DNA of 64,000 nucleotides from Saccharospirillum sp. (GTDB lineage: Bacteria > Pseudomonadota > Gammaproteobacteria > Pseudomonadales > Natronospirillaceae), in NCBI GenBank assembly GCA_022565595.1, contig JAIUML010000015.1, positions 38,167 through 102,166 of the forward strand, read 5' to 3'. Both the position numbers and the translations under genes were made by a program. How positions within the stretch are numbered: the first letter of the stretch is position 1; every line of letters starts with the position of its first letter. Positions 1 to 64,000 of this stretch are shown piece by piece. Below the pieces are notes generated by a model that was not told the DNA's origin, did not search any database, and saw only the letters and a list, made by a program, of their open reading frames with translations.

Positions 1-285
<285 letters not shown>

Positions 286-315
286 GCCGATTGAATTAAC
301 GGGAGAGTCCTAACA

Positions 316-1533
316 ATGAACGAAATTGCCGAACTGTCATACGCGCTTGATACCTTCTACTTTTTGATCTGCGGTGCTCTGGTCATGTGGATGGCCGCTG
401 GTTTCTCCATGTTGGAGTCTGGCCTTGTACGCGCCAAAAACACCACAGAAATCCTGACCAAGAACATCTCCTTGTACGCCATCGCCTGTATCATGTACCT
501 GGTCTGTGGTTACGCCATTATGTACGAAGGCGGCTTCTTCCTGGCCGGTATCACCGATGCCGGTGATGATTATTACTCGCCTTCTTCAGACTTCTTCTTC
601 CAGGTGGTCTTTGTTGCTACCGCCATGTCCATCATCTCTGGTGCCGTGGCTGAGCGTATGAAGCTGTGGGCATTCCTGGCATTCGCCGTGATCATGACTG
701 GCTTTATTTACCCAATGTCAGGTTCATGGACCTGGGGTGAGCTGGACGTGTTCGGTATGTACAACCTGGGTGATCTTGGCTTTAGTGACTTTGCCGGTTC
801 AGGCATCGTACACATGGCCGGTGCGGCTGCGGCTCTGGCGGGTGTTCTGTTGCTGGGTGCTCGTAAAGGCAAGTATGGCAAGAATGGCCAGATCAACGCC
901 ATCCCCGGTGCCAACCTGCCGCTGGCGACCCTGGGTACCTTCATCCTGTGGATGGGCTGGTTCGGTTTCAACGGTGGTTCTGTATTGCAAACCTCCACTA
1001 TCGATACTGCAAACGAAGTGGCCATCGTCTTCCTGAACACCAATACGGCCGCCGCTGGTGGTGCTGTTGCTGCCCTGATTCTGGCGCGCCTCTGGTTCAA
1101 GAAAGCTGACCTGACCATGGCCCTGAACGGTGCCCTGGCCGGCCTGGTGACCATTACTGCTGAACCTTCAACGCCTACTCCTTTCGTTGCGACCTTGTTC
1201 GGCATGATTGGTGGTCTGGTGGTGGTGTTCAGTATTGTTACCCTGGACAAACTGAAAATCGACGATCCCGTTGGTGCCATCTCCGTGCACGGCGTGGTGG
1301 GTCTGCTGGGCTTGCTGCTGGTGCCAATCACCAACTCTGATGCCAGCTTCTTCGGCCAGATCATCGGTGCTCTAACCATATTCATCTGGGTCTTTGTTTC
1401 CTCGCTCATCGTCTGGGGTATTATCAAGGCGGTCATGGGAATTCGCGTCAGCGAAGAGGAAGAGTACGAAGGGGTCGATATTGCCGAATGCGGTATGGAT
1501 GCCTATCCTGAGTTTACTACCAGCGGCAACTAA
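316..1533 (+). CDS. amtB: ammonium transporter AmtB
   Basis: Inner-membrane ammonium channel of the Amt/Rh family, 405 residues with about 11 hydrophobic segments. The twin pore histidines are visible at about residues 166 (GIVHMAG) and 325 (ISVHGVVG), and the family motif AGFSMLESGLVRAKNT lies near the start. There is no long signal peptide of the E. coli type. The start has GGGAGAG about 10 bp upstream. The gene sits between two P-II genes and ends at a strong terminator, so the second P-II gene is probably a separate transcription unit. Confidence 0.95.
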   Translation: MNEIAELSYALDTFYFLICGALVMWMAAGFSMLESGLVRAKNTTEILTKNISLYAIACIMYLVCGYAIMYEGGFFLAGITDAGDDYYSPSSDFFFQVVFVATAMSIISGAVAERMKLWAFLAFAVIMTGFIYPMSGSWTWGELDVFGMYNLGDLGFSDFAGSGIVHMAGAAAALAGVLLLGARKGKYGKNGQINAIPGANLPLATLGTFILWMGWFGFNGGSVLQTSTIDTANEVAIVFLNTNTAAAGGAVAALILARLWFKKADLTMALNGALAGLVTITAEPSTPTPFVATLFGMIGGLVVVFSIVTLDKLKIDDPVGAISVHGVVGLLGLLLVPITNSDASFFGQIIGALTIFIWVFVSSLIVWGIIKAVMGIRVSEEEEYEGVDIAECGMDAYPEFTTSGN

Positions 1534-1555
1534 GTTGACCGACAGGTAAACGATC

Positions 1556-1588
1556 AAAAAGCCCCGACTCGTTCGGGGCTTTTTTATG
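1556..1588 (+). terminator. rho-independent terminator after amtB
   Basis: Stem AGCCCCGA / TCGGGGCT with a 5-nt loop followed by a run of T. A-rich sequence precedes the stem, so it could also work in the other direction. It separates amtB from the downstream P-II gene. Confidence 0.9.
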
Positions 1589-1676
1589 CCCCAGGACTCA
1601 TATTCCCGTTTTGAACACTGCCCAGAGTGCGCTATCCTTGGGGTGAACCCCTTTGACTGGCCTATCTCCGAGGTAA

Positions 1677-2018
<342 letters not shown>

Positions 2019-2103
2019 CCTGGGCGTGATCCGTTAGCAGGGGCGTCAGCGATGCCCTTGCGCCTTAATGCTACATCTCCTCAATATTGCCTGATGGTCA
2101 GCC

Positions 2104-3054
2104 TTATTTGTACTGCTCAATCAGCCCCCGATACTCTTCGACCTGGCTGTCAAAGAGCGTATTCAACTCGTCCTCATCCATATAGACAACAGGCATGCGT
2201 ATAACGTCATTGGTGACCTCTATGAATCTCGGGTCTCTTGTTGCCGTCTCCAGTGCGCGTGACAGGATTTCGACCTGTGAGTCCGGTGTATTGGCGGGAA
2301 CGGCGACGACTCGAACGGCGTGCATGCTGACGTCATAGCCCAGCTCACGCAAGGTCGGTACATCCGGGTAATAGACGAGGCGATCGTCTGCGAGGCTAGC
2401 CAGTACCCGCATCTGGCCGGAGTCTGTGTAGGCGCTATGAGTGCCGCCGCTGAAAGCAACGTCAGCATCCCCCGATATGATGAGTGGAGCCATACCAGCA
2501 CCACCAGTGGTCGGCACGATTCGAAAAGACAGGCCCTCCTGATCTGCGATCAGGTTGATCATGAAACGATCCTGAATATTCTGTGAGGCATAAATCATGT
2601 TCGGGTTGCCGCGAGCGTAGTCCAGCAAACCCTGCCAATCGGAAAAGGGCGTGTCTGGGCCAGTCACCAGAGCGGGCTGATCCAGAGTAATACCCGCGAC
2701 ATAGCGAAAACTCTGGTAATCATAGGAAGCTGGAGTCGCCAGAGGTGCGAAGGTGAAAGGCAGTGACAAGCCATATTGAAAGAGGTAGCCCTGCTCTGGG
2801 CTGCTGGCGAGCATGGCCGCAGCAATGCCACCACCAGCGCCGGGTTGATGCAAGAGATTGACCGGCTGGCCCAATAATTCTGCCAGGATGGGCGCCAGAA
2901 CTCGGGCCTGCACATCGGTGCTGCCGCCGGGGTTAAAGCCAATCAGTAGAGTCAATGGACGGTCAGGAAAGTCTGAGTTGGCATGACTGGCAACGGGCAA
3001 GGCCAAACACAACAGGATGGCCAGAAGGGTACTTGAAATGACATCGTTGTTCAT
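2104..3054 (-). CDS. tripartite tricarboxylate transporter substrate-binding protein (TctC/Bug family)
   Basis: Periplasmic solute-binding protein of the Bug/TctC family, which captures carboxylates. The N-terminus is a Sec signal peptide (MNNDVISSTLLAILLCLALP, cleavage after ASHA), followed by FPDRPLTLLIGFNPGGSTD, typical of the family's first strand and ligand loop. The ATG at 3054 was chosen because GGAAG lies 7 bp upstream; the longer frame would need a TTG at 3078. About 316 residues, normal length. No TctA or TctB membrane gene is adjacent, so it is an orphan binding protein, as is common in this family. The ligand is unknown. Confidence 0.85.
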   Translation of the reverse strand: MNNDVISSTLLAILLCLALPVASHANSDFPDRPLTLLIGFNPGGSTDVQARVLAPILAELLGQPVNLLHQPGAGGGIAAAMLASSPEQGYLFQYGLSLPFTFAPLATPASYDYQSFRYVAGITLDQPALVTGPDTPFSDWQGLLDYARGNPNMIYASQNIQDRFMINLIADQEGLSFRIVPTTGGAGMAPLIISGDADVAFSGGTHSAYTDSGQMRVLASLADDRLVYYPDVPTLRELGYDVSMHAVRVVAVPANTPDSQVEILSRALETATRDPRFIEVTNDVIRMPVVYMDEDELNTLFDSQVEEYRGLIEQYK

Positions 3055-3309
3055 CGCTGTACTTCCACTCAGATCCAACGCCTTCAGATCCTTTGTGGCA
3101 CGTCAGAAACAATTCAACAGGAGCCTGCTGGAGTTGAAGCCGACACTCAGTTCGGGGTAACTGCTGAAAGTATAGCATTGCACCGCCAGGTTGCCATTTT
3201 TGACATCCCGACGGTTAGGAACGCTCTGGCACGGCGATATTTGCTGTGGGGCGAAAGGCGTTACCAGCGAGTCGTCATGCTGGCGGGAGGTGCCTTAGGC
3301 TTGCTTGCG

Positions 3310-3344
3310 CTAACGCAGAGGCCTATGGGCTGCATCTGCGTTAG
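3310..3344 (-). terminator. hairpin downstream of the 3357-5225 lipoprotein gene
   Basis: Perfect 10-bp inverted repeat CTAACGCAGA / TCTGCGTTAG with a 15-nt loop, just beyond the stop of the minus-strand gene. There is no T-run, so its role as terminator is only probable. The rest of the 3055-3356 stretch shows no convincing gene. Confidence 0.5.
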
Positions 3345-3356
3345 GGGTATCACCTC

Positions 3357-5225
3357 TTAGTCGTCTTCCTGCTCGTCGGTGTCCGGTATGACTCTCCACA
3401 CTGCGGTGCAATTGGAGCAAGTTCCTGCGGGGCTGGCGGTAAACCAGAGCGCATTGCCCACCAGCGTCAGGTTGTCGATAAAACGAAAGGACTGCTCCAG
3501 ACGAAGATTACCGCTACTTTGCCCCGAAATGGCGTAGATTCCTTGGCGAGCGGAATCGGTGACCCAGGCAAATTCACCAGCGGATACCGAACGCTCGCGG
3601 TTTGATTCGGCCCATACTGTTTCATCGTCGACCAGAACCGGAAGGGTACCACTGACGGTGCCATTGCTGATCCACCAGCGATTTCTCAATTCCTCGTCAG
3701 CATTGCTGGGGGATTGAAAAATGAAGCGATCACCGACAGCTAGCGTATTCCGGTTCAGAATATCCTGAACGGTCCAGCCAGCACCCAAACTGCTTTTCCA
3801 GTAGCCAGCGGTGCTCCCGATTGTGCCGTCGCTGTAGGCCAGCCTGGCATCAAAACGCCAGCCATTATTGGTGGTCATGTCCTCGTCATAGTGATTGGCG
3901 AAGAAATACAGGCGATCATTGGCGACGGTGACGTTATAGGCATTGCGAATGTCGGCGTTGGCAGGTTGATCCGGGTCGGGATTGAACAGCCGTGTTGTTG
4001 CTCCTGTACCAGACAGGTACCGCCACAGGGCCGGGCCATCGTCGTCGATCGCCTTGAAGTAGATACTGTTGCCGACACTGATCATTTCGGACGGCGCGCG
4101 ACGATTCGTTGAGCCGCTGTCCATGCGCCAAACTTCGGTGGTTGCGCCGGTTTCCGGGTTGATGCGGTGCAAACTTCTGTGGCCGCTTTCCGTGCTGGAA
4201 GCATAAAACGCCCCCTGATGCCCAATGAGTTTGTTACCCACGCCGCCATTGTAAGGTTCGAAGGAGGGCAGTCTGAATGCTCCTCCATCGGACGCCGCGT
4301 CAATGAAGAAGATCCGGTCACGGGTATCTGCTGGGTAGTAAGCTACAAAAGCCACGCGATCTCCGACCGAAGCGAACTGGCGCACATTCGGGTTAGTGCT
4401 CAGCCCCAGGGTATTGCCTGAAACAGCAAGCTGGGTACCTTCGGGGGTTCCGTCCGTCACCCATATATCGGCGCCGCCTCCGGCATCACTTGTCCGATCT
4501 ACCATAAAGTAGAGTTTGCCATTGTGTTCGTGTACCTGGTTTGTATTTCTGCGAATGGTGGTATAGGTTTCGTCGTCAAGCGCAATTTCGGTGGTGCTTT
4601 CCAGGCTCCCCAGGCTAGCCCAGAATTCCAGCCCATAGAACTTTTTGACGATAGCATAGGCGCCCGCAGAGAAAATCCGATTGGGATTTTCAAATCCAAG
4701 GTCCCTGCGCTCAAGCACACGATCGGCTGCAGTGCCCGGTGCTGCATCCGGGTCTTCCGGCATGGCTGTTAGAATGCTGGAGAGCCTTGTTCGGCCATCT
4801 TCCGCAGCGGCTTCAAGTTGCACCCAGTAGGGCTGATTGTTGGTCAAGTCGGCCAGGATGTAGGGTGAGGTAATGTCGTCCTTGTATTGAGCACCATTGT
4901 GAACAAGGCAGTTTTCCACGCCCCCAGTCAATGGCTCTTCAGCCAGGCAGAGATTGAATGTGACATCTGTGAAACTTGCCTGATTCCAATCGACGGTAAT
5001 GGTTGCATTGCCTTCTGACAGGCTCATGCTCAGACTCGGAAGTGGATCTGGATCTGGATCTGGATCTGGATCTGGATCAGGGTCAGTACCATTTTCTATT
5101 TCATCTTCTGTGGTGTCACCATTGCCATTGCCATTGCCATTGCCATTGCCATTGCCATTGCCATTGCAGGCAGCAAGCGTCAATGTCAGTAGTAATGCGA
5201 TAATCATGCGCGGGTCTAACGTCAT
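3357..5225 (-). CDS. predicted lipoprotein with Asn-Gly and Asp-Pro repeat linker and TDGT repeat
   Basis: Putative outer-membrane lipoprotein of about 622 residues. The start at 5225 (MTLDPRMIIALLLTLTLAAC) gives a clean signal peptide and lipobox LAAC, with AAGGTACC upstream; the longer frame has no signal. Asn after the Cys fits sorting to the outer membrane. Then come eight Asn-Gly pairs and a run of Asp-Pro pairs, both encoded by hexanucleotide repeats, a fibronectin-III-like segment, and a propeller-like body with one clear ELWxxDGTxxGT-type repeat (DIWVTDGTPEGTQL). The C-terminus has a CSNC pair. No catalytic motif is seen. It is divergent from the lipoprotein at 5980, across a region carrying the putative operator. 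Function unknown; a surface binding or adhesion role is a guess. Confidence 0.8.
   Translation of the reverse strand: MTLDPRMIIALLLTLTLAACNGNGNGNGNGNGNGNGDTTEDEIENGTDPDPDPDPDPDPDPLPSLSMSLSEGNATITVDWNQASFTDVTFNLCLAEEPLTGGVENCLVHNGAQYKDDITSPYILADLTNNQPYWVQLEAAAEDGRTRLSSILTAMPEDPDAAPGTAADRVLERRDLGFENPNRIFSAGAYAIVKKFYGLEFWASLGSLESTTEIALDDETYTTIRRNTNQVHEHNGKLYFMVDRTSDAGGGADIWVTDGTPEGTQLAVSGNTLGLSTNPNVRQFASVGDRVAFVAYYPADTRDRIFFIDAASDGGAFRLPSFEPYNGGVGNKLIGHQGAFYASSTESGHRSLHRINPETGATTEVWRMDSGSTNRRAPSEMISVGNSIYFKAIDDDGPALWRYLSGTGATTRLFNPDPDQPANADIRNAYNVTVANDRLYFFANHYDEDMTTNNGWRFDARLAYSDGTIGSTAGYWKSSLGAGWTVQDILNRNTLAVGDRFIFQSPSNADEELRNRWWISNGTVSGTLPVLVDDETVWAESNRERSVSAGEFAWVTDSARQGIYAISGQSSGNLRLEQSFRFIDNLTLVGNALWFTASPAGTCSNCTAVWRVIPDTDEQEDD
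5044..5079 (-). repeat. hexanucleotide repeat GGATCT encoding Asp-Pro run
   Basis: Five tandem GGATCT units plus one GGATCA on the plus strand, giving alternating Asp and Pro in the minus-strand lipoprotein. Unit gain or loss would change linker length without shifting frame. Confidence 0.9.
5119..5166 (-). repeat. hexanucleotide repeat CCATTG encoding Asn-Gly run
   Basis: Eight exact CCATTG units on the plus strand, read as eight Asn-Gly pairs directly after the lipobox cysteine. A frame-preserving microsatellite that can vary the spacer between lipid anchor and body. Confidence 0.92.
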
Positions 5226-5542
5226 TGTCGGTACCTTTTTTGTAGAATCATGGCAACTGAAAATCACCATCAAAAGATCTTGTCGTGGCCTTTCAAATAG
5301 CTCCATAAACTGCAGCAATGCTTTTTTAATGAAAAGCAGGACCTTTGCCGGGCTTATCAGGGGACAAGTTTGCTCAAGGAATAACGTCCTTATGTTTACT
5401 GCTGGTCCGCATTTTGGCCCCGCAGGAACTTCAGCAAGGCCCAAGCCGGGGGGTGGTACTAATGGCCGACCTTCTGCAGAGAGTCTGTCGCCACCTTTCT
5501 ATGAATACACCGGCCTAATAATGCAACAAAAGCAGGGGCAGA

Positions 5543-5576
5543 CAATTACCCGTTTGGGTTAGCCCAGCCCTCACCC
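5543..5576 (+). promoter_or_regulatory. putative operator, full copy 1
   Basis: CAATTACCC, GTTT, the palindrome GGGTTAGCCC, AGCC, CTCACCC. The same blocks with the same spacing recur at 13827 and 18923. It lies between divergent lipoprotein genes. Proposed, not shown, to bind the response regulator encoded at 19046. Confidence 0.6.
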
Positions 5577-5804
5577 AGAGGGCTTTACACTTCTTGTGTA
5601 ATGCGTGGGTATCTTGCTGATATTGAGTAGCATATTGTCGCTGACCCTCAAGTGAGCGATGCACAACTTTCGTTACTTGAGATCGTGAAGGTCGCGTTTA
5701 TTCGGTATGAACCTCATGCTTTTCAGGATGCTTTATGCATGCTTCTGAGCGGGCGAAAACATATTTCAGGGTAGTGCTTGTTTTATTAGATTAACCGCTG
5801 TCTT

Positions 5805-5814
5805 GGGTTAGCCT
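5805..5814 (+). promoter_or_regulatory. partial operator-like half (GGGTTAGCCT)
   Basis: Second GGGTTAGC motif in the same intergenic region, about 165 bp before the lipoprotein start at 5980. It lacks the flanking CAAT and CTCACCC blocks. The counterpart in the duplicated region is at 14096. Confidence 0.4.
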
Positions 5815-5979
5815 AAAAAGGGGATTGATTGGCAGGGGGATGTCTCGCAGTATAATCTTAAGATTATAAAAATCATCTTTCTAATATCCGAATAGTCTTA
5901 AAGAAAGCGCCGGATAAACATGCATGGCGTGGTCAAAATACTGGATGCTCCGATATCCGGAAAAAGGAAATGCGAAATC

Positions 5980-7257
5980 ATGAAACATCACCTCCCCGTT
6001 AAATTGTCGATGATGGCTATCATGATTGGCGCTCTTGTCGGTTGTGACAATGGCTCTTCAAGCTCCAACGAAAACGCGAACGTGACACCGGAAGACACAG
6101 AGCAGGAAACCGCCTCACTGCCGGAAACCAAGTGGCTGAGAGTCTACTCGGGTGACCTCTGCCCGATTGAAGGTGCGAGGGTGCTTGTGAACAACGACCA
6201 GGGGGCCCTCGTTGGCGAGCGAACCACTGATCAGGAGGGTCGCCTAGATCTTAATGACTTACCTGAAGAGGGAAGTCTGGGGGTTGTACGCAGACTGACG
6301 TTGTCGACATTTAGCGGAACCAGGACACTAACGGCCATTCAACACTACGACGTCGCCGTGCTTGGTGACGCTTCGACCATCCATTTTGCTGGTTCCGAAC
6401 CTGAGTGTGAGGAAGATTCGAATACCAATGCTGGAGCAATCACCGTGGTCATAGAGAATGCTGCGGACTTTTCCAGCTACAGATATTCCACAGGCAATAT
6501 TAATGATAGCCCACCAGACTCTCCACTGACGATTGGCCTTGAAGGGGATCAAGCCGTCATCATTGGCAATATTTCCGGTGGTGGCAGGCGCTACGCGCTG
6601 CTTGATATATCGACCCTGGAAGCCGGTGATGAAATCGAAATCTCACTTGACAAAGCGATGCGAGAGATTGATGTCACTGCCAATGCCGATGTGAATCCTG
6701 GTACAGTCAGCAATTATTGGTTCAGCGAATCGGGTCACCGCTTCAATCTGGGCAGTACGGGCTCTTTCGGTCCATCTGTGACTGTAGATACTCTGGATGA
6801 GCCGGGCAGAGTGGCGATTTACAGTCAATCTATACAAGATCCATCTCGCGTCGACGAATCCGTATTCGGTGATGCACAGACGGCTACTGAATTAGTATTT
6901 GAAGCGCGCAACAGCGATTTGCAAAGTGTCACGTTGGCGGATAATCGGTTTTACTACTGGACCTCTGTAGACCAAACCGGATTCACCCTGGGCCAGATTG
7001 ATTATGGCAACGTTGTTCATGGTTACATGGCACAGGGAGCGCCTGAGCCATTGGTAATGCCGGATGTCCCATCGGACCTATTGGTGCCTGGTGATGTAGT
7101 AGAGAATAAGTCCTTTCTTATCTATACGATGGATCCACTTGAATACTCATCATCAATGGCTGCTGCAGGGCTCAGAGTGAATGGCAATCGGGCGACTTTA
7201 ATTGGACCGGTTGATTACACTGAGGAGCGATCGGCTGTTTATAGTGCGCGGTGGTAA
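5980..7257 (+). CDS. predicted lipoprotein with carboxypeptidase-regulatory-like domain
   Basis: Lipoprotein of 425 residues. The start at 5980 (MKHHLPVKLSMMAIMIGALV, lipobox LVGC) has AAAAAGGAAA upstream; the frame's earlier ATG at 5920 would spoil the signal peptide. Residues about 55-125 (CPIEGARVLVNNDQGALVGE, then TTDQEGRLDLNDLP) resemble a carboxypeptidase-regulatory/Ig-like beta-sandwich. The rest is beta-rich with no recognised motif. The residue after the Cys is Asp, the classic inner-membrane retention signal of the Lol system, unlike the other lipoproteins here. It shares a divergent regulatory region with the gene at 3357-5225. Confidence 0.75.
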   Translation: MKHHLPVKLSMMAIMIGALVGCDNGSSSSNENANVTPEDTEQETASLPETKWLRVYSGDLCPIEGARVLVNNDQGALVGERTTDQEGRLDLNDLPEEGSLGVVRRLTLSTFSGTRTLTAIQHYDVAVLGDASTIHFAGSEPECEEDSNTNAGAITVVIENAADFSSYRYSTGNINDSPPDSPLTIGLEGDQAVIIGNISGGGRRYALLDISTLEAGDEIEISLDKAMREIDVTANADVNPGTVSNYWFSESGHRFNLGSTGSFGPSVTVDTLDEPGRVAIYSQSIQDPSRVDESVFGDAQTATELVFEARNSDLQSVTLADNRFYYWTSVDQTGFTLGQIDYGNVVHGYMAQGAPEPLVMPDVPSDLLVPGDVVENKSFLIYTMDPLEYSSSMAAAGLRVNGNRATLIGPVDYTEERSAVYSARW

Positions 7258-7463
7258 GGCTTTCTTTTCACAGCAATGGTAACCAAGCCAGAAAAACCTT
7301 ACTTGCATGCATGGATTTCAGTGGCCAGCTGTTCAATCGGCTTTACCGGCAACAGTGCTGCCGCACAAACAGGTCAGTGTTCGATCTTCCATGATGCCCA
7401 GAGTCTTGTTGAGGTGTTTTCTAGCAGTTGCGAATGGAATAGATTGAATTCATAAGGGTTGAA

Positions 7464-7483
7464 GGGGTCGTCAGAACGACCCC
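7464..7483 (-). terminator. hairpin between convergent lipoprotein genes
   Basis: GGGGTCGT / ACGACCCC stem with a 4-nt loop, immediately after the stop of the minus-strand gene at 7491. No strong T-run follows on either strand. The 7258-7490 gap holds only this and a weak 59-codon frame. Confidence 0.5.
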
Positions 7484-7490
7484 AATAGAA

Positions 7491-9065
7491 CTACGGCTCA
7501 ATACTAATCGGTAAAAAGATATTACCAGGAAAACTGACAGAGCCTGTTGCCGCACTTTCGGCTTCAAGGTTATAGAATAACTCAGTACCTTCGTTGGTAC
7601 CATCCGTTACCCATAATGCAAATCCGATACCTGAACGATCATTTCCGGAAAACAGCAAACGACCATCTGGCAGCACAAAGTGCGGTACTGGCCCACTATT
7701 TGTGGTGGAGCCACTGCCACCTGTGCCTGGGTTCAAGTCTTTGACGAGTCGAGTATTGTCGGTTGTACCGTCCGTTACCCAGAGCTCTCGGCCATGAGTG
7801 CTATCGTTCGCGACAAAATAGACGCGATCCTCTACTGCAACAAACCATTGAGGATCACTGTTATTGAAGGTTCCCGAACGAATGTCTTTCAACAAAAAGG
7901 TTCCCTCTGCAGAACCGTCCGTTACCCAGGGTTCCTGGCCATTTACGCCATCATCGGCTCGGAAGATGGCTTTACCGTCACCGATGGCCGTAATCCTGAA
8001 CGGGCTTGAGCTGTTTTCACCCGGATTGATGTCTTTGACCAGGTAGGTACCTGCTTCAGTACCATTGGTTGCCCAGAGCTCAATGCCTTCATTGGGTGTT
8101 TGGGCTCGAAACAGAATGAGTTCGTCTGAAATTTTTGTGAACTGTGCGTCAACACCTTCCCGGTTGTAATCATCTCTGATGGTCTTGACTTTATAGGTGC
8201 CTTCACTCGTACCGTCGGTTATCCATGGACCCCACTTTCCATTTTCTGCATCCTGAAAGTAGAAAATGGCTCTGCCATCATTGAGAGAGGTTAATCCTTG
8301 GGGCGATAGTCTTTCACTGTATATGACCTGTGTGCCGGCTACGGAACCATCGGTGACCATCAACCCCTGAAATTCAAACCCGGTTTCGGTATCAGGAATA
8401 AATAAACCGCTGAAAACAGCTTTACCATTCCCCAGAGGGGTTAGAAACTTTGGATCAATGTCTTCAGCGAGTACATTAGTACCCTGATCCGTGCCATCAG
8501 TCACCCAAAGGCTCCGTTTTGAGTCGCCTCCTGTGCTTCTGGCTGTAAAAACAACCTTTCCGTCATCGAGTTGGGTAAGGTTATTGGGGGAGGACCCATT
8601 GCTGTTGTAGATATTCTTTACCAGGTATGTACCAGACAATGTACCATCTGTACGGAAAAGTTCAGTTCCGGTATCGTCGTCCTCGCTGCCGGCGAAAAGG
8701 TAAACGTTTGGTGCCAATTCAACGGGCTGAGTGGCTGTAGACACGCCGCCACGGTTGCCAGCGAAGAGGTCAATCGGATAGAGCTCATTCGCGGTACTGT
8801 CTACACTGACCCAGAATTCGCTGCCGTACCCTGGTACGTTGGCTACGAAGAGAATACCCTGTGCCAGTTCAGTGTCGTCAACATTCGTGTCTGAACCGCT
8901 ATCATCATTTTCCGAATCTTCATTCCCGGGCGGCACGGTTTCCGCTTGCGTATTATCATCAGTGTCTTCTGTATCATTTGACGACGAACTGGCAGAGTCA
9001 TTGCAGCCCTGGAGTGCCAGCACGGTCGTTAGAACGAATAGAGTCGACTTTAATTTGAGTGTCAT
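7491..9065 (-). CDS. predicted lipoprotein with many ELWxxDGTxxGT repeats
   Basis: Lipoprotein of 524 residues. The start at 9065 (MTLKLKSTLFVLTTVLALQG before Cys) is supported by AGGTAGG upstream; the track's longer frame adds 12 residues. After an acidic Asp/Glu/Asn-rich linker, the body is built of about eight to nine repeats of the form ELWVTDGTxxGTxLVKDIxxG with YFVAND or IFRADD strands between them. This is the ELWxxDGTxxGT (hyalin-like) repeat family, expected to form a beta-propeller. No enzyme motif is seen. It is the last gene of a probable minus-strand operon with 9133 and 12301. Confidence 0.82.
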   Translation of the reverse strand: MTLKLKSTLFVLTTVLALQGCNDSASSSSNDTEDTDDNTQAETVPPGNEDSENDDSGSDTNVDDTELAQGILFVANVPGYGSEFWVSVDSTANELYPIDLFAGNRGGVSTATQPVELAPNVYLFAGSEDDDTGTELFRTDGTLSGTYLVKNIYNSNGSSPNNLTQLDDGKVVFTARSTGGDSKRSLWVTDGTDQGTNVLAEDIDPKFLTPLGNGKAVFSGLFIPDTETGFEFQGLMVTDGSVAGTQVIYSERLSPQGLTSLNDGRAIFYFQDAENGKWGPWITDGTSEGTYKVKTIRDDYNREGVDAQFTKISDELILFRAQTPNEGIELWATNGTEAGTYLVKDINPGENSSSPFRITAIGDGKAIFRADDGVNGQEPWVTDGSAEGTFLLKDIRSGTFNNSDPQWFVAVEDRVYFVANDSTHGRELWVTDGTTDNTRLVKDLNPGTGGSGSTTNSGPVPHFVLPDGRLLFSGNDRSGIGFALWVTDGTNEGTELFYNLEAESAATGSVSFPGNIFLPISIEP

Positions 9066-9132
9066 GCTACTACCTACCTGTTTGATTTTTAGTAAATCCA
9101 TTAGCTGAGCACCGAAAGGTGCTCATTGTTTA

Positions 9133-12100
9133 TCAGTGTCGGTTAACTGCCTGAGTATTGGTTATTACGGTTCGAGTACCCGGAGATTCACCGGTACAGT
9201 TGGTTCCTGAGAAAGCTCGGTAAAACTGCAGGGCATTATCAAACCCCAGAATTCTATCGCCATTCAATCGGCCAGAAATAATTTCAAAGCCGGTGCGGGT
9301 GCAACCACCAGGGGAGACGTCCTCAAAGCTAGCAAAGACACTGAAGCAATCCCGGTTGCCGGTTATATAAGCTCTACTGGCTATGCCTGTATCACTTTCA
9401 CTATCGTGCAGGCCCCGGTATTCGTAGTCTATGGAACCGTCGGGGTTCTGATTGTCAAACTGATATTGATAGCCGCTGATGGTGTCGTTCGGGTCCCGAG
9501 TTTCATCGTCGTCATAAACCAGGGACAGGTGGTCTGCCTGATAGGTACCACTGAGGGCAGGGGGTGTTGTTCCCGGGTGGATGCTGGCGCCCAAAGTCCG
9601 GAGTTCTTCGATCAATCCAGGGGTAAACAGCTCTGCCAGGTCTGATGGCAGGTTGACGGTATCGTTTTCGAGGTTGACCCCACAGCTACGGTTGGCATCG
9701 GTAGTCAGAATGTCAAAGCTCCGCTCGTTGCTGGTATAGCCGATGGAGCGCACACCATTGCGGTTCAAGGCGGATTTGGCAGCGTCCGAGCCGTCGCCGG
9801 CTGAGGCTGAGAGAAAGCGAACCGCAAAGGTGCCGCCTTCATCATAACTCGCAGCGCCGGCATGGACGCCAGCCCGACAGAGGTTGCTGTTTTCACGATA
9901 GAGTTCATTGCCCCAGACTTGACGGTTCAAAAAGCTGTAGGAGGCGGGCAAGGGTGGGCATTGGACGATGGCAATGCCAGGGTCGCCGAGCTCCTGGCGG
10001 ACCATGGCGCCAGTCGTTACCCAATCGATATCGAGAGGGTTGTCCAGTGGAATGCGACCGCCCAACGCCATCAGGCCTGGATCAAAAGTACCCTGACGAA
10101 TGCGTTCGGCCAGTTGAGCGCTGCGCGCGGTGGCGGCAAAGTCTGGCTCGCCTGTGAATCCGACATCGAAGACGCAGTTGTTGAACTCGACGCTGGGGTT
10201 GGTTACTCCTGCCGCCTCGCAGACGGCTTCGGCAAAGGCCCTTTCTTCTGTTGCAAGATCATCAATGGTGCGTCGAAATTCGGGAAAGGCTGGATCGGTA
10301 AAACTGGCAGTGTTTTCACCAGGTGCATAATCAAACAATGAGGTGGCATCGGTGATGCGCCAACTGTCGATGAAGTCATCGTATAAGGCGTCGAGGTTGT
10401 CAGGATCAATGGCCGCGTCCGAACTCCGCGGGGTGAAGTCGTCCATTGGGTTATCGCTGACTCTACCCAGCAGGCCTCGAGTATCGGGCAACAACTGTAC
10501 GTTCTCAATGTCCGGTAAATCGACATAGACATTCAGGAACTGTCTAGACGGGTATTGAACAATGGAAATCAGGTGGTCTCGCCCGGCGATCTGAAGAGTG
10601 TTCCCGACCAGAGAGATTTGCGCATCGGCTTGTTCAATCGGATAGCGCCCGAGCAATAACGGGTCGATGATCTCGCCATTAATGCGAATGCGCTCAGCCC
10701 AGGGGGCTTGCTGTGTGAAGGTGACCCGCGTATCACCCAATTGCACGGCGGCGGCTACGGCGGCCGAGGCGTTATCCAGATTGCGCCAGGGCTGCGTGCG
10801 AATCTGAACCTCCATGTCAGTGTTCTTTGCCAGGGTGAACTCACCCACGGCCATCATGTCGTACTTGCTACCGTCGAAAGTGGTCATGTGCGGGTCCCCG
10901 TTGTTTTCGCCACAACGCGGAGTCACACAGAGAGGGCGCCGACGTCGGTTGTTCTCGTTAGGGAGCCCGTAGTTTGGCGGTGGTGGTTTGGGCGTCATGT
11001 TCTCCAGCGCCTGGTCGAAGCTGCTCTTCGCCCCCTGACCAAACTCCTTGAAGAAGTCGGCAACGCATTGGTTGCCAAAGTTGCACCCTTCAAGGCCATC
11101 TTTCATGCCGTCGATCATGTCGCTGGCCTTCGCAGGCACCATGCCTTTGGTACTGCCCTCGCGTGCTACGCCGAGCTGGTTGGTGTAAAGCAGTACTTCT
11201 GGTCCGTCGAGTCGCTCTAGTCCAAAAAAGCTGATCTGGTTGGCTGCCATGCGCGCCTGTAATAAGGCGATGCCGTCTTCAGTGTCCGGATCCTGTTGCG
11301 ACGGAGCGCCCTGAGCGAAGGCGTAATCGACCAGCAAGGCATCGCCAGGCGCCAGGACGGAGGCATCGAGGAAGGTCAAATCAATACTCAATTCATCGTC
11401 AAAGGAAATGCCGCGGTTAGCGTCTGCGCGTGGGGTGGCCAGCACTGCCACTGCAGTCTTGCCATTATACTCCAGTAATCCAGCGACAAGTTCGATGTCG
11501 GTACGAGGTTGCAAGTCGGCGGAACCTGACTGAGGTTGCAGTAACTCTGGCTGCAACACCGTTGACAGAGGCGTAAAGTTAACACCCTCCATCAATTCGA
11601 TGCGGTCTTCAGGAAAAACCAGGGTCGCCAGATGGTTAATAATGGCATTTGTTATGTTTTTCTCTGCGTCGTGCGGGCTAAGGCGTCGCCAGCGCTCAAA
11701 AATCCAGAAATCCTGAGTGTGCCCAAGGGCTTCGAGATTTTCTGTTGTGAAGCGCCATTCAGCCGCAGTCTCGAGGGAGGTTCCTGCTTCACTGGCAAGG
11801 CCCGACAAAACCCTTGCCTCGTAGGTGGTGTCAGGTTGGAGAAGGGTTGATGGTGTGAACCGAAGTGTCTGCCCGTCTTCAGTTAAGGCCAGGCTTCCAT
11901 TGACTGCATCACTTTGATCTTCCGGGCTCAGCACAAAGCTGTATTCACCGTTAAGCATGCTGGCATCGATGGGCTGATCAAAATTGGCTTCTACTGATGT
12001 GTCAAGTCGCACACTGGTCTCGTTGTTGTTGGGTACAACGGACAGCAACTCAAGCTGGGAGCTGCTTTGATCGATTTCAGACTCGTTGTCTGAATTGCCC

Positions 12101-12177
12101 GGTCCGCCACAGGCAGAGAGCAACGCACCAATTAAGAGGGAGAACGAGACTTTAAGGAAAGGGCTACTGTGATTCAT
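9133..12177 (-). CDS. large predicted lipoprotein with Big_5-like and von Willebrand factor type D domains
   Basis: Lipoprotein of 1014 residues. The start at 12177 gives MNHSSPFLKVSFSLLIGALL with lipobox LSAC; the longer frame has no signal. Residues about 35-150 resemble a bacterial Ig-like Big_5 domain (DTSVEANFDQPIDAS, then AEWRFTT). Residues about 425-590 are a VWD domain: GENNGDPHMTTFDGSKYDMM, then GEFTLAKN and the paired beta strands usual in mucin and vWF D domains. VWD domains mediate assembly and binding in secreted eukaryotic proteins and occur in some bacterial surface proteins. Many cysteines lie in the C-terminal third, so disulfides are likely. The gene start is 67 bp after 13230's gene and 31 bp before 9065's, so an operon is likely. 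Confidence 0.8.
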   Translation of the reverse strand: MNHSSPFLKVSFSLLIGALLSACGGPGNSDNESEIDQSSSQLELLSVVPNNNETSVRLDTSVEANFDQPIDASMLNGEYSFVLSPEDQSDAVNGSLALTEDGQTLRFTPSTLLQPDTTYEARVLSGLASEAGTSLETAAEWRFTTENLEALGHTQDFWIFERWRRLSPHDAEKNITNAIINHLATLVFPEDRIELMEGVNFTPLSTVLQPELLQPQSGSADLQPRTDIELVAGLLEYNGKTAVAVLATPRADANRGISFDDELSIDLTFLDASVLAPGDALLVDYAFAQGAPSQQDPDTEDGIALLQARMAANQISFFGLERLDGPEVLLYTNQLGVAREGSTKGMVPAKASDMIDGMKDGLEGCNFGNQCVADFFKEFGQGAKSSFDQALENMTPKPPPPNYGLPNENNRRRRPLCVTPRCGENNGDPHMTTFDGSKYDMMAVGEFTLAKNTDMEVQIRTQPWRNLDNASAAVAAAVQLGDTRVTFTQQAPWAERIRINGEIIDPLLLGRYPIEQADAQISLVGNTLQIAGRDHLISIVQYPSRQFLNVYVDLPDIENVQLLPDTRGLLGRVSDNPMDDFTPRSSDAAIDPDNLDALYDDFIDSWRITDATSLFDYAPGENTASFTDPAFPEFRRTIDDLATEERAFAEAVCEAAGVTNPSVEFNNCVFDVGFTGEPDFAATARSAQLAERIRQGTFDPGLMALGGRIPLDNPLDIDWVTTGAMVRQELGDPGIAIVQCPPLPASYSFLNRQVWGNELYRENSNLCRAGVHAGAASYDEGGTFAVRFLSASAGDGSDAAKSALNRNGVRSIGYTSNERSFDILTTDANRSCGVNLENDTVNLPSDLAELFTPGLIEELRTLGASIHPGTTPPALSGTYQADHLSLVYDDDETRDPNDTISGYQYQFDNQNPDGSIDYEYRGLHDSESDTGIASRAYITGNRDCFSVFASFEDVSPGGCTRTGFEIISGRLNGDRILGFDNALQFYRAFSGTNCTGESPGTRTVITNTQAVNRH

Positions 12178-12300
12178 TGTTTTACTCAGATCTTGAAGTG
12201 ACGCCGGATAATTTTTGTCAGCGTTGTAGAGCAAGCATCCATGCTTGCGGAATAGTCATCCGAGACGGCTATAAGGCGTGCTTATTGAATGACGATTGGA

Positions 12301-13230
12301 TCAAGCCCGTGGATCGAAGGCAGAGTCCGAGTAGGACTCGGGTGTTTCATCATTAAACTGAATATCAACGCCCGATTGCTTGAACTGAATCGTCAAGGTA
12401 TTGCCATCAGCCCCTTCAATGATCAACTGTCCAGTCGTTGGAGAGTCCAAACGGTTGATACCATTGGTGCTAGCGGTTAAGGTGCCGTTGTCTTCTTCAT
12501 TGGTGTATTCATCTTCAAAATATAGGTTGCCAGAGAAAAATGCAGATGCTGGCGTGCGCTCGAGTTCAACGTCGTCATAGCGGGTTGATCCAAATTCTCC
12601 CTCAACCGTGACATTAATATTGCTGATGCGGTAGTCACTATCGCTGTTGTATTCGTAAGTGAGTTCACCGCGATACTGTGTTCCGGTTCCATAGTCGAAG
12701 AATAAACCCACGATCCAGCCTTCGTTGTACTCAGTGGAATAAGGTTCCAGGCTTAGGGTACCGTCCATGTGACGATTGTTTCCGAAGTAGGTGGTCCAGC
12801 GGCAATCATCGTAGGTGAAAAGGAAACCACCTTCTTCTGTCTCTGAGCGAATCACATCGCCGGAAGATGGGCACAAAGATGCCAGTGAGTCTCCTTCGGC
12901 CAAAGTGGCATCCGGGCTTTGTGTTGTGTAGTCATTGTGCAAACGAGCAAGATTGGCCAGAAGGTAGGCGTCACGATCATCGGTAGTTGTCCCCCATGAC
13001 CCAAGATCATTCCAGTACATCCTCCGATAGACAAATTGAGCGATAAACAGTTTATTGTCTTTAGTGATGGCGCGCAGCTGGTCAGAGGGTGTTTGACCTC
13101 CGGTATTCTGATCATCGCCTGTACTGTGGTCATCACCACTGCTTCCTTCGCTGTCACTGTTGCAAGCTGTCAACAGCAGTACTGCGCTGGTGAGTAGTAT
13201 CAACCCTTTACTGTGAATGGACTTGTTCAT
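12301..13230 (-). CDS. predicted lipoprotein, unknown function
   Basis: 309-residue lipoprotein: MNKSIHSKGLILLTSAVLLL then lipobox LTAC, a Ser/Asp/Gly linker, and a beta-rich body (GTLSLEPYSTEYNEGWIVGL, RGELTYEYNSDSDYRISN) without a known motif. Two cysteines (LCPSSGD and YDDCRW) may pair. AAGGAAAG lies upstream of the ATG. It appears to be the first gene of the minus-strand lipoprotein operon, and its upstream region carries a partial operator at 13432. I recognise no family; the body resembles small outer-membrane sandwich proteins only in general character. Confidence 0.72.
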   Translation of the reverse strand: MNKSIHSKGLILLTSAVLLLTACNSDSEGSSGDDHSTGDDQNTGGQTPSDQLRAITKDNKLFIAQFVYRRMYWNDLGSWGTTTDDRDAYLLANLARLHNDYTTQSPDATLAEGDSLASLCPSSGDVIRSETEEGGFLFTYDDCRWTTYFGNNRHMDGTLSLEPYSTEYNEGWIVGLFFDYGTGTQYRGELTYEYNSDSDYRISNINVTVEGEFGSTRYDDVELERTPASAFFSGNLYFEDEYTNEEDNGTLTASTNGINRLDSPTTGQLIIEGADGNTLTIQFKQSGVDIQFNDETPESYSDSAFDPRA

Positions 13231-13431
13231 CGATTCTTTCCTTCTATAGATTTTAATTGTAGAGACTGCAAATTTTGTTCAAATCCTTTGCGCAATTGAT
13301 TGAAACAAACAGAGCCACCTATGGTTCAGGTTTTTCCGGCAGTGAATGGGTGCTGGTTCGGAACTGAAGGCAGCAAATTAGGCCGCCAGGTCCAAGACTA
13401 CTCCATGGAACCCTATTACACGTCCATGACG

Positions 13432-13454
13432 CAATCCCTTGTTTGGGTTAGCCG
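13432..13454 (+). promoter_or_regulatory. putative operator, left part only
   Basis: CAATCCCTT, GTTT, GGGTTAGCCG: the left block and palindrome align without gaps to the full copies, but the CTCACCC block is missing. The sequence changes at about 13455 to the relic lipoprotein signal peptide. It lies upstream of the minus-strand operon starting at 13230. Confidence 0.5.
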
Positions 13455-13510
13455 ATTTCAAGAGCCAGGGTCAGTAATAGTGCGATGATCATGCACGGGT
13501 CTAACGTCAT
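13448..13510 (-). pseudogene. relic of a lipoprotein signal peptide
   Basis: A 20-codon frame, MTLDPCMIIALLLTLALEIG then stop, matches the first residues of the lipoprotein at 5225 (MTLDPRMIIALLLTLTLAAC) and stops being similar just before the lipobox cysteine. The ribosome site region is also conserved. This is the leftover start of a paralogous gene whose body was deleted; the junction lies at about 13455, next to a partial operator. Confidence 0.8.
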
Positions 13511-13826
13511 TGTCGGTACCTTCTCTATTTTCGAATCATGGCAACTGAGAATCGCCATCAAAAACTTTCCGTTGCCTTCTAAATTGCCTTATAAAATTCG
13601 GCAATGCTTTTTTGAGAGAAAAAGCACTTTTACCCGGCTACTGAAGGGAAATGTTTGTTCAAGGAGTAACGCCCTGTTGTTGACTGCTGGTATGCATTGT
13701 GACTCGACATGGGCTTCTCAAAGACCCAAGCAAGGGGCATTGCTCATGGCCGGCTATTTAGAGAGCGCCGATCACCACTATCCATTAAATTTACCAGCCT
13801 AATAATGCAACAAAAGCGGGGTCATA

Positions 13827-13860
13827 CAATTACCCATTCGGGTTAGCCCTGGCCTCACCC
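13827..13860 (+). promoter_or_regulatory. putative operator, full copy 2
   Basis: CAATTACCC, ATTC, GGGTTAGCCC, TGGC, CTCACCC, with spacing identical to the copies at 5543 and 18923. It lies between the minus-strand lipoprotein operon and the plus-strand lipoprotein gene at 14215. Confidence 0.6.
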
Positions 13861-14095
13861 ACACTCACGCAGAGGCCAGTACTTTTGTTGTGTAATGCCT
13901 TAGCAATCTTGCTGAAACCGGTGAGCCTGGGTGCTGCACATCCAGCGAGCGGTATACCACTTTCGTTATTTTATATTGTGAAAACTGCGTTTATTCGGTA
14001 TGAATCTCATGTTTAACCGGAATTTCCATGGTTTCTTTTAATGAGGTAGGAATATATCAGGTCGCTGCTTGTTCGAATAGATTAAACTTTGCTAT

Positions 14096-14105
14096 GGGTT
14101 AGCTT
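14096..14105 (+). promoter_or_regulatory. partial operator-like half (GGGTTAGCTT)
   Basis: GGGTTAGC followed by TT, about 110 bp upstream of the lipoprotein start at 14215; homologous to the one at 5805. Flanking blocks are absent. Confidence 0.35.
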
Positions 14106-14214
14106 AAATGGATGATTGAGAAGGGAGGTTATATGGCGTTATATAAAGGAGTTCTCTCAATGCCTTTTTTACAGAGGCATCTCCCCTGAAATAACTCTGA
14201 CAAATGACAGCAAA

Positions 14215-15417
14215 ATGAGCGCTCAATCTCCCCTTTTTTGGGCCACCTTGCTTTGTGTATCCAGCCTGACATTGTCTGGCTGTAACAGCAGTAGCGACGG
14301 TGGCGCCGCCTCAAACGATCCGCCCACAGGAAATGGTAACGGTAACGGCGATGGTAATGGAGGCGGTAGCGGTGACGGCAATAACGACGGTGATGGCGGT
14401 GGTGATAGTGGCACCCTCAGTGTTGTTCGAACCTATCCAACAGATGGTGCGACCCTGGTGCCCCTGAATGCCATCATTCGCGCCGAACTGAATAATGATA
14501 TTAACGAGTCGTTTCAGGATGAGTTGATCAAGCTTTACCAGGGCGCGTTGGAAGTGTCGGGCCAGGGCCGGAGTACCGATTTACCCTATAATGAGATCCG
14601 CTTTACCCCAGCAAGCCCGCTAGAAAAAGACACCGAATACAGTGTTACGCTCTTTGCCGACCTGGAAGACAATGAGTTCAATGAGCTCGGTGTGAATTAC
14701 AACTGGACCTTTCGAACGCTGGCGAAAGACTGGACGACAGAATCCTCCTTAACGGCCGATCTTGAAGCCGCTTATCTCAGTCGTGGTGAAAACAACAGCA
14801 GAACAGGTGATCGTTATGATGGTCCCGAAATCGCGATGAATGTGCAGGGTGACGCCGTTGTCGCATGGTCCAGTGTTTTAAGCCTTGACTCTGGTGTGAT
14901 AGAGACAGACCTTGTTGTTCGGCTTTTTGATTCAAGTACCGGACAGTGGTCGTCTCCGGAGGTATTGGGTCGGCATGAGTTTCGGGATAGTGGTGACGGT
15001 GGGGCTTATCGCCCTGGCATCGCGATCAACGCAGGTGGTGACATCCTGGTTGCGTACCCAAGCAATAACGAGACTGGCCAGTCCATGATCGTTTATCAAT
15101 GGGATGGTGTTGATTGGAGTGATACAATCATCGCAACAGATAGTATTGAATCAACATTTGATGCTAATGGTTACTACCGGTCGGCGCGTGTGGCTCTGGA
15201 TGATAGCGGCTCTGCAGCTGTCGTTTGGGGGCAGCGATTGGATACGTTGGACTCACTAGACGATTCTACGTCTCCTTTTATTTGGGCGTCACACTTTGAT
15301 GAGGCGTCAGGTGAGTGGGACGATGATCCGACTGGCCTCAGTCTCGCCATGAGACATGGTGGCACACCAGGCAGTAGTACAGGTCAATCCGCTTTGTACT
15401 TCAGGTTGCTTGAATAA
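14215..15417 (+). CDS. predicted lipoprotein with Big_5-like domain
   Basis: 400-residue lipoprotein. The start at 14215 (MSAQSPLFWATLLCVSSLTL, lipobox LSGC) was chosen for the signal peptide; the ribosome site is weak. A Gly/Asn/Asp-rich linker of about 45 residues follows, then a Big_5-like Ig domain (about residues 75-170: RTYPTDGATLVPLNAIIRAE to YNWTFRTL). The C-terminal half has repeats of the form 'IAMNVQGDAVVAW', 'IAINAGGDILVAY' and 'VALDDSGSAAVVW', typical of propeller-type repeats. The propeller looks short (about three repeats), so the protein may be truncated relative to relatives, but no broken frame is visible. It converges on the gene at 15471 with a shared hairpin. Confidence 0.75.
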   Translation: MSAQSPLFWATLLCVSSLTLSGCNSSSDGGAASNDPPTGNGNGNGDGNGGGSGDGNNDGDGGGDSGTLSVVRTYPTDGATLVPLNAIIRAELNNDINESFQDELIKLYQGALEVSGQGRSTDLPYNEIRFTPASPLEKDTEYSVTLFADLEDNEFNELGVNYNWTFRTLAKDWTTESSLTADLEAAYLSRGENNSRTGDRYDGPEIAMNVQGDAVVAWSSVLSLDSGVIETDLVVRLFDSSTGQWSSPEVLGRHEFRDSGDGGAYRPGIAINAGGDILVAYPSNNETGQSMIVYQWDGVDWSDTIIATDSIESTFDANGYYRSARVALDDSGSAAVVWGQRLDTLDSLDDSTSPFIWASHFDEASGEWDDDPTGLSLAMRHGGTPGSSTGQSALYFRLLE

Positions 15418-15427
15418 AGGAAGCTTC

Positions 15428-15454
15428 GACGCTGGTATCTTTGGTACCAGCGTC
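15428..15454. terminator. bidirectional hairpin between convergent lipoprotein genes
   Basis: GACGCTGGTA / TACCAGCGTC, a perfect 10-bp stem with a 7-nt loop, located between the stops of the genes ending at 15417 and 15471. The stem can be extended on both sides by CTTCGA-like pairs. No long T-run. Confidence 0.6.
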
Positions 15455-15470
15455 AGTTCGAAGGAATCTA

Positions 15471-16640
15471 TCAGTCTGACTCGCGAGCCAGAATGGTTAC
15501 ACGATTACCGACAGCGATGACGTTGTCGGCATTCAGGGCATGGACACCTCTCAAGGCCGTATTCTCGTTGAAGCCAGTCGGCAAGTCCGTCACGCTTTCT
15601 TCGTACCAGGTGATACCACCATTTTCTGTGTAGAAGATTTTGGCGACTGCGTTGTCGGACCCTATGCCATTACCAACCAGCCAGCCACGTTGCGCATCGA
15701 CAAAGGCCATATCATAGATATTCATGCCACCGTCCTGGAAAGCCAGACTCCATGTCAAACCCCCATCCGTAGTTCTCATTACTCTGGAAACGCCAGCAAG
15801 GTAGCCATGATTGTTGTCGACGAATTGAACGAGATCAAAGCGGTCAGCATAAGGGCCGATTTGCTCGTAAACACCTGTTTTCCCTGTCTGCCAGTTCACA
15901 CCACCATCGGTGGTGTAATAGTAGCTGTCGTTGGTCTCGTCTTCTGTGTCTCGGCCTACAGCCCAGCCGTTCATGGTGTCAACAAAGGAGACACTCAGAA
16001 AGGGAAGCCCATTGCCAAAGTCGAATGCGACTTTGTTCCAGGTGTTGCCACCATCGGTGGTGTGCAGGATAAAGCGGTCACTTTCCTCGACAGTGAGGGC
16101 ATTGTGGCCGCCTGCTATCCATCCATGAGTAGCACTGACGAACTCGATATCGAAAAACGTGCCTTCATCGGAGATTGGGTGGCTTTGTTCGCTCCAGGTT
16201 GCTCCCGCATTTTGCGTTCGTAGTATCATGGGAGGATTACCCGATGAGAGTCCGCCGACAATCCAGCCATTGTTTTCATCCACAAAGTGGACGCCGGTAA
16301 GCCTGTTCCAATAGTCGTTGACATACTGCGTCCAGGTGCCGCCACCATCCGTAGATTTTAAAATGAGGGCACCGATTCCTCCGAACTCGCTGGGTGTTCC
16401 CTGTCCCACTGCCCAGAGGGTATTCTTATCGAGCTGAAAGATGCTGTAGAGTGAAGAGGTTGGTGTCTTGTCTGCATCGATTAGCGTCCAGCTTCTGACA
16501 TCGGCGTCGGGAGTCGTTCCGTTTCCATTGTCTGTATCCGATGGATCCGTACTACTGCTTGAACTATTGCAGCCTGACAGAAGTACAGCCGCCGCTGTCA
16601 GAATAGAAAGAAATGCGGGTTTTACATAGTGGGTGTTCAT
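15471..16640 (-). CDS. predicted lipoprotein with Ycf48/BNR-type propeller repeats
   Basis: 389-residue lipoprotein: MNTHYVKPAFLSILTAAAVL, lipobox LSGC, Ser-rich linker. The body has repeated units 'FVDENNGWIVGG', 'FVSATHGWIAGG', 'FVDTMNGWAVGR', 'FVDAQRGWLVGN', each followed by ILRTxNGGxTW-like Asp-box motifs (STDGGGTW, TTDGGNTW, TTDGGLTW, TENGGITW). This is the pattern of the Ycf48/HCF136-like and sialidase Asp-box propellers. No sialidase catalytic residues are evident. GGAGAAAC precedes the ATG. Related in design to the next gene at 16763. Confidence 0.82.
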   Translation of the reverse strand: MNTHYVKPAFLSILTAAAVLLSGCNSSSSSTDPSDTDNGNGTTPDADVRSWTLIDADKTPTSSLYSIFQLDKNTLWAVGQGTPSEFGGIGALILKSTDGGGTWTQYVNDYWNRLTGVHFVDENNGWIVGGLSSGNPPMILRTQNAGATWSEQSHPISDEGTFFDIEFVSATHGWIAGGHNALTVEESDRFILHTTDGGNTWNKVAFDFGNGLPFLSVSFVDTMNGWAVGRDTEDETNDSYYYTTDGGVNWQTGKTGVYEQIGPYADRFDLVQFVDNNHGYLAGVSRVMRTTDGGLTWSLAFQDGGMNIYDMAFVDAQRGWLVGNGIGSDNAVAKIFYTENGGITWYEESVTDLPTGFNENTALRGVHALNADNVIAVGNRVTILARESD

Positions 16641-16697
16641 GATTGATGTTTCTCCATGAGTATTGAGATAAGGATCAGTTGTACTCTTTACATCAAA

Positions 16698-16730
16698 ACC
16701 GCCTGAAAGGAGGTTTCCTGTTCAGGCGGT
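16698..16730 (-). terminator. rho-independent terminator of the 16763-18733 gene
   Basis: ACCGCCTGAA / TTCAGGCGGT, a perfect 10-bp stem; on the minus strand it is followed by TTTTG. It separates this gene from the downstream lipoprotein gene at 16640. Confidence 0.75.
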
Positions 16731-16762
16731 ATGGTTTGACAGCAAGGTTCAACCCTTTATCA

Positions 16763-18733
16763 CTACTGCATTTGTACTTTGAGAATGTGGTTACCCTCGC
16801 CAAGCAAGTAAAGCGTGTCATCTTTTCTCGCCAGCCCTCTCAAGGGGTGACTCAATTCATAGGCTTGCCAGGATTCGCCGTTGTCGCTTACCCAGAGTGT
16901 GTTGCGGCCATCGTCTTTCAAGTAGAACCTTTCACCATCGTTAAAAATATTGCTGGCGGTGACGACTGCTTCCTCAGGGAATTCGGAAGCAGACCACGTT
17001 AAACCACCGTCAGTACTGTAAGCCGTGCGACTGTGAGATGTTGTAGGCGCAGCTGCGACAACCTTGTTGCCAATAGAAGAAAGCCGTACAAAGCCCATAT
17101 TGGTCGTATTTATGGCACGTTGAGACGTCGTCCATTCGTCGCCATCCGAGCTGAGTCTTGCCCAACCGCCAAAGCTGATGACGAGGTAGCCGTTATCTGT
17201 GGCGACCAGGCTTCTGGAGGCATCGGGCGCCTCATCGAGGGTGCAGCCGGAGGGTGTGCAGATGGCAAGAACATCATTTGCGAGATTGTTGCCAACCATG
17301 GCCATCCAGACGTCATTTCGACCCGCTACATGAGAGAAGAAAACATTGAGTCCTCCAGTTCGAGGATCTACTACAGACCAACTCTCTCCGTCCAGGCTGT
17401 GGGCTACGGTGTTAGTGCCACTGGCAACAAAACGTGTTCCCGTCCAGGCGATGTCGGTAAGGTAGGGCGAACCAGTGAGCGTGACTTCACTCCAGTCGGT
17501 ACCGTTATCACTGTAGACGGCGCGACCATTCTCACTGATAGCAACCATCCGGCCCAAGTCGTCTTTCGCCATTTTTTGCCAGCCGTTGGCGGTGAGCGTC
17601 GTTTCGCTGTCTGTGCTCCAACTAGTGCCATTGGTAGAGGAGACGATAGCGCCATTGTTGCCCACAGCAAAAAAGCCTTTGGAGGTGTGGGTAATGTCAT
17701 TGAGCGCATCGGAGTTTACGGTGGTGACGCGCTCCCAGGTGGCCTCGTCCCCGGCTCTCTTGTGGATAGAGCCTTTATTGTCCGCAAACCAGTATGAGCT
17801 ATCAGTAAACGTCAGGGAGTTCAGGATGGCACTGCCTTGAGCCGGGCCCGCGAGTGCGAAAGCGTAGTTGAAGTCAACACCTGTATCGCTCCAGCTCTTT
17901 CCTATTGTGCTAGAGCGGAAACCGTACTGGTTGTAGCCGCCCGATACAGCAAACTGAGAACCATTGAAATGGACATCGGTTACATTCGAATTGACACCCG
18001 ACGTTATCGACACCTCACGGTTCCAGGTGGCTCCTCCGTCTTCACTCAGGTGGATTTCATGGCCATTGCCGGTTACCAATCTTGCACCGTTGGAGGCGAC
18101 GCTTGACGTGGCCCGCGAGGGACCAGCGTTTACCTTGGTCCATACTTTGCCATCCGTACTGCTGATGTGGGCATTGCTTTGAGCGCCCAGTGCGATGAAA
18201 TGGTTGCCTGTCCAGGTAACGGCATTCAAGCCGCCGACATCGTCAGGTAGAGTCGCACTTTCCCAGCTGTTTCCGTCGTCTTCACTGAAAAAGGCTCTGG
18301 CTCCAGAATTGGGGTTGTTTCCACCACCGACAGCGACCAGCGTGGGTCCATTGCTGACGATGTCTCTCAAGGTGGTTGAAGCGGTTTCTGCAGTCGTCCA
18401 ATTACTGCCGTCTGAAGATATCAGCACAGTGCCACGGGCACCAACTGCTACCAGTTTATGATTGTGCTCAATGACAGCATTGAGCGAGTAACCTTGAGGC
18501 AGTGGATGTATCCAGGTTGCGGCAAGGATTGTGCTGCCGTCTTCGTTGTCCTGGTTCCCTGTATCGTTGTCCGTCTGGCCATTATCGGTGTCGGTATGGC
18601 CGTTGTCTTGTGAGCCATCACCAGTGCCTGTTCCGCTATTGTTTTCGCCACCACTGCTGCTGTTGCATCCCGCCAGTGTTAAAGCACTACAAAGTAAGAT
18701 GTAGAGAGGTAAAGAAGATCGTTTAGAGGTCAT
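16763..18733 (-). CDS. predicted lipoprotein with BNR/Asp-box-like propeller repeats
   Basis: 656-residue lipoprotein. The ATG at 18733 was preferred over 18742 because AAGGG is then 9 bp upstream. The signal peptide ends in lipobox LAGC, followed by a 45-residue Asp/Gly/Thr/Asn linker. The body contains many units of the type 'LVAVGARGTVLISSDGSNW', 'FFAVGNNGAIVSSTNGTSW', 'RMVAISENGRAVYSDNGTDW', which indicate one or two beta-propellers. No catalytic motif. It is divergent from the response regulator gene and shares its upstream region, including a full operator-like element, which suggests co-regulation. Confidence 0.82.
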   Translation of the reverse strand: MTSKRSSLPLYILLCSALTLAGCNSSSGGENNSGTGTGDGSQDNGHTDTDNGQTDNDTGNQDNEDGSTILAATWIHPLPQGYSLNAVIEHNHKLVAVGARGTVLISSDGSNWTTAETASTTLRDIVSNGPTLVAVGGGNNPNSGARAFFSEDDGNSWESATLPDDVGGLNAVTWTGNHFIALGAQSNAHISSTDGKVWTKVNAGPSRATSSVASNGARLVTGNGHEIHLSEDGGATWNREVSITSGVNSNVTDVHFNGSQFAVSGGYNQYGFRSSTIGKSWSDTGVDFNYAFALAGPAQGSAILNSLTFTDSSYWFADNKGSIHKRAGDEATWERVTTVNSDALNDITHTSKGFFAVGNNGAIVSSTNGTSWSTDSETTLTANGWQKMAKDDLGRMVAISENGRAVYSDNGTDWSEVTLTGSPYLTDIAWTGTRFVASGTNTVAHSLDGESWSVVDPRTGGLNVFFSHVAGRNDVWMAMVGNNLANDVLAICTPSGCTLDEAPDASRSLVATDNGYLVISFGGWARLSSDGDEWTTSQRAINTTNMGFVRLSSIGNKVVAAAPTTSHSRTAYSTDGGLTWSASEFPEEAVVTASNIFNDGERFYLKDDGRNTLWVSDNGESWQAYELSHPLRGLARKDDTLYLLGEGNHILKVQMQ

Positions 18734-18922
18734 TCTGGTCATCCCTTGCTAGTAATGAATACAATCAGATTCTTGCTTTCCATAGTTTTCAGTTATGAGA
18801 TGGCAAAATAATCTGAATTATTGTGCTGAATCGGTATCAGAACGCAGCTTATCTGGCTTGGCATGAGGCGCTGGACTCGATTAACTGGTACAGCTATGTA
18901 ATGCTATTCTCACTACTTCAGG

Positions 18923-18956
18923 CAATCACCCCTTTGGGCTAACCCTTCTCTCACCC
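18923..18956 (+). promoter_or_regulatory. putative operator, full copy 3
   Basis: CAATCACCC, CTTT, GGGCTAACCC, TTCT, CTCACCC. The palindrome is the exact reverse complement of the other two, and block spacing is identical. Outside this element the 18734-19045 region does not resemble the two duplicated regions, so conservation here is informative. It lies 90 bp before the response regulator start. Confidence 0.65.
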
Positions 18957-19045
18957 CCAATATGTTATTGTTATCAACAGCAGGTGTGAGATAGATTCTG
19001 TTAAAGTTGTCAGCGAACGTAATTCTCGATTATCAGGAGCCTGGA

Positions 19046-19696
19046 ATGCAGAAAGTATTTATTGTCGAAGACCATCTGGAAACCAGGGAATGGCTGGTGT
19101 CGATCGTAAAAGAGTCTTTTGATAACCCGGACATCGCCGAAGCAGGTACCGTAGAGAAGAGCTATCGTTGGTTGGAGCAGAACACCCCTTCGTTAACACT
19201 GGTAGATCTAAGCCTGCCCGATGGTAACGGCCTTGACCTGATCAAGTACTTAAATGAGCATTTCCCGGAAAATTACATCGTTGTTACTACCATCTTCGAT
19301 GACGATCGCCATTTGTTTAACGCCTTGCGCGCTGGTGCCAGCGGTTACTTGTTGAAGGATCAGCCGCGCCGCTCCATGGTCGAGAGCCTGTCCGGCATCA
19401 TGTCCGGTAAGCCGCCGCTCAGTCCGGCCATTGCTCGGCGCATGCTGAGGCATTTTCAGCAGGATAGTGGTGCGAGCAAGGAAACGCCGTTGTCAGAGCG
19501 TGAGGCCGAGGTTTTAACCTTGCTGGCAAAGGGCATGGGTCGTAATGATATTGCAGACTTGTTGGAGGTTTCTGTTAATACGGCCGCCAGCCATATCAAA
19601 TCGATCTATCGCAAACTGAATGTATCCGGAAGAGCAGAGGCGACTCTGCAGGCGGTCAAGATGGGTCTGGTATCGAGCAATATAAAAAATAGATGA
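19046..19696 (+). CDS. NarL/FixJ-type response regulator
   Basis: Cytoplasmic two-component response regulator of 216 residues. The start at 19046 has AGGAGCCTGGA upstream; the longer frame begins without a ribosome site. The receiver domain has the acidic pair in IVEDH, phosphoacceptor Asp54 (LVDLSLPDG), the Thr of VVTTIF and Lys of YLLKDQ. Residues about 148-210 are a LuxR-type helix-turn-helix (LSEREAEVLTLLAKGMGRND, then ASHIKSIYRKLNVSGRAEA). It overlaps the kinase gene by 4 bp (ATGA), so the two are translationally coupled. Likely targets are the neighbouring lipoprotein promoters carrying the shared element, including its own. Confidence 0.93.
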   Translation: MQKVFIVEDHLETREWLVSIVKESFDNPDIAEAGTVEKSYRWLEQNTPSLTLVDLSLPDGNGLDLIKYLNEHFPENYIVVTTIFDDDRHLFNALRAGASGYLLKDQPRRSMVESLSGIMSGKPPLSPAIARRMLRHFQQDSGASKETPLSEREAEVLTLLAKGMGRNDIADLLEVSVNTAASHIKSIYRKLNVSGRAEATLQAVKMGLVSSNIKNR

Positions 19697-21882
19697 GACC
19701 CATTTTTTCTTCACTAAAAACGATGAAACCACTGGCCCCAGTTCCCGCCATGTTGCTGGGTATGGTTGTTTCGATGGTACTGGTCGTATTGGCCGCTTCC
19801 TATGCGGTTTCCCATCCCTGGCTTGGCCTATCGTTCGATTACGATGAAGTCAGTCAGCGCCCCTTGATTACCCGGGTGCACCGTTCAGATCTGGCTTCGC
19901 ATCTGAACGAAGGCGATATCATTCGCTCAATCAAGAGCAAGGATCGCCTCCGGGAGGTCTACCTCTTTGGTTTTGTCCCGGGTATTGAGCCACCAAGTTT
20001 TGCCACTTTTCAGGAGCACAACGATTATCTGGCTCGAGAAGATTCGATTGCCAGGATATTGGCTGGTAACGACGTGCTGTTTGAGCTTCAAAATGGCAGG
20101 TCGGTATCCGTTAGCCTGCTGGAAAGCCGACCCCTGTCGAGCCTGCCTTATGAGTTCTGGCTGTTTAACCTCTTTGGTTTGCTGGCATGGAGCATCGGGC
20201 TCGCGGTGTTTGCTGTACGACCTGCCATTGTTGCAGCAAGGCTGCTTGCGTTGTCCGGGTTCGGGTTTTACCTGGCCACCTTGTTCAACAGCATTTATTT
20301 GAGCCGAGAGTTTGCCTTGCCGCAACAAGAGTTTTTGGTCTTGTCGAGGCTTAATCATTTCGGTTTAAGCGTCATGCTGTTCGCCCTGCTGGCATTGATG
20401 GCTTATTTTCCGAGAAGGATCAGTCGTTTCTCGCCTTTGTGGGTGATCTTTCCAGTCGGCATTGTTATTCAATTGAATGAGTGGCAGCAGTGGTTCCAGT
20501 GGCCAGTGCATGCCTACTACCTTCCGATCTTTATTCTTTATATGGCAGGCGTCGGTGTGGCCATCTATCAGTGGCGGCTGTCTCGCTCTAATCCACTGGA
20601 TAGAGCGGCATTGAAGTGGATGTTGCTGGCCATTTTTATCATTATGGGATTAGGCCTGTCGATCTACTTTGTACCCATTGCACTGGTCGGCACTGAGATA
20701 TTCCCGCAATGGGCAATGGTGGGCATTGCATCGCTCCTCTATATTGGTTTCGCCTTTGGCATTGTGCGCTATCGGCTCTTTGACGTTCAGCGTTGGTGGT
20801 TGAAAGTCTGGGGCTGGTTTCTGGTGGGTCTCGCCATTGTGGGTCTCGACTTGTTGATGATCCTGGTGCTGAAGGTTCAGCCCCTCGTCGCCTTGAGTGT
20901 GGCCGTTATTTCTATAGGCTGGATTTACTTTCCGATTCGCCAGGTATTGCTTAATCGACTGGCCCGGCTGACCGGGACGGATGATCATCGGCTTGTCGAT
21001 CAGGTCGAAGCCATGGCTCAAACCATCCCGGGGCGGGATTCGAACAGTCGGTGGCAGCAAGTCCTCGTTAACCAGTTTTCACCTGCTGGCGTTGACTATG
21101 ATGAAGAAGTCGTTGATGCAGTTCATCTAGAGCACAATGGTGCAGTGATGGCGGTGCCATTGGTAGCCGGTGTCGGTACGCTCAGGTTGACTTACCCGGA
21201 TTATGGACGGCGACTGTTCTCATTGTCGGATGTCGACTACGTGCAAAGCCTGTTGCAGATTTCAAGGCGAATTCTGGCGGTTCATGAGGTTGAAATACAG
21301 GCGGTCAAAGAGGAGCGGCAACGCATTGTGCGGGATTTGCACGATGATGTTGGCGGGCATCTATTAACCTTGCTCAGGCAAGCCCCTTCCGAAAGTTACG
21401 AGAAACTTACTCGTAATGCGCTTCAGGCCTTGCGTGAAGCCATGAAGGCCATGGATAGCCAGGCTCAACAACGCTTGATCGATTGCCTGGAGGATTGGCG
21501 TGTGGAGCTTGAGCAACGGGTGAATGACCACCGAATCAATTTATTGTGGCGCCTTAAAGTCGCGGATTCTGATACTGAAATCAGCGTCCGGCAGGCCATC
21601 AATATTGGCAGAATACTGTCCGAAAGTGTGAGCAACGCACTGCAGCATGCACAGCCTAGCTACATCATAGTGCAAACAGAGGTGAGTGACACCGCCATAA
21701 CAATGCGTATCGAAAACGATGGAGTGGCGGCCGTCCCCGAGGGCAGGAGTGTCGACAGAGGGCGAGGATTGAACAATATGTTGACTCGCGCCACAGAGTT
21801 GGGAGGCAAGTTCGATTTCAGTGAAAAAAGGGGGGTGGCAAAGGCTTACGCCATTTTGCCATTAGCGCAGGTGAATGACTAA
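19693..21882 (+). CDS. multi-pass membrane sensor histidine kinase (NarL-type partner)
   Basis: 729-residue kinase of the HisKA_3 type. One TM helix at about residues 18-40 is followed by an extracytoplasmic PDZ-like segment (about 45-140; SQRPLITRVHRSDLASHLNE, then GDIIRSI). Some eight to nine further hydrophobic segments lie between about 150 and 410. The phospho-acceptor is His550 in RDLHDDVGGH; a HATPase domain follows with N-box SESVSNALQHA, IENDGVA and GRGLNNM. The PDZ-like input plus many TM helices suggests sensing of an envelope or membrane signal; the ligand is unknown. The gene overlaps the regulator by 4 bp and the convergent AraC gene by 4 bp. Confidence 0.9.
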   Translation: MRPIFSSLKTMKPLAPVPAMLLGMVVSMVLVVLAASYAVSHPWLGLSFDYDEVSQRPLITRVHRSDLASHLNEGDIIRSIKSKDRLREVYLFGFVPGIEPPSFATFQEHNDYLAREDSIARILAGNDVLFELQNGRSVSVSLLESRPLSSLPYEFWLFNLFGLLAWSIGLAVFAVRPAIVAARLLALSGFGFYLATLFNSIYLSREFALPQQEFLVLSRLNHFGLSVMLFALLALMAYFPRRISRFSPLWVIFPVGIVIQLNEWQQWFQWPVHAYYLPIFILYMAGVGVAIYQWRLSRSNPLDRAALKWMLLAIFIIMGLGLSIYFVPIALVGTEIFPQWAMVGIASLLYIGFAFGIVRYRLFDVQRWWLKVWGWFLVGLAIVGLDLLMILVLKVQPLVALSVAVISIGWIYFPIRQVLLNRLARLTGTDDHRLVDQVEAMAQTIPGRDSNSRWQQVLVNQFSPAGVDYDEEVVDAVHLEHNGAVMAVPLVAGVGTLRLTYPDYGRRLFSLSDVDYVQSLLQISRRILAVHEVEIQAVKEERQRIVRDLHDDVGGHLLTLLRQAPSESYEKLTRNALQALREAMKAMDSQAQQRLIDCLEDWRVELEQRVNDHRINLLWRLKVADSDTEISVRQAINIGRILSESVSNALQHAQPSYIIVQTEVSDTAITMRIENDGVAAVPEGRSVDRGRGLNNMLTRATELGGKFDFSEKRGVAKAYAILPLAQVND

Positions 21883-22853
21883 TCGCAGCGGTGGCGCCGC
21901 TCCTGATTCTCCTGTGTCAGCTGGCGCGCCTCGCTCGGCGTACATTGATACTTTCTCTTGAACGCTCGGTTGAACCATGACAAATCCTCAAAGCCGCTGT
22001 CCAGCGCAATGGCGCTGATGGTAATGTGGCGCAGGCGAGTGTCGGTCAGAAATTGGTATGCACGTTCCAGTCGCTGGTCCAATACATAGTCCGAGAAACG
22101 GCAATGTTCGTCGGCAAATAATGCTCTCAAGTATCGTTCAGAAATTTGATGTTGTTTGGCAACCAGGCCGGCATTGAGCTGGGGTTGCGTCAAATTGTGT
22201 TGAATGTATTGCTTGATTGACCCTAAGCGCGCGGAGCGCACACCTCGCTGATTCGCCAGGTGCCTGGCATCGGGGGTGCCGCCCAGGAGATTGACGAACA
22301 GGTCAGTCAGATGTGTTGAAGACATGGTTTCAAGCTCAGCAGGCAGTTCTCGTTCTTCTCTCGTCAGGCTGTAGGCATAGTGGGTGAGTAAACCCAGAGC
22401 GGGGGTGTCGGGTAAGGCCTGCTTCAGTTTTCTGTCCAGATTAAGGATGGCGCCTTCCAGGCGCCGTCTGGGCAAGACGATGTCTATGCCCTGGTGAGAA
22501 GGAAGGGCCGTGCCGGCGCAATCGGTCGGGGTCAAGAAGGCACAGCCAGGCCCGTAACTGACCGTGCCCATGCCCTCCATGGTAATCTCGGTTTGCCCTG
22601 CGGTATTGATGTAGAGCGCAATATTTTCAGCGTCGTTTCTGGCTTGAGATCGGGATTTTTCAACCTTGACCGCTGAGCGTTTGACGGCAGCTATGCTGAC
22701 GTCAGGCAAAAAATTGAAGCGCCCATGGGCTTCGAACGTTGTCTGATTGAGGGGTTTGATCGTCACCGGCGACACTGCGGAGTAACAGGCCTCGGCCAAT
22801 TCAATTCGTTCTTCCTCTGGGATCTCGTCGGTTGAAAAGTACAGCGAAGTCAT
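21879..22853 (-). CDS. AraC-family transcriptional regulator
   Basis: 324 residues. The N-terminal about 200 residues resemble the AraC_binding_2 sensor domain of FeaR-like regulators (ALYINTAGQTEITMEG, then GPGCAFLTPTDCAG). The C-terminal AraC helix-turn-helix pair is clear: KQHQISERYLRALFADEHCR and ISAIALDSGFEDLSWFNRAF ending CTPSEARQ. Its target is not evident; no catabolic operon is adjacent. The 3' end overlaps the kinase gene tail-to-tail by 4 bp. Confidence 0.88.
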   Translation of the reverse strand: MTSLYFSTDEIPEEERIELAEACYSAVSPVTIKPLNQTTFEAHGRFNFLPDVSIAAVKRSAVKVEKSRSQARNDAENIALYINTAGQTEITMEGMGTVSYGPGCAFLTPTDCAGTALPSHQGIDIVLPRRRLEGAILNLDRKLKQALPDTPALGLLTHYAYSLTREERELPAELETMSSTHLTDLFVNLLGGTPDARHLANQRGVRSARLGSIKQYIQHNLTQPQLNAGLVAKQHQISERYLRALFADEHCRFSDYVLDQRLERAYQFLTDTRLRHITISAIALDSGFEDLSWFNRAFKRKYQCTPSEARQLTQENQERRHRCD

Positions 22854-22966
22854 TCCATCGTCCCTATTAGGGCGGATACGGCGTCAAGAAGTTGCCATCA
22901 AGTCTGACGCCGAAAGCTCAAGTTCAGGATATTTACTCTTTTTATCATCTTGGGCGATCGAGGTGT

Positions 22967-23013
22967 AAAAAAATGCACCTTGTGTGATCACTATACGTGA
23001 ATAGACAAGGTGC
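22967..23013 (-). terminator. terminator-like long hairpin after pspF
   Basis: GCACCTTGT / ACAAGGTGC, 9-bp stem with a 21-nt loop, followed on the minus strand by a run of seven T. It lies about 70 bp beyond the pspF stop. Confidence 0.6.
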
Positions 23014-23084
23014 GCATTGCTCAGGCGGCACTAAAACACTGCCTGATCGGCATAATAGTGGTGTTGCCCCGCCTATTACGTGCG

Positions 23085-24068
23085 TTACTGTGATTTCTTC
23101 AACAGGTTATGTTTGCGCAGCAGGTTACGCAATTGGTGATAACTGAGCCCCAGACTTTGCGCAGTCTGGCCCTGGTGGTGCCCGTTTGCGTCCAGCGCTT
23201 GTTGTAACAGTTCCACTTCCTTTTTGGCCATGACGTCGTTGAACTGCAGAGGCAGGTCGATGTTCGAATGCCCTAGTTTGGCAGTTTGCCAGGAGGTTTC
23301 GAACGGATCCAGTATCACCTCATCGATAGGGGTGTCGGCTCTGGCCCAACGATAGACGCTGCGCTCTACCGTATTCTTCAGTTCCCGAACATTGCCGTAG
23401 AAGGGGTGGCTCTTTAGTTTATTCAGGGCCTTCTCGGTAAAGCCAGGAAACCAGTCCCAACCCAGCTCGCTGCTCATGGCAATGGCAAAGTGCTCCGCCA
23501 GGATGCGGATGTCTTCCTGTCGTTCGCGTAGTGGCGGCACGGCCAGTACATCAAACGACAGACGGTCGAGCAGGTCGGCGCGGAAGCGATCCTGGTCGAC
23601 CAGGGCAGGCAAGTTTTCATGGGTAGCGGCGACGATGCGCACATCCACCTGCATCGGTGCCTGGCCGCCCAGGCGCTCGAATTCGCCATATTCGATCACC
23701 CGCAGCAGTTTCTCCTGTACCTGGGCCGACATGTTGCCGACTTCGTCGAGAAAGAGGGTGCCTTCGTGGGCACGCTCGAAGCGCCCCTTGTGCAAACGAT
23801 TGGCGCCGGTGAAGGCGCCCGGTTCATAGCCGAAAAGATCCGCATCGAGCAGGGTGTCGCTCAGTGCACCGCAGTTCACCTTGAGGAAAGGGTTTTGCCA
23901 GCGCGGTGAGAGGAAGTGCAGGCGCTGAGCGATCAGTTCCTTGCCGGTGCCTCGTTCACCCATGACCAGAATCGGGCGGTTCAAAGCGGCCGCCCGTGAG
24001 GTGTGGTCGAGCAATTCTGATAGGGCCGGGCTTTCGCCGATCAGCCTTTGGCTGGAGGATTCAGTCAT
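23085..24068 (-). CDS. pspF: psp operon sigma-54 activator PspF
   Basis: 327-residue bacterial enhancer-binding protein lacking an N-terminal receiver domain, as PspF does. Walker A GERGTGKE at 37-44, sigma-54 contact loop GAFTGA at 84-89, Walker B GTLFLDE at about 103-109, and a C-terminal Fis-type HTH (GQTAQSLGLSYHQLRNLLRK). It drives the divergent psp operon and is held inactive by PspA until membrane stress. The 160-bp divergent region carries matching activator sites. Confidence 0.93.
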   Translation of the reverse strand: MTESSSQRLIGESPALSELLDHTSRAAALNRPILVMGERGTGKELIAQRLHFLSPRWQNPFLKVNCGALSDTLLDADLFGYEPGAFTGANRLHKGRFERAHEGTLFLDEVGNMSAQVQEKLLRVIEYGEFERLGGQAPMQVDVRIVAATHENLPALVDQDRFRADLLDRLSFDVLAVPPLRERQEDIRILAEHFAIAMSSELGWDWFPGFTEKALNKLKSHPFYGNVRELKNTVERSVYRWARADTPIDEVILDPFETSWQTAKLGHSNIDLPLQFNDVMAKKEVELLQQALDANGHHQGQTAQSLGLSYHQLRNLLRKHNLLKKSQ

Positions 24069-24077
24069 GACTCGTAA

Positions 24078-24117
24078 TTTAGCAAAAAATGCTAAATAAA
24101 ATAGTGCTAATTGCTAA
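24078..24117 (+). promoter_or_regulatory. putative PspF upstream activating sites
   Basis: Two AT-rich sites: TTTAGCAAAAAATGCTAAA (24078-24096) and TAGTGCTAATTGCTAA (24102-24117). The second strongly resembles the E. coli PspF site style (TAGTG, AATT, GCTAA). They lie about 65-100 bp upstream of the proposed sigma-54 promoter and overlap the pspF promoter region, consistent with autoregulation. Confidence 0.65.
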
Positions 24118-24179
24118 AAATTACTCCTGACTCAGGGTTCCTTTTAAAAAAAACGATAAAAATCAAGGCGTTAAAGACC

Positions 24180-24197
24180 TGGCACAGTTCGTGGATT
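24180..24197 (+). promoter_or_regulatory. putative sigma-54 promoter of the psp operon
   Basis: TGGCAC at the -24 position, with a degenerate -12 element (GTGGATT). Placed about 35-50 bp upstream of the first gene, downstream of the PspF sites. The -12 match is imperfect. Confidence 0.55.
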
Positions 24198-24230
24198 AGC
24201 TGTCGTAGAACCATCAACAAGGAGCATGAA

Positions 24231-24386
24231 ATGTTATCAATGAATGGCAAGGTGCCGCTCTATATGGGCTTGATCACACTCAGCGCGGTCCTGGCGACCT
24301 TGACACAGCTCTGGGCCGGTATGCTGACCTTTGCAGCCGTTGCCCTGGTGTTTGAAGCGCTGAGTCAGTTGTTCCGCAATCATTAA
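24231..24386 (+). CDS. small hydrophobic protein leading the psp operon
   Basis: 51-residue protein, MLSMNGKVPLYMGLITLSAV and on, with two hydrophobic stretches (about residues 10-25 and 28-46), so probably a membrane hairpin. AAGGAG lies 6 bp upstream of the ATG at 24231, and pspA starts 16 bp after the stop. It is not PspB or PspC, both of which follow later. Position under the PspF promoter implies a role in the membrane-stress response. I do not recognise the family; PspD-like small membrane proteins are the nearest idea by size. Confidence 0.75.
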   Translation: MLSMNGKVPLYMGLITLSAVLATLTQLWAGMLTFAAVALVFEALSQLFRNH

Positions 24387-24402
24387 TTGAAGGAGAGCCG
24401 TC

Positions 24403-25089
24403 ATGGGTATCTTTTCTCGTTTGACCGATATTATCAACAGTAACCTGAACTCTCTGCTGGACCGTGCAGAGGATCCGAAAAAAATGATCCGCCTGATCAT
24501 TCAGGAAATGGAAGAAACCCTGGTTGAGGTGCGCAGCAGCTCAGCTCGGGTCATCGCCGACAAGAAAGAAGCGCAGCGCCGGCTGGGCCGCTTGCAACTG
24601 GAAGCCGGTGACTGGGAGAAAAAGGCGCGTCTGGCGCTGGAGAAGGGGCGTGAAGACCTGGCGCGAGCGGCGCTTTCCGAGAAGCAGGCGTTGCAGGATG
24701 AATACGCCCTGGTGGAGCAGGAGTTTGACGCTCTGGACGATCATCTGGCGCAATTGTCGTCCGAGATCAGCCAGTTGCAACAGAAACTGAACGACGCCAA
24801 AGCCAAGCAGAAGTCCATGCTGATGCGTCAGCAAACGGTGTCCTCGCGGCTCAAGACACGTCGTCAATTGCAAAAGGACAACCTCCAGGACGCCTTCGAG
24901 AAATTCGAGCATTACGAACGGCGCATGGATTCCATGGAAGGTGAACTGGAGTCGATGAGTCTCGGTGGCGATGACCGCAACCACCTCGCCAATGAGATCA
25001 ACAGCCTGGCGCAGGATGATGGCATCAACGCAGAACTGGATCGTCTCAAGGCCGAGATGCAACGTGACAAGTCGTCTGCGCAGGAGTAA
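24403..25089 (+). CDS. pspA: phage shock protein A
   Basis: 228 residues, almost wholly coiled coil, of the PspA/IM30 (ESCRT-III-like) family: [40 protein letters not shown]. It binds damaged inner membrane and, at rest, inhibits PspF. Very good ribosome site (GAAGGAGAG). Followed by pspB and pspC. Confidence 0.95.
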
Positions 25090-25136
25090 TGATGACGCAC
25101 CTGCGAATGGCGAATCGATTCAACAAGGAGTAGAGC

Positions 25137-25373
25137 ATGCATTTTTTCGAGTTTCTGTTTGTGCCAAGCATTCTGTTTATGGTGGTGGTGATGCCGATCT
25201 GGATCACCCTGCATTACCGCTATAAATCGCGCCTGGCCGGTGGCCTGAGCGACGATGAACAGAAGCAGCTGGACGAACTGCTGCGTACTGTCGATACGCT
25301 CGTTGGGCGTATCGACACTTTGGAATCCATACTGGATGACAGCCAGCCCAACTGGCGTCGTCGAGCGGAATGA
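25137..25373 (+). CDS. pspB: phage shock protein B
   Basis: 78-residue inner-membrane protein: an N-terminal TM helix (about 4-24, FFEFLFVPSILFMVVVMPIW) and a cytoplasmic coiled coil (LSDDEQKQLDELLRTVDTLV). It works with PspC to release PspA from PspF under stress. AAGGAG upstream; in the psp operon. Confidence 0.93.
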   Translation: MHFFEFLFVPSILFMVVVMPIWITLHYRYKSRLAGGLSDDEQKQLDELLRTVDTLVGRIDTLESILDDSQPNWRRRAE

Positions 25374-25386
25374 CAGGAGGCTGACC

Positions 25387-25827
25387 ATGGCCAAGTATGA
25401 AGATTTTTGGGAGCGTCGCCGAAACGGTTATGGTATGAACCTCTACCGTAACAAGAAGGATGCCTGGCTGGGCGGTGTCTGCGCTGGCCTGGCGGACCAT
25501 TTCAATATAGAGCATTGGGTCGCGCGGCTGATAGCAGTGGGCGCCTTGATGTTCTTCAATTCACTGGCGTTTTTCGCCTACCTGGCAGCCTGTGTGTTGT
25601 TGGCAAAGCGCCCCAAAAAAGCAAAACGGCCGGAGACGGCTTACGATGAAGCCATTCATGCCGATCGGCCCCGGAATCTGTTTCGCTACCCCGCTAGCCC
25701 AAAGGAGCGGTTGCAGACTGCCCGCGAGCGTTTGAATGAGGTGCTGGCACGGGTCGAGAAAATGGAGCGTTACGTAACCTCTCGACGTTACGATCTGGAC
25801 AAGGAATTCTCCAAAATCCAGGACTGA
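25387..25827 (+). CDS. pspC: phage shock protein C
   Basis: 146 residues. The start at 25387 has ACAGGAGG upstream; the longer open frame overlaps pspB and lacks the family N-terminus. The PspC domain spans about residues 18-75: LYRNKKDAWLGGVCAGLADH, then a TM segment ALMFFNSLAFFAYLAACVLL. A C-terminal helical region (LQTARERLNEVLARVEKMER) follows. Inner-membrane sensor partner of PspB. Confidence 0.93.
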   Translation: MAKYEDFWERRRNGYGMNLYRNKKDAWLGGVCAGLADHFNIEHWVARLIAVGALMFFNSLAFFAYLAACVLLAKRPKKAKRPETAYDEAIHADRPRNLFRYPASPKERLQTARERLNEVLARVEKMERYVTSRRYDLDKEFSKIQD

Positions 25828-25870
25828 GCGTCTATACTGCGCCTCGGTTTCCAGAAAGAGTCTCGATACA

Positions 25871-26392
25871 GTGGCATCTTCTACAACGGGTTGGCGTGAC
25901 ACCGCGCGCCGCCCGACCTTCTGGGTGGTGTTGGTTCTGCTGCTCGGTTTCATCTATCTGCAATGGCCGACGCGGGTTCGCACACCGCCGCCCATCGACT
26001 ATATCTCGTTGGAGACACCACCCGGTGTGGTGTTGACATGGGAAGCTCAACCCGAATACCTGGCCGAGGGCGGCACTGAGGTCTGGTCGCTGTCGCGAGC
26101 GCGTATGGAGTTCCTGGTACAGCGCAGTGCCCTGAATCAACCTCTGGACCAGTTGGCGGAGCAGGCGCTGGAGAATGATCGTCGGCGCGTAGCGGGACTT
26201 GTCCGTGAGCCCCTGACATGGCAGGAGGGGCATTATCGATACAGCCTTGAGGATGTCGAAAACCGCATTCAGCACCATCGGTTATTTGAACTGGACGGAC
26301 ATTGGGTCAAGGTGTCAGCCTTGTACCGTGCCGAAAACGATGGCCATACCAGCCGGGCCGCCGTCTTCTTTGATTCCCTGTTAAAGCCTTGA
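25871..26392 (+). CDS. hypothetical single-pass membrane protein
   Basis: 173 residues with a GTG start at 25871 (cytoplasmic N-terminus MASSTTGWRDTARRPT, TM helix at about 17-31). The C-terminal domain has no motif I can name. It follows pspC by 43 bp in the same direction and may be read through from the psp operon. Next gene starts 26 bp later. Confidence 0.65.
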   Translation: MASSTTGWRDTARRPTFWVVLVLLLGFIYLQWPTRVRTPPPIDYISLETPPGVVLTWEAQPEYLAEGGTEVWSLSRARMEFLVQRSALNQPLDQLAEQALENDRRRVAGLVREPLTWQEGHYRYSLEDVENRIQHHRLFELDGHWVKVSALYRAENDGHTSRAAVFFDSLLKP

Positions 26393-26418
26393 CAGGACGC
26401 CGATACAAGGACAACACA

Positions 26419-27393
26419 ATGATTCAATGGGCAGCAGTGGGCATTGGCCATATGGCCGACCTCTTTGTAGCGGATGCGCAACATGGCCAGGGCGGCCGTT
26501 TTATTGCGGCCTATTCGCGCAACAAGGAGCGCGCCGATGCCTTTGCTCAGAAGCACAAGCTCGAACACAGTCATGATGATTTTGATGCCCTCCTGGCCGA
26601 TGACAGCATCGACGCGGTGTACATCGCCAGCCCTCATACCGCTCATGTCGGTCAAGCCATTGCGGCCCTGGAAGCCGGCAAAGCCGTACTGGTCGAGAAG
26701 CCGGTAGCCGTCAACGCCATGGAGGCCGAACGGCTGTATCAGACGGCAGAACGTTGCGGTCTCTTTTGCCAGGAAGCCCTGTGGACCCGTTTCAATCCGG
26801 TCTATCGAACCATTCTGGAGCAGGCACGCAGTGGTTTACTCGGGCGGCTGTGCCACAGCCACTCGAACTTTGGCTTTGTCGCGCCGGCAGATCCGGCCCA
26901 CAGGCTGAATAATCCAGAACTGGCCGGTGGTGCCTTGTTGGATATGGGGCTCTACCCCCTGTTATTGCCTCTCGATCTTTTTGGGGAGCCGGACAGCATT
27001 GATGGACGCGTCTCCATCGGCAGCAGCGGTGTCGATGAGTCCGCCGATCTGGTGTTGAGTTACCCCGGTGGTCAGCGCGCCGTGGTCAGTTACAGCCTGA
27101 GAAATGTGATGCCAAATCAGGCCACCATTAGTGGTATGGATGGCTGGGTGGAAATGCAAAGCCCCTGGTTTGCGCCCAATGCCGCACGCTGGCAGGTAGG
27201 CCAGGGCGCGGTGCGCTGGGAACAATACGAGCTGATCGGTCGAGGCTGGCACTACGAATTCACCGCCGCCAACCAGGCCATCGCTCGTGGCGATCTGTTC
27301 TGTAAAGAGCATAGCCAGGCCGATTCCTTGCGCCTGATGCGACTGCTGGATCGAATCAGAACCGAGTTCGGCCCGCGCTACCCCTTCGAATAG
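26419..27393 (+). CDS. Gfo/Idh/MocA-family NAD(P)-dependent oxidoreductase
   Basis: 324 residues. Start at 26419 with AAGGACAAC upstream; the longer frame uses TTG at 26389. Rossmann fold at the N-terminus (WAAVGIGHMADLFV), the family EKP motif (VLVEKPVAVNAMEAE) at about residues 93-107, and a C-terminal alpha/beta domain with the GGALLDMGLYPL signature. Likely a sugar or dihydrodiol dehydrogenase; substrate not determinable. No sugar genes nearby. Confidence 0.85.
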   Translation: MIQWAAVGIGHMADLFVADAQHGQGGRFIAAYSRNKERADAFAQKHKLEHSHDDFDALLADDSIDAVYIASPHTAHVGQAIAALEAGKAVLVEKPVAVNAMEAERLYQTAERCGLFCQEALWTRFNPVYRTILEQARSGLLGRLCHSHSNFGFVAPADPAHRLNNPELAGGALLDMGLYPLLLPLDLFGEPDSIDGRVSIGSSGVDESADLVLSYPGGQRAVVSYSLRNVMPNQATISGMDGWVEMQSPWFAPNAARWQVGQGAVRWEQYELIGRGWHYEFTAANQAIARGDLFCKEHSQADSLRLMRLLDRIRTEFGPRYPFE

Positions 27394-27593
27394 GGTGTCT
27401 CTTCAACAGAGAACGACTCTTATTTTCATTAGTCAATTTTATAGGCTGTATCGGGTCCATTAATCAGGCCTATTAGCTTGCCATAAATTTTTAATTGGCC
27501 TGACAGTGTTTCAGCGACTAGCTTATACCGAGGTCTCCGACTGGACCTGATTTCCACACCATTAAACCTACAACAGTCAAAGTGAGGTGGACT

Positions 27594-28013
27594 ATGTCTC
27601 TAAAAGGCACTCGTACTGAGCAACACCTGAAAGACGCATTCTCTGGCGAATCCCAGGCCAACCGTCGTTACTTGTATTTCGCAGCAAAAGCGGACGTTGA
27701 AGGCTACAACGACGTTTCTACTGTATTTCGTTCGACCGCAGAAGGTGAAACGGGCCATGCTCATGGCCACCTGGAGTATCTCGAGCAGTCTGGCGATCCG
27801 GCGACGGGTTTGCCCATCGGTAGCACCGCCGACAACCTGAAAGCGGCCATCGCTGGCGAAACGCATGAGTACACCGACATGTACCCCGGCATGGCAAAAG
27901 ACGCTCGCGAGGAAGGCTTCGATGAGATTGCCGACTGGTTTGAAACGCTGGCCAAGGCGGAACGCAGCCACGCCAACCGCTTCCAGAAAGCCCTGGACAA
28001 TCTTGACGCCTGA
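27594..28013 (+). CDS. rubrerythrin-like diiron protein (no rubredoxin domain)
   Basis: 139 residues. The start at 27594 has GAGGTGG upstream. Four-helix bundle with diiron-type ligands: [32 protein letters not shown] and [11 protein letters not shown]. The C-terminal rubredoxin domain of classical rubrerythrin is absent. Such proteins reduce peroxide or store iron. It is followed by an Fe-S reductase-like gene and DUF3501; this trio recurs in proteobacteria and is likely one functional unit in peroxide defence or electron transfer. Confidence 0.88.
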
Positions 28014-28043
28014 TGAAATAGCGACAGAGGGGAGTTGAGGTGA

Positions 28044-28066
28044 GCGGGCCCCTTATTGGGGCCCGC
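28044..28066 (+). terminator. GC-rich hairpin after the rubrerythrin gene
   Basis: GCGGGCCCC / GGGGCCCGC, 9-bp stem, 5-nt loop, with only a weak T tract. It may attenuate rather than fully end transcription into the Fe-S gene 37 bp later. Confidence 0.6.
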
Positions 28067-28102
28067 ATCTATTCACTGGTTTGCTGAAGCAGAGGTGTTT
28101 CG

Positions 28103-29446
28103 ATGAGTGCGAAAGGTACTGTCCGGGAAGGTAGCCTGGAGGCGCCCACGCGCCACCCTATTGATTGGCAAAGTGACGATTTTTATAACAAGGATTCACT
28201 GAATACTGAACTAGAACGTGTGTACGATATTTGCCATGGCTGTCGGCGTTGCGTCAGCCTGTGCGATTCATTCCCGACGCTGTTTGATCTTGTGGATGAA
28301 TCCGACACCATGGAAGTCGATGGTGTCGCCAAAGAGGATTACTACAAGGTTGCAGAACAGTGTTACCTCTGCGACCTCTGTTACATGACCAAATGCCCCT
28401 ATGTACCACCACACGAGTGGGCTGTGGATTTTCCGCATTTGATGTTACGGGCCAAGGCGGTGCATTTCCGTGAAGGAAAATCCCTTTTTCGAGATCGACT
28501 ACTGACCAGCACAGATACCGTGGGTGGTTTGATGTCGATTCCCCTGATGGACGTCACCGCCAATGCCATGAACGAAGTGGGGGCATTCCGCTCCGTGCTG
28601 GAAAAAGTATTGCACGTTCACAAGGAAGCACCGCTTCCCAAATACCACGCCAACACCTTGCGCAAGCGGAGCAAGAAATATGTCAAAGACCTTGGCCCGG
28701 AAGCGGTCAACGGTACGACCGGCAAGGTTGCGATCTTTGCCACCTGCTATGGCAACTTCAACAGCCCGGAAATTGGAGAGGACTTCTTCAAGGTCTATCA
28801 GCACAACGGCATTCAGGTTGAATTAACGCCTAAGGAAAACTGCTGTGGGATGCCCAAGCTGGAGTTGGGTGATCTGGAAACGGTGCGCAAGCTCAAGGAA
28901 AACAACATTCCCATGCTGGCGAAACTGGTGGACGAAGGCTATGACCTGATCGCTCCTGTGCCTTCCTGTGTCTTGATGTTCAAGCAGGAACTGCCTTTGA
29001 TGTTTCCGGATGATGCGGACGTCAAAAAAGTACAGAAGGCGTTTTTTGACCCCTTCGAATATCTCTGGCTTCGTCACAAAGGCGGCGCCTTGAATACCGA
29101 TTTCAAGATGGCACTCGGCGACATCAGCTATCAGGTCGCTTGCCATCAACGGGTACAGAACATCGGTATGAAAACCCGCGATGTATTGCAACTGGTGCCA
29201 GATACCAAAGTCGACGCCATAGAGCGTTGCTCTGGTCACGATGGTACCTATGCGGTGAAAGAAGAAACCCGCGACAAGTCCGTGAAAATTGCTCGGCCAG
29301 TGGTGCGCAAGGTCAATGATCACAAGCCCAAGCACTTTTCCAGCGATTGCCCCATGGCAGGCACACACATTGCCCATCTGGCAGACAGCGTCGACGCCGC
29401 CGAGCATCCGATGACCCTGTTGAGAATGGCCTACGGAATCAACTGA
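28103..29446 (+). CDS. heterodisulfide reductase-related Fe-S protein with CCG domains (GlpC-like)
   Basis: 447 residues. Two [4Fe-4S] ferredoxin-type clusters near the N-terminus (CHGCRRCVSLC at about residues 44-54, CYLCDLCYMTKCP at about 87-98), then two CCG-type cysteine domains (CYGNFNSPEIGED with CCGMPKLELGD; later CHQRVQNIGMK and CSGHDG). This is the layout of GlpC and HdrB-like subunits that pass electrons through Fe-S centres. Between the rubrerythrin and DUF3501 genes; it may supply electrons to the rubrerythrin. Confidence 0.87.
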   Translation: MSAKGTVREGSLEAPTRHPIDWQSDDFYNKDSLNTELERVYDICHGCRRCVSLCDSFPTLFDLVDESDTMEVDGVAKEDYYKVAEQCYLCDLCYMTKCPYVPPHEWAVDFPHLMLRAKAVHFREGKSLFRDRLLTSTDTVGGLMSIPLMDVTANAMNEVGAFRSVLEKVLHVHKEAPLPKYHANTLRKRSKKYVKDLGPEAVNGTTGKVAIFATCYGNFNSPEIGEDFFKVYQHNGIQVELTPKENCCGMPKLELGDLETVRKLKENNIPMLAKLVDEGYDLIAPVPSCVLMFKQELPLMFPDDADVKKVQKAFFDPFEYLWLRHKGGALNTDFKMALGDISYQVACHQRVQNIGMKTRDVLQLVPDTKVDAIERCSGHDGTYAVKEETRDKSVKIARPVVRKVNDHKPKHFSSDCPMAGTHIAHLADSVDAAEHPMTLLRMAYGIN

Positions 29447-29456
29447 GGAGACAACC

Positions 29457-30050
29457 ATGGCTCACCTATCCCGTTCCGATTTGTGGAGTCTTGAAGAATA
29501 CGCCCAGAAGCGCGCCGAGTTCCGCAAGACGGTGATCGAGCATAAGCAGAACCGTCAGCTGGCCCTGGGCGACCATGTGCGCTTGTTGTTCGAAGATGAA
29601 ATGACCATCCGCTACCAGATTCAGGAGATGTTGCGCATCGAGAAAGTCTTTGAAGCCGAGGGCATTCAGGACGAACTCGACGCTTACAACCCCTTGTTGC
29701 CGGACGGCAGCAACTGGAAATGCACCATGATGATCGAATTTGGCGACCCGGTATTGCGCAAGCAGGAGTTGGCTAAAATGATCGGCATTGAGCATACCGT
29801 CTGGATGCAGGTAGAAGGCTTTGAACCGGTCAAGCCCATTGCCAATGAAGACCTCGAGCGCAGCACGGATGAGAAAACCTCCAGTGTCCACTTCATGCGG
29901 TTTGAATTGACGGCTGAAATGGTCAAGGCTGCAAAGGCGGGAGCCAGGGTACTGGCGGGCATTGATCACTCATACTATCAAATAGGACCAATAGAGGTTC
30001 CGGCTAATGTCCGGGAGTTATTGGTCGCTGATCTGTCGACTGTGAATTAG
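29457..30050 (+). CDS. DUF3501 family protein
   Basis: 197 residues starting 10 bp after the Fe-S gene with GAGGAGACAACC upstream. Family features: EYAQKRAEFRKTVIEHKQNR, LGDHVRLLFEDEMTIRYQIQ, and GIDHSYY near the end. No known activity; its constant pairing with rubrerythrin and CCG Fe-S proteins suggests a role in the same redox pathway. Confidence 0.85.
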   Translation: MAHLSRSDLWSLEEYAQKRAEFRKTVIEHKQNRQLALGDHVRLLFEDEMTIRYQIQEMLRIEKVFEAEGIQDELDAYNPLLPDGSNWKCTMMIEFGDPVLRKQELAKMIGIEHTVWMQVEGFEPVKPIANEDLERSTDEKTSSVHFMRFELTAEMVKAAKAGARVLAGIDHSYYQIGPIEVPANVRELLVADLSTVN

Positions 30051-30200
30051 TCTTCCTGATGTTCTGGTGCTGCCGTTGGCAGCGCCAGGCTCTCATTTTG
30101 TGAGCGCCATCACTTTTCTGGTGCTTCAAGCCCCTGCTCAATGAAGCCCTGGTTGAAGAGTGTTATAGTGCCGACTCACTATTCACGATAAGGACGTAGT

Positions 30201-30665
30201 ATGAGAGCGCTAATACTAGCCAGCCTGTTGGCATCTGCTTCAACGCTTGCAATGGCGAGCGCAGACCCTGATTTGCTTGTAGGCCAATGGCAGTGCGATT
30301 TTGCCGAGCGCAGCGACGACATGACCATGGAAATGACGTCCCAGGTCACCTACGCGGCAGATCGCAGCGCCAACTTCGACATGGTGCTGGACATCGACAT
30401 CCCCGCCATGGGGCAGGCCCTGAAAATCGGCATGATCGGCGATGGCAGCTGGCAATTGGACGGTGATCAACTCCTGGTTACTACCAACAGCTTTGATGTA
30501 GAGAACCTGGGTGAACCCGGCCCCTTCGCAGACATGATGATCGGCCAGTTCGAGTCCGAAGACATGGTCGGCGTCGAGAGCCGCAGCACCATTGTTGAAC
30601 TGACCTCTTCCAGACTGGTAGAGCAGCCGGAAGACGGCGGACCGACGACGACCTGTACGAGGTAG
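30201..30665 (+). CDS. hypothetical secreted protein
   Basis: 154 residues with a Sec signal peptide (MRALILASLLASASTLAMAS, cleavage after ASA) and a beta-rich mature part with two Cys (WQCDF near the start, TTTCTR at the end) that may pair. AAGGACGTAGT precedes the ATG. No family recognised; a small lipocalin-like fold is possible. Confidence 0.7.
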   Translation: MRALILASLLASASTLAMASADPDLLVGQWQCDFAERSDDMTMEMTSQVTYAADRSANFDMVLDIDIPAMGQALKIGMIGDGSWQLDGDQLLVTTNSFDVENLGEPGPFADMMIGQFESEDMVGVESRSTIVELTSSRLVEQPEDGGPTTTCTR

Positions 30666-31168
30666 CAAGGCTCTATAAGGGGTTGGTCTGAATACTTTGA
30701 ATACAAATTCAGGCTTAACCCACAGGCGATTTCCCGCGTCGGCTGCCGGTGATGCCTTTTCGGGGTCGGGCGGGGTACCGCCAACTTACTCCTGCCCGGA
30801 GACCGGGCCGCCGCTCGTTATTCTACCGTTTCGCCCAACTGATCAGCTTTCCGTAGATATATTTCGATCCATTGTCGCACCGAGTGTCTGTAGCGAGTCA
30901 CGTTGAGTCTTGATAAAAACGATGGTTCAGGCTGCGTCGTCAAAAAGGCTTTGAGGCCGCCTCCTGAACGCCAAATGGTGATTGACCTGCAATCACGGTA
31001 AAGGGGGTAGTGAAGTGTGGTTGATGCAAAGAAGGATGAGCTGGCAAGTTTAGAAATTATGTTATAATTCAACTAAACTGTTGGTATGCTTGGTTGTTTA
31101 TTGAACAATCATCAAGCCTTTGTGCTTTGGCGTACCCTCTATACCTATAAAACTATGTAAGAGCCGAT
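30666..31168. other. intergenic region upstream of iacR
   Basis: 503 bp. The first part is GC-rich without a convincing gene. The last about 130 bp are AT-rich and hold the palindromic promoter of iacR. Confidence 0.6.
31047..31079 (+). promoter_or_regulatory. palindromic operator over the iacR promoter
   Basis: Nested inverted repeats: outer AGTTTAG / CTAAACT, inner AATTAT, GTT, ATAATT. The inner repeat contains a perfect -10 (TATAAT at 31063). Typical of an autoregulated MarR-family operator. It shares the 10-mer TTTAGTTGAA (minus strand) with a site upstream of the TRAP operon at 42706. Confidence 0.65.
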
Positions 31169-31648
31169 ATGACAGTCTTTAACAGTAGAGAGCAGGAGCT
31201 GGCCAGTTATTTGCCGGCCTCACCTGATTTTAAGCCCGGGCTGTCTCCCTTTTATTGGGTTGCCCGCTTAAGTGCGAAATACAGTGCCAGGATGGATGCG
31301 ATATTGAAACCTTTGGGTTTAAATTCGGCCAAGTGGCGTGTGCTGATGATTGTGCATGAATACCAGCAAATCAGTATGTCGGATATTGCAACTCACGTAG
31401 TGGCTAAATTATCAACCATCACTAAAACAGTTTACCGTATGCAGGATGATGGTTTGCTACAAACCCGGCCTTCTGCCCAGGATGCGCGTGTGACCGAGGT
31501 GTATCTAACGGATTTGGGTGTGCAAAAGTTGGCAGAAGCACGTCAGGCCGCTACGCGCTTGATCAGCAGTGCTTTGGATGATCTTTCAGACCAGGAAGTA
31601 GCTGTTTTTACTCGAACTCTGGATAAAGTTTTCCACAATTTGACCTGA
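31169..31648 (+). CDS. iacR: MarR-family regulator, probable IacR
   Basis: 159 residues, winged helix: WRVLMIVHEYQQISMSDIAT, then HVVAKLSTITKTVYRMQDDG and the wing TRPSAQDARVTEVYLTDLG. In characterised iac clusters IacR represses the operon and is released by indole-3-acetate; the same role is inferred here from context. Convergent with the catabolic operon ending at 31696, and preceded by a palindromic operator. Confidence 0.82.
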   Translation: MTVFNSREQELASYLPASPDFKPGLSPFYWVARLSAKYSARMDAILKPLGLNSAKWRVLMIVHEYQQISMSDIATHVVAKLSTITKTVYRMQDDGLLQTRPSAQDARVTEVYLTDLGVQKLAEARQAATRLISSALDDLSDQEVAVFTRTLDKVFHNLT

Positions 31649-31695
31649 ATGGAAGTGTGCCTCTGCGCGTCCTTGCGTAGGGCTTTTTGAGGCTT

Positions 31696-32619
31696 TCAGC
31701 CAACAGATTGAATCAGTGTTTTCAGGCCGCTTCTTAGCGCATCCACTTGCTCATTGCTCAGTCCACTCAGGGCGCTTTTTTCATGCTCAAAGGCCATGTT
31801 CAGTAGCTTTTGGGCTTGTTCCTGGCCTTTGTCGGTTAGGCTTACCAGGCCTTGGCTGTTTTCATTGATCAGGGCTTTTTCTTTGAGCCAGTCCAGTGTG
31901 TCGGACAGTTCCTGCGGCGGCTGGAAGACTCTTTGGCCTATGCTTTGGGCGTCCAGTGGGGCTTTGTCGGTCAATAAAGTGAGTACGCGCCATTCTTCTG
32001 CGGTTATGTTGAAGGCTTGCAGCTTGGGGTAAAAGTGGTCGCAGTAAGCCGATAACGCTTGCCGCAACAAAAACAACATGTAGTCGTTCAGTAGGCCGCC
32101 ATCGGTAATTCGGCTTGAGTCGCTGTTTTTCATGGTGGGGTGCATGTCTGATACCGCATAGCGCCCATTATGAAAAACGAGGGAGTTTACGTTTTCGGCA
32201 TAGTGGTAGTTGAGCACTTCTCCAACAATGATGTAGTGGTCACCCCCTTCGTACACGTTCCAGGTACGGCACTCAAATTGAGCGGCGGCGCCATCAATGA
32301 GTGCAATGTCGCCTTTGCCGCGCCCGATGGTGATGCCGCTGAATTTATCTTCGCCACGCCTTGCAAAACGGTTGGAGAGTTCAACCTGGCTGTCGTTAAG
32401 TACATTGATGGCAAAAAACTCCGCTGTGCGGAAGGTATCGGCTCCGTAGTTGTTTTTATCGATGCTCCACAATATAAGCGCTGGATCGATTGAAACCGAG
32501 TTAAAGCTGCTGGCGGTCATACCCAAATCTTCACCATTTTGATCACGAGTGGTAACAATGGTGACACCGGTGGCAAATTTGCCCAGCGCTCGGCGAAAGT
32601 CTTTTGCATCAAAATTCAT
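31696..32619 (-). CDS. iacG: flavin reductase with C-terminal MarR-like domain, IacG-like
   Basis: 307 residues. Residues about 1-165 are an HpaC-type flavin reductase domain (RRALGKFATGVTIVTTRDQN, MTASSFNSVSIDPALI, NRFARRGEDKF). Residues about 175-307 look like a MarR winged helix (LQAFNITAEEWRVLTLLTDK, LVSLTDKGQEQAQKLL). The same arrangement is known in the C1 reductase of Acinetobacter p-hydroxyphenylacetate hydroxylase, where the MarR-like part binds substrate and controls reduction. It probably supplies FMNH2/FADH2 to IacA. Last gene of the operon. GGAGAACACC ribosome site. Confidence 0.85.
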   Translation of the reverse strand: MNFDAKDFRRALGKFATGVTIVTTRDQNGEDLGMTASSFNSVSIDPALILWSIDKNNYGADTFRTAEFFAINVLNDSQVELSNRFARRGEDKFSGITIGRGKGDIALIDGAAAQFECRTWNVYEGGDHYIIVGEVLNYHYAENVNSLVFHNGRYAVSDMHPTMKNSDSSRITDGGLLNDYMLFLLRQALSAYCDHFYPKLQAFNITAEEWRVLTLLTDKAPLDAQSIGQRVFQPPQELSDTLDWLKEKALINENSQGLVSLTDKGQEQAQKLLNMAFEHEKSALSGLSNEQVDALRSGLKTLIQSVG

Positions 32620-32628
32620 GGTGTTCTC

Positions 32629-33582
32629 CTAGATGTCGAGTACCAAACGTTCAGAAAGTGCTCTTGAGCAGCAAATGGCCATTTGGTCGTTATCTTCTTT
32701 TTCTTCTTCGGTTAAAAAGTGGTCTTTATGGTCGGGGGTGCCTTCAATAACATCGCAAATGCAGGTGCCGCAAACGCCTTGCTCACAGGAGACATCCACT
32801 TTAATGCCTGCGGCTTTGAGGGCGTCAGCGATGGATTGGCCGTCTTCAACCTGAACGGTTACGCCACTGGATTGAGCGACCACCTCAAAGGCACCTCCGG
32901 AAAGATCCACTTCGGCGTTGAAGTATTCATAGTGCAGTGCGGAGTCATCAAGGCCTGCGGCTTTGGCTTGAGCCATCACCCAGTCCATGTAGCCACCAGG
33001 GCCGCATACATAAAGATGGGTATCCTTGGGGGCCTGTTCGATTAGGCGTTTGGGGTCAAAACGGGCGTTAGGGTCGTCATCGGGATGAAGCACCAACTGA
33101 TCGCCAAATTGGTTTTTAAGTTCATCCAGGAAGGCGGCAGTGCCGAGCGAGCGCATGCTGTAATGTAACTCAAAGGAGGAGCCGGCCCGCTTTAGGCTGT
33201 AAGCCATGGCGATCATGGGAGTAATCCCGATGCCGCCGCCGCACAGCAGGCTGTGTCTGGCTTCACCATGAAGCGGAAACTGGTTGCGCGGCTCGCTGAT
33301 CAGCACTTCGGTTCCAGGTTGTAACAGGTTATGGACAGCAACCGAGCCACCTCGGGATGCAGGGTCTTTTAACACACCCAGACGGTAGTGATTGCGTTCG
33401 GCTGGGTCATTGCAGAGGGAGTATTGACGGCTCAAGTCTTCCCCCAGTTGAACATCCAGATGGGCACCGGCTTCAAAGGCGGGCAGTTCTGTACCATCGG
33501 CCGTTGCTAACGCCAGTACGACAATATCAGGGGTGTGCATTTGCCGGTCAGTGACCTTCACCTTGAGTGTTTTTGTGCTCAT
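32629..33582 (-). CDS. iacF: ferredoxin reductase component of a ring-hydroxylating oxygenase, IacF-like
   Basis: 317 residues of the phthalate dioxygenase reductase (PDR/VanB) type: FMN-binding barrel (HLDVQLGEDLSRQYSLCND), NAD domain (LLCGGGIGITPMIAMAYSL) and a C-terminal plant-type [2Fe-2S] cluster (CEQGVCGTC, later ICC). It carries electrons from NADH to the IacCD Rieske oxygenase. Starts 39 bp after the SDR gene. Confidence 0.88.
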   Translation of the reverse strand: MSTKTLKVKVTDRQMHTPDIVVLALATADGTELPAFEAGAHLDVQLGEDLSRQYSLCNDPAERNHYRLGVLKDPASRGGSVAVHNLLQPGTEVLISEPRNQFPLHGEARHSLLCGGGIGITPMIAMAYSLKRAGSSFELHYSMRSLGTAAFLDELKNQFGDQLVLHPDDDPNARFDPKRLIEQAPKDTHLYVCGPGGYMDWVMAQAKAAGLDDSALHYEYFNAEVDLSGGAFEVVAQSSGVTVQVEDGQSIADALKAAGIKVDVSCEQGVCGTCICDVIEGTPDHKDHFLTEEEKEDNDQMAICCSRALSERLVLDI

Positions 33583-33621
33583 CTTGCTATTCTCAACCTT
33601 TCATAAAAAAGCGCTGACGGG

Positions 33622-34377
33622 TCAGCGCATAAAAATTCCGCCATTAATATCCCAGGCGGCACCGGTGATGAACCCGGATTCGGGCCGTGCCAAATGCAGT
33701 ACCGTTTGAGCAACCCAGGCTGGGTTACCCAGGGCTTTGACCGGGATAATGCTATTAATGATGGCATTGAGCTTTTCTTCGGGAACGGCTTCACGAACGA
33801 TGGGTAAATCGAGCGGGCCGGGTGCCACGGCGTTCACCGTGACCCCTTGTTCGGCCAGTTGGCGCGCAAAGATTTTGGTCATGGTTAAAACGCCACCTTT
33901 GGCAGAGGCATAGTGGGCCCCGGCTGCGGTGCCCCCATTCTGGCCTGCCAAAGAGGCAATGTTGATGATGCGACCATAGCCCTGGTCGGCAAAGTATTGA
34001 CCGAATACCTGGCATCCAAAGAAGGGGCCGCGCAGGTTAACGGCAATGACCTGGTCAAACTCTTCAGCCGTAATGTCCATAGGGGCTGTAGTCAGTGTTA
34101 AGGCAGCGTTGTTAACAAAGGCCTGTACAGTGCCCCAGGTGTTTTTGACGCAGTCCAGGACTTCAATAAACTGAGCTTTTTCAGTGACGTCCAGAGCAAG
34201 GGCCAGGGTTCGGCTGGCTTCGGGGTCTATGGCTTGCGCAGTGTCTTTAACGGCTTGTAAATCTCTATCCGTCAAGGCGACGCGAAAGCCTGCATTCAGG
34301 AAGGCCTGGGCGATATGGCCGCCCAAACCTTTACCTGCCCCGGTGATGACAACAACGGGTTCGATTGGTTGTGTCAT
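33622..34377 (-). CDS. iacE: short-chain dehydrogenase/reductase, IacE-like
   Basis: 251 residues. Rossmann glycine motif TGAGKGLG at about residues 12-19, NNAALT, the catalytic Ser-Tyr-Lys region (NIASLAGQ, HYASAKGG) and ending DINGGIFMR. In iac clusters it is assigned to oxidation or reduction of an oxindole acetate intermediate. GGAGCC ribosome site; in operon. Confidence 0.87.
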   Translation of the reverse strand: MTQPIEPVVVITGAGKGLGGHIAQAFLNAGFRVALTDRDLQAVKDTAQAIDPEASRTLALALDVTEKAQFIEVLDCVKNTWGTVQAFVNNAALTLTTAPMDITAEEFDQVIAVNLRGPFFGCQVFGQYFADQGYGRIINIASLAGQNGGTAAGAHYASAKGGVLTMTKIFARQLAEQGVTVNAVAPGPLDLPIVREAVPEEKLNAIINSIIPVKALGNPAWVAQTVLHLARPESGFITGAAWDINGGIFMR

Positions 34378-34386
34378 ATCAGGCTC

Positions 34387-34869
34387 CTAGAAAACAAAGG
34401 CTACGGTACGCAGATAAGCGTTGGAATTGAGCAAACGCACGACTTTTTGGTGCAGAACAAAGCTGTCACCCTGGCGCTTGAGTCGGTATTCCAGGTCGGC
34501 TGAGTAATGAATGGTTTGGTCGTGACGCACTTCGCTCAGCTGCATGGCACAACGGGCCTCCACAAGGTCACCTTCGGTCGCGGTGATGCGAAAGCGTGAT
34601 ACGCTGCGAATGGTACGCTCCATGGCATTGCTGGATACGGACTCACCGCCCATAAAGCGTTTAACACGCAGTTCACGCATTTCGGCATCGTCGTAAGCAA
34701 AATTCAGATGGCTGGCATAGTCGGTGGTGTTCTGGTCAATGGGGACTATGTACAAACCATCATCTGACCAAAGAGAAAGCCAGTCCTGATACTCTTTGTG
34801 GTCCAGCAAGTCGGCTTCGTAGCTGATGAATTCAGCCACAGCGTTAAAAAGAGTTGGGTTAGGGGTCAT
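34387..34869 (-). CDS. iacD: ring-hydroxylating dioxygenase beta subunit, IacD-like
   Basis: 160 residues, cone-shaped NTF2-like beta subunit (FISYEADLLDHKEYQDWLSL, WSDDGLYIVPI). The start at 34869 is an ATG with GGAGG upstream; the frame's two extra codons would use TTG. It follows the alpha subunit stop by 2 bp (TGATCATG). Forms the oxygenase with IacC. Confidence 0.88.
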   Translation of the reverse strand: MTPNPTLFNAVAEFISYEADLLDHKEYQDWLSLWSDDGLYIVPIDQNTTDYASHLNFAYDDAEMRELRVKRFMGGESVSSNAMERTIRSVSRFRITATEGDLVEARCAMQLSEVRHDQTIHYSADLEYRLKRQGDSFVLHQKVVRLLNSNAYLRTVAFVF

Positions 34870-34871
34870 GA

Positions 34872-36164
34872 TCAAGCCTCCTTGGAATCAGCCGTCATGG
34901 AACGGAGCCATTGTTGATAGGCTGCGCGCATGCCGGTTTCAGAGCAAACGGCACCGGCCACATTGCCGTCTTTTGAAGTATGGAGATTAGCCTGGCCTCG
35001 GTTGAGCAAAATCCAGCCATCGGTGCCGGATTGAGCGCCTTTTTGCACTCGCTCCCAGGCTTCGGCATCGTCGGGGGTGCCAAAACCCATAGGGCCCTGG
35101 AAGTGCTCATGCAAACGCATGCGTTTTTGATTAAAGGCTTCCGGGGCACCCTCACCACCAATGGCAACGTGATGAATTTCAGTCTCCCCGACTGAAACGG
35201 GGTTCAGAACGCGGAAAAAGGCCATCGAGCAGGCGACATTGGGGTACAGGTTCAGGTTAAAGCCGGTGCCATGTGCGGCACGAACCAGTTTGCGCACCTC
35301 AGCTTCCTCATGGCCTTCTGCGCGCAGGGCCTCAGCCAGTTGCTCAAAGCGTTCAGGTATGGGTTCATCCAGGTTATCTTCCAGGTTAACCAGTTCGGGG
35401 ATCATGACCATAACACTGTGGCCGTTGCCCAGGTCTTCGACATAGCCAGCGCCATCCAGGAAGTCAAAAATATCGGATGTCTGATCATCCAGCGAAGAAA
35501 TAAAGGATTTGTGAATGATTGGAAAGTGGTATGCATCGGTGGTGTTTTCCAACTGGATTTTCCAGTTACCCGGAAAACGGAAACGATGATCACCCAGCAC
35601 TTTAACCGGATAACCACCACCTTGCTTCATAAAGAGGTCAATCCATTTTTTGGCTCCGCCCAGAAAATCTTCGAGTGATTCAATTTGATCATTAAAGGTA
35701 GCGAAGACCATGCCGTTGTAAGTTTCATGACGCAATTTATCGAGCGGATAATCCTTCTTATCGATCACGCCCTCGTATTCTTCCGGCTTGGGCAAGGCAC
35801 GTAATTCACCATTAAGGGCATAGCCCCAGCCATGATATGGGCAGGTGAAGGCACGGGTTTTTCCTTTTTTGCCTTCGCATACGGTGGCACCACGGTGCTT
35901 GCAACGGTTAACCAGTACATGGAGTTCCTTTTTTCGGTCACGGCTTAAAATAACCGACTGACGGCCGATCGTGGCCGTTTTGTAGCTACCAACTTCGGGC
36001 ACTTCGCTCTCGTGGCCAACCCAAACCCAGGTATTGTTAAAAATACGATCGAGTTCTTGCTCAAAGATTTCGGGGTCGGAATAGAGTGATTTATGAACCC
36101 GGTCTTCTTTAACGCGTTCTTCCAGGCTCATTTCAATGGCTTGGCTGTTGATGAGTTCAGTCAT
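34872..36164 (-). CDS. iacC: Rieske ring-hydroxylating dioxygenase alpha subunit, IacC-like
   Basis: 430 residues. Rieske ligands Cys88, His90, Cys108, His111 (CKHRGATVCEG, FTCPYHGWGY). Mononuclear iron site Asp210/His213/His218 region (NTTDAYHFPIIHKSF), with a conserved acidic stretch near 385. Catalyses ring oxidation in the indole-3-acetate route toward catechol. GAGGACTGAACC ribosome site. Confidence 0.9.
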   Translation of the reverse strand: MTELINSQAIEMSLEERVKEDRVHKSLYSDPEIFEQELDRIFNNTWVWVGHESEVPEVGSYKTATIGRQSVILSRDRKKELHVLVNRCKHRGATVCEGKKGKTRAFTCPYHGWGYALNGELRALPKPEEYEGVIDKKDYPLDKLRHETYNGMVFATFNDQIESLEDFLGGAKKWIDLFMKQGGGYPVKVLGDHRFRFPGNWKIQLENTTDAYHFPIIHKSFISSLDDQTSDIFDFLDGAGYVEDLGNGHSVMVMIPELVNLEDNLDEPIPERFEQLAEALRAEGHEEAEVRKLVRAAHGTGFNLNLYPNVACSMAFFRVLNPVSVGETEIHHVAIGGEGAPEAFNQKRMRLHEHFQGPMGFGTPDDAEAWERVQKGAQSGTDGWILLNRGQANLHTSKDGNVAGAVCSETGMRAAYQQWLRSMTADSKEA

Positions 36165-36203
36165 GGTTCAGTCCTCAAATATTTAACTCATGAAGCAGAG
36201 TGA

Positions 36204-36737
36204 TTACGCTTTGGGTTTATCCGGTACGGGTAAATCGGCCGGTTGATCCCAGGGCGTGCTAACAGGCCGGTTAAATAGGCTTTCAGTCTGAAAAAAATTG
36301 ATGCGCCATGAGCCGCCGGCCTCTTTGCGAAATTCAGCTGTGATTTGTGCACTGCTCAGTTGCGAGCGGCCATCCTTGAAGCTGGAAGTTTGCAGCAGAA
36401 GCCACTTGCCCTGAGCGTTGGAGCCGGTAACGTTGATGACTTCTGAAGTCAAGAAATGGACGTTTAGCTCAAAGTGGCCGGGTGCTTTGGTGTACTTTGA
36501 AAACAGGGCGCGCACGGCTTCCTTGCCTACATGACGGCCAAAGGTTTTGGCATAGCGCCCCCCTTTGCCCTGCCAGGTTGCATCCGTGGTAAAGAGCTCC
36601 ATCAGCAAGTCAAGATCAAAACCCACATCCAGAGCATCGCACAAGCGCATATACCGGTTCATGCAGGCACGGACTTTTTTTTCATCTTCCAGTTCGGTCA
36701 AACGCGCTAATAGAGTGGGCTCGTTGATCTCGGTCAT
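36204..36737 (-). CDS. iacI: SnoaL/NTF2-like protein, IacI-like
   Basis: 177 residues of the SnoaL-like NTF2 fold: LEDEKKVRACMNRYMRLCDA, then LLMELFTTDATWQGKG. Similar in fold to the dioxygenase beta subunit. In iac clusters IacI is a small protein needed for an intermediate step; exact role uncertain. AAAGGAGACG ribosome site. Confidence 0.8.
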   Translation of the reverse strand: MTEINEPTLLARLTELEDEKKVRACMNRYMRLCDALDVGFDLDLLMELFTTDATWQGKGGRYAKTFGRHVGKEAVRALFSKYTKAPGHFELNVHFLTSEVINVTGSNAQGKWLLLQTSSFKDGRSQLSSAQITAEFRKEAGGSWRINFFQTESLFNRPVSTPWDQPADLPVPDKPKA

Positions 36738-36764
36738 GAACGTCTCCTTTGCGTTAAATGTGGC

Positions 36765-37124
36765 TTATGCAGGAACAACCAGTTCGCGCCCGATACGGGC
36801 TTCAACACGGCAGTACTTCCATAGCTTATAGGTGCCATCTCCCACAGGCGTCGTGCGGAAAAAATTACAGGCCGCTGTGACGGTCTCGATATCGGGTACA
36901 TCGGCCATGATATAAGCGGTCCAGGGAGCGGTTTGAGAGGGGCCAACCATGATGCAGTCATCATCCATAATGCCCAGTACATTCAGTCCAGGTAAGCCGT
37001 CAATGCCTTGCAGCATGGCTGAGAAAGCTTGCCAGACTTGTTTCGCTTCGTCGGCTGGTGAGTCCATAAAGTTCTGGTTGACACCAATGCAAAATAAGAC
37101 GCGGTGGTTTTTTTTCTCGCTCAT
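36765..37124 (-). CDS. iacB: small conserved protein, IacB-like
   Basis: 119 residues: NHRVLFCIGVNQNFMDSPAD, then VPDIETVTAACNFFRTTPVG. No enzyme motif; ferredoxin-like dimeric barrel (EthD/YCII-like) is possible. Position between iacA and iacI matches iacB of known clusters. CGGAGAAC ribosome site. Confidence 0.78.
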   Translation of the reverse strand: MSEKKNHRVLFCIGVNQNFMDSPADEAKQVWQAFSAMLQGIDGLPGLNVLGIMDDDCIMVGPSQTAPWTAYIMADVPDIETVTAACNFFRTTPVGDGTYKLWKYCRVEARIGRELVVPA

Positions 37125-37175
37125 TGTTGTTCTCCGTTTGGGTTTGTCGTCTCGAATCCTGGTGGGTTCGTGGGG

Positions 37176-38324
37176 TTACAGGTAGCCCGGTAAAGGGTCA
37201 TGGCCAAAGAACATGGCTCCGGCGTTTTTCAAGGTGACCGCACCCATAAAGGCATGCTGTGTACAGAGCATGGTGTTGCGGCTTATCTGAGATAAAGGGT
37301 TCGCATTTTCGGCACTGGTCATGCCCGATACCTGATAGCAGGCCTGTACCGCTTCAGAGCAGGCTTGGGTCAGGTGTGTGGTGGAGAGCCTGAGCAGGTT
37401 TGTTTGCTCGCGGCTGGGTGCGGAACCCTGAATAATTTGCTCCCAGGCGGCATCGACACTTTCGTAAAAGAAGGCGCGGGAGGCACGAACCTTGGCTTCG
37501 GCTTTCGCTATTTCAATTTGTACATACTCACGTTCGCCCAGGTTGGGGGCGCCGGTGACTGATTGGCGACCCGCCGCACTTTGCTGTACTTCATCCAGGG
37601 CTTCACGCGCCATTCCCAGACTGGTAACGCTTAATACCTGAGCAGCAAAAGACAATGAAGGGAATTTAAAAAAGGGCGTATCCACATTGGGTTTGGCACC
37701 GCGTATAAAAGTCCAGTCTTCGGGCACAAATACCTCTTCAACCACCAGGTCGTGGCTGCCGGTGCCTTGCATGCCGACCATATCCCAAACCGGGTCGATG
37801 GTGACTTTATCTTTAGGCATGACGGCCATTCTGGGCAATGGTTGCTCATCACCTTCAGGGATAATGCCAACGCCTATGTAGTCTGCACCGGGGCTACCGC
37901 TGCCAAACTTCCAACGGCCCGTCACTTTAAAGCCGCCGTCAACACGCTTGACCTTTTGAGGTGGGAAAATTCCACCAGCAAAAACTATATCGGGAGATTC
38001 TCTCCAGATCCGGGTGACTGTGGCTTCCGGCAGAGCAGCCAGGTAGGCCGGGCTCATGCCAAAGCTTGCTACCCAGCCTGCAGAACCATCGGCGGCGGCT
38101 ACAGCTTCTACCATTTCCAGAAATTGGCGTGGGCTTTTCTCATCACCGCCGTATATTCTGGGCACCATGGCCCGGTAGACACCAATCTCTTTAAAGCGTT
38201 CTATGATGTCTTGTGAAATATAGCGTTGCGACTCAAATTCCTGTCGTCGATTACGAATGTCCAACAGCAGGTGATCGAAAGCTTCCGTACCACCCCATAA
38301 TGATTTGTCTATGGTCATCGTCAT
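37176..38324 (-). CDS. iacA: flavin-dependent monooxygenase of acyl-CoA dehydrogenase fold, IacA-like
   Basis: 382 residues with the acyl-CoA dehydrogenase/HpaB-type fold (GVYRAMVPRIYGGDEKSPRQ, DGSAGWVASFGMSPAYLAAL, TGRWKFGSGSPGADYIGVGI). IacA hydroxylates the indole ring of indole-3-acetate using reduced flavin from IacG. Two in-frame ATGs lie at the start (MTMTID); the stop of the preceding amidase is 2 bp upstream. The family call as oxygenase rather than dehydrogenase comes from the cluster. Confidence 0.87.
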   Translation of the reverse strand: MTMTIDKSLWGGTEAFDHLLLDIRNRRQEFESQRYISQDIIERFKEIGVYRAMVPRIYGGDEKSPRQFLEMVEAVAAADGSAGWVASFGMSPAYLAALPEATVTRIWRESPDIVFAGGIFPPQKVKRVDGGFKVTGRWKFGSGSPGADYIGVGIIPEGDEQPLPRMAVMPKDKVTIDPVWDMVGMQGTGSHDLVVEEVFVPEDWTFIRGAKPNVDTPFFKFPSLSFAAQVLSVTSLGMAREALDEVQQSAAGRQSVTGAPNLGEREYVQIEIAKAEAKVRASRAFFYESVDAAWEQIIQGSAPSREQTNLLRLSTTHLTQACSEAVQACYQVSGMTSAENANPLSQISRNTMLCTQHAFMGAVTLKNAGAMFFGHDPLPGYL

Positions 38325-38326
38325 TG

Positions 38327-39442
38327 TTAGTCACCTAGTTGTTGTTGAATCTGCTGCGCCAGGAGACACAGGCGTTCATCGTCACCCTTGCGTCCAACCA
38401 GTTGCAGTCCAACTGGTTCTCCATCGGTACTGATTAATGGCAAGGTCAGTGCTGGGTGTCCGGATAAGTTAAACGGACGTATCAAAGCGGTCAGCGTGAG
38501 GTCGGTTTTACCAGCCAGGGCATCCGCCAACGCGAGAGGAATGCGCGGTAGGGTAGGCAATACCAGGGCCGTTACTTTATTCAGTGCCTGGTCCACTTCT
38601 GCCGTGAAGTGAGCTCGCACGGCTTCAGCTTCCTGAACGGCTTCAGCGGTAGTGTTGCTGGCCATCAGCAAGCGCTTGCGTATATCAGCACCTACAAGGG
38701 GATTGTTGGCATATTCATGAAAAGCGGCCCAGGTTTCCTGATTAATAATGGTCAGGCCGGCCTTGAACGCTTCATCAAGAGAGGGTAATTCAACGGGGTA
38801 TTGAACATAGCTCAGTTTGGCTAAAGCATTATCCAGAGTTTTTGATACTTCATCAGCGCAACTCGGAGTTAAACGGCCGAGGCTAATGGTGCTGGGCAAC
38901 TGAACATCCTGCAGATCTTCTAACATCGCCTTTGTTATATGCCAAAGGTCGTCGGCTGTGCGTGCAAAGGAGCCCACACAATCCAACGAGCTGTGTTTGG
39001 GCAATACGCCTTCGCGGCTGACCCGACCAAAGGTGGGTTTAAGTCCAAACACACCACAACAGGCCGCTGGCATTCTGACGGAGCCGCCAGTATCTGTGCC
39101 CAAAGCCATGTCAGCCTGGCCTGAGGCGACGGCCACGGCTGAGCCACTGGAGGATCCGCCTGGAATCAAATGTGGGTACTTTGGATTGGTGGGTGTCCCT
39201 GTGGCCTGGTTAATACCGGTGACCCCAAAAGCAAACTCATGGAGGTTGGTTTTGCCGTTAATGCAAAAATCCGAGTGTGATAAAAGACGTTTAATGACAT
39301 GGGCATGCTGTGCTGCGGGTTCAGTCTGTGCCAGAGCTGCGCTGCCGGCCCGGGTGGGCAGGCCCTGAATATCAATGGTGTCTTTGACAGCTACTGTTTT
39401 AGACCCAGAACCGAGTGTGCATGTCTGAATAAAGACGGTCAT
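38327..39442 (-). CDS. iacH: amidase-signature enzyme, IacH-like
   Basis: 371 residues. Ser-cisSer-Lys triad visible as Lys20 (AVKDTID), Ser97 (GGSSSG) and Ser121 (DTGGSVR). Shorter than many amidases. In iac clusters IacH may act on indole-3-acetamide or amino acid conjugates, giving indole-3-acetate; not essential for IAA growth in known cases. First gene of the iac operon. GAGGAGAGC ribosome site. Confidence 0.85.
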   Translation of the reverse strand: MTVFIQTCTLGSGSKTVAVKDTIDIQGLPTRAGSAALAQTEPAAQHAHVIKRLLSHSDFCINGKTNLHEFAFGVTGINQATGTPTNPKYPHLIPGGSSSGSAVAVASGQADMALGTDTGGSVRMPAACCGVFGLKPTFGRVSREGVLPKHSSLDCVGSFARTADDLWHITKAMLEDLQDVQLPSTISLGRLTPSCADEVSKTLDNALAKLSYVQYPVELPSLDEAFKAGLTIINQETWAAFHEYANNPLVGADIRKRLLMASNTTAEAVQEAEAVRAHFTAEVDQALNKVTALVLPTLPRIPLALADALAGKTDLTLTALIRPFNLSGHPALTLPLISTDGEPVGLQLVGRKGDDERLCLLAQQIQQQLGD

Positions 39443-39569
39443 TCTATTCGCTCTCCTCAGAGGTTATGCCCTAACGCCTGAACAATGCTATATAAATCAC
39501 ATGAAAAATCAAGTAAATAGGCGTGCGAATCTGTAACTCGATCGCCTGATGCTTGATCAATAAAACGAA

Positions 39570-40859
39570 CTAAAGCACAAATAAAACGATTTGCGGAAAG
39601 GCCAATAGCAGGCTAATACAAATCAGATAAGGAATGAGAAAATAGCCCACTCCGGTAAATATATCCTTAAAAGACAAACTCGGATCAAGCCCTTTCACAA
39701 TGAAGGCGTTCACCCCCACCGGCGGTGTGATGGCGCCCATGCTGGTAACAATACAAATCATAATTCCAAACCAGATAGGGTCATAACCCAGGGTGAGTGC
39801 CACCGGGAAAAAGATGGGTATGGACAGCACTAAAAAGCCCATCGCATCCATAATGGCGCCACCGATCACATAAATCAGAAGGACACAGGCCATGATGACG
39901 ATGGCCGGCAGTGGTAGTGCTGCGGCCCATTCGCCGACCATAAAGGGCAGGCGAGTGATGGTCAGGAATCGGCCAAAAATAACAGCGCCAGCGACCAGGA
40001 ATAAAATCATGGCTGAAGAGCGTAGACTGTTGACGACGGCTTCGGCAAAGGTTTTGCGGCTGAACTTGCCTTGCAACAGAACAATGATAAAGGCACCGAC
40101 ACAGCCTACGGCTGCCGCTTCGGTCGAGGTGAACCAGCCCGAGAACAGGCCACCGAGAACCAGTAAAAAGAGTACAAAGACCTCAATCACACCCCCTAAA
40201 GAACGCCAACGATTGGTCCAGCTTGAACGTCCACCGGCCGGCCCAATATCCGGGTTGCGAGAGCAAAGTATGCCTATGGTACCGGCGAAGAGACCCACAA
40301 GGAGGAGGCCCGGAATAATGCTGGCAACAAAAAGATCTCTGATCGCCAGCTCCGCTTGTAAAGCGATCAAAATCAACACAGCACTGGGTGGAATAATCAC
40401 CCCTAAAGTACCACCTGCGGCCACACTGCCGGCACTGAGTTTACGGTCGTAGCCAAAGCGTTTCATTTCTGGCAGGGCAATGGTACCCACGGTGGCGGCA
40501 GTAGCGGTATTGGAGCCGCTGACGGCAGCAAAGCCGGCACTGCTTAGAATGGTGGTTGTGGCCATGGAGCCACGACGGTGACCAATCCATGAATAGGCTG
40601 CAGCAAATATTTTTTCGGTAATACCCGAGCGAAACAACAGCTCGCCCATAAAAACAAAGAGTGGAATGACACTGAGTGAATAGGAGGAAACCTGCTCCCA
40701 CATCCCCGAGGTAATGACATTATAGGCCGCCATCGGCGTGGTAATGTACATAACGCCGCTAAAGCCAATAATGAACATGGCAAAGCTGATGGGTACCCGA
40801 ACAAGAATCAGCAGAAATAAAATGGCGATGCCAATCAAGGCAAGGGTTGTAAAACTCAT
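39570..40859 (-). CDS. dctM: TRAP transporter large membrane subunit (DctM), next to iac
   Basis: 429 residues, about 12 TM segments, with the DctM motif FGGxxxAGGxxG-like and SVAAGGTLGVIIPPSAVLIL. Overlaps dctQ by 4 bp. Forms the Na+-driven channel of a TRAP system. The 127-bp gap to iacH and the shared strand suggest one transcription unit; the substrate is likely an aromatic acid such as indole-3-acetate (inference). Confidence 0.88.
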   Translation of the reverse strand: MSFTTLALIGIAILFLLILVRVPISFAMFIIGFSGVMYITTPMAAYNVITSGMWEQVSSYSLSVIPLFVFMGELLFRSGITEKIFAAAYSWIGHRRGSMATTTILSSAGFAAVSGSNTATAATVGTIALPEMKRFGYDRKLSAGSVAAGGTLGVIIPPSAVLILIALQAELAIRDLFVASIIPGLLLVGLFAGTIGILCSRNPDIGPAGGRSSWTNRWRSLGGVIEVFVLFLLVLGGLFSGWFTSTEAAAVGCVGAFIIVLLQGKFSRKTFAEAVVNSLRSSAMILFLVAGAVIFGRFLTITRLPFMVGEWAAALPLPAIVIMACVLLIYVIGGAIMDAMGFLVLSIPIFFPVALTLGYDPIWFGIMICIVTSMGAITPPVGVNAFIVKGLDPSLSFKDIFTGVGYFLIPYLICISLLLAFPQIVLFVL

Positions 40860-41368
40860 GATGGTTGATCACTTTGTTGTTCTAACGGCCGAAATAATGC
40901 CAGCAGGTGTCGTAGGGCATCATTGAGAAGGACCAGACAAAAGGCCGCCATACCTAAAGCTACGGCTAGAATAAATGGATGGTAGGCAAAACGAAGTGTT
41001 TGAGATACGGCACCTCGGCGACCGATCGCCATACCATATTCGTATAGCTTCCAGCTCACCATGGTAAAAAAGGCTAAACTCAGCAGCGAAACCAGGAGCA
41101 GCAGCAATTGTTGCACTCGCATGGGTAAATGGTTTGTGGCGACATCCAGATCTATGTGTGCCCCCGTTCTCTGGGCATGAGCTAATGAAAAGCCAATGAT
41201 GACAGCGGTGAGCCAACCAACAATTTCAGGAACACCTGTCAGAGATGCTTCAAACTGCCGCAGTACGATATTCACAAACACCAGCAACACCATGCTGACC
41301 AGCGCCAGGCCGGCAAAAAACAGCAGACCTCTGCAGATAATCTGGTTAATTCGGTCAAGGAAAGGCAC
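40856..41368 (-). CDS. dctQ: TRAP transporter small membrane subunit (DctQ)
   Basis: 170 residues, four TM helices (FAGLALVSMVLLVFVNIVLR is the second-type helix). GTG start at 41368 with GGGGG upstream. Overlaps dctM by 4 bp. Lies 132 bp after dctP. Confidence 0.85.
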   Translation of the reverse strand: MPFLDRINQIICRGLLFFAGLALVSMVLLVFVNIVLRQFEASLTGVPEIVGWLTAVIIGFSLAHAQRTGAHIDLDVATNHLPMRVQQLLLLLVSLLSLAFFTMVSWKLYEYGMAIGRRGAVSQTLRFAYHPFILAVALGMAAFCLVLLNDALRHLLALFRPLEQQSDQPS

Positions 41369-41500
41369 GGTAAACCCCCGTTGAAAAGGTAATGCTCAGT
41401 CAACTGCTTCAGGCAGAGGGGTCCTGTTCGTCAAGACAGCAGTCAAACGGCAGAGTGCGTCCTTGCACTTATTGGAACGACACAAGTACCTTACGCATTT

Positions 41501-42547
41501 TTACTGCGCTTGGTAGTACTCGATCAGTTCCATCATGCGTTCGTGAAAGTCTGTGGCAGGCAAGCCCAGGTTGACGACACTTTGCAACGCGGCTTCATTC
41601 AGCGGTGCCAGGATTTCACCCCAACGGGCTGCTTCATCATCACTGAGAGTGATTTGCTCAAAACCATGCTCCTGAGCCGCCCACTCGAGCGACGTCTGCA
41701 CGTGGTTATCGAGGTAATTACCGGTAAAATATGCCATTTCACGACCGAGATCATCAATGATTTCCTGGACATCTGCAGGCAGAGATTCCCAGCGTTGCTT
41801 GTTCATTGCGGCAACAAAAACCACGTTGCTCAGTGGATAGTCTGTCATATAGCTGACATTACGAGCGTATTGCAAATCCATTAACACTTCGCGAGAGGCT
41901 ACATAACCTTGCACTATACCGGTTTGTAAGGCTTCACCGGTTTCAGCCTGACTCAGGCCAATAGGGGTGGCGCCCAGGGCGCGCACGGTGGCGGTAGAAT
42001 CACCAGCAACGCGGATTTGCTTGCCTGGCATATCTTCCAGGCTGCGGATTGGGGCGGCGGTTTGTAGATAGCCCGGCTCAGAGGTAAAGGCTGTAATGAC
42101 CTTGAATTCATCCAGACCTAATAACTCAGCCGGAAACTCCTGAATAAGATCGTAAACCACCTGGCTGGCTACCGTGGAGTTAACCTCAATGCCGGTGAGA
42201 CTGCCAGCGAGGTTTAACAGCGGGAAGCGACCGGGCTCGTAAGAGGTAGCAGAAAGGCCAATATCCGCTAAACCAGCGAGAACACCATCATAGGTATTCG
42301 GAGCTGTCAGCAAGGTGCCGCCCGGGAAGGTGTTTACCCTGACGCGGCCATCAGTCCGCGCATGCAGCTCCTCGGCAAATTTTTCCATCTGTTTGGCTGG
42401 AAAGGTTGAAGCAGGTGCAAAAAATGAATAGGTCAGTCTAATTTCCTGGGCTTGAAGGGCTGCGCTCGAGAGGCTGGTTAAGAGTGCAAATGCACCGACT
42501 TTAGCCAGCTTTGTTATTGGTTTTGGCGTTTTTAGTTTGTACGACAT
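41501..42547 (-). CDS. dctP: TRAP transporter substrate-binding protein (DctP)
   Basis: 348 residues. The start at 42547 (MSYKLK...) gives a signal peptide ending ALQAQ; the longer frame is unlikely. Typical DctP strands: IRLTYSFFAPASTFPAKQME, then AGDSTATVRALGATPIGLSQ and MPGKQIRVAGD. The carboxylate-binding Arg region is RVAGD. First gene of the TRAP operon upstream of iac; ligand presumably indole-3-acetate or a related aromatic acid. Confidence 0.88.
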   Translation of the reverse strand: MSYKLKTPKPITKLAKVGAFALLTSLSSAALQAQEIRLTYSFFAPASTFPAKQMEKFAEELHARTDGRVRVNTFPGGTLLTAPNTYDGVLAGLADIGLSATSYEPGRFPLLNLAGSLTGIEVNSTVASQVVYDLIQEFPAELLGLDEFKVITAFTSEPGYLQTAAPIRSLEDMPGKQIRVAGDSTATVRALGATPIGLSQAETGEALQTGIVQGYVASREVLMDLQYARNVSYMTDYPLSNVVFVAAMNKQRWESLPADVQEIIDDLGREMAYFTGNYLDNHVQTSLEWAAQEHGFEQITLSDDEAARWGEILAPLNEAALQSVVNLGLPATDFHERMMELIEYYQAQ

Positions 42548-43074
42548 AAGTTTCACCCTGGTGTTGTTAATATTCTTTGGCCCTTGTCTAGGATCCTGTC
42601 GAGTGGCTGTTTTGCTCACTTTATTTGAAACTATCACAATCACTTGAAATGTCAAACAAATAATTTCGAGAATAATGATAATTTCTGCAAATAAGTTTGT
42701 GCCTGTTTAGTTGAACATGAACTGAATGGCCTTCGGACAGTGATCATGCCTTCTCAGCAAGAAAGGGCTTTCAGTCATGGGGTCGTCTCTCTTTGATGGC
42801 GAGCAGGTCGGTGCAGCCAGGTTTCGTTGAACCAAAGGCTTGGATAACGCGAGCCAGTGCCTTGTCGGGCCTCGTGCCTGCATTCAGTGGTTCGGTGGCC
42901 AGTCAGATATCGTCGACCCGGATCATCTCAGCAGATCCGGCAACAAGGGAACGCACTGATGTGCCTGATCCGATGGCCATGGCTGACCATCACTGTTCAG
43001 TCCAAGGGCTCGCTTACAAGGCTGCCGATCATCGGGCGACGATTGTTGAGCAGGCAACCCTGTCACCAAAATAG
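42548..43074. other. intergenic region upstream of dctP
   Basis: 527 bp. It holds a candidate minus-strand promoter (-35 TTGACA at 42650-42655, -10 TAGTTT at 42628-42633) and an inverted repeat at 42706. The 42780-43074 part has an open frame of unknown meaning, not called. Confidence 0.55.
42706..42726 (-). promoter_or_regulatory. putative IacR-type site upstream of dctP
   Basis: TTTAGTT, 7 nt, AACTGAA (6 of 7 pairs). The 10-mer TTTAGTTGAA here is identical to the minus strand of the iacR operator (31068-31077). It lies about 50 bp upstream of the proposed -35. Confidence 0.5.
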
Positions 43075-44748
43075 TTAAACTCTTGGCATGGCCCGGTCAA
43101 TAATGCTCCGACAATCGACCGAGGTTGGTAATCCTCCATAATTCACACTGCCCAGGCGCTCCAGGCGCGATGCTACAAAAGCATCGGCCACCCGACTGTC
43201 ACCATGCTGGATCAACTGGCTCGCCTGAAACGCCATGGCGACCTGGTCGACGACGTTACGCGCTCGGTACTCCAGGGTATTGGTGTCCTTGAACAGCGCT
43301 GGCAATGCCTGAATCGCCTGATCGAAGGTGTTCGAGTGCCCCCTGGCCTGTCCTATCTCGTTCAGCAGGGCTTCCAGAGCCAGGGGCTCCTTGTTCAGCA
43401 CGCGCAGGACATCCAGACACTGAATATTGCCAGAGCCCTCCCAGATCGCATTGACGGGTGCCTCCTTGTAGATGCGTGGTAACGGGTTTTCTTCGACATA
43501 GCCGACACCGCCAATGCATTCCATCGCTTCATAGCTCAGGTGTGGCGCTCGTTTGCAGATCCAGTATTTGCCGATGGCCGTAGCCATTCGGGCCAATTGT
43601 TGCTCCGTTTCATTGCCGGTGCTGTCGAGTGCTTTGCCGATGCGCAGACTGAATGCGAGTGCTGCTTCGGACTCGATGGCGAGGTCCGCCAGAACGTTCT
43701 GCATCAAGGGTTGGTCGTGCAATGGTTTGCCGAAGGTGCTGCGGCCGCTGGTGTGGTGCAGTGCTTCTGCCGTAGCCGCTCGCATCAGCGCTGCTGAGCC
43801 GACCATGCAATCGAAACGCGTCATCGCCACCATCTCGATGATGGTGCGCACGCCCCTTCCTTCTTCGCCCAGCAACCAGGCTTCGGCACCTCGGAACTCG
43901 ATTTCCGAGGAAGCATTGGAGCGATTGCCCAGCTTGTCTTTCAGTCTCTGAATAAAAAACGCATTCTTGCGGCCATCCTCTCGCCAGCGAGGCAACAGAA
44001 AACAGGAGAGACCTGCCTCGGTTTGCGCCAGCACCAGGAAAGCATCGCACATGGGCGCAGAACAGAACCATTTATGACCAATCAATCGATAGGATTCGCC
44101 AGGGCCACGAACTGCCAATGGGTAAGCTCGAGTGGTGTTGGCGCGGACATCGGAGCCACCCTGTTTCTCGGTCATGGCCATGCCGATGGTCACCCCTGCT
44201 TTCTCGAACCAGGGTTTGTTGGCACCGTCATAAACCCGAGACGTCACCCGGGGTAGCCAGACATCAGCCACACTGGGCGTGCTGGCAATGGCCGGCACCG
44301 CGGCAAAGGTCATGGTCAAGGGGCAAGCGGAACCCGCATCGGCGTGCATATGCAGGTATTCCAGCCCGGCTCGGGCGACATGAGCACCGGGCCGGGGGTC
44401 CGTCCACGGCAGGGAGGGAACCCCGGCTTCAACCGCCGTGCGCATCAGCCGATGGTAAGCCGGGTGAAAGCGGACCTCGTCAATGCGATGGCCAAAGCGG
44501 TCATGGGAATGAAAGGTCGGGGGCACCTCGTTGGCCGCTATACCGGCATCGACCAGATCACCACCGCAATCAGCACCATAGGCATCCAACTGAGCCTCAG
44601 CCCAGCCCCCATCAAAGGTTCTGACCCAGTGCTGTAGCGCCTGATCACAGCGCCAGGGGTTATAGGGGGTCAGCGCCCCGGGCTGATTCAACACTTCGTG
44701 CGTATCGGCCCGAGACAAATGTTCGTTAAAATCGAAATCCTGTGTCAT
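43075..44748 (-). CDS. aidB: AidB-family acyl-CoA dehydrogenase-like protein
   Basis: 557 residues, close to the E. coli AidB length. Family start motif (THEVLNQPGALTPYNPW), GMAMTEKQGGSDVRANTT in the FAD/substrate region, and the large C-terminal domain. AidB is part of the adaptive response to alkylation, binds FAD and DNA, and may remove alkylating agents. No Ada gene in the window. GAGGTCGAC ribosome site. Confidence 0.88.
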   Translation of the reverse strand: MTQDFDFNEHLSRADTHEVLNQPGALTPYNPWRCDQALQHWVRTFDGGWAEAQLDAYGADCGGDLVDAGIAANEVPPTFHSHDRFGHRIDEVRFHPAYHRLMRTAVEAGVPSLPWTDPRPGAHVARAGLEYLHMHADAGSACPLTMTFAAVPAIASTPSVADVWLPRVTSRVYDGANKPWFEKAGVTIGMAMTEKQGGSDVRANTTRAYPLAVRGPGESYRLIGHKWFCSAPMCDAFLVLAQTEAGLSCFLLPRWREDGRKNAFFIQRLKDKLGNRSNASSEIEFRGAEAWLLGEEGRGVRTIIEMVAMTRFDCMVGSAALMRAATAEALHHTSGRSTFGKPLHDQPLMQNVLADLAIESEAALAFSLRIGKALDSTGNETEQQLARMATAIGKYWICKRAPHLSYEAMECIGGVGYVEENPLPRIYKEAPVNAIWEGSGNIQCLDVLRVLNKEPLALEALLNEIGQARGHSNTFDQAIQALPALFKDTNTLEYRARNVVDQVAMAFQASQLIQHGDSRVADAFVASRLERLGSVNYGGLPTSVDCRSIIDRAMPRV

Positions 44749-44786
44749 GTCGACCTCAAAGCATTTTCAGGATGGTAGACGACAGA

Positions 44787-45071
44787 CTAATCATCTTCTG
44801 ACGGTTGCGCAGCTCGTTCGTCAGCCTGAGCCTGAAACAGTGCCAAACGGGCACGAATACGCTTCGCATCCGGCTTTTCCAGCAAGGCCGTCTGCAACAA
44901 GGCGATGGCATCGGCCTCTCGGCCGAAATCAGCCAGAGTATCTGCCTGCTCAATCAGCAATTGCTCGGAACGCCCCTCACGGTTGCGCAGCTTCATCCGC
45001 TTGTCGATCATGCGCAGGTAGATCATCAGGACCAGTACCATCATGATCAACGCTACGCCTGCAAATCCCAT
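44787..45071 (-). CDS. small membrane-anchored protein with TPR-like helix pair
   Basis: 94 residues: TM helix at about 3-21, then helices resembling one TPR unit (EQADTLADFGREADAIALLQ, LLEKPDAKRIRARLALFQAQ). GGAGACG ribosome site. Function unknown; 38 bp upstream of aidB on the same strand. Confidence 0.72.
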   Translation of the reverse strand: MGFAGVALIMMVLVLMIYLRMIDKRMKLRNREGRSEQLLIEQADTLADFGREADAIALLQTALLEKPDAKRIRARLALFQAQADERAAQPSEDD

Positions 45072-45382
45072 GGCTCGTCTCCAACTGCCTGAGGTGTAAG
45101 GTTTTTTTTGGGTTTCGAGGTGGGCACCACACTAGCGACGGATGCCGGTGGTGCCTCAGCAGGGGAGTCCGCAGCAGGGATGCTGCGGTCTAGGCTCCAG
45201 GGAGGATTCACGCCGACCCTGCAGAGGCATCACCGGTAGCCGTCGCGGGCGATTGCTGCTCAACAAACCCATCTAGTGTCCTGGCAGTATAGTCAATTAG
45301 TGGAAGGAAGGGTTTCCCATTCACATCCTTCCTTTTCTATTGGTACACTGAAGGCGAACAAAGGATCCGGTATACTGTCTTG
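45072..45382. other. divergent region before recQ with a structured element
   Basis: 311 bp. 45136-45245 folds as nested inverted repeats (separate entry). The rest holds the recQ promoter region (TATACT at 45371 near the start) and no gene. Confidence 0.6.
45136..45245. repeat. 110-bp nested inverted-repeat element
   Basis: Outer arms of 22 bp (starting CGACGG and ending CCGTCG) match at 19 of 22 positions; an inner perfect hairpin CCGCAGCA, GGGA, TGCTGCGG sits at 45169-45188. It could be a REP/MITE-like element or a structured RNA. No second copy is seen in the window. Confidence 0.6.
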
Positions 45383-47206
45383 ATGGAAAAGACTCCCCTC
45401 AGTGTTTTACAGCAGGTTTTCGGCTACGACGCCTTTCGTGGCCCTCAGGAAGCCATTATCAACAGCCTGGTTCAGGGTAACGACGCTCTGGTTTTGATGC
45501 CAACCGGCGGTGGTAAATCGCTCTGTTATCAGATTCCGGCTCTGGTGCGAGACGGCACTGGCGTGGTTATTTCACCGTTGATTGCCCTGATGCAGGATCA
45601 GGTCGACGCTCTGCGTGAGCTTGGTGTTCGAGCCGGTTTTCTGAACTCTACCCTGAGTTTCGATGCGGTTCGGCAGACCGAAGCGGCTTTGCTGGCGGGT
45701 GAGATCGATTTGCTCTACATCGCACCGGAGCGCCTTCTGCAGGATCGCACCCTGGCGTTGCTATCCGAAGCCCGGCTGGCACTGTTCGCCATCGACGAAG
45801 CTCACTGCGTTTCACAATGGGGGCACGATTTCCGCTCCGATTATTTGCGACTGAACATCCTGCAGGAACGCTTTCCGGCCATTCCGCGCATCGCCCTGAC
45901 CGCCACCGCCGACCAGCGCACCCGCCTCGACATACAGCAGCGCCTGGGCCTGACTGAAGCGGAATCCTTTGTCAGCGGCTTTGATCGGCCCAATATCCAG
46001 TATCGCATTCATGCCAAACAGACGCCGCGCAAGCAGTTGCTCGCCTTTCTCAAGCGCGAGGCCGAAGGGCAGGCCGGTATTGTCTATTGCCTGTCGCGCA
46101 AGAAGGTTGAGCAGACCGCCGACTGGCTGGTGCAGCAAGGCTTCAATGCCTTGCCCTATCATGCCGGTTTGTCGGCGGAGATGCGCCAGCAGCACCAGAA
46201 ACGGTTCTTGCGCGAAGATGGCGTCATCATGGTCGCCACCATCGCCTTCGGTATGGGCATCGACAAACCCGATGTGCGTTTTGTCGTTCACCTCGATCTG
46301 CCGAAAAGCATCGAAGCCTATTATCAGGAAACCGGTCGCGCCGGGCGCGATGGGGAACCGGCTACGGCGATGCTGCTGTATGGATTTGAAGATGTGGTGA
46401 AACTGCGCCAGATGATGGCCCAGTCTCAGGGCAGCGACGAACATCAACGTTACGAGCAGCAGCGGCTGAACGCCATGCTCGGTTTGTGTGAAATTACCCA
46501 CTGTCGGCGTCAGGCCCTGTTGCGCTATTTTGGTGATGAGTTGCCGGAGCCCTGTGGCAATTGCGATACCTGCCTCGAGCCGGTCGATACCTGGGATGGA
46601 ACCGAAGAAGTGCGCAAGGCGTTGTCCTGTGTCTACCGTACCGGCCAGCGCTTTGGTGCCAACCACATTATTGATGTGTTGCGCGGTAGCGACAGCGAGA
46701 AGCTACGCCGTTTTGGCCATCACCAGTTGTCGACCTATGGTATTGGCCTTTCACTTTCCACAACCGAATGGCGCTCGGTGCTGCGCCAATTGGTGGCCAA
46801 TGGTTTGCTGGAGGTTGATCCTGAAGGCTATGGTGGCCTGCGGCTGACCGAACTCTGCCGGCCAGTTTTGAAAGGCGAAAAAACCCTTCATTTGCGGCGC
46901 GATGCGCGCCCCGTGAAAACCGAAACACCACGCCGTGCAGCAGCGCCGGCGGCGGTTAACGAAGCTGACCAGCCTCTGTGGGAGGCGCTGCGTGCTCTGC
47001 GCAAGCAACTGGCGGATGAACAGGGCATCGCACCCTTTATGGTGTTTCATGACCGCACCCTCAGGGAGATGCTGGCCAACAAACCTCGGACGCTGGATGA
47101 AATGGCTGAGGTTTCCGGCGTCGGTGCGGCCAAGCTCGAGCACTATGGCGAGGCTTTCCTGGCCGTGCTTGCTGAAACCTCAGAGGCGCCCGTACCGGTA
47201 GGATGA
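45383..47206 (+). CDS. recQ: ATP-dependent DNA helicase RecQ
   Basis: 607 residues. The ATG at 45383 is used; the frame's first codon at 45380 is TTG. Walker A MPTGGGKS at about 38-46, [15 protein letters not shown] at about 136-150, helicase motifs V-VI ([30 protein letters not shown]), RQC zinc cysteines ([16 protein letters not shown]) and an HRDC domain ([20 protein letters not shown]). 3'-5' helicase acting in recombination repair. Confidence 0.96.
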
Positions 47207-48399
47207 CAACGCCAGCAGGCTGCCCAGAAAGGCCAGAATAGCCATGCTCAGCAGCAGGGTGTTGACGCCAACACCGGCATCAATCATCACACCCAACAGG
47301 ATCGGCGACATGGCCGTGCTGACCACGCCAAAGGCGGTGATCAGCGAGCGTATGGCACCCAGGTGAGTGGTGCCATACACCTCCGCCCAGAGAGCATTCA
47401 TGATGGTGCCGATCATGCCAAAGCCGATGCCAAAAAGTGTCATCATCAGATAGACCACCCACTGGCCTTCAAGCCAGGCGGTCAGGCCGAGGCCGAGCAC
47501 AAAGGGGCCGCCAATAAGGGGCATCAGCCGTACAGCACTGAAGCGGTCTACCAGAGAGCCGGTGACCATGGCGCCGAGCCAGTGAACGGCCCCGTAAGCG
47601 ATAAAAGCGGTCGCAAAAAGGGCGGGTGACCAGCTCTTCTCCGGCAGGATAAAGCCCTGGTGAATAAAGACCCCGGTGACCACAAAGCCTGGTGTCAGCA
47701 GTAAAGGCAAGGCGCGCCAGAAACGACCGTCCTTGAGCACGGTGCGGCGCGAACCATCGGGGAGGTCTTCACTGCGCAGGCGTTTTTCCATCCCCTGGAG
47801 TTCGACCTCGCTCGGCCCGGCATGGCTCAATAGCCAGTGAGCCAGGGGCAAGTAAATCAGGCCGATGGCCAGGGCGATGACCAGCCAGCTTTGTTGCCAG
47901 CCAACCCAGGCGATGATCAGCACTTCAGGCTGGGCAGTATCATCTCCCCCAAAGGCACCCCATTGACGGCCAGGCTGATGGCCTTGCCCCGGTTCAGAGA
48001 AAAGTAGCGACCCATGGTAGTAATGGCTGTATGTGGCAACAGACCCTGGCCACAGAAGCGCAACAAAAAGAGTGCGATCACCAGGCTGAACAGGGAGTTG
48101 ACCTGCCACATCAGCAACGCGGCCAGAATCAGACCACAGGCGACGACTGTCGCAAACAACCGCACTGATACCCGGTCGATCAGGCCGCCGATGGCCATGA
48201 TGATCAGGCCACTGACCAGGGTCGCGGCTGAATAGGCCGTGCCGTAAGCAGAGGCGGAAAGACCCAGTTCGGCTTGCAGGCTGGCGCCATACCAACTGAT
48301 GAAGAACGACTGACCAAAATTGCCGAAAAAGACGGTCACCAGACCAAAAAGTAGCATGGGCCAATACGATCGGAGTATCGAAATATACCCGAGTATCAT
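47180..48399 (-). pseudogene. MFS transporter interrupted by a frameshift
   Basis: The N-terminal half is read from ATG at 48399 (MILGYISILRSYWPMLLFGL, AGGATAG upstream) to a stop at about 47917 after GVPLGEMILPSLKC. The C-terminal half continues in another frame from about 47930 (VLIIAWVGWQQSWLVIALAI) to 47180, ending [11 protein letters not shown]. Together they make one 12-TM major facilitator of about 400 residues. The break lies at about 47925-47945. It may be a true pseudogene or a sequence error. The 3' end overlaps recQ by 27 bp, tail to tail. Confidence 0.8.
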
Positions 48400-48637
48400 T
48401 TTACTATCCTGAAAAGGGGGGTTGAGCGATCGTGTTCAGGCATTGCGCCAACACAGTTTCAGCAGGACGCTGATGAAAGAGCCAACAGTTTATTACAAAA
48501 CAATGGCAAAGAATAGGCGCTCGTGTCAACTCGAAGTGTGTCGCAATGGGCCTCGCTTCTGGTTCGGCGAGCGCCTGTCGCGCACGGCCATCGGTGCTGT
48601 GGGCGTGGCCATGGCGATACCCGGGAAAGGTGTTAGC

Positions 48638-49264
48638 TCAGTCGAAACGCACGCCTCGGTTACGGATGGCACGCTTGCGGATGGCTGGCAACCAGACAAA
48701 GCCCAGAATGAAGCCACTGACCAGGCCACCAATATGGGCCGCATTGTCGATTGGGCCGAAGAAGCCAATGGCAATGTTCAGCACAATAAAGCCCAGGGTG
48801 TTGCGTAAAAAGGTATTGCGGAATTCGGGTTTGAACAGGTTGGTGGTCAGCAAGGCCACGAAGAAACCGTACATGCCGAAAATGGCACCGGATGCCCCGA
48901 CGCTGACCACGCCAAAGTTGAACATCAGGCTGGTCAGGCTGGCGAGGATGCCGGTGGTCAAGTAGACAACAGCAAAGGATCGACGCCCCAGCAGCGGCTC
49001 CAGAAAAATACCAATGTTGGCCAGTACAATGGCGTTGAATACCAGGTGCAGCAGGCCGCCGTGCAGGAAGACGCTGCTCAGCAAACGCCACCACTGACCA
49101 TCGACCGTCAGAGGGCCAAAGTTGCCACCGAGAATGATCAACTCTCGTGCCGGAAACCACAGGATGCTCTGGGTCATCAAGGCCACCAATAAAAAGATGC
49201 CGGTGTTCAGGTAGATGATGAGCGGTGTGAGCCAATAGCCGGGCCGGGGAGTGAACAGGTTCAT
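48638..49264 (-). CDS. rhomboid-family intramembrane serine protease
   Basis: 208 residues, six TM segments. The start at 49264 (MNLFTPRPGYWLTPLIIYLN) has GGAACC upstream. Catalytic Ser125 in GASGAIFG and His177 in NAAHIGG; also WWRLLSSVFLHGG with the HxxxN-like region. Cleaves membrane substrates; target unknown. Confidence 0.92.
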   Translation of the reverse strand: MNLFTPRPGYWLTPLIIYLNTGIFLLVALMTQSILWFPARELIILGGNFGPLTVDGQWWRLLSSVFLHGGLLHLVFNAIVLANIGIFLEPLLGRRSFAVVYLTTGILASLTSLMFNFGVVSVGASGAIFGMYGFFVALLTTNLFKPEFRNTFLRNTLGFIVLNIAIGFFGPIDNAAHIGGLVSGFILGFVWLPAIRKRAIRNRGVRFD

Positions 49265-49360
49265 GCAACGGGTTCCAGTAGTGTCAGTGGCCAAGCTTGG
49301 GGGTTGGCTCTCCGGGTTGCAAGACCTGGCGACGTGAACAACCTGAAAAGATGTTCGGCC

Positions 49361-49383
49361 TTACCCACAGAAGCTGTGGATAA
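49361..49383. other. inverted pair of DnaA-box-like 9-mers
   Basis: TTACCCACA, then TGTGGATAA (a perfect DnaA box in reverse), forming a palindrome around a 5-nt centre in the gap between the rhomboid and ATP-grasp genes. Two boxes alone do not make an origin; DnaA titration or chance is possible. Confidence 0.3.
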
Positions 49384-49471
49384 GGCTGTGTGCAAGCTGG
49401 GAGGTGATGGCGCTGCCTGCCTGCCTATGGCAGATGCTGAAAAAGCGTTAAAAAACAGTCAATTAGGAACC

Positions 49472-50290
49472 TCATACGGCAACAGTCAGGATTCCGGCTG
49501 GTCCTTGAGGCCGGTTCGGGTCTTCTGGTATGTCCTGTTGCAGCAAAAAGTCGAGAATGGCATCGCGAATGGCGGTGCCCTGGCTCAGACCCTGGTTTCC
49601 GAACAGCCGGTTGAATTCCAGCAAGTAGGGGTGGCCACCGACCATGGCAATGTCGAAGCCGGCATGATTGACGCCCAACTGGCGGGCTACCTTCAGGGCC
49701 AGTTCTATGGCCGACTCGGGTACAGAGCTGTGTTCTACCCAGCCACCGCGGGCAATGTTGTTGTAAAAGCCTTGCGGTGCCTGATGACGCCAGTACGCCG
49801 TTACCACCTTGTCGCCAATAATCACAATTCGCAAATCCCGGTCTATGGGCAGATACTCCTGTACGTAGAGCACCGGACTTGAAGCGCAGTAGCGAGACCA
49901 GTCGGCTCGTGATTGAATCAGCCAGACACCTTCCCCCATGCTGGCTTTCGGGTGTTTGGCGACAAAAGGCAGTGTCATGGTGTCCCACAAGGTGTCTTGC
50001 TGAACCGGGCCATTGGCTTCAATGAGGGTCAGCGGCGTGTGCTCGGGGGCGACCATTTCGAACGCACGAGTCATTTCGACCTTGTCGTGACCAATGCGAT
50101 AGGTCGCCTCACTGGGGAAAATTCGACAATTCACGCCGTAGAGCAGGGCATTGAGTTGCCAATAATGAGGGAACAGAACCCAGTCGGCCTGCGATAACGC
50201 CTCCTTGTGACGAAAAAAATGCTCTGGTTTCAGGGACCTGGTATCAGGGAAATGAAGGGTGCGAAACACATCAAAGGAGATCAGCCGCAT
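49472..50290 (-). CDS. ATP-grasp (RimK-like) domain protein
   Basis: 272 residues. Start at 50290 (MRLISFDVFRTLHF); the longer frame has no ribosome site. ATP-grasp features: VAKHPKASMGEGVWLI (ATP-binding loop), YVQEYLPIDRDLRIVIIGDK, AYWRHQAPQGFYNNIARGG, and the metal site YLLEFNRLFGNQG. RimK/ribosomal or lysine-biosynthesis-type carboxylate-amine ligase; substrate unknown. 87 bp after an M42-like peptidase on the same strand. Confidence 0.83.
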   Translation of the reverse strand: MRLISFDVFRTLHFPDTRSLKPEHFFRHKEALSQADWVLFPHYWQLNALLYGVNCRIFPSEATYRIGHDKVEMTRAFEMVAPEHTPLTLIEANGPVQQDTLWDTMTLPFVAKHPKASMGEGVWLIQSRADWSRYCASSPVLYVQEYLPIDRDLRIVIIGDKVVTAYWRHQAPQGFYNNIARGGWVEHSSVPESAIELALKVARQLGVNHAGFDIAMVGGHPYLLEFNRLFGNQGLSQGTAIRDAILDFLLQQDIPEDPNRPQGPAGILTVAV

Positions 50291-50377
50291 ACACTCTACA
50301 GGTGCAAAACAAGGTGGCGGAATTTTAATCAGCGCAAGGCATCTGGCAAGCATTATTTGATGCGCAGGCGCTGATAT

Positions 50378-51433
50378 TCAATGGCTTCGATCGATGGCCA
50401 ACAGCAGATCGATGAATGCAACAACGGCATCCACCCGGGCGGTCTCTTCCATGGTGTGATAGCCGGTGGTTGGTATTTGTAAGGTTGTGCCGTGAACCAG
50501 GCCGTTGGAAGCGGCGGTAATGCGACCGAGTTCTGTGCTCCCCAGGGAGGCCGGTTTCTGGCCGGCAGCGATGGCGGCCTGATTGTTGGCTTCGATGTAG
50601 ACATCCTTGAAGCTGTATTTTACGCCCAATTCTGTGCATAGCCGTTCAATGTCGGCTGTGGTGTCCGGGTGGAAGTCGGCATTGGCATCTCTGTGGCGCA
50701 ATACCACCTGTTGCGTATCGGCTGTATCGCGATCCGGGTAGGGGCTGGTGTCGACCACAAAGAGGCGGTTGGTTGAGCCACCAAAGCGGCGGAACCACTC
50801 CAGCAGGTAGCGCCAGCTTTTACCGGCCTCTTCCTGGGCGGTGAAGAAGGCGGTGCCACTGAAGCCAAGCGTGAAAAGGTGCACCAGAATGGCGGCAGTC
50901 AAGACGTTGTCGAGCTGGCCGCTGATCAACTGGTTGTCGATCTTTAGCCGATCACGAAAAGCAACAGGGGTGCCAGCGACGAGGTGTTCCATGCCTTCAA
51001 CATTGAAGATCAGGTTGTTGCGAAACTCGCAGATGCGGGCGTCGACGATGGTGCCCGCGCCACGATAAGCGCCGGACCATGGCTCGTAAGCCATCAGCGG
51101 TGTCTTCGGGAAACGATCGACGATCTTGAGCATCAATTCTTCCGAGACGGAGTTGCCGAGCAGGTCGGACCGGCTGCCCGCGACAAAGGCCGCGTACTGA
51201 AACTCGTTGGGGCCGGTACAGACCAGGCCGTGGCGGTCGATATGAGCGGAAAAATAGCTCTGCTCGGGGTTGTTACCCTGAGCCACCAGCAGGCCTTCGT
51301 ACCAGGTGACCTTGGCGCCGCGCTCTTCCAGTTCGCGTTGCAGCACGCGGAAAAAGGCATGCTCCGCGCCAACCACACTCGGTTCGCGAATCAGGATTTT
51401 CAGCAGGTCGATAAAGTCGTCGAAGTGAGCCAT
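50378..51433 (-). CDS. M20/M42-type metallopeptidase
   Basis: 351 residues. Metal-site motifs: SAHIDRHGL, SGQLDNVL, FTAQEEAG, VVDTSPYPD and YHTMEE near the end, the order of co-catalytic zinc aminopeptidases of the M42/M20 kind. Upstream of the ATP-grasp gene; a peptide-making/peptide-trimming pair is conceivable but not shown. Confidence 0.83.
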   Translation of the reverse strand: MAHFDDFIDLLKILIREPSVVGAEHAFFRVLQRELEERGAKVTWYEGLLVAQGNNPEQSYFSAHIDRHGLVCTGPNEFQYAAFVAGSRSDLLGNSVSEELMLKIVDRFPKTPLMAYEPWSGAYRGAGTIVDARICEFRNNLIFNVEGMEHLVAGTPVAFRDRLKIDNQLISGQLDNVLTAAILVHLFTLGFSGTAFFTAQEEAGKSWRYLLEWFRRFGGSTNRLFVVDTSPYPDRDTADTQQVVLRHRDANADFHPDTTADIERLCTELGVKYSFKDVYIEANNQAAIAAGQKPASLGSTELGRITAASNGLVHGTTLQIPTTGYHTMEETARVDAVVAFIDLLLAIDRSH

Positions 51434-51510
51434 GGCTGGAGGTTTCTCGAAATGGGCTGTTACTGGCAGATTACTGCAATGTGGCCTGGTTTGGCTAGGG
51501 GTCGCCTTTT

Positions 51511-51543
51511 AAAGCCCCCTCACCTCAAGGTGAGGGAGCTTTA
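51511..51543 (-). terminator. terminator of the DUF305-DUF411 operon
   Basis: CCCTCACCT / AGGTGAGGG perfect stem, extended by AAAGC / AGCTTT-type pairs; on the minus strand followed by GGCTTTAAAA. It lies just after the DUF411 stop. Confidence 0.75.
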
Positions 51544-51550
51544 CAAACCC

Positions 51551-52090
51551 CTAAAACCTGACCTCATGAATCACGGCCGCTTCCCCATCAGCCGTAAAAG
51601 CCACAACATCATAGTCATTGAAATAGCCGGTCTCCATTCCCGGAGACCCATGCGGCATGCCCGGAACAGAAATACCGATGGTGCGATCCCCAAAGGGCTT
51701 TTGCGCCATTCCCAAAAAGGCTTCAATGGCCTCGGCCGGAACATGGCCTTCCACGACATAGCCATCGATCAGGGCGGTATGGCAGGAGCGCATCATCGCA
51801 GGAATGCCTTGCTCGGCTTTCAATGCAAAGACGTCGACGCTGTGGTCGGTCGTGACCTGATAACCGTGCGCTTCCAGATGCGCGGCCCAGTCACCGCAGC
51901 AACCGCAGTTGGGGTCGCTGTGCATGGTGACTTCCCGCGCCATCATCGGGGTTTCCAGAACAGCGGCATCCAAGGTTGTCGTATCGGCAACCGCGTTCTG
52001 GCCGGCCCCGAAAGAGAACCATGCCAGACCCCCCATGGCCGCAACACTCAGAACAGCAGCTCCCAGGCTGAATTGATTGAACGCTTTCAT
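51551..52090 (-). CDS. DUF411 domain protein
   Basis: 179 residues with an N-terminal signal/anchor (MKAFNQFSLGAAVLSVAAMG). The DUF411 core has the CGCC pair (DPNCGCCGDWAAHLEAHGYQ) and MRSCHTA, followed by GHVPAEAI. DUF411 proteins are linked to copper and other metal resistance. Its ATG overlaps the DUF305 stop by 1 nt (TAATG). Confidence 0.9.
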   Translation of the reverse strand: MKAFNQFSLGAAVLSVAAMGGLAWFSFGAGQNAVADTTTLDAAVLETPMMAREVTMHSDPNCGCCGDWAAHLEAHGYQVTTDHSVDVFALKAEQGIPAMMRSCHTALIDGYVVEGHVPAEAIEAFLGMAQKPFGDRTIGISVPGMPHGSPGMETGYFNDYDVVAFTADGEAAVIHEVRF

Positions 52091-52785
52091 TATTGGTTGT
52101 CCTCCAGCCAGCTGTGCATGAAGTGAATTTCCCGTTCCTGCTCCCGAATCACCGCCTCGGCCAGTTCGCGCAGTTCCTGGTCTTCACTGTATTGCAACAA
52201 GAGCCGGGCCATGTCGATGGCGGCTTCGTGGTGAGGGATCATGCCCAGCACAAAATCACGGTCGACATTGCCGGTCGGCGCCATGTCCATATCCCGCATC
52301 ATTTTCTGGTTGATCCGGTCGTAACCTGCGCGGATCGCGTTGCTGTTGGGCCCCGGGCGAGCAGGGCCGTAGTCTGCCAGCCATTGCTCCATTTGCTCAA
52401 TTTCTGCTTGCTGTGCCGTGATGATCTCTTCACCCAGTTCCAGTAGCTGAGCGTCCGACCCCTGAGCCAGAAGCACTTCAGCCATATCAATGGCGCCCTG
52501 GTGGTGCGGAATCATGCCGCGCACAAAGTCATGGTCGGCGTCGCCGCTGAGGGTCATTTGGTGCATGTCATCCATCATGCGTTGGTGGCTTTCTGCAAAA
52601 GGGCCCCCGTGCTGATGGGTGGTTGCGCCCTGGTGGTCCATATGGCCCTGAGCTGGGCTGTGATCGCCATGGGCATGATCGCCAGTGGCCATGCCATGGC
52701 TTTCGTGGTTGCCTGGCATGCAAGCGGCCAGGGCCAGAGTAGAAAGGCTCAGCAGCCCGGCGGTAACGATAGGTTTAATAAACAT
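52090..52785 (-). CDS. secreted/lipoprotein with two DUF305 domains
   Basis: 231 residues. Signal peptide with lipobox-like LAAC at about 18-21 (MFIKPIVTAGLLSLSTLALA), a His-rich linker, then two DUF305 repeats, each with GMIPHH (RGMIPHHQGAIDMAEVLLAQ and LGMIPHHEAAIDMARLLLQY). DUF305 is a ferritin-like fold tied to copper handling. AGGACACCACC ribosome site. Confidence 0.9.
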   Translation of the reverse strand: MFIKPIVTAGLLSLSTLALAACMPGNHESHGMATGDHAHGDHSPAQGHMDHQGATTHQHGGPFAESHQRMMDDMHQMTLSGDADHDFVRGMIPHHQGAIDMAEVLLAQGSDAQLLELGEEIITAQQAEIEQMEQWLADYGPARPGPNSNAIRAGYDRINQKMMRDMDMAPTGNVDRDFVLGMIPHHEAAIDMARLLLQYSEDQELRELAEAVIREQEREIHFMHSWLEDNQ

Positions 52786-52883
52786 GGTGGTGTCCTGCTC
52801 TGTTTGTGCAAGGTGCCCGGTTCAAGTGTTCAGTCACCGTGGCCTTGCATCAATGATCAAAATTGAAAAAAGAATAGGTGCAG

Positions 52884-53282
52884 TCAGAGCAGGAAAGGTT
52901 TGGGGGGTGGCGCGGTTGGTTGTCCCGGATTCAGTGGCTTGCCGTCCGCCAGGGCCGTCGGGGAAAGGCCAGTTGTCGGTGAATCGACCAGGGGGATTGA
53001 AGGCACTATGGTCACCATCAGACAAAGTTCCATGCAGGGCAAGTCCGAGTGATGATGGTGTTTTGGGTGGTCGGCAATGTGCTGAGCGTGGGCACTCCCC
53101 TCATGGGCGTGATGGGCCATCGCCATGGGCGCTTTGGGCGTGGCATCCATCAGTTCCTGGCTCGACATCAAGGCACTGTGTACCGCCGCTTGCAATGGGC
53201 TCAGCATCATCAGCACAACCAGCACGCTGTGCAGGACAGGGCGCAGTTTGTGAAAAGCCAAATGAGCGACCAATAATTTCAC
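52884..53282 (-). CDS. small His-rich secreted protein
   Basis: About 132 residues if it starts at the GTG at 53282; the open frame extends to 53351 via TTG, so the start is uncertain. A hydrophobic segment (VLHSVLVVLMMLSPLQAAVH), then a His/Met-rich region (MAMAHHAHEGSAHAQHIADH, PKHHHHSDLPCMELC) fitting metal binding. DUF2946-like proteins of copper operons look similar. Upstream of DUF305 in the same direction. Confidence 0.6.
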   Translation of the reverse strand: MKLLVAHLAFHKLRPVLHSVLVVLMMLSPLQAAVHSALMSSQELMDATPKAPMAMAHHAHEGSAHAQHIADHPKHHHHSDLPCMELCLMVTIVPSIPLVDSPTTGLSPTALADGKPLNPGQPTAPPPKPFLL

Positions 53283-53606
53283 GGTGTATTGCCGACCCCG
53301 GTCAGGTGGAAAGTCGAAAACAATGTTCAACGTCAAGTATTTCACCCCCAAGACGAGACTGCATCAGGGTTTACGGTGTCTTTTCGAGGGGTCTTGTCGT
53401 CAGCCAAAGCGCAACTCTCGGCGCCGGTGCAGAATCCAATTTCCACGCTGCATCTTGCTATATCAAATTATATTGATATAGTTTCTGTAATCACCCGCTG
53501 ATTTAATGTGTAACTTGCGAGCGGTATATAAATGCAGCTAAAGCGCCGAAGCTTTTCAGCCTGTACCCGCCATTGAATCAGCACCTTTCACCATTCGAGG
53601 TGCGCC
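53283..53606. other. intergenic region with a palindrome
   Basis: 324 bp between divergent genes. ATATCAA, ATTATA, TTGATAT at 53460-53479 is a perfect 7-bp inverted repeat, possibly an operator for the metal operon or for the gene at 53607. Nothing else recognised. Confidence 0.5.
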
Positions 53607-54155
53607 ATGACGACGCTTTTTTCTCATTTTCTTGCCCAGGTCCTGGGTTGTTCCAGCATCGAGGCGGTGCACAATCGCGTGCGCAGCCATCTGGTCTTCG
53701 TTCCGGACCATGGTTTCAGCCAGGCTGAAATCGATGCTTTTATTCTGGAAGGTACCGAGGATACCTCGGCTCTGGCCAGATGGTCGCAACTGTTGCGACT
53801 CGACCCTGATTTGCTGGCCGATGCAGCCAGCCTGGCCAGGCGCTCGGTTGGGCAACAACATCGGCGCTTGCCAGAACTGCGTGTGCAATGGGTGGGGACT
53901 CAGGCGAATATGGAGCCTTCTCGGCAGGTCGCAGTGCGCATTCGTGTTGAGCTGGCGGATCACCCTCAGGCTGAACGCTTGAGACACTCTGGCCAGCAGT
54001 GGTTTGAGCGCCAGACCGGCTACACCTTTGCCGATCTCAACCGGCCCGGGGCGTTCGAGCGCATTCTTTCGCTAGCCAATGACCACTGGCAGCAACTGGA
54101 GCAATGGAGCGGTGTTTCGGCCGAGTCGATCGACATTGAGCTTAGTCCGGTTTAA
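53607..54155 (+). CDS. hypothetical protein
   Basis: 182 residues, soluble, alpha/beta character, with GAGGTGCGCC before the ATG. No motif recognised: LRLDPDLLADAASLARRSVG, RQTGYTFADLNRPGAFERIL. Convergent with the DnaJ-domain gene. Confidence 0.7.
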   Translation: MTTLFSHFLAQVLGCSSIEAVHNRVRSHLVFVPDHGFSQAEIDAFILEGTEDTSALARWSQLLRLDPDLLADAASLARRSVGQQHRRLPELRVQWVGTQANMEPSRQVAVRIRVELADHPQAERLRHSGQQWFERQTGYTFADLNRPGAFERILSLANDHWQQLEQWSGVSAESIDIELSPV

Positions 54156-54177
54156 TGCCTTGCCACAATAGGGCCGC

Positions 54178-54927
54178 TTAGTCTCCCAGCAGAAAACTGC
54201 GTGCTGCGTTCAATCGAGCGGCCATCTTCGGGTCGCCGCCACGGTCGGGGTGGTGCTTCAGCATCAATTTTCGGTGGGCCTTGATGATGTCATCCCGGGT
54301 GGCTTCGGCTGTCAGCCCCAATAGATTCAAGGCCTCTGTTTCATTCAGTGGTGCCTCGTCATCGTTCTCGTCTGCCCGGGTTTGGCCGGGGTCGTCCTGG
54401 CGCCACTTCTCGCCAAAACGCTTGTCCAGATAGGTCTCCAGCAGGCGCGCCGAATTGGTGTCTTTCTCGCGGCAATACAGCAACAGCTCAATAAATTCAT
54501 CGTCCTTGAGGTCCGCCAGATCACGCCCGGCCATGGGGCCTTCAACGACGGTGCCGTACATGACACCTGTATCGTGGTCGAGTTCCATTTCCAGTATGTC
54601 GGCTTTGACTTCCGAGCGCTGGCCACTGTTGCCGGTGCTTCCCTTTTTCCCGGCAGCGCCGCCTTTGCGAATACGCCAATGCATCCACAGTGGCAACAGA
54701 CGCATAAGCCAGGGCATCAGGTGTCTGATGAAGGGAAGAAAACCGGCCAGCAAGGCGCCGAGCAGATAGAAGCGGCGGGTTACCGCCAGGAATATCAGGC
54801 CCGCAACCAGGGAAATCAGAGCCAGTTTGACCAGATAAGGGCCTTTTTGGGCAGCGGGCTGGCGTCGATACAGCACCCAGAGGGCAGCGATGACCAGTCC
54901 AATCAGAGCCAGAGTAAAGGGGTTCAC
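54178..54927 (-). CDS. membrane-anchored J-domain protein
   Basis: 249 residues with a GTG start. N-terminal TM segments (about residues 5-18 and 30-50), an Arg/Lys-rich linker, a middle domain, and a C-terminal J domain (LNLLGLTAEATRDDIIKAHR, KLMLKHHPDRGG) with the HPD motif. Presumed DnaK co-chaperone at the inner membrane. Starts 7 bp after the VWA gene. Confidence 0.85.
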   Translation of the reverse strand: MNPFTLALIGLVIAALWVLYRRQPAAQKGPYLVKLALISLVAGLIFLAVTRRFYLLGALLAGFLPFIRHLMPWLMRLLPLWMHWRIRKGGAAGKKGSTGNSGQRSEVKADILEMELDHDTGVMYGTVVEGPMAGRDLADLKDDEFIELLLYCREKDTNSARLLETYLDKRFGEKWRQDDPGQTRADENDDEAPLNETEALNLLGLTAEATRDDIIKAHRKLMLKHHPDRGGDPKMAARLNAARSFLLGD

Positions 54928-54934
54928 AGCGGGA

Positions 54935-55633
54935 TCAGGACCTCAGTTGTTGGGTCAGACGTTTGACATCGCCCGACTGTCGTCGGGAAAAATCCTCCAG
55001 AGCGGCCTTGTCGCCGGTCGCGTAAATGGCCACCGCAGCGAGCAGGTTTTTCAGTACTGCAGGGCTGCGATGATCGAAGGCAGCGTAGGCCCCACCAGAA
55101 AGGCTGGCGATTTGTTCAAAGGTCTGGCGTGCGGCGCCATCATTGCCTTCCTGGAACACAAAAACCGGAGTGCGCAGCAGGCCCAGTTGACCGGCCAACT
55201 GACAGAGGTCATCGGCTTTTTCTTCGCAGCAGTCGACGATCAGCACGATGGCGCGTACGGCCTGAACGCGAGTTTCCTTGAGCCCCTGCTTGAGGACCTT
55301 GGCGATCTGGGTATGGCCTCCCAGGCAGGAGACACGATTCATCTCACGCAGCAAACGTTCGGTGTTGCTGATCCAGGGAGAAGCGTGGAATTCCCGAAAC
55401 CCTCGGTAGTAGCACAACTGAATGCTGAGACCACCGAGATCCCGGGTGGCGAGAAAGAGTTCGCTTTGCAATTGGCAGGCGGTGTCCCAGGTGGGTTGGC
55501 GGCTGGCCGTCGCATCGAGTGCGAACATCAGACGACCAGTCTGGCGGGCAGCAACGGGCGTTTTCGCCGCCGTTTTGATAAAGGCTTCGATGTCGGTCGA
55601 GCTGGATTTGACGGTGAGGTCTTTATCGGTCAT
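54935..55633 (-). CDS. VWA-like domain protein
   Basis: 232 residues. Start at 55633 with GCAGGAGCC upstream; the longer frame is not supported. VWA-type fold: RLMFALDATASRQPTWDTAC (MIDAS-like DATAS), SIQLCYYRGF, then AIVLIVDCCEEKADD and TPVFVFQEGND. No signal peptide. Operon with the J-domain gene. Confidence 0.8.
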   Translation of the reverse strand: MTDKDLTVKSSSTDIEAFIKTAAKTPVAARQTGRLMFALDATASRQPTWDTACQLQSELFLATRDLGGLSIQLCYYRGFREFHASPWISNTERLLREMNRVSCLGGHTQIAKVLKQGLKETRVQAVRAIVLIVDCCEEKADDLCQLAGQLGLLRTPVFVFQEGNDGAARQTFEQIASLSGGAYAAFDHRSPAVLKNLLAAVAIYATGDKAALEDFSRRQSGDVKRLTQQLRS

Positions 55634-55718
55634 TCGGTCAAGGCTCCTGCGCTGGACCTGAAAGCATACAAAGCTCAGCGCAGGATGACCACGAATCACG
55701 CCAAAAAATGCGTGTCGT

Positions 55719-56162
55719 TTACCTCACGGTGACGCAGGTGCAAGGCGCCATTTGCATCACCTTGTGAGACACACTGCCGACCAGCAGGCTTTTCCAGTCG
55801 CCCAGGCCGCGGGTGCCCATGACGATCATGTCTGCCTTCAGATCCTCGGCTTTCTTGACGATCTGTCTGGCCGGGTTGCCAATGGAGATGGAGCCGTCCA
55901 CATCGTTCAAGCCCAGGTCTTTGACCATTTTGGTGGCAGCGTCGATGATGGTTTGTCCGATCTGCTCCAGCTCTTCGCGTGTCGCGTAGATGGTCACAGA
56001 GGCACCGCCCATCACCAATACTTCATCTCCTGCCGGTGGTTCCGGTATGTGTACCAGGTGAATGTGACCGTCGTGTACCTTGGCCCAGTCCACGGCGAAT
56101 TCAACGGCTTTTTTGGCATGCTCGGAGCCGTCCACCGGCACAACTATGGTTTTTTTACTCAT
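55719..56162 (-). CDS. universal stress protein UspA family
   Basis: 147 residues. ATP-type motif: IVMGTRGLGDWKSLLVGSVS followed by HKVMQMAPCTCVTVR. Start VVPVDGSEHAKKAVEFAVDW. AGGGTAG ribosome site. Likely stress or stationary-phase role. Confidence 0.93.
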   Translation of the reverse strand: MSKKTIVVPVDGSEHAKKAVEFAVDWAKVHDGHIHLVHIPEPPAGDEVLVMGGASVTIYATREELEQIGQTIIDAATKMVKDLGLNDVDGSISIGNPARQIVKKAEDLKADMIVMGTRGLGDWKSLLVGSVSHKVMQMAPCTCVTVR

Positions 56163-56248
56163 GATACTACCCTCCCAACAGACTCTGTGATTGCTGTTTC
56201 TTACACCGTCAGCATGTCACTTTCAGGTTAGTCGGGAGTTGATGCAGG

Positions 56249-57163
56249 TCAAGAAAGCGCCCGGCCTTTATTTCGGACTTTGGGTGTGATCCTGGGTGTC
56301 GCAGTCGACCGGCTTGGCAAGGCTGTAAGTCGTTGATTTTGATATAAATAGATGTTCAAACCAGGCTGCTTCAACGCCTTCTGCAAGATGAAATAGGCAT
56401 CGAGATCGAACGACTCCGGAACGCTCTGTTGCTCTATCGGGGTCAGTCCATTCGGCAAAAAGGCGGTACCGAGGTAAGCCCATTGATTAATCAGATGCCA
56501 GTCCGACCGAGTCGGATCCATCTGATTGCGTTCCTCGATGACCAGGCTGGAAGGCCATGGCCAGGCGGCCAGTTGTCTGCTGGCGAGTGCTTGGTGCAGC
56601 CTCTGATTGTGCTGTTGCAGAGGCTCTTCACCGCAACAAGCCCCGAAGCAGCGTCCTATCTGATGACCAAAGCAACGGCCCTGGCCGCGTTCAAGGCCGA
56701 GCAGTCGTTCACACAAGTGGTACTCGGCAATCAGAGCTTTAAGTTGCTTCAGTGCCATGGCTTTGCCCGGGAACAGACCAAAGAGTTCAGGTTGAGCCTG
56801 GTCTGCACTCAATGCACAGAGTGCGATTTCAGTTTGCTCGCTGCCTGCAACTTGCCTGGGTTGAAGGGTCCACAGCTTACGAGTCTTGCGCAAGCGGCGA
56901 TTGTAGAGTGGATGCAGAGTCTTGATCTGGCGGTTTTCCAGCAGCAGTGCGCCGATCTCTCCGGCCGTCAGGGTCCAGTCGATGTGGGTGGTATGGCGGG
57001 TAAGTCGAGCTTCCTTGGGGTCCTGCCGGGCGGCTTGAAAATGGCTGCGCACACGTTGAGCGATATTGATACTTTTGCCGACGTACAGCAGAGCGTTTCG
57101 TTCGTTATAGAAGCGATAGACCCCCGGGCATGAGGGCAATTGCAATTCGCTAAGGTCAAGCAA
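56249..57163 (-). CDS. cho: excinuclease Cho (UvrC-like, GIY-YIG)
   Basis: 304 residues; a TTG start is used, with AGGAAACGCC upstream. GIY-YIG nuclease domain at the N-terminus (CPGVYRFYNERNALLYVGKS), then the UvrC-like middle region (LLENRQIKTLHPLYNRRLRK) and a Cys cluster (GRCFGHQIGRCFGACCGE). Length and motifs match E. coli Cho, which cuts 3' of damage. No LexA box is obvious upstream. Confidence 0.85.
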   Translation of the reverse strand: MLDLSELQLPSCPGVYRFYNERNALLYVGKSINIAQRVRSHFQAARQDPKEARLTRHTTHIDWTLTAGEIGALLLENRQIKTLHPLYNRRLRKTRKLWTLQPRQVAGSEQTEIALCALSADQAQPELFGLFPGKAMALKQLKALIAEYHLCERLLGLERGQGRCFGHQIGRCFGACCGEEPLQQHNQRLHQALASRQLAAWPWPSSLVIEERNQMDPTRSDWHLINQWAYLGTAFLPNGLTPIEQQSVPESFDLDAYFILQKALKQPGLNIYLYQNQRLTALPSRSTATPRITPKVRNKGRALS

Positions 57164-57221
57164 AAGGCGTTTCCTGTTTTCGTGGCGTTAGAGGGCAATA
57201 CGGATAGCAAATGGAAATCGT

Positions 57222-58115
57222 TCATCGTCTATTGTCTATCGATGAATCGCTCTCCTTCAGCAGTTTCAGAAAAGCTCGAGTAGTGGGCAGCTCCAGTCGC
57301 TCGACCGGGCAAATCCACGAGAATTGACGGCGCAGGTTCAGTGGTGAACTCAATTCACACAAAGCCCCGGTGCGGACTTCTTCGACGACTGCCAATCGAG
57401 ACAACACGCCAATACCGAGTCGTGCCTGGGCAGCTCGCTTGATCGCCTCCTGCCGGCTCATTTCCAGGCGGATTCTGGGTTGGATGCCTTGTGCCTGCAT
57501 GGCTATGTCAAAAACCGCCCGGGTACCTGAACCACTCTCGCGCACCAACCAGAACTGTTCGGCCAACCAGGCAAGGGAAGCCTGGTTGCCATCGGGCGCC
57601 AGCTCAGGATGGCAAAACAACGCAAGTTCGTCGCTGCGCCAGGGCTCGATCAGCAACTCCTGGTGTAGGGCCGGCCCTTCTATTAAACCAAAATGGGCTT
57701 GTCCTTTGCTCAGGGCTTCGAGCACGGCATCGGTATTGAGTATGCTGACACTGGGGTCTACTTCGGGGTGTCTGTCGAGTAACTGTGCCAGCAGATCCGG
57801 CAGCAGGTAACAGGCGATGGTCACACTGGCGGCCAGCCGCAATGGGCCTGCGACCCGGTTCTGGTCTGGTTGTTGTAGGCTCTCGGCGAGCAACAACATC
57901 TGCCGTAACCGGGGCAGGATCTGGGTGGCGGCCTCCGTCAGGTGCACTTCTCGTCCCTGACGCTGCAGCAGGCTGTAGCCGAGTTGGCGTTCCAGTTCGC
58001 GGATCGACTGGCTGGCGGCCGATTGACTGATGGCCTGCTCGTCGGCGGCCAGCGTCAGGCGGCCAAGGCGAGCGATGGCTTCGAAGAGGCGAAGTTGTCT
58101 TAGGCTGATATTCAT
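57222..58115 (-). CDS. LysR-family transcriptional regulator
   Basis: 297 residues. N-terminal LysR HTH (SLRQLRLFEAIARLGRLTLA, ISQSAASQSIRELERQLGYS), C-terminal periplasmic-binding-type effector domain. Divergent from yeiH with a 96-bp AT-rich gap, so it probably controls that gene. Confidence 0.9.
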   Translation of the reverse strand: MNISLRQLRLFEAIARLGRLTLAADEQAISQSAASQSIRELERQLGYSLLQRQGREVHLTEAATQILPRLRQMLLLAESLQQPDQNRVAGPLRLAASVTIACYLLPDLLAQLLDRHPEVDPSVSILNTDAVLEALSKGQAHFGLIEGPALHQELLIEPWRSDELALFCHPELAPDGNQASLAWLAEQFWLVRESGSGTRAVFDIAMQAQGIQPRIRLEMSRQEAIKRAAQARLGIGVLSRLAVVEEVRTGALCELSSPLNLRRQFSWICPVERLELPTTRAFLKLLKESDSSIDNRR

Positions 58116-58211
58116 CGGAATATCTTAATATAAATATTAAAACTATCCATTATTTTAATGTATTGACTTTCCGTAGAGTAACAGCCTGTTCACACCTTTG
58201 AGAAAAAAACC

Positions 58212-59192
58212 GTGCTGATTGTGATTCCTCTGCTGGCAGCTATAGCGATCGCCTTGTCGCAGCTACCGAGCATGGCAGCCCTGGGGCTGAGTGCTTTGCC
58301 TCTGGCGATTCTGCTGGGCATTGTTTTTGGTAACCTGTTCAGGCCCCAACTGACGCTGAGGGATGCGCGAGTCATGGCGTTCTGCCAACAACGCTTGCTG
58401 CGTCTTGGCATCGTGCTGTTCGGCTTTAACCTGAGCCTGCAGCAGATCGTCGCAGTGGGTTGGCAGGCCATCATCATTGATATCATCATCATAGTGACGG
58501 TGCTCAGCCTGGGCGTCTGGCTTGGCGTGCGCTGGTTCGGTTTATCGAAAGAAGCCGCCGTCCTGACGTCGGTCGGCAGTGCCATCTGCGGTGCTGCGGC
58601 CATTATGGCAACGGAATCGGTGGTGCGCGGGCGCGAACGCGATGTCACCGTGGCGGTTGCTTCCGTTGTGCTCTTTGGCACCCTGGCCCTGTTCAGTTAC
58701 CCCCTGCTTTACCATTGGCTCGACATCGATCCGGCGGTGTTCGGCATCTATATTGGCAGCACTGTTCACGAAGTGGCTCAGGCCGTCGCCGCAGGCCAGA
58801 CCATTGGGCCAGAGGCGATGCAAACCGCGGTCGTGACCAAACTGATTCGTGTCATGCTGCTGGCTCCCGTGGTGATTTTTCTTGGTGCAGTGGTGTTTCG
58901 TCAGAGCGATACAGGGGCTCGCAGAGTGGTGCCTGTGCCCTGGTTTGTGTTCGGCTTCATACTGGCCGCGGCGCTGAACTCCTGGTGGTTGTTGCCGGAG
59001 ATGGTGTTGAGCACGTTGAAGGTAGTGTCACAGGCGGCTCTGGCTCTGGCGATGGCTTCGCTGGGGATAAAGACCCAATGGGCGACGGTGCGTCAGGCGG
59101 GCATTCAGCCCATGTTGTTGGCTCTGTTGTTGTTTGTGGTATTGATGGTCGGTGGCTTGGGTTTGAACTGGGTGTTTCTGGGCATGCCCTGA
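58212..59192 (+). CDS. YeiH-family putative sulfate/sulfonate exporter
   Basis: 326 residues, about 9-10 TM segments, GTG start. Family motif LPLAILLGIVFGNLF and GSAICGAAAIMATESVVRGR. YeiH-type proteins are proposed sulfate or sulfonate exporters next to LysR regulators, as here. The stop codon lies in a 50-bp tandem repeat. Confidence 0.85.
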   Translation: MLIVIPLLAAIAIALSQLPSMAALGLSALPLAILLGIVFGNLFRPQLTLRDARVMAFCQQRLLRLGIVLFGFNLSLQQIVAVGWQAIIIDIIIIVTVLSLGVWLGVRWFGLSKEAAVLTSVGSAICGAAAIMATESVVRGRERDVTVAVASVVLFGTLALFSYPLLYHWLDIDPAVFGIYIGSTVHEVAQAVAAGQTIGPEAMQTAVVTKLIRVMLLAPVVIFLGAVVFRQSDTGARRVVPVPWFVFGFILAAALNSWWLLPEMVLSTLKVVSQAALALAMASLGIKTQWATVRQAGIQPMLLALLLFVVLMVGGLGLNWVFLGMP

Positions 59193-59286
59193 GAATTGCT
59201 CCTGCATTCTCAGGATACCGTTCATCCCTGAACATTCCCTGAAAATTGCTCCTGCATTCTCAGGATACCGTTCATCCCTGAACATA
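59187..59286. repeat. two tandem copies of a 50-bp unit
   Basis: Units 59187-59236 and 59237-59286 differ at only a couple of positions. Each contains CCTGARAAT, 8 nt, ATTCTCAGG, an inverted repeat able to form a hairpin. The first unit includes the yeiH stop codon. Confidence 0.88.
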
Positions 59287-59290
59287 AATA

Positions 59291-59310
59291 ACCGGGTAAG
59301 GATGCCCGGT
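59291..59310. terminator. short hairpin between yeiH and the TRAP operon
   Basis: ACCGGG / CCCGGT stem, 8-nt loop, between convergent genes. No clear T-run. Confidence 0.4.
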
Positions 59311-59332
59311 TTGGTATCGAAAAATCTCAGTC

Positions 59333-60400
59333 TTATTGAGTCGCAGAAGCCCGATCAGCACCTACGCGTGCCTGGGCACGTTCCTGAGCGGCTTCAAACT
59401 CGGCGAGGAAGGTTTCGCCACGCTCGCCAAAGTTCTCCAGGTACCATTCACGAATCGGCGCGGCGTAAGAGCGGAACTCTTCCATCTCGGCTTCGTTTGG
59501 CTGGTAAATTTGACCGCCGGATTCGATCCATTTGGCGTATGCATCCAGTTCCTTGCGAGGCTGAATACCGAACTGCACCATCGACATCATGGCGGCACCG
59601 TCAGCAACGATCTGGCGCTGCTCAGGTGTCAGTGACTGGAACTTCTCGTTACCCATGAACCACATGGAGGCCATATAGCCGTGACCATCCAGTGTCAGGT
59701 AGTTGATGGTTTCCTGGAAGTTCATGTTGGCGATGTCGGAAATGGAGTTCTTGGTACCATCCACAACACCGGTTTGCAGGGCGGTATACACCTCGAGCCA
59801 GGGCAGAGGGGTGGGCGAGCCGCCCATGGCGCGGACCAGAGTTTGTTGAATCTGCGACTCAATGGTGCGGAAGCGCAGGCCGGCGACATCACTTGGGCTG
59901 CGAATTTCGCGAGTACCGTTGGCAAAATTGCGCCAGCCACCGGTTTGCGTCATCGACATCAGGCGCACACCGTTGTTGGAGGCAGCCAGAATTTCATCCC
60001 GCAAGAAAGCGTTGAATTGCGGATCTGTGAGAATTTCCTTGGCGATGCGGTCGTCACCAAAGGAGTAGGGAATGTCCATACCCTGTATCGGTGGGTAGAT
60101 GCCTGCGGCACCCCCTGCGGTGGCAGTGTAGAGATCCACAATGCCAGCCTGCATGGCCTCAAAGCACTCCGGGGCAGAGCCGCAAAGTTGAGCACCGACA
60201 AAGATGTTTACATTGATGTCATCGGTACGACTCTCAACGTAATTCTTGAACACCAGAGCCGCATCGTATTCCTGGTCTTCTTCATTGGCCAGAAACACCA
60301 GGTTCAGGTCTACAGCATTGGCCAGGCTGGCGAAACCCAGGCTGGCACTCATGACACCGGCTACGAGCGTTTTTTTAAGGGATGACCGATTTTTTGTCAT
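59333..60400 (-). CDS. dctP: TRAP transporter substrate-binding protein (DctP), second system
   Basis: 355 residues. Signal peptide ending SLANA; DctP family strands (VESRTDDINVNIFVGAQLCG, GLRFRTIESQIQQTLVRAMG, PTPLPWLEVYTALQTGVVDG). Two Cys (LCGSAPEC) may bond. GAGGAGC ribosome site. Ligand unknown; last gene of the Q-M-P operon. Confidence 0.9.
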   Translation of the reverse strand: MTKNRSSLKKTLVAGVMSASLGFASLANAVDLNLVFLANEEDQEYDAALVFKNYVESRTDDINVNIFVGAQLCGSAPECFEAMQAGIVDLYTATAGGAAGIYPPIQGMDIPYSFGDDRIAKEILTDPQFNAFLRDEILAASNNGVRLMSMTQTGGWRNFANGTREIRSPSDVAGLRFRTIESQIQQTLVRAMGGSPTPLPWLEVYTALQTGVVDGTKNSISDIANMNFQETINYLTLDGHGYMASMWFMGNEKFQSLTPEQRQIVADGAAMMSMVQFGIQPRKELDAYAKWIESGGQIYQPNEAEMEEFRSYAAPIREWYLENFGERGETFLAEFEAAQERAQARVGADRASATQ

Positions 60401-60429
60401 TATATAGCTCCTCAGTTAATACAGTTCGT

Positions 60430-61719
60430 TCAAGAGACATAGCCCAGAGCCCGGGGCAAGGCGAGCACCAGGTCAGGGATATACACAAGAGCGAACAGGA
60501 TGGCGACTTCCACCAGAAAAAGTGGCAGCATTTCCCGCGCGATGCTTTCTATGCGTTCTCGCGAGATACTGCTGACCACGAACAACACCAACCCCAGGGG
60601 TGGCGTAATCAGGCCCATGATGAGAGTAATACTCATCACCACGGCAAAATGTATGGGGTCTACCCCGACACCGACCATGACCGGTGCCAGAATGGGCCCA
60701 AGAATCAGGATGGCGGGACCAGCATCCATGATGGTGCCGACCACCAGCAAGAAGACAACCACAAGGAAGAACAGCATGTGGGGGTTGTCGGTAATATTCA
60801 GCACCAAACCACTGACCAGTTGCGCCGTGCCTTTCAGGCTGATCAAGGAAGCAAAGGCGACCGCAGACCCCACCAACAAGAGAATCACAGCCGAACTTAA
60901 TGCGGCCTTGCCAAAGATGGGTGCCAGATCCTTGAGCTTGATCTCGCGCGTTATGAAGAGCCCGAGAATCAGCGCGTAAAAGGCAGCGATGGCTGCGCCT
61001 TCTGTTGGTGTAAAAATGCCGCCAATAATGCCGCCGATCAGAATGACAGGCGTTAACAGGGGCAAAAAGGCACTGACAAAGGCATCCCATTTCTCTTTTG
61101 CACTGGCCTTGGGCAGGGTAGGCGGAAATTCACGGAAACGGGTCAGAATGGCGATGGTGATCATCAGGCCGATGCCAATCAGAATGCCGGGTACAACCCC
61201 GCCAGCAAACATGCCAGCAACCGATACGTTCATGATAAAGGCGTAAAGGATAAAGAGCCCGCTGGGGGGAATGATACTGGCAATGACTGCCGAGGCTGCG
61301 GTGATGGAGGCCGAGAAACGGTTGGTGTAACCGGATTTTTTCATTGCCGGAATCATGACCGAACCCAGCGCCGAGGCATCGGCCACAGCCGACCCGGAAC
61401 CCCCCGCCAGCATCAAGGAGGACGCTACCGATACCTGGCCCAGGCCAGCCTTGCGATGGCCGATCAGCGTCTCGGCGAAACGAACGATGCGCGTGGTGAC
61501 ACCACCATGGGTCATCAATTCACCGGCCAAAATAAAAAATGGCAGTGCCATCAACGGAAAGCTATCGATGCCGGCAAAGAGGCGTTGAAACAGAAGGTTC
61601 AGGAAAATCTCCCGGCCTTCCAGCAACATGCTGATTCCCGGAGCAATCAGCATGACAAAGACGATGGGCATGCCGATGAACAGAAGCCCAACAAAAATCC
61701 ACAGATAGGCAAAGGCCAT
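60430..61719 (-). CDS. dctM: TRAP transporter large membrane subunit (DctM), second system
   Basis: 429 residues, about 12 TM, with AGGSGSAVADASALGSVMIP and ASIIPPSGLFILYAF. GGAG ribosome site; 3 bp after dctQ. Confidence 0.9.
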   Translation of the reverse strand: MAFAYLWIFVGLLFIGMPIVFVMLIAPGISMLLEGREIFLNLLFQRLFAGIDSFPLMALPFFILAGELMTHGGVTTRIVRFAETLIGHRKAGLGQVSVASSLMLAGGSGSAVADASALGSVMIPAMKKSGYTNRFSASITAASAVIASIIPPSGLFILYAFIMNVSVAGMFAGGVVPGILIGIGLMITIAILTRFREFPPTLPKASAKEKWDAFVSAFLPLLTPVILIGGIIGGIFTPTEGAAIAAFYALILGLFITREIKLKDLAPIFGKAALSSAVILLLVGSAVAFASLISLKGTAQLVSGLVLNITDNPHMLFFLVVVFLLVVGTIMDAGPAILILGPILAPVMVGVGVDPIHFAVVMSITLIMGLITPPLGLVLFVVSSISRERIESIAREMLPLFLVEVAILFALVYIPDLVLALPRALGYVS

Positions 61720-61722
61720 GTC

Positions 61723-62271
61723 TCAGTGCTCCACTTTCGGTTCACCGGCAAGGCCGGTTTCTACTGGATAAAACTCGGGTTTAAACAAACTACCCACCAG
61801 ACGCAGAATGCGCTCGAACGAACACAAAGCCGTCAAGCCAAAGGCCACTGGTAGTATCCAGTACACCTTCGCCATTTGAATGCCCAAAGAGAGGCTGACC
61901 GAACTGCCCGCTCGCTCGATGCGATCGAACCCGAGTTTCATGCACCACAGCAGCATGATGAAGATCAGGATCTCGATGGCCAGTTGCAGCAGGCGCCATG
62001 CGATGGAGCCCTTGAACCAGGCCGTCATGATTTCCAGACTGACATTCATGCCTTTCTTGTGTGCAGCCGGAAAGTACAGAAAGGTCATCCACACCATCAT
62101 GTAACGCGCCAGTTCTTCGGTCCAGCCGAAGCTGTCACGCAGCACATAGCGGAAAAAAACGTGGGTCACCATGATCACCAGCATACCGGCCAATAGAGCG
62201 GTAGCGGCATAGCCTGTCAGGCGTGTAGTCCAGCCGTTGATCTGGTCAAGCCAATGAATGATGAATGTCAA
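61723..62271 (-). CDS. dctQ: TRAP transporter small membrane subunit (DctQ), second system
   Basis: 182 residues, four TM. TTG start at 62271 with GGAGGTAATT upstream, a strong site that supports it. GWTEELARYMMVWMTFLYFP is the DctQ signature helix. First gene of the operon, divergent from the TauD-like gene. Confidence 0.88.
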   Translation of the reverse strand: MTFIIHWLDQINGWTTRLTGYAATALLAGMLVIMVTHVFFRYVLRDSFGWTEELARYMMVWMTFLYFPAAHKKGMNVSLEIMTAWFKGSIAWRLLQLAIEILIFIMLLWCMKLGFDRIERAGSSVSLSLGIQMAKVYWILPVAFGLTALCSFERILRLVGSLFKPEFYPVETGLAGEPKVEH

Positions 62272-62592
62272 AATTACCTCCGGATGTCATGTAAGCACCT
62301 GTGCACCTGTTGATGGTGCGCAACAAGCAGTGTAACGCTCACTGCTTCTGGCGTCTCAAATCAACAGGCAGCACGACTTTGCCTGGGTTTTTATCATGGA
62401 CTTCCGGATGCTGCGCGCACCGAGTGGGCACAGTTGGGTGATTCGATGTCATTGTTGGACCCTGCTGTCTGCACTTTCAACACAGCCTGTGGCTGTCATT
62501 CTTGTAATGTGGGCCAAGCCGATGGGCTCTGACCGGGCCGAACCGATGCGTTTATTCGTCGACCGATGACTACACTAGCAGTGTCTTTTTAC

Positions 62593-62618
62593 AATGTAAA
62601 TCAATAGTGTATGAATTT
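62593..62618 (+). promoter_or_regulatory. 26-bp site, left copy
   Basis: AATGTAAATCAATAGTG followed by T and ATGAATTT. Its reverse complement matches 62752-62777 at 25 of 26 positions. Candidate operator for the divergent pair. Confidence 0.55.
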
Positions 62619-62751
62619 AATGGTTCAAACGCTGTTTGATATTGGCTCGATCTTTTTGGATAGCTTTAAGTATTTGATTTTAAAAATAAAAATACTCTAA
62701 TTCTACGATCTTCCTGTCGAAAGAAAATTTCTTCAGGTACTCATTTCTGAT

Positions 62752-62777
62752 AAATTCATTCACTATTGATTTACATT
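62752..62777 (-). promoter_or_regulatory. 26-bp site, right copy
   Basis: AAATTCATTCACTATTG followed by ATTTACATT; inverted partner of 62593-62618. It lies about 85-110 bp before the TauD-like start. Confidence 0.55.
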
Positions 62778-62822
62778 TTTCCAGGCCGGTGCTAAGGTGA
62801 AATGATTCATTATTCATTCAGT

Positions 62823-62841
62823 CTTGCTATGGTATAGCAAG
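62823..62841. promoter_or_regulatory. palindrome just upstream of the TauD-like gene
   Basis: CTTGCTAT, GGT, ATAGCAAG: perfect 8-bp arms. It ends 19 bp before the start codon, so it could be an operator or a leader hairpin near the ribosome site. Confidence 0.5.
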
Positions 62842-62860
62842 TCGACTACTCGGAGGCGCT

Positions 62861-63841
62861 ATGACAATAAAAATTGATTCCATCACCGAACAGAAGAAGG
62901 TAGAGGGGTTGGATTTTCCCCTGGTGGTCAGGCCCCATGAGGCAGCGGTGGCGGAAGACTTCAGCGCCTTCAACGATTGGGTGGCTGAACACAAAGCTGA
63001 GTTGAAAGCCTTGTTGATCAAACACGGAGCCATACTGTTTCGTGGCTTTCCGGTCTCCAGTGCCGATGCCTTTGAAGCGCATCTGAATCATACCGCTTTC
63101 GAAAACATGCCCTACGTAGGCGGAGCTGCGCCGCGTAACCAGGTAACGGCGTCGCGTATCGTCACGGCCAATGAATCACCTGCCAGTGAGAAAATACCCT
63201 TCCACCATGAAATGGCGCAAACACCAAAGCCGCCAGGTTATATCTTCTTTTACTGTGACAAGGCAGCAGAAGAGGGTGGGGCGACGTCGATTCTGCACTC
63301 CGGTGAAATTTACCGCCGCTTTTATCAGATCGACCCGGAGTCTGCCGACAAGATCGAGCGGGACGGCGTCCGCTATGTGCGTATCATGCCGGAAGTGACG
63401 GATCGGTCATCTGCCATTGGCCGATCCTGGAAAGACACCTTTCAGGTCGATAACCGTGATGACGCCGAACGGGTCATGCGCGAAGCCGGCATGGAGTGGG
63501 AATGGCTCGACAACGGTAATCTGAAGACCATCACTCAGGTTTTGCCGGCCATTCAATGGGATGAAGAAACGCAACAGAAAGTGTTTTTTAATGCGGTGAT
63601 TGCTGTCTATACCGGCTGGAACGACAGCCGCAACGACGGACAACAAGCCGTGATGACGGGCAAGGGTGAGTTCATGGACCCGGCTGTGATGGCAGCAACG
63701 GTAAAAGCGATGGACGAACTCTGTGTCAACTTCAAGTGGCAGGAAGGGGATGTGTTGTGGATCAGCAATTACACCGTCCTGCACGCTCGCCAGCCGTTTG
63801 AAGGGGAGAGGAGTATTCTGGCGTCTATTGCTTTCAAGTGA
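62861..63841 (+). CDS. TauD/TfdA-family Fe(II)/2-oxoglutarate dioxygenase
   Basis: 326 residues. Iron ligands: His and Glu in FHHEMAQTP (HxE type) and the distal His in VLHARQPF; the 2-oxoglutarate-binding Arg is probably in the same motif. Also GAILFRGFPVSSADAFEAHL. Closest in style to SyrP/clavaminate-type members rather than TauD itself. Divergent TRAP genes suggest it acts on an imported organic acid. CGGAGGCGCT ribosome site. Confidence 0.87.
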   Translation: MTIKIDSITEQKKVEGLDFPLVVRPHEAAVAEDFSAFNDWVAEHKAELKALLIKHGAILFRGFPVSSADAFEAHLNHTAFENMPYVGGAAPRNQVTASRIVTANESPASEKIPFHHEMAQTPKPPGYIFFYCDKAAEEGGATSILHSGEIYRRFYQIDPESADKIERDGVRYVRIMPEVTDRSSAIGRSWKDTFQVDNRDDAERVMREAGMEWEWLDNGNLKTITQVLPAIQWDEETQQKVFFNAVIAVYTGWNDSRNDGQQAVMTGKGEFMDPAVMAATVKAMDELCVNFKWQEGDVLWISNYTVLHARQPFEGERSILASIAFK

Positions 63842-64000
63842 TTTGGGCGGGGCTTCTATCTTAGGGTAGTCTCCCCCTCACCCAACCCTTGTATGTTTGG
63901 TAGGACTGGACAGAGATGGCAGAAGTAAGGCAATTTCTGTTCTGTACTGCGGCACAGTAGCTCGACAGCCCTCTGGGACACCAAGCCCGCGGGAGAGCGA
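63842..64000. other. 3' end of window
   Basis: 159 bp with no supported gene; a 14-codon frame (MAEVRQ...) is too short to call. Confidence 0.5.

What the first reader, a model, noticed from the sequence alone, without database searches (positions are those of the whole stretch)
5543..18956. A 34-bp element shared by lipoprotein promoters and the neighbouring two-component promoter
CAATYACCC, 4 nt, GGGYTARCCC, 4 nt, CTCACCC occurs at 5543-5576, 13827-13860 and 18923-18956 with exactly the same spacing; a left-half copy is at 13432 and weaker GGGTTAGC motifs at 5805 and 14096. The first two regions are duplicates, but 18734-19045 is otherwise unrelated, so conservation there points to function. 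The central 10-mer is a palindrome, as expected for a LuxR-type dimer. The adjacent NarL-type regulator is the obvious candidate binder, which would make the lipoproteins and the regulator one autoregulated regulon.
Basis: partly seen in the sequence, partly recalled or inferred. Interest (0 to 1): 0.78.

Follow-up and report, generated by a model that had tools for sequence, protein, structure and literature searches.

The report
Two-component switch for lipoprotein genes
A short DNA signal recurs in front of lipoprotein genes and of one two-component regulator gene in several genera of related bacteria, and it is likely the landing site by which that regulator would turn on a predicted set of cell-surface proteins.

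Summary
The 34-bp element is at the three stated places, with no other match at up to 3 mismatches in the 4.77-Mb genome. A 23-bp core (CAATYACCC-N4-GGGYTARCCC) also covers 13432 and, on the minus strand, 5805 and 14096. Genome-wide it marks a regulon: a profile gave 34 matches in ten genomes, 28 before lipoprotein genes and 6 before the regulator gene, including 13 of 13 that had not trained it. Nine of these ten genomes hold a regulator orthologue (61% identity or more), one (G001) a 52% relative. Three orthologue genomes had no profile match. In 390 genomes of the order, two without the orthologue had one match each, inside genes. New: on the opposite strand CAAT reads ATTG, the start of a -35 box with a -10-like hexamer 17 nt on, so the element is predicted to be a directional class II activator site. 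Autoregulation is better supported in sister genomes than here, where the element points at the divergent lipoprotein gene. Paralogous systems carry a diverged operator. Binding, activation, signal and surface exposure are untested.

The parts
5543..5576 (+). element W1; core 5543-5565; points (ATTG side) at the minus-strand lipoprotein gene that starts at 5225
5805..5827 (-). core site; points at the lipoprotein gene that starts at 5980; TATAAT lies 20 nt after TTGATT (16 nt after an overlapping TTGGCA, by eye)
13432..13454 (+). core site; points at the lipoprotein gene that starts at 13230; -10-like hexamer weak
13827..13860 (+). element W2, in the duplicated stretch; points at the gene at 13230 from 596 nt, possibly a remnant of the copied promoter
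14096..14118 (-). core site; points at the lipoprotein gene that starts at 14215; TTGAGA 14116-14121, TTATAT 14139-14144
18923..18956 (+). element W3, 189 nt before the divergent lipoprotein gene (18733), at which it points, and 100 nt (from the core) before the regulator gene (19046)
19046..19696 (+). NarL-type response regulator, 216 aa (Response_reg, GerE): proposed binder
19693..21882 (+). cognate histidine kinase, 729 aa (HisKA_3, HATPase_c weak), membrane helices and a beta-rich domain predicted
3357..5225 (-). lipoprotein gene (one weak ELWxxDGT match below cut-off)
5980..7257 (+). lipoprotein gene, no family
7491..9101 (-). ELWxxDGT-repeat lipoprotein frame (5 repeats), behind 9133-12234
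9133..12234 (-). lipoprotein frame with Big_5, VWD and LCCL domains, behind 12301-13230
12301..13230 (-). lipoprotein gene, no family
14215..15417 (+). lipoprotein gene with Big_5 domain
15471..16640 (-). lipoprotein frame with Ycf48/BNR repeats, behind 16763-18733
16763..18733 (-). lipoprotein gene with DUF6242 and sortilin-like repeats

Best explanation
The element is likely the operator of the neighbouring NarL-type response regulator (19046-19696), which is predicted to switch on lipoprotein genes: its 23-bp core, CAATYACCC-N4-GGGYTARCCC, stands before lipoprotein genes and beside the regulator gene in the window, before lipoprotein genes elsewhere in the same genome, and before both kinds of gene in other genera. 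Shown by sequence: the conserved core and spacing, its near confinement to genomes with the regulator, its neighbours, and a -10-like hexamer 17 nt beyond TTGNNN on the ATTG side. Inferred: the kinase (19693-21882) senses an envelope signal and phosphorylates the regulator; regulator dimers bind the inverted CCC-N4-GGG half-sites centred near -43, touching the -35 box, and recruit RNA polymerase (class II activation). Further half-sites upstream, such as GGGTGAG (the complement of CTCACCC), would hold a second dimer. The regulator gene would be autoregulated.
For: Matrix without window sites ranks the six window places first; with sites of G359 alone the five best window places are five of the six. 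34 of 34 profile matches in ten genomes are lipoprotein (28) or regulator (6) promoters. Untrained matches: 13 of 13. Element before the regulator gene in G010, G016 (rearranged, by eye), G359 and, with the unchanged matrix, in 5 of 8 further orthologues. Nearly absent before regulators below 55% identity and from 390 genomes of the order. Peak of -10-like hexamers at spacer 17. Paralogous regulators have a related, diverged operator.
Against: No binding, expression or start-site data. Three genomes with an orthologue (G412, G466, G516) have no profile match; G466 and G516 have only a weak matrix site before the regulator (5.5). G001, whose regulator is only 52% identical, has two matches, while G003 and G020 with 53% and 50% have none. 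In the own genome, G010 and G412 the element points away from the regulator gene. Single profile E-values are modest (0.002-0.98); the weight lies in the neighbours. Own C6 and G556 C38:5232 lack a -10-like hexamer at 15-19 nt.
Confidence: 0.75

Rival explanations
1. The element is the regulator's operator, but the regulator represses the lipoprotein genes, since the site touches the -35 box.
For: The core overlaps the predicted -35 box and can lie 39-62 nt from the start codon.
Against: The -10 and -35 hexamers are mostly weak, as expected for activated promoters; the half-sites lie upstream of the spacer, not over it.
Confidence: 0.15
2. Another, unlinked DNA-binding protein recognises the element; the neighbouring two-component system is only a co-regulated target.
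For: The element occurs before the regulator as before any other target; binding was not tested.
Against: It tracks this regulator across 390 genomes of the order and 16 chosen genomes, and paralogous regulators have a changed operator in their own clusters. Presence of other regulators was not compared.
Confidence: 0.07
3. The shared sequence is only a trace of duplication, a mobile repeat or an RNA structure.
For: W1 and W2 lie in duplicated DNA.
Against: W3 shares little beyond the element; the core stands before different lipoproteins on other contigs and in other families, in both orientations to genes.
Confidence: 0.03

Closest known systems
ComA operator of Bacillus subtilis (LuxR/NarL-type response regulator)
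   Same: Inverted repeat bound by a dimer (RE1, RE2) followed by further elements in direct repeat (RE3, RE4) (PMC3980184, whole text); here ACCC-N4-GGG followed by CTCACCC. The ComA box sequence with a 4-nt spacer is recalled, from no call.
   Different: Other half-site sequence, other targets; here a -35 box is conserved with the operator and the targets are lipoprotein genes. Relation of the two proteins was not tested.
CrbR and its ACTU motif (Pseudomonas fluorescens acetate utilisation)
   Same: LuxR-family response regulator; imperfect inverted repeat in target promoters, missing in genomes without the system (PMC5715377, passages). Listed sites such as TACGACTAAAGTCTAAA show GAC-N4-GTC by eye, the same geometry.
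   Different: Other half-site sequence; targets are acetate genes; its binding link was shown by experiment.
NreC of Staphylococcus carnosus
   Same: NarL-type regulator that binds a GC-rich palindrome (passages of PMC8139620 and PMC5694512).
   Different: Targets are nitrate respiration genes; its exact sequence was not seen here.
NCBIfam response regulators (MadR, NarL, MctR, GacA and others)
   Same: Same domain plan.
   Different: All far below their curated cut-offs (best MadR, 125.9 bits against 300).

Membership tests
NarL/FixJ-type two-component system | Receiver domain plus GerE (LuxR-type) HTH | tested here: met
   Response_reg 67.1 bits, GerE 56.1 bits, both above cut-off
NarL/FixJ-type two-component system | Adjacent HisKA_3-type histidine kinase | tested here: met
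   (HisKA_3 23.4 against cut-off 24, HATPase_c 22.7 against 26.4, both just below); DesK-like core; frames overlap
NarL/FixJ-type two-component system | Inverted half-sites in target promoters | tested here: met
NarL/FixJ-type two-component system | Phosphorylation-dependent DNA binding | not testable with these tools
   needs protein work
Class II activator site | Site overlaps or touches the -35 box | tested here: met
   by sequence only, with a -10 matrix recalled from memory; starts not mapped
ComA-type operator | Inverted repeat plus further elements in direct repeat | tested here: inconclusive
   CTCACCC follows at 4 nt in W1-W3, but is shifted, inverted or missing at other sites (by eye)
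MadR/NarL/MctR equivalogs of NCBIfam | Score above the curated cut-off | tested here: not met
   125.9/300, 107.2/250, 107.1/300

The most novel reading that the evidence does not exclude
This is one member of an undescribed family of envelope-sensing two-component systems, each copy paired with its own diverged operator, that control whole repertoires of surface lipoproteins (propellers, Ig-like, VWD/LCCL, Calx-beta) as a switchable cell coat; operator and regulator co-diverge, giving a natural series for reading the DNA-recognition code of NarL-type regulators.
Probability: 0.4. Interest if true: 0.78.

Novelty: new variant of a known kind. Interest (0 to 1): 0.66.

Why it matters
It gives a handle on large lipoprotein families that have domain names but no known role: they would be expressed together, under one sensor. 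The operator predicts promoters with direction and position, so targets, transcription starts and signal can be tested together. A lipoprotein regulon kept in three families of the order, with paralogous systems whose operator and targets differ, would be a useful model of how two-component systems diversify.

Tried and rejected
The central 10-mer as the operator: rejected, it is rarer than its reversed control (14 against 24). CAAT as part of a half-site only: revised after the -10 spacing test. The element as a feature of the whole regulator superfamily: rejected; in the 350 bp before regulators below 55% identity only L008/L015 (10.5, one place), L127 (12.3) and L051 (12.2) exceed the 99% null of 9.8; 80 named loci had no simple form of the motif near the expected strand except a few G+C-rich chance matches. 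Three matches that I first read as misses because a longer spurious frame hid the gene (L236, L238, L239) are lipoprotein promoters. Core-pattern matches that are not lipoprotein or regulator promoters in the system's genomes: own C7:107225, G010 C1:1119158 and C1:3035973, 3 of 16; none is a profile match. The random-position null (0 of 9000) used nine 20-kb stretches only and is weak. With the 8-site G359 matrix, 4 of 10 control stretches had a match at 13 or more, two of them at 17.3 and 18.3, the latter the paralogue operator in L128, so the 17.9 of site 13432 is not decisive in that test. Literature: searches showed no paper on this regulon in the held library, but I saw listings only (10 of 16 papers, 8 of 75).
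Full report
OBSERVATION. The 34-bp pattern is at 5543, 13827 and 18923 exactly, with no match in 100 shuffles. In the 4.77-Mb genome these are the only matches at up to 3 mismatches; the other 193 of 194 genomes searched have none. The two lipoprotein promoter regions are duplicates (70% over 618 bp). Against 18734-19045 the best match of each is the element itself (38 and 37 bp); the second also has one 41-bp match at 76%. The central 10-mer alone is not informative (14 in the genome, reversed control 24).

CORE. Twenty-one sites from five genomes (own 8, G359 8, G010 3, G016 1, G001 1) align without a gap over 23 columns, about 26 bits. Several were found with patterns that did not ask for CAAT, so CAAT is an independent confirmation at those. 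A matrix from the 15 non-window sites finds six places in the window (13827, 5543, 18923, 5805 minus, 13432, 14096 minus) at 18.7-30.2, and nothing else reaches 9; the best score in 50 shuffles was at most 19.0. A matrix from the 8 sites of G359 alone has 18923, 13827, 5543, 5805 and 13432 as its five best places in the window (25.1-17.9; only five were printed); four of ten control stretches had a match at 13 or more, the best 18.3.

WHO BINDS. The regulator (216 aa, Response_reg and GerE) and the kinase (729 aa) follow W3. Kinase relatives in the family: 6 of 22 genomes, own included, the closest G010 (55%) and G016 (52%); in 390 genomes of the order 38 match at E <= 1e-60, the closest new one G359 (49%, another family). 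The element lies before the regulator gene in G010, twice in G359 and, rearranged and below the matrix threshold, in G016 (by eye). Eight further orthologues (61-69% by tblastn) came from family f19 (4 of 163 genomes) and G359's family f43 (4 new ones; 9 of 46 genomes match at this threshold, G359 and four genomes with only a more distant relative included). With the unchanged matrix, 5 of 8 have a site before the gene (32.8, 30.8, 27.5, 18.9, 17.9), two a weak one (5.5), one none; in that last genome (G474) the only profile match stands before a lipoprotein gene that is followed, in the same direction, by the regulator gene. Of six more distant regulators in the same call one passes 9.8 (L232, 12.3). 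Regulators below 55% identity mostly lack it. The HTH stretch NTAASHIKSIYRKLNVSGR is shared by the own, G010, G016 and G359 proteins.

REGULON. Profile R1 on ten genomes gave 24 matches at E <= 1: own 9, G359 8, G010 3, G001 2, G016 1, and one in G197 inside a frame; G003, G020, G375 and G099 had none. On 16 genomes that had not trained it it gave 11 matches, all in 5 of the 8 with an orthologue (G412, G466 and G516 had none), and none in the 8 without. An automatic rule (signal peptide with lipobox, start within 450 bp) marks 19 of 23 and 7 of 11. The other four of 23 are W2 and 14096, whose lipoprotein at 14215 the rule misses, and two regulator promoters of G359; the other four of 11 are regulator promoters. 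So 28 lipoprotein and 6 regulator sites of 34; two of the 28 (own W3, G010) also lie before the regulator gene. Untrained matches: 13 of 13 (the 11, own C1:187528 and G001 C73:3581). Genomes without a close system: 0 of 26 loci pass the rule (23 of 27 core-pattern matches, those given loci, and three profile matches, in G197, G222 and G349). Fisher p is 4.9e-10 for 26 of 34 against 0 of 26, but the two sets come partly from different searches and sites of one promoter are not independent. Like with like, core-pattern matches are lipoprotein or regulator promoters in 13 of 16 cases in own, G010, G016, G359 and G001. In the own genome three targets lie outside the cluster: C1:103596 (at least 460 aa, propeller repeats), C1:187528 (at least 460 aa) and C6:32165 (2274 aa, Calx-beta). 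Over 390 genomes of the order, scored with stricter filters, five match at E <= 0.05: own 6, G359 7, G010 2, and one each, inside frames, in G222 and G349.

DIRECTION. On the other strand each core ends in ATTG. In 33 sites (G001 C73 and the rearranged G016 regulator site left out) the mean score for a -10 matrix recalled from memory peaks at a spacer of exactly 17 nt after TTGNNN: 12 of 33 above 2 bits, 9 at spacer 18, 0-5 at each other spacer from 0 to 39; the far side has no such peak. In 30 sites after dropping three near-duplicates, xAxxxT at spacer 17 occurs 12 times; the maximum over spacers in 2000 shuffles was 9. So CAAT is, at least in part, a -35 box, and the inverted half-sites ACCC-N4-GGG would be centred near -43. 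In the window every lipoprotein transcription unit has a site that points at it: W1 to 5225, 5805 to 5980, 13432 to 13230 (with 9133-12234 and 7491-9101 behind), 14096 to 14215, W3 to 18733 (with 15471-16640 behind). W2 points at 13230 from 596 nt. The -10 match is weak at 13432 and shifted at 5805. The own regulator gene has W3 100 nt upstream, but W3 points away, as do the elements of G010 and G412. Elements point at the regulator gene in G359, G556, G559 and G561, and a matrix-only site does in G560.

PARALOGUES. Kinase-regulator pairs at lower identity also stand beside lipoprotein genes in G001, G020, G375, G099, G197 and G217, not in G003. In G197, G375 and G099 the regulator promoter has CAATCCCNCAAAYGGGNNCCC, the pattern I derived from them. 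A search of 20 genomes at up to 2 mismatches gave ten places: these three; a second exact one in G197 before an exported protein and a lipoprotein of the same cluster; one in G217 before a lipoprotein gene beside its kinase; four inside frames and one unclear (G003). This suggests, but does not prove, that operator and regulator diverge together.

SENSOR. The kinase model has mean pLDDT 73.4 and pTM 0.47: one membrane helix, a beta-rich domain (about 45-142) that by eye resembles a PDZ domain (not confirmed), several membrane helices and a kinase core whose best Foldseek matches are a bacteriophytochrome and DesK. The signal is unknown. Surface exposure of the lipoproteins is inferred from their repeat domains and Ser/Gly/Asn-rich tethers.

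NAMES. Contig lengths suggest that G001 is Saccharospirillum impatiens (142,618) and G197 Alloalcanivorax dieselolei B5 (4,928,223), and G375 Alcanivorax sp. 24 (269,493); the window is then probably a Saccharospirillum relative. This is inference.

LITERATURE. ComA (PMC3980184, whole text) and CrbR (PMC5715377, passages) are the nearest operator designs; NreC passages in PMC8139620 and PMC5694512., of which I saw listings, show no paper on this regulon in the held library; subscription journals are mostly missing from it.

Noticed in passing
window 23085-26392: Genes that by eye look like the phage-shock set (PspF-, PspA- and PspC-like; recalled, no family search) lie just beyond the two-component genes.
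   Followed up: no
window 13511-14119: A 70% copy of 5226-5828 that contains both core sites; it begins where the lipoprotein gene of the other copy starts, so the copied gene itself is missing.
   Followed up: partly
L124 and L234, L235, L242: In Isoalcanivorax-like genomes a small exported protein gene (DUF3617-like by eye) is divergent from the regulator, with a core site pointing at it in G359 and G560: a possible non-lipoprotein target.
   Followed up: partly
L167:4335-11156: The own C6 site precedes a 2274-aa lipoprotein with a Calx-beta domain.
   Followed up: partly
G359:C1:111577-115932 and G197:C1:902093-906638: Two related kinase genes lie in tandem beside one regulator gene.
   Followed up: no
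window 3357-5225: The lipoprotein starts after its cysteine with an uninterrupted Asn-Gly repeat tether, (NG)n, followed by an Asp-Pro repeat.
   Followed up: no
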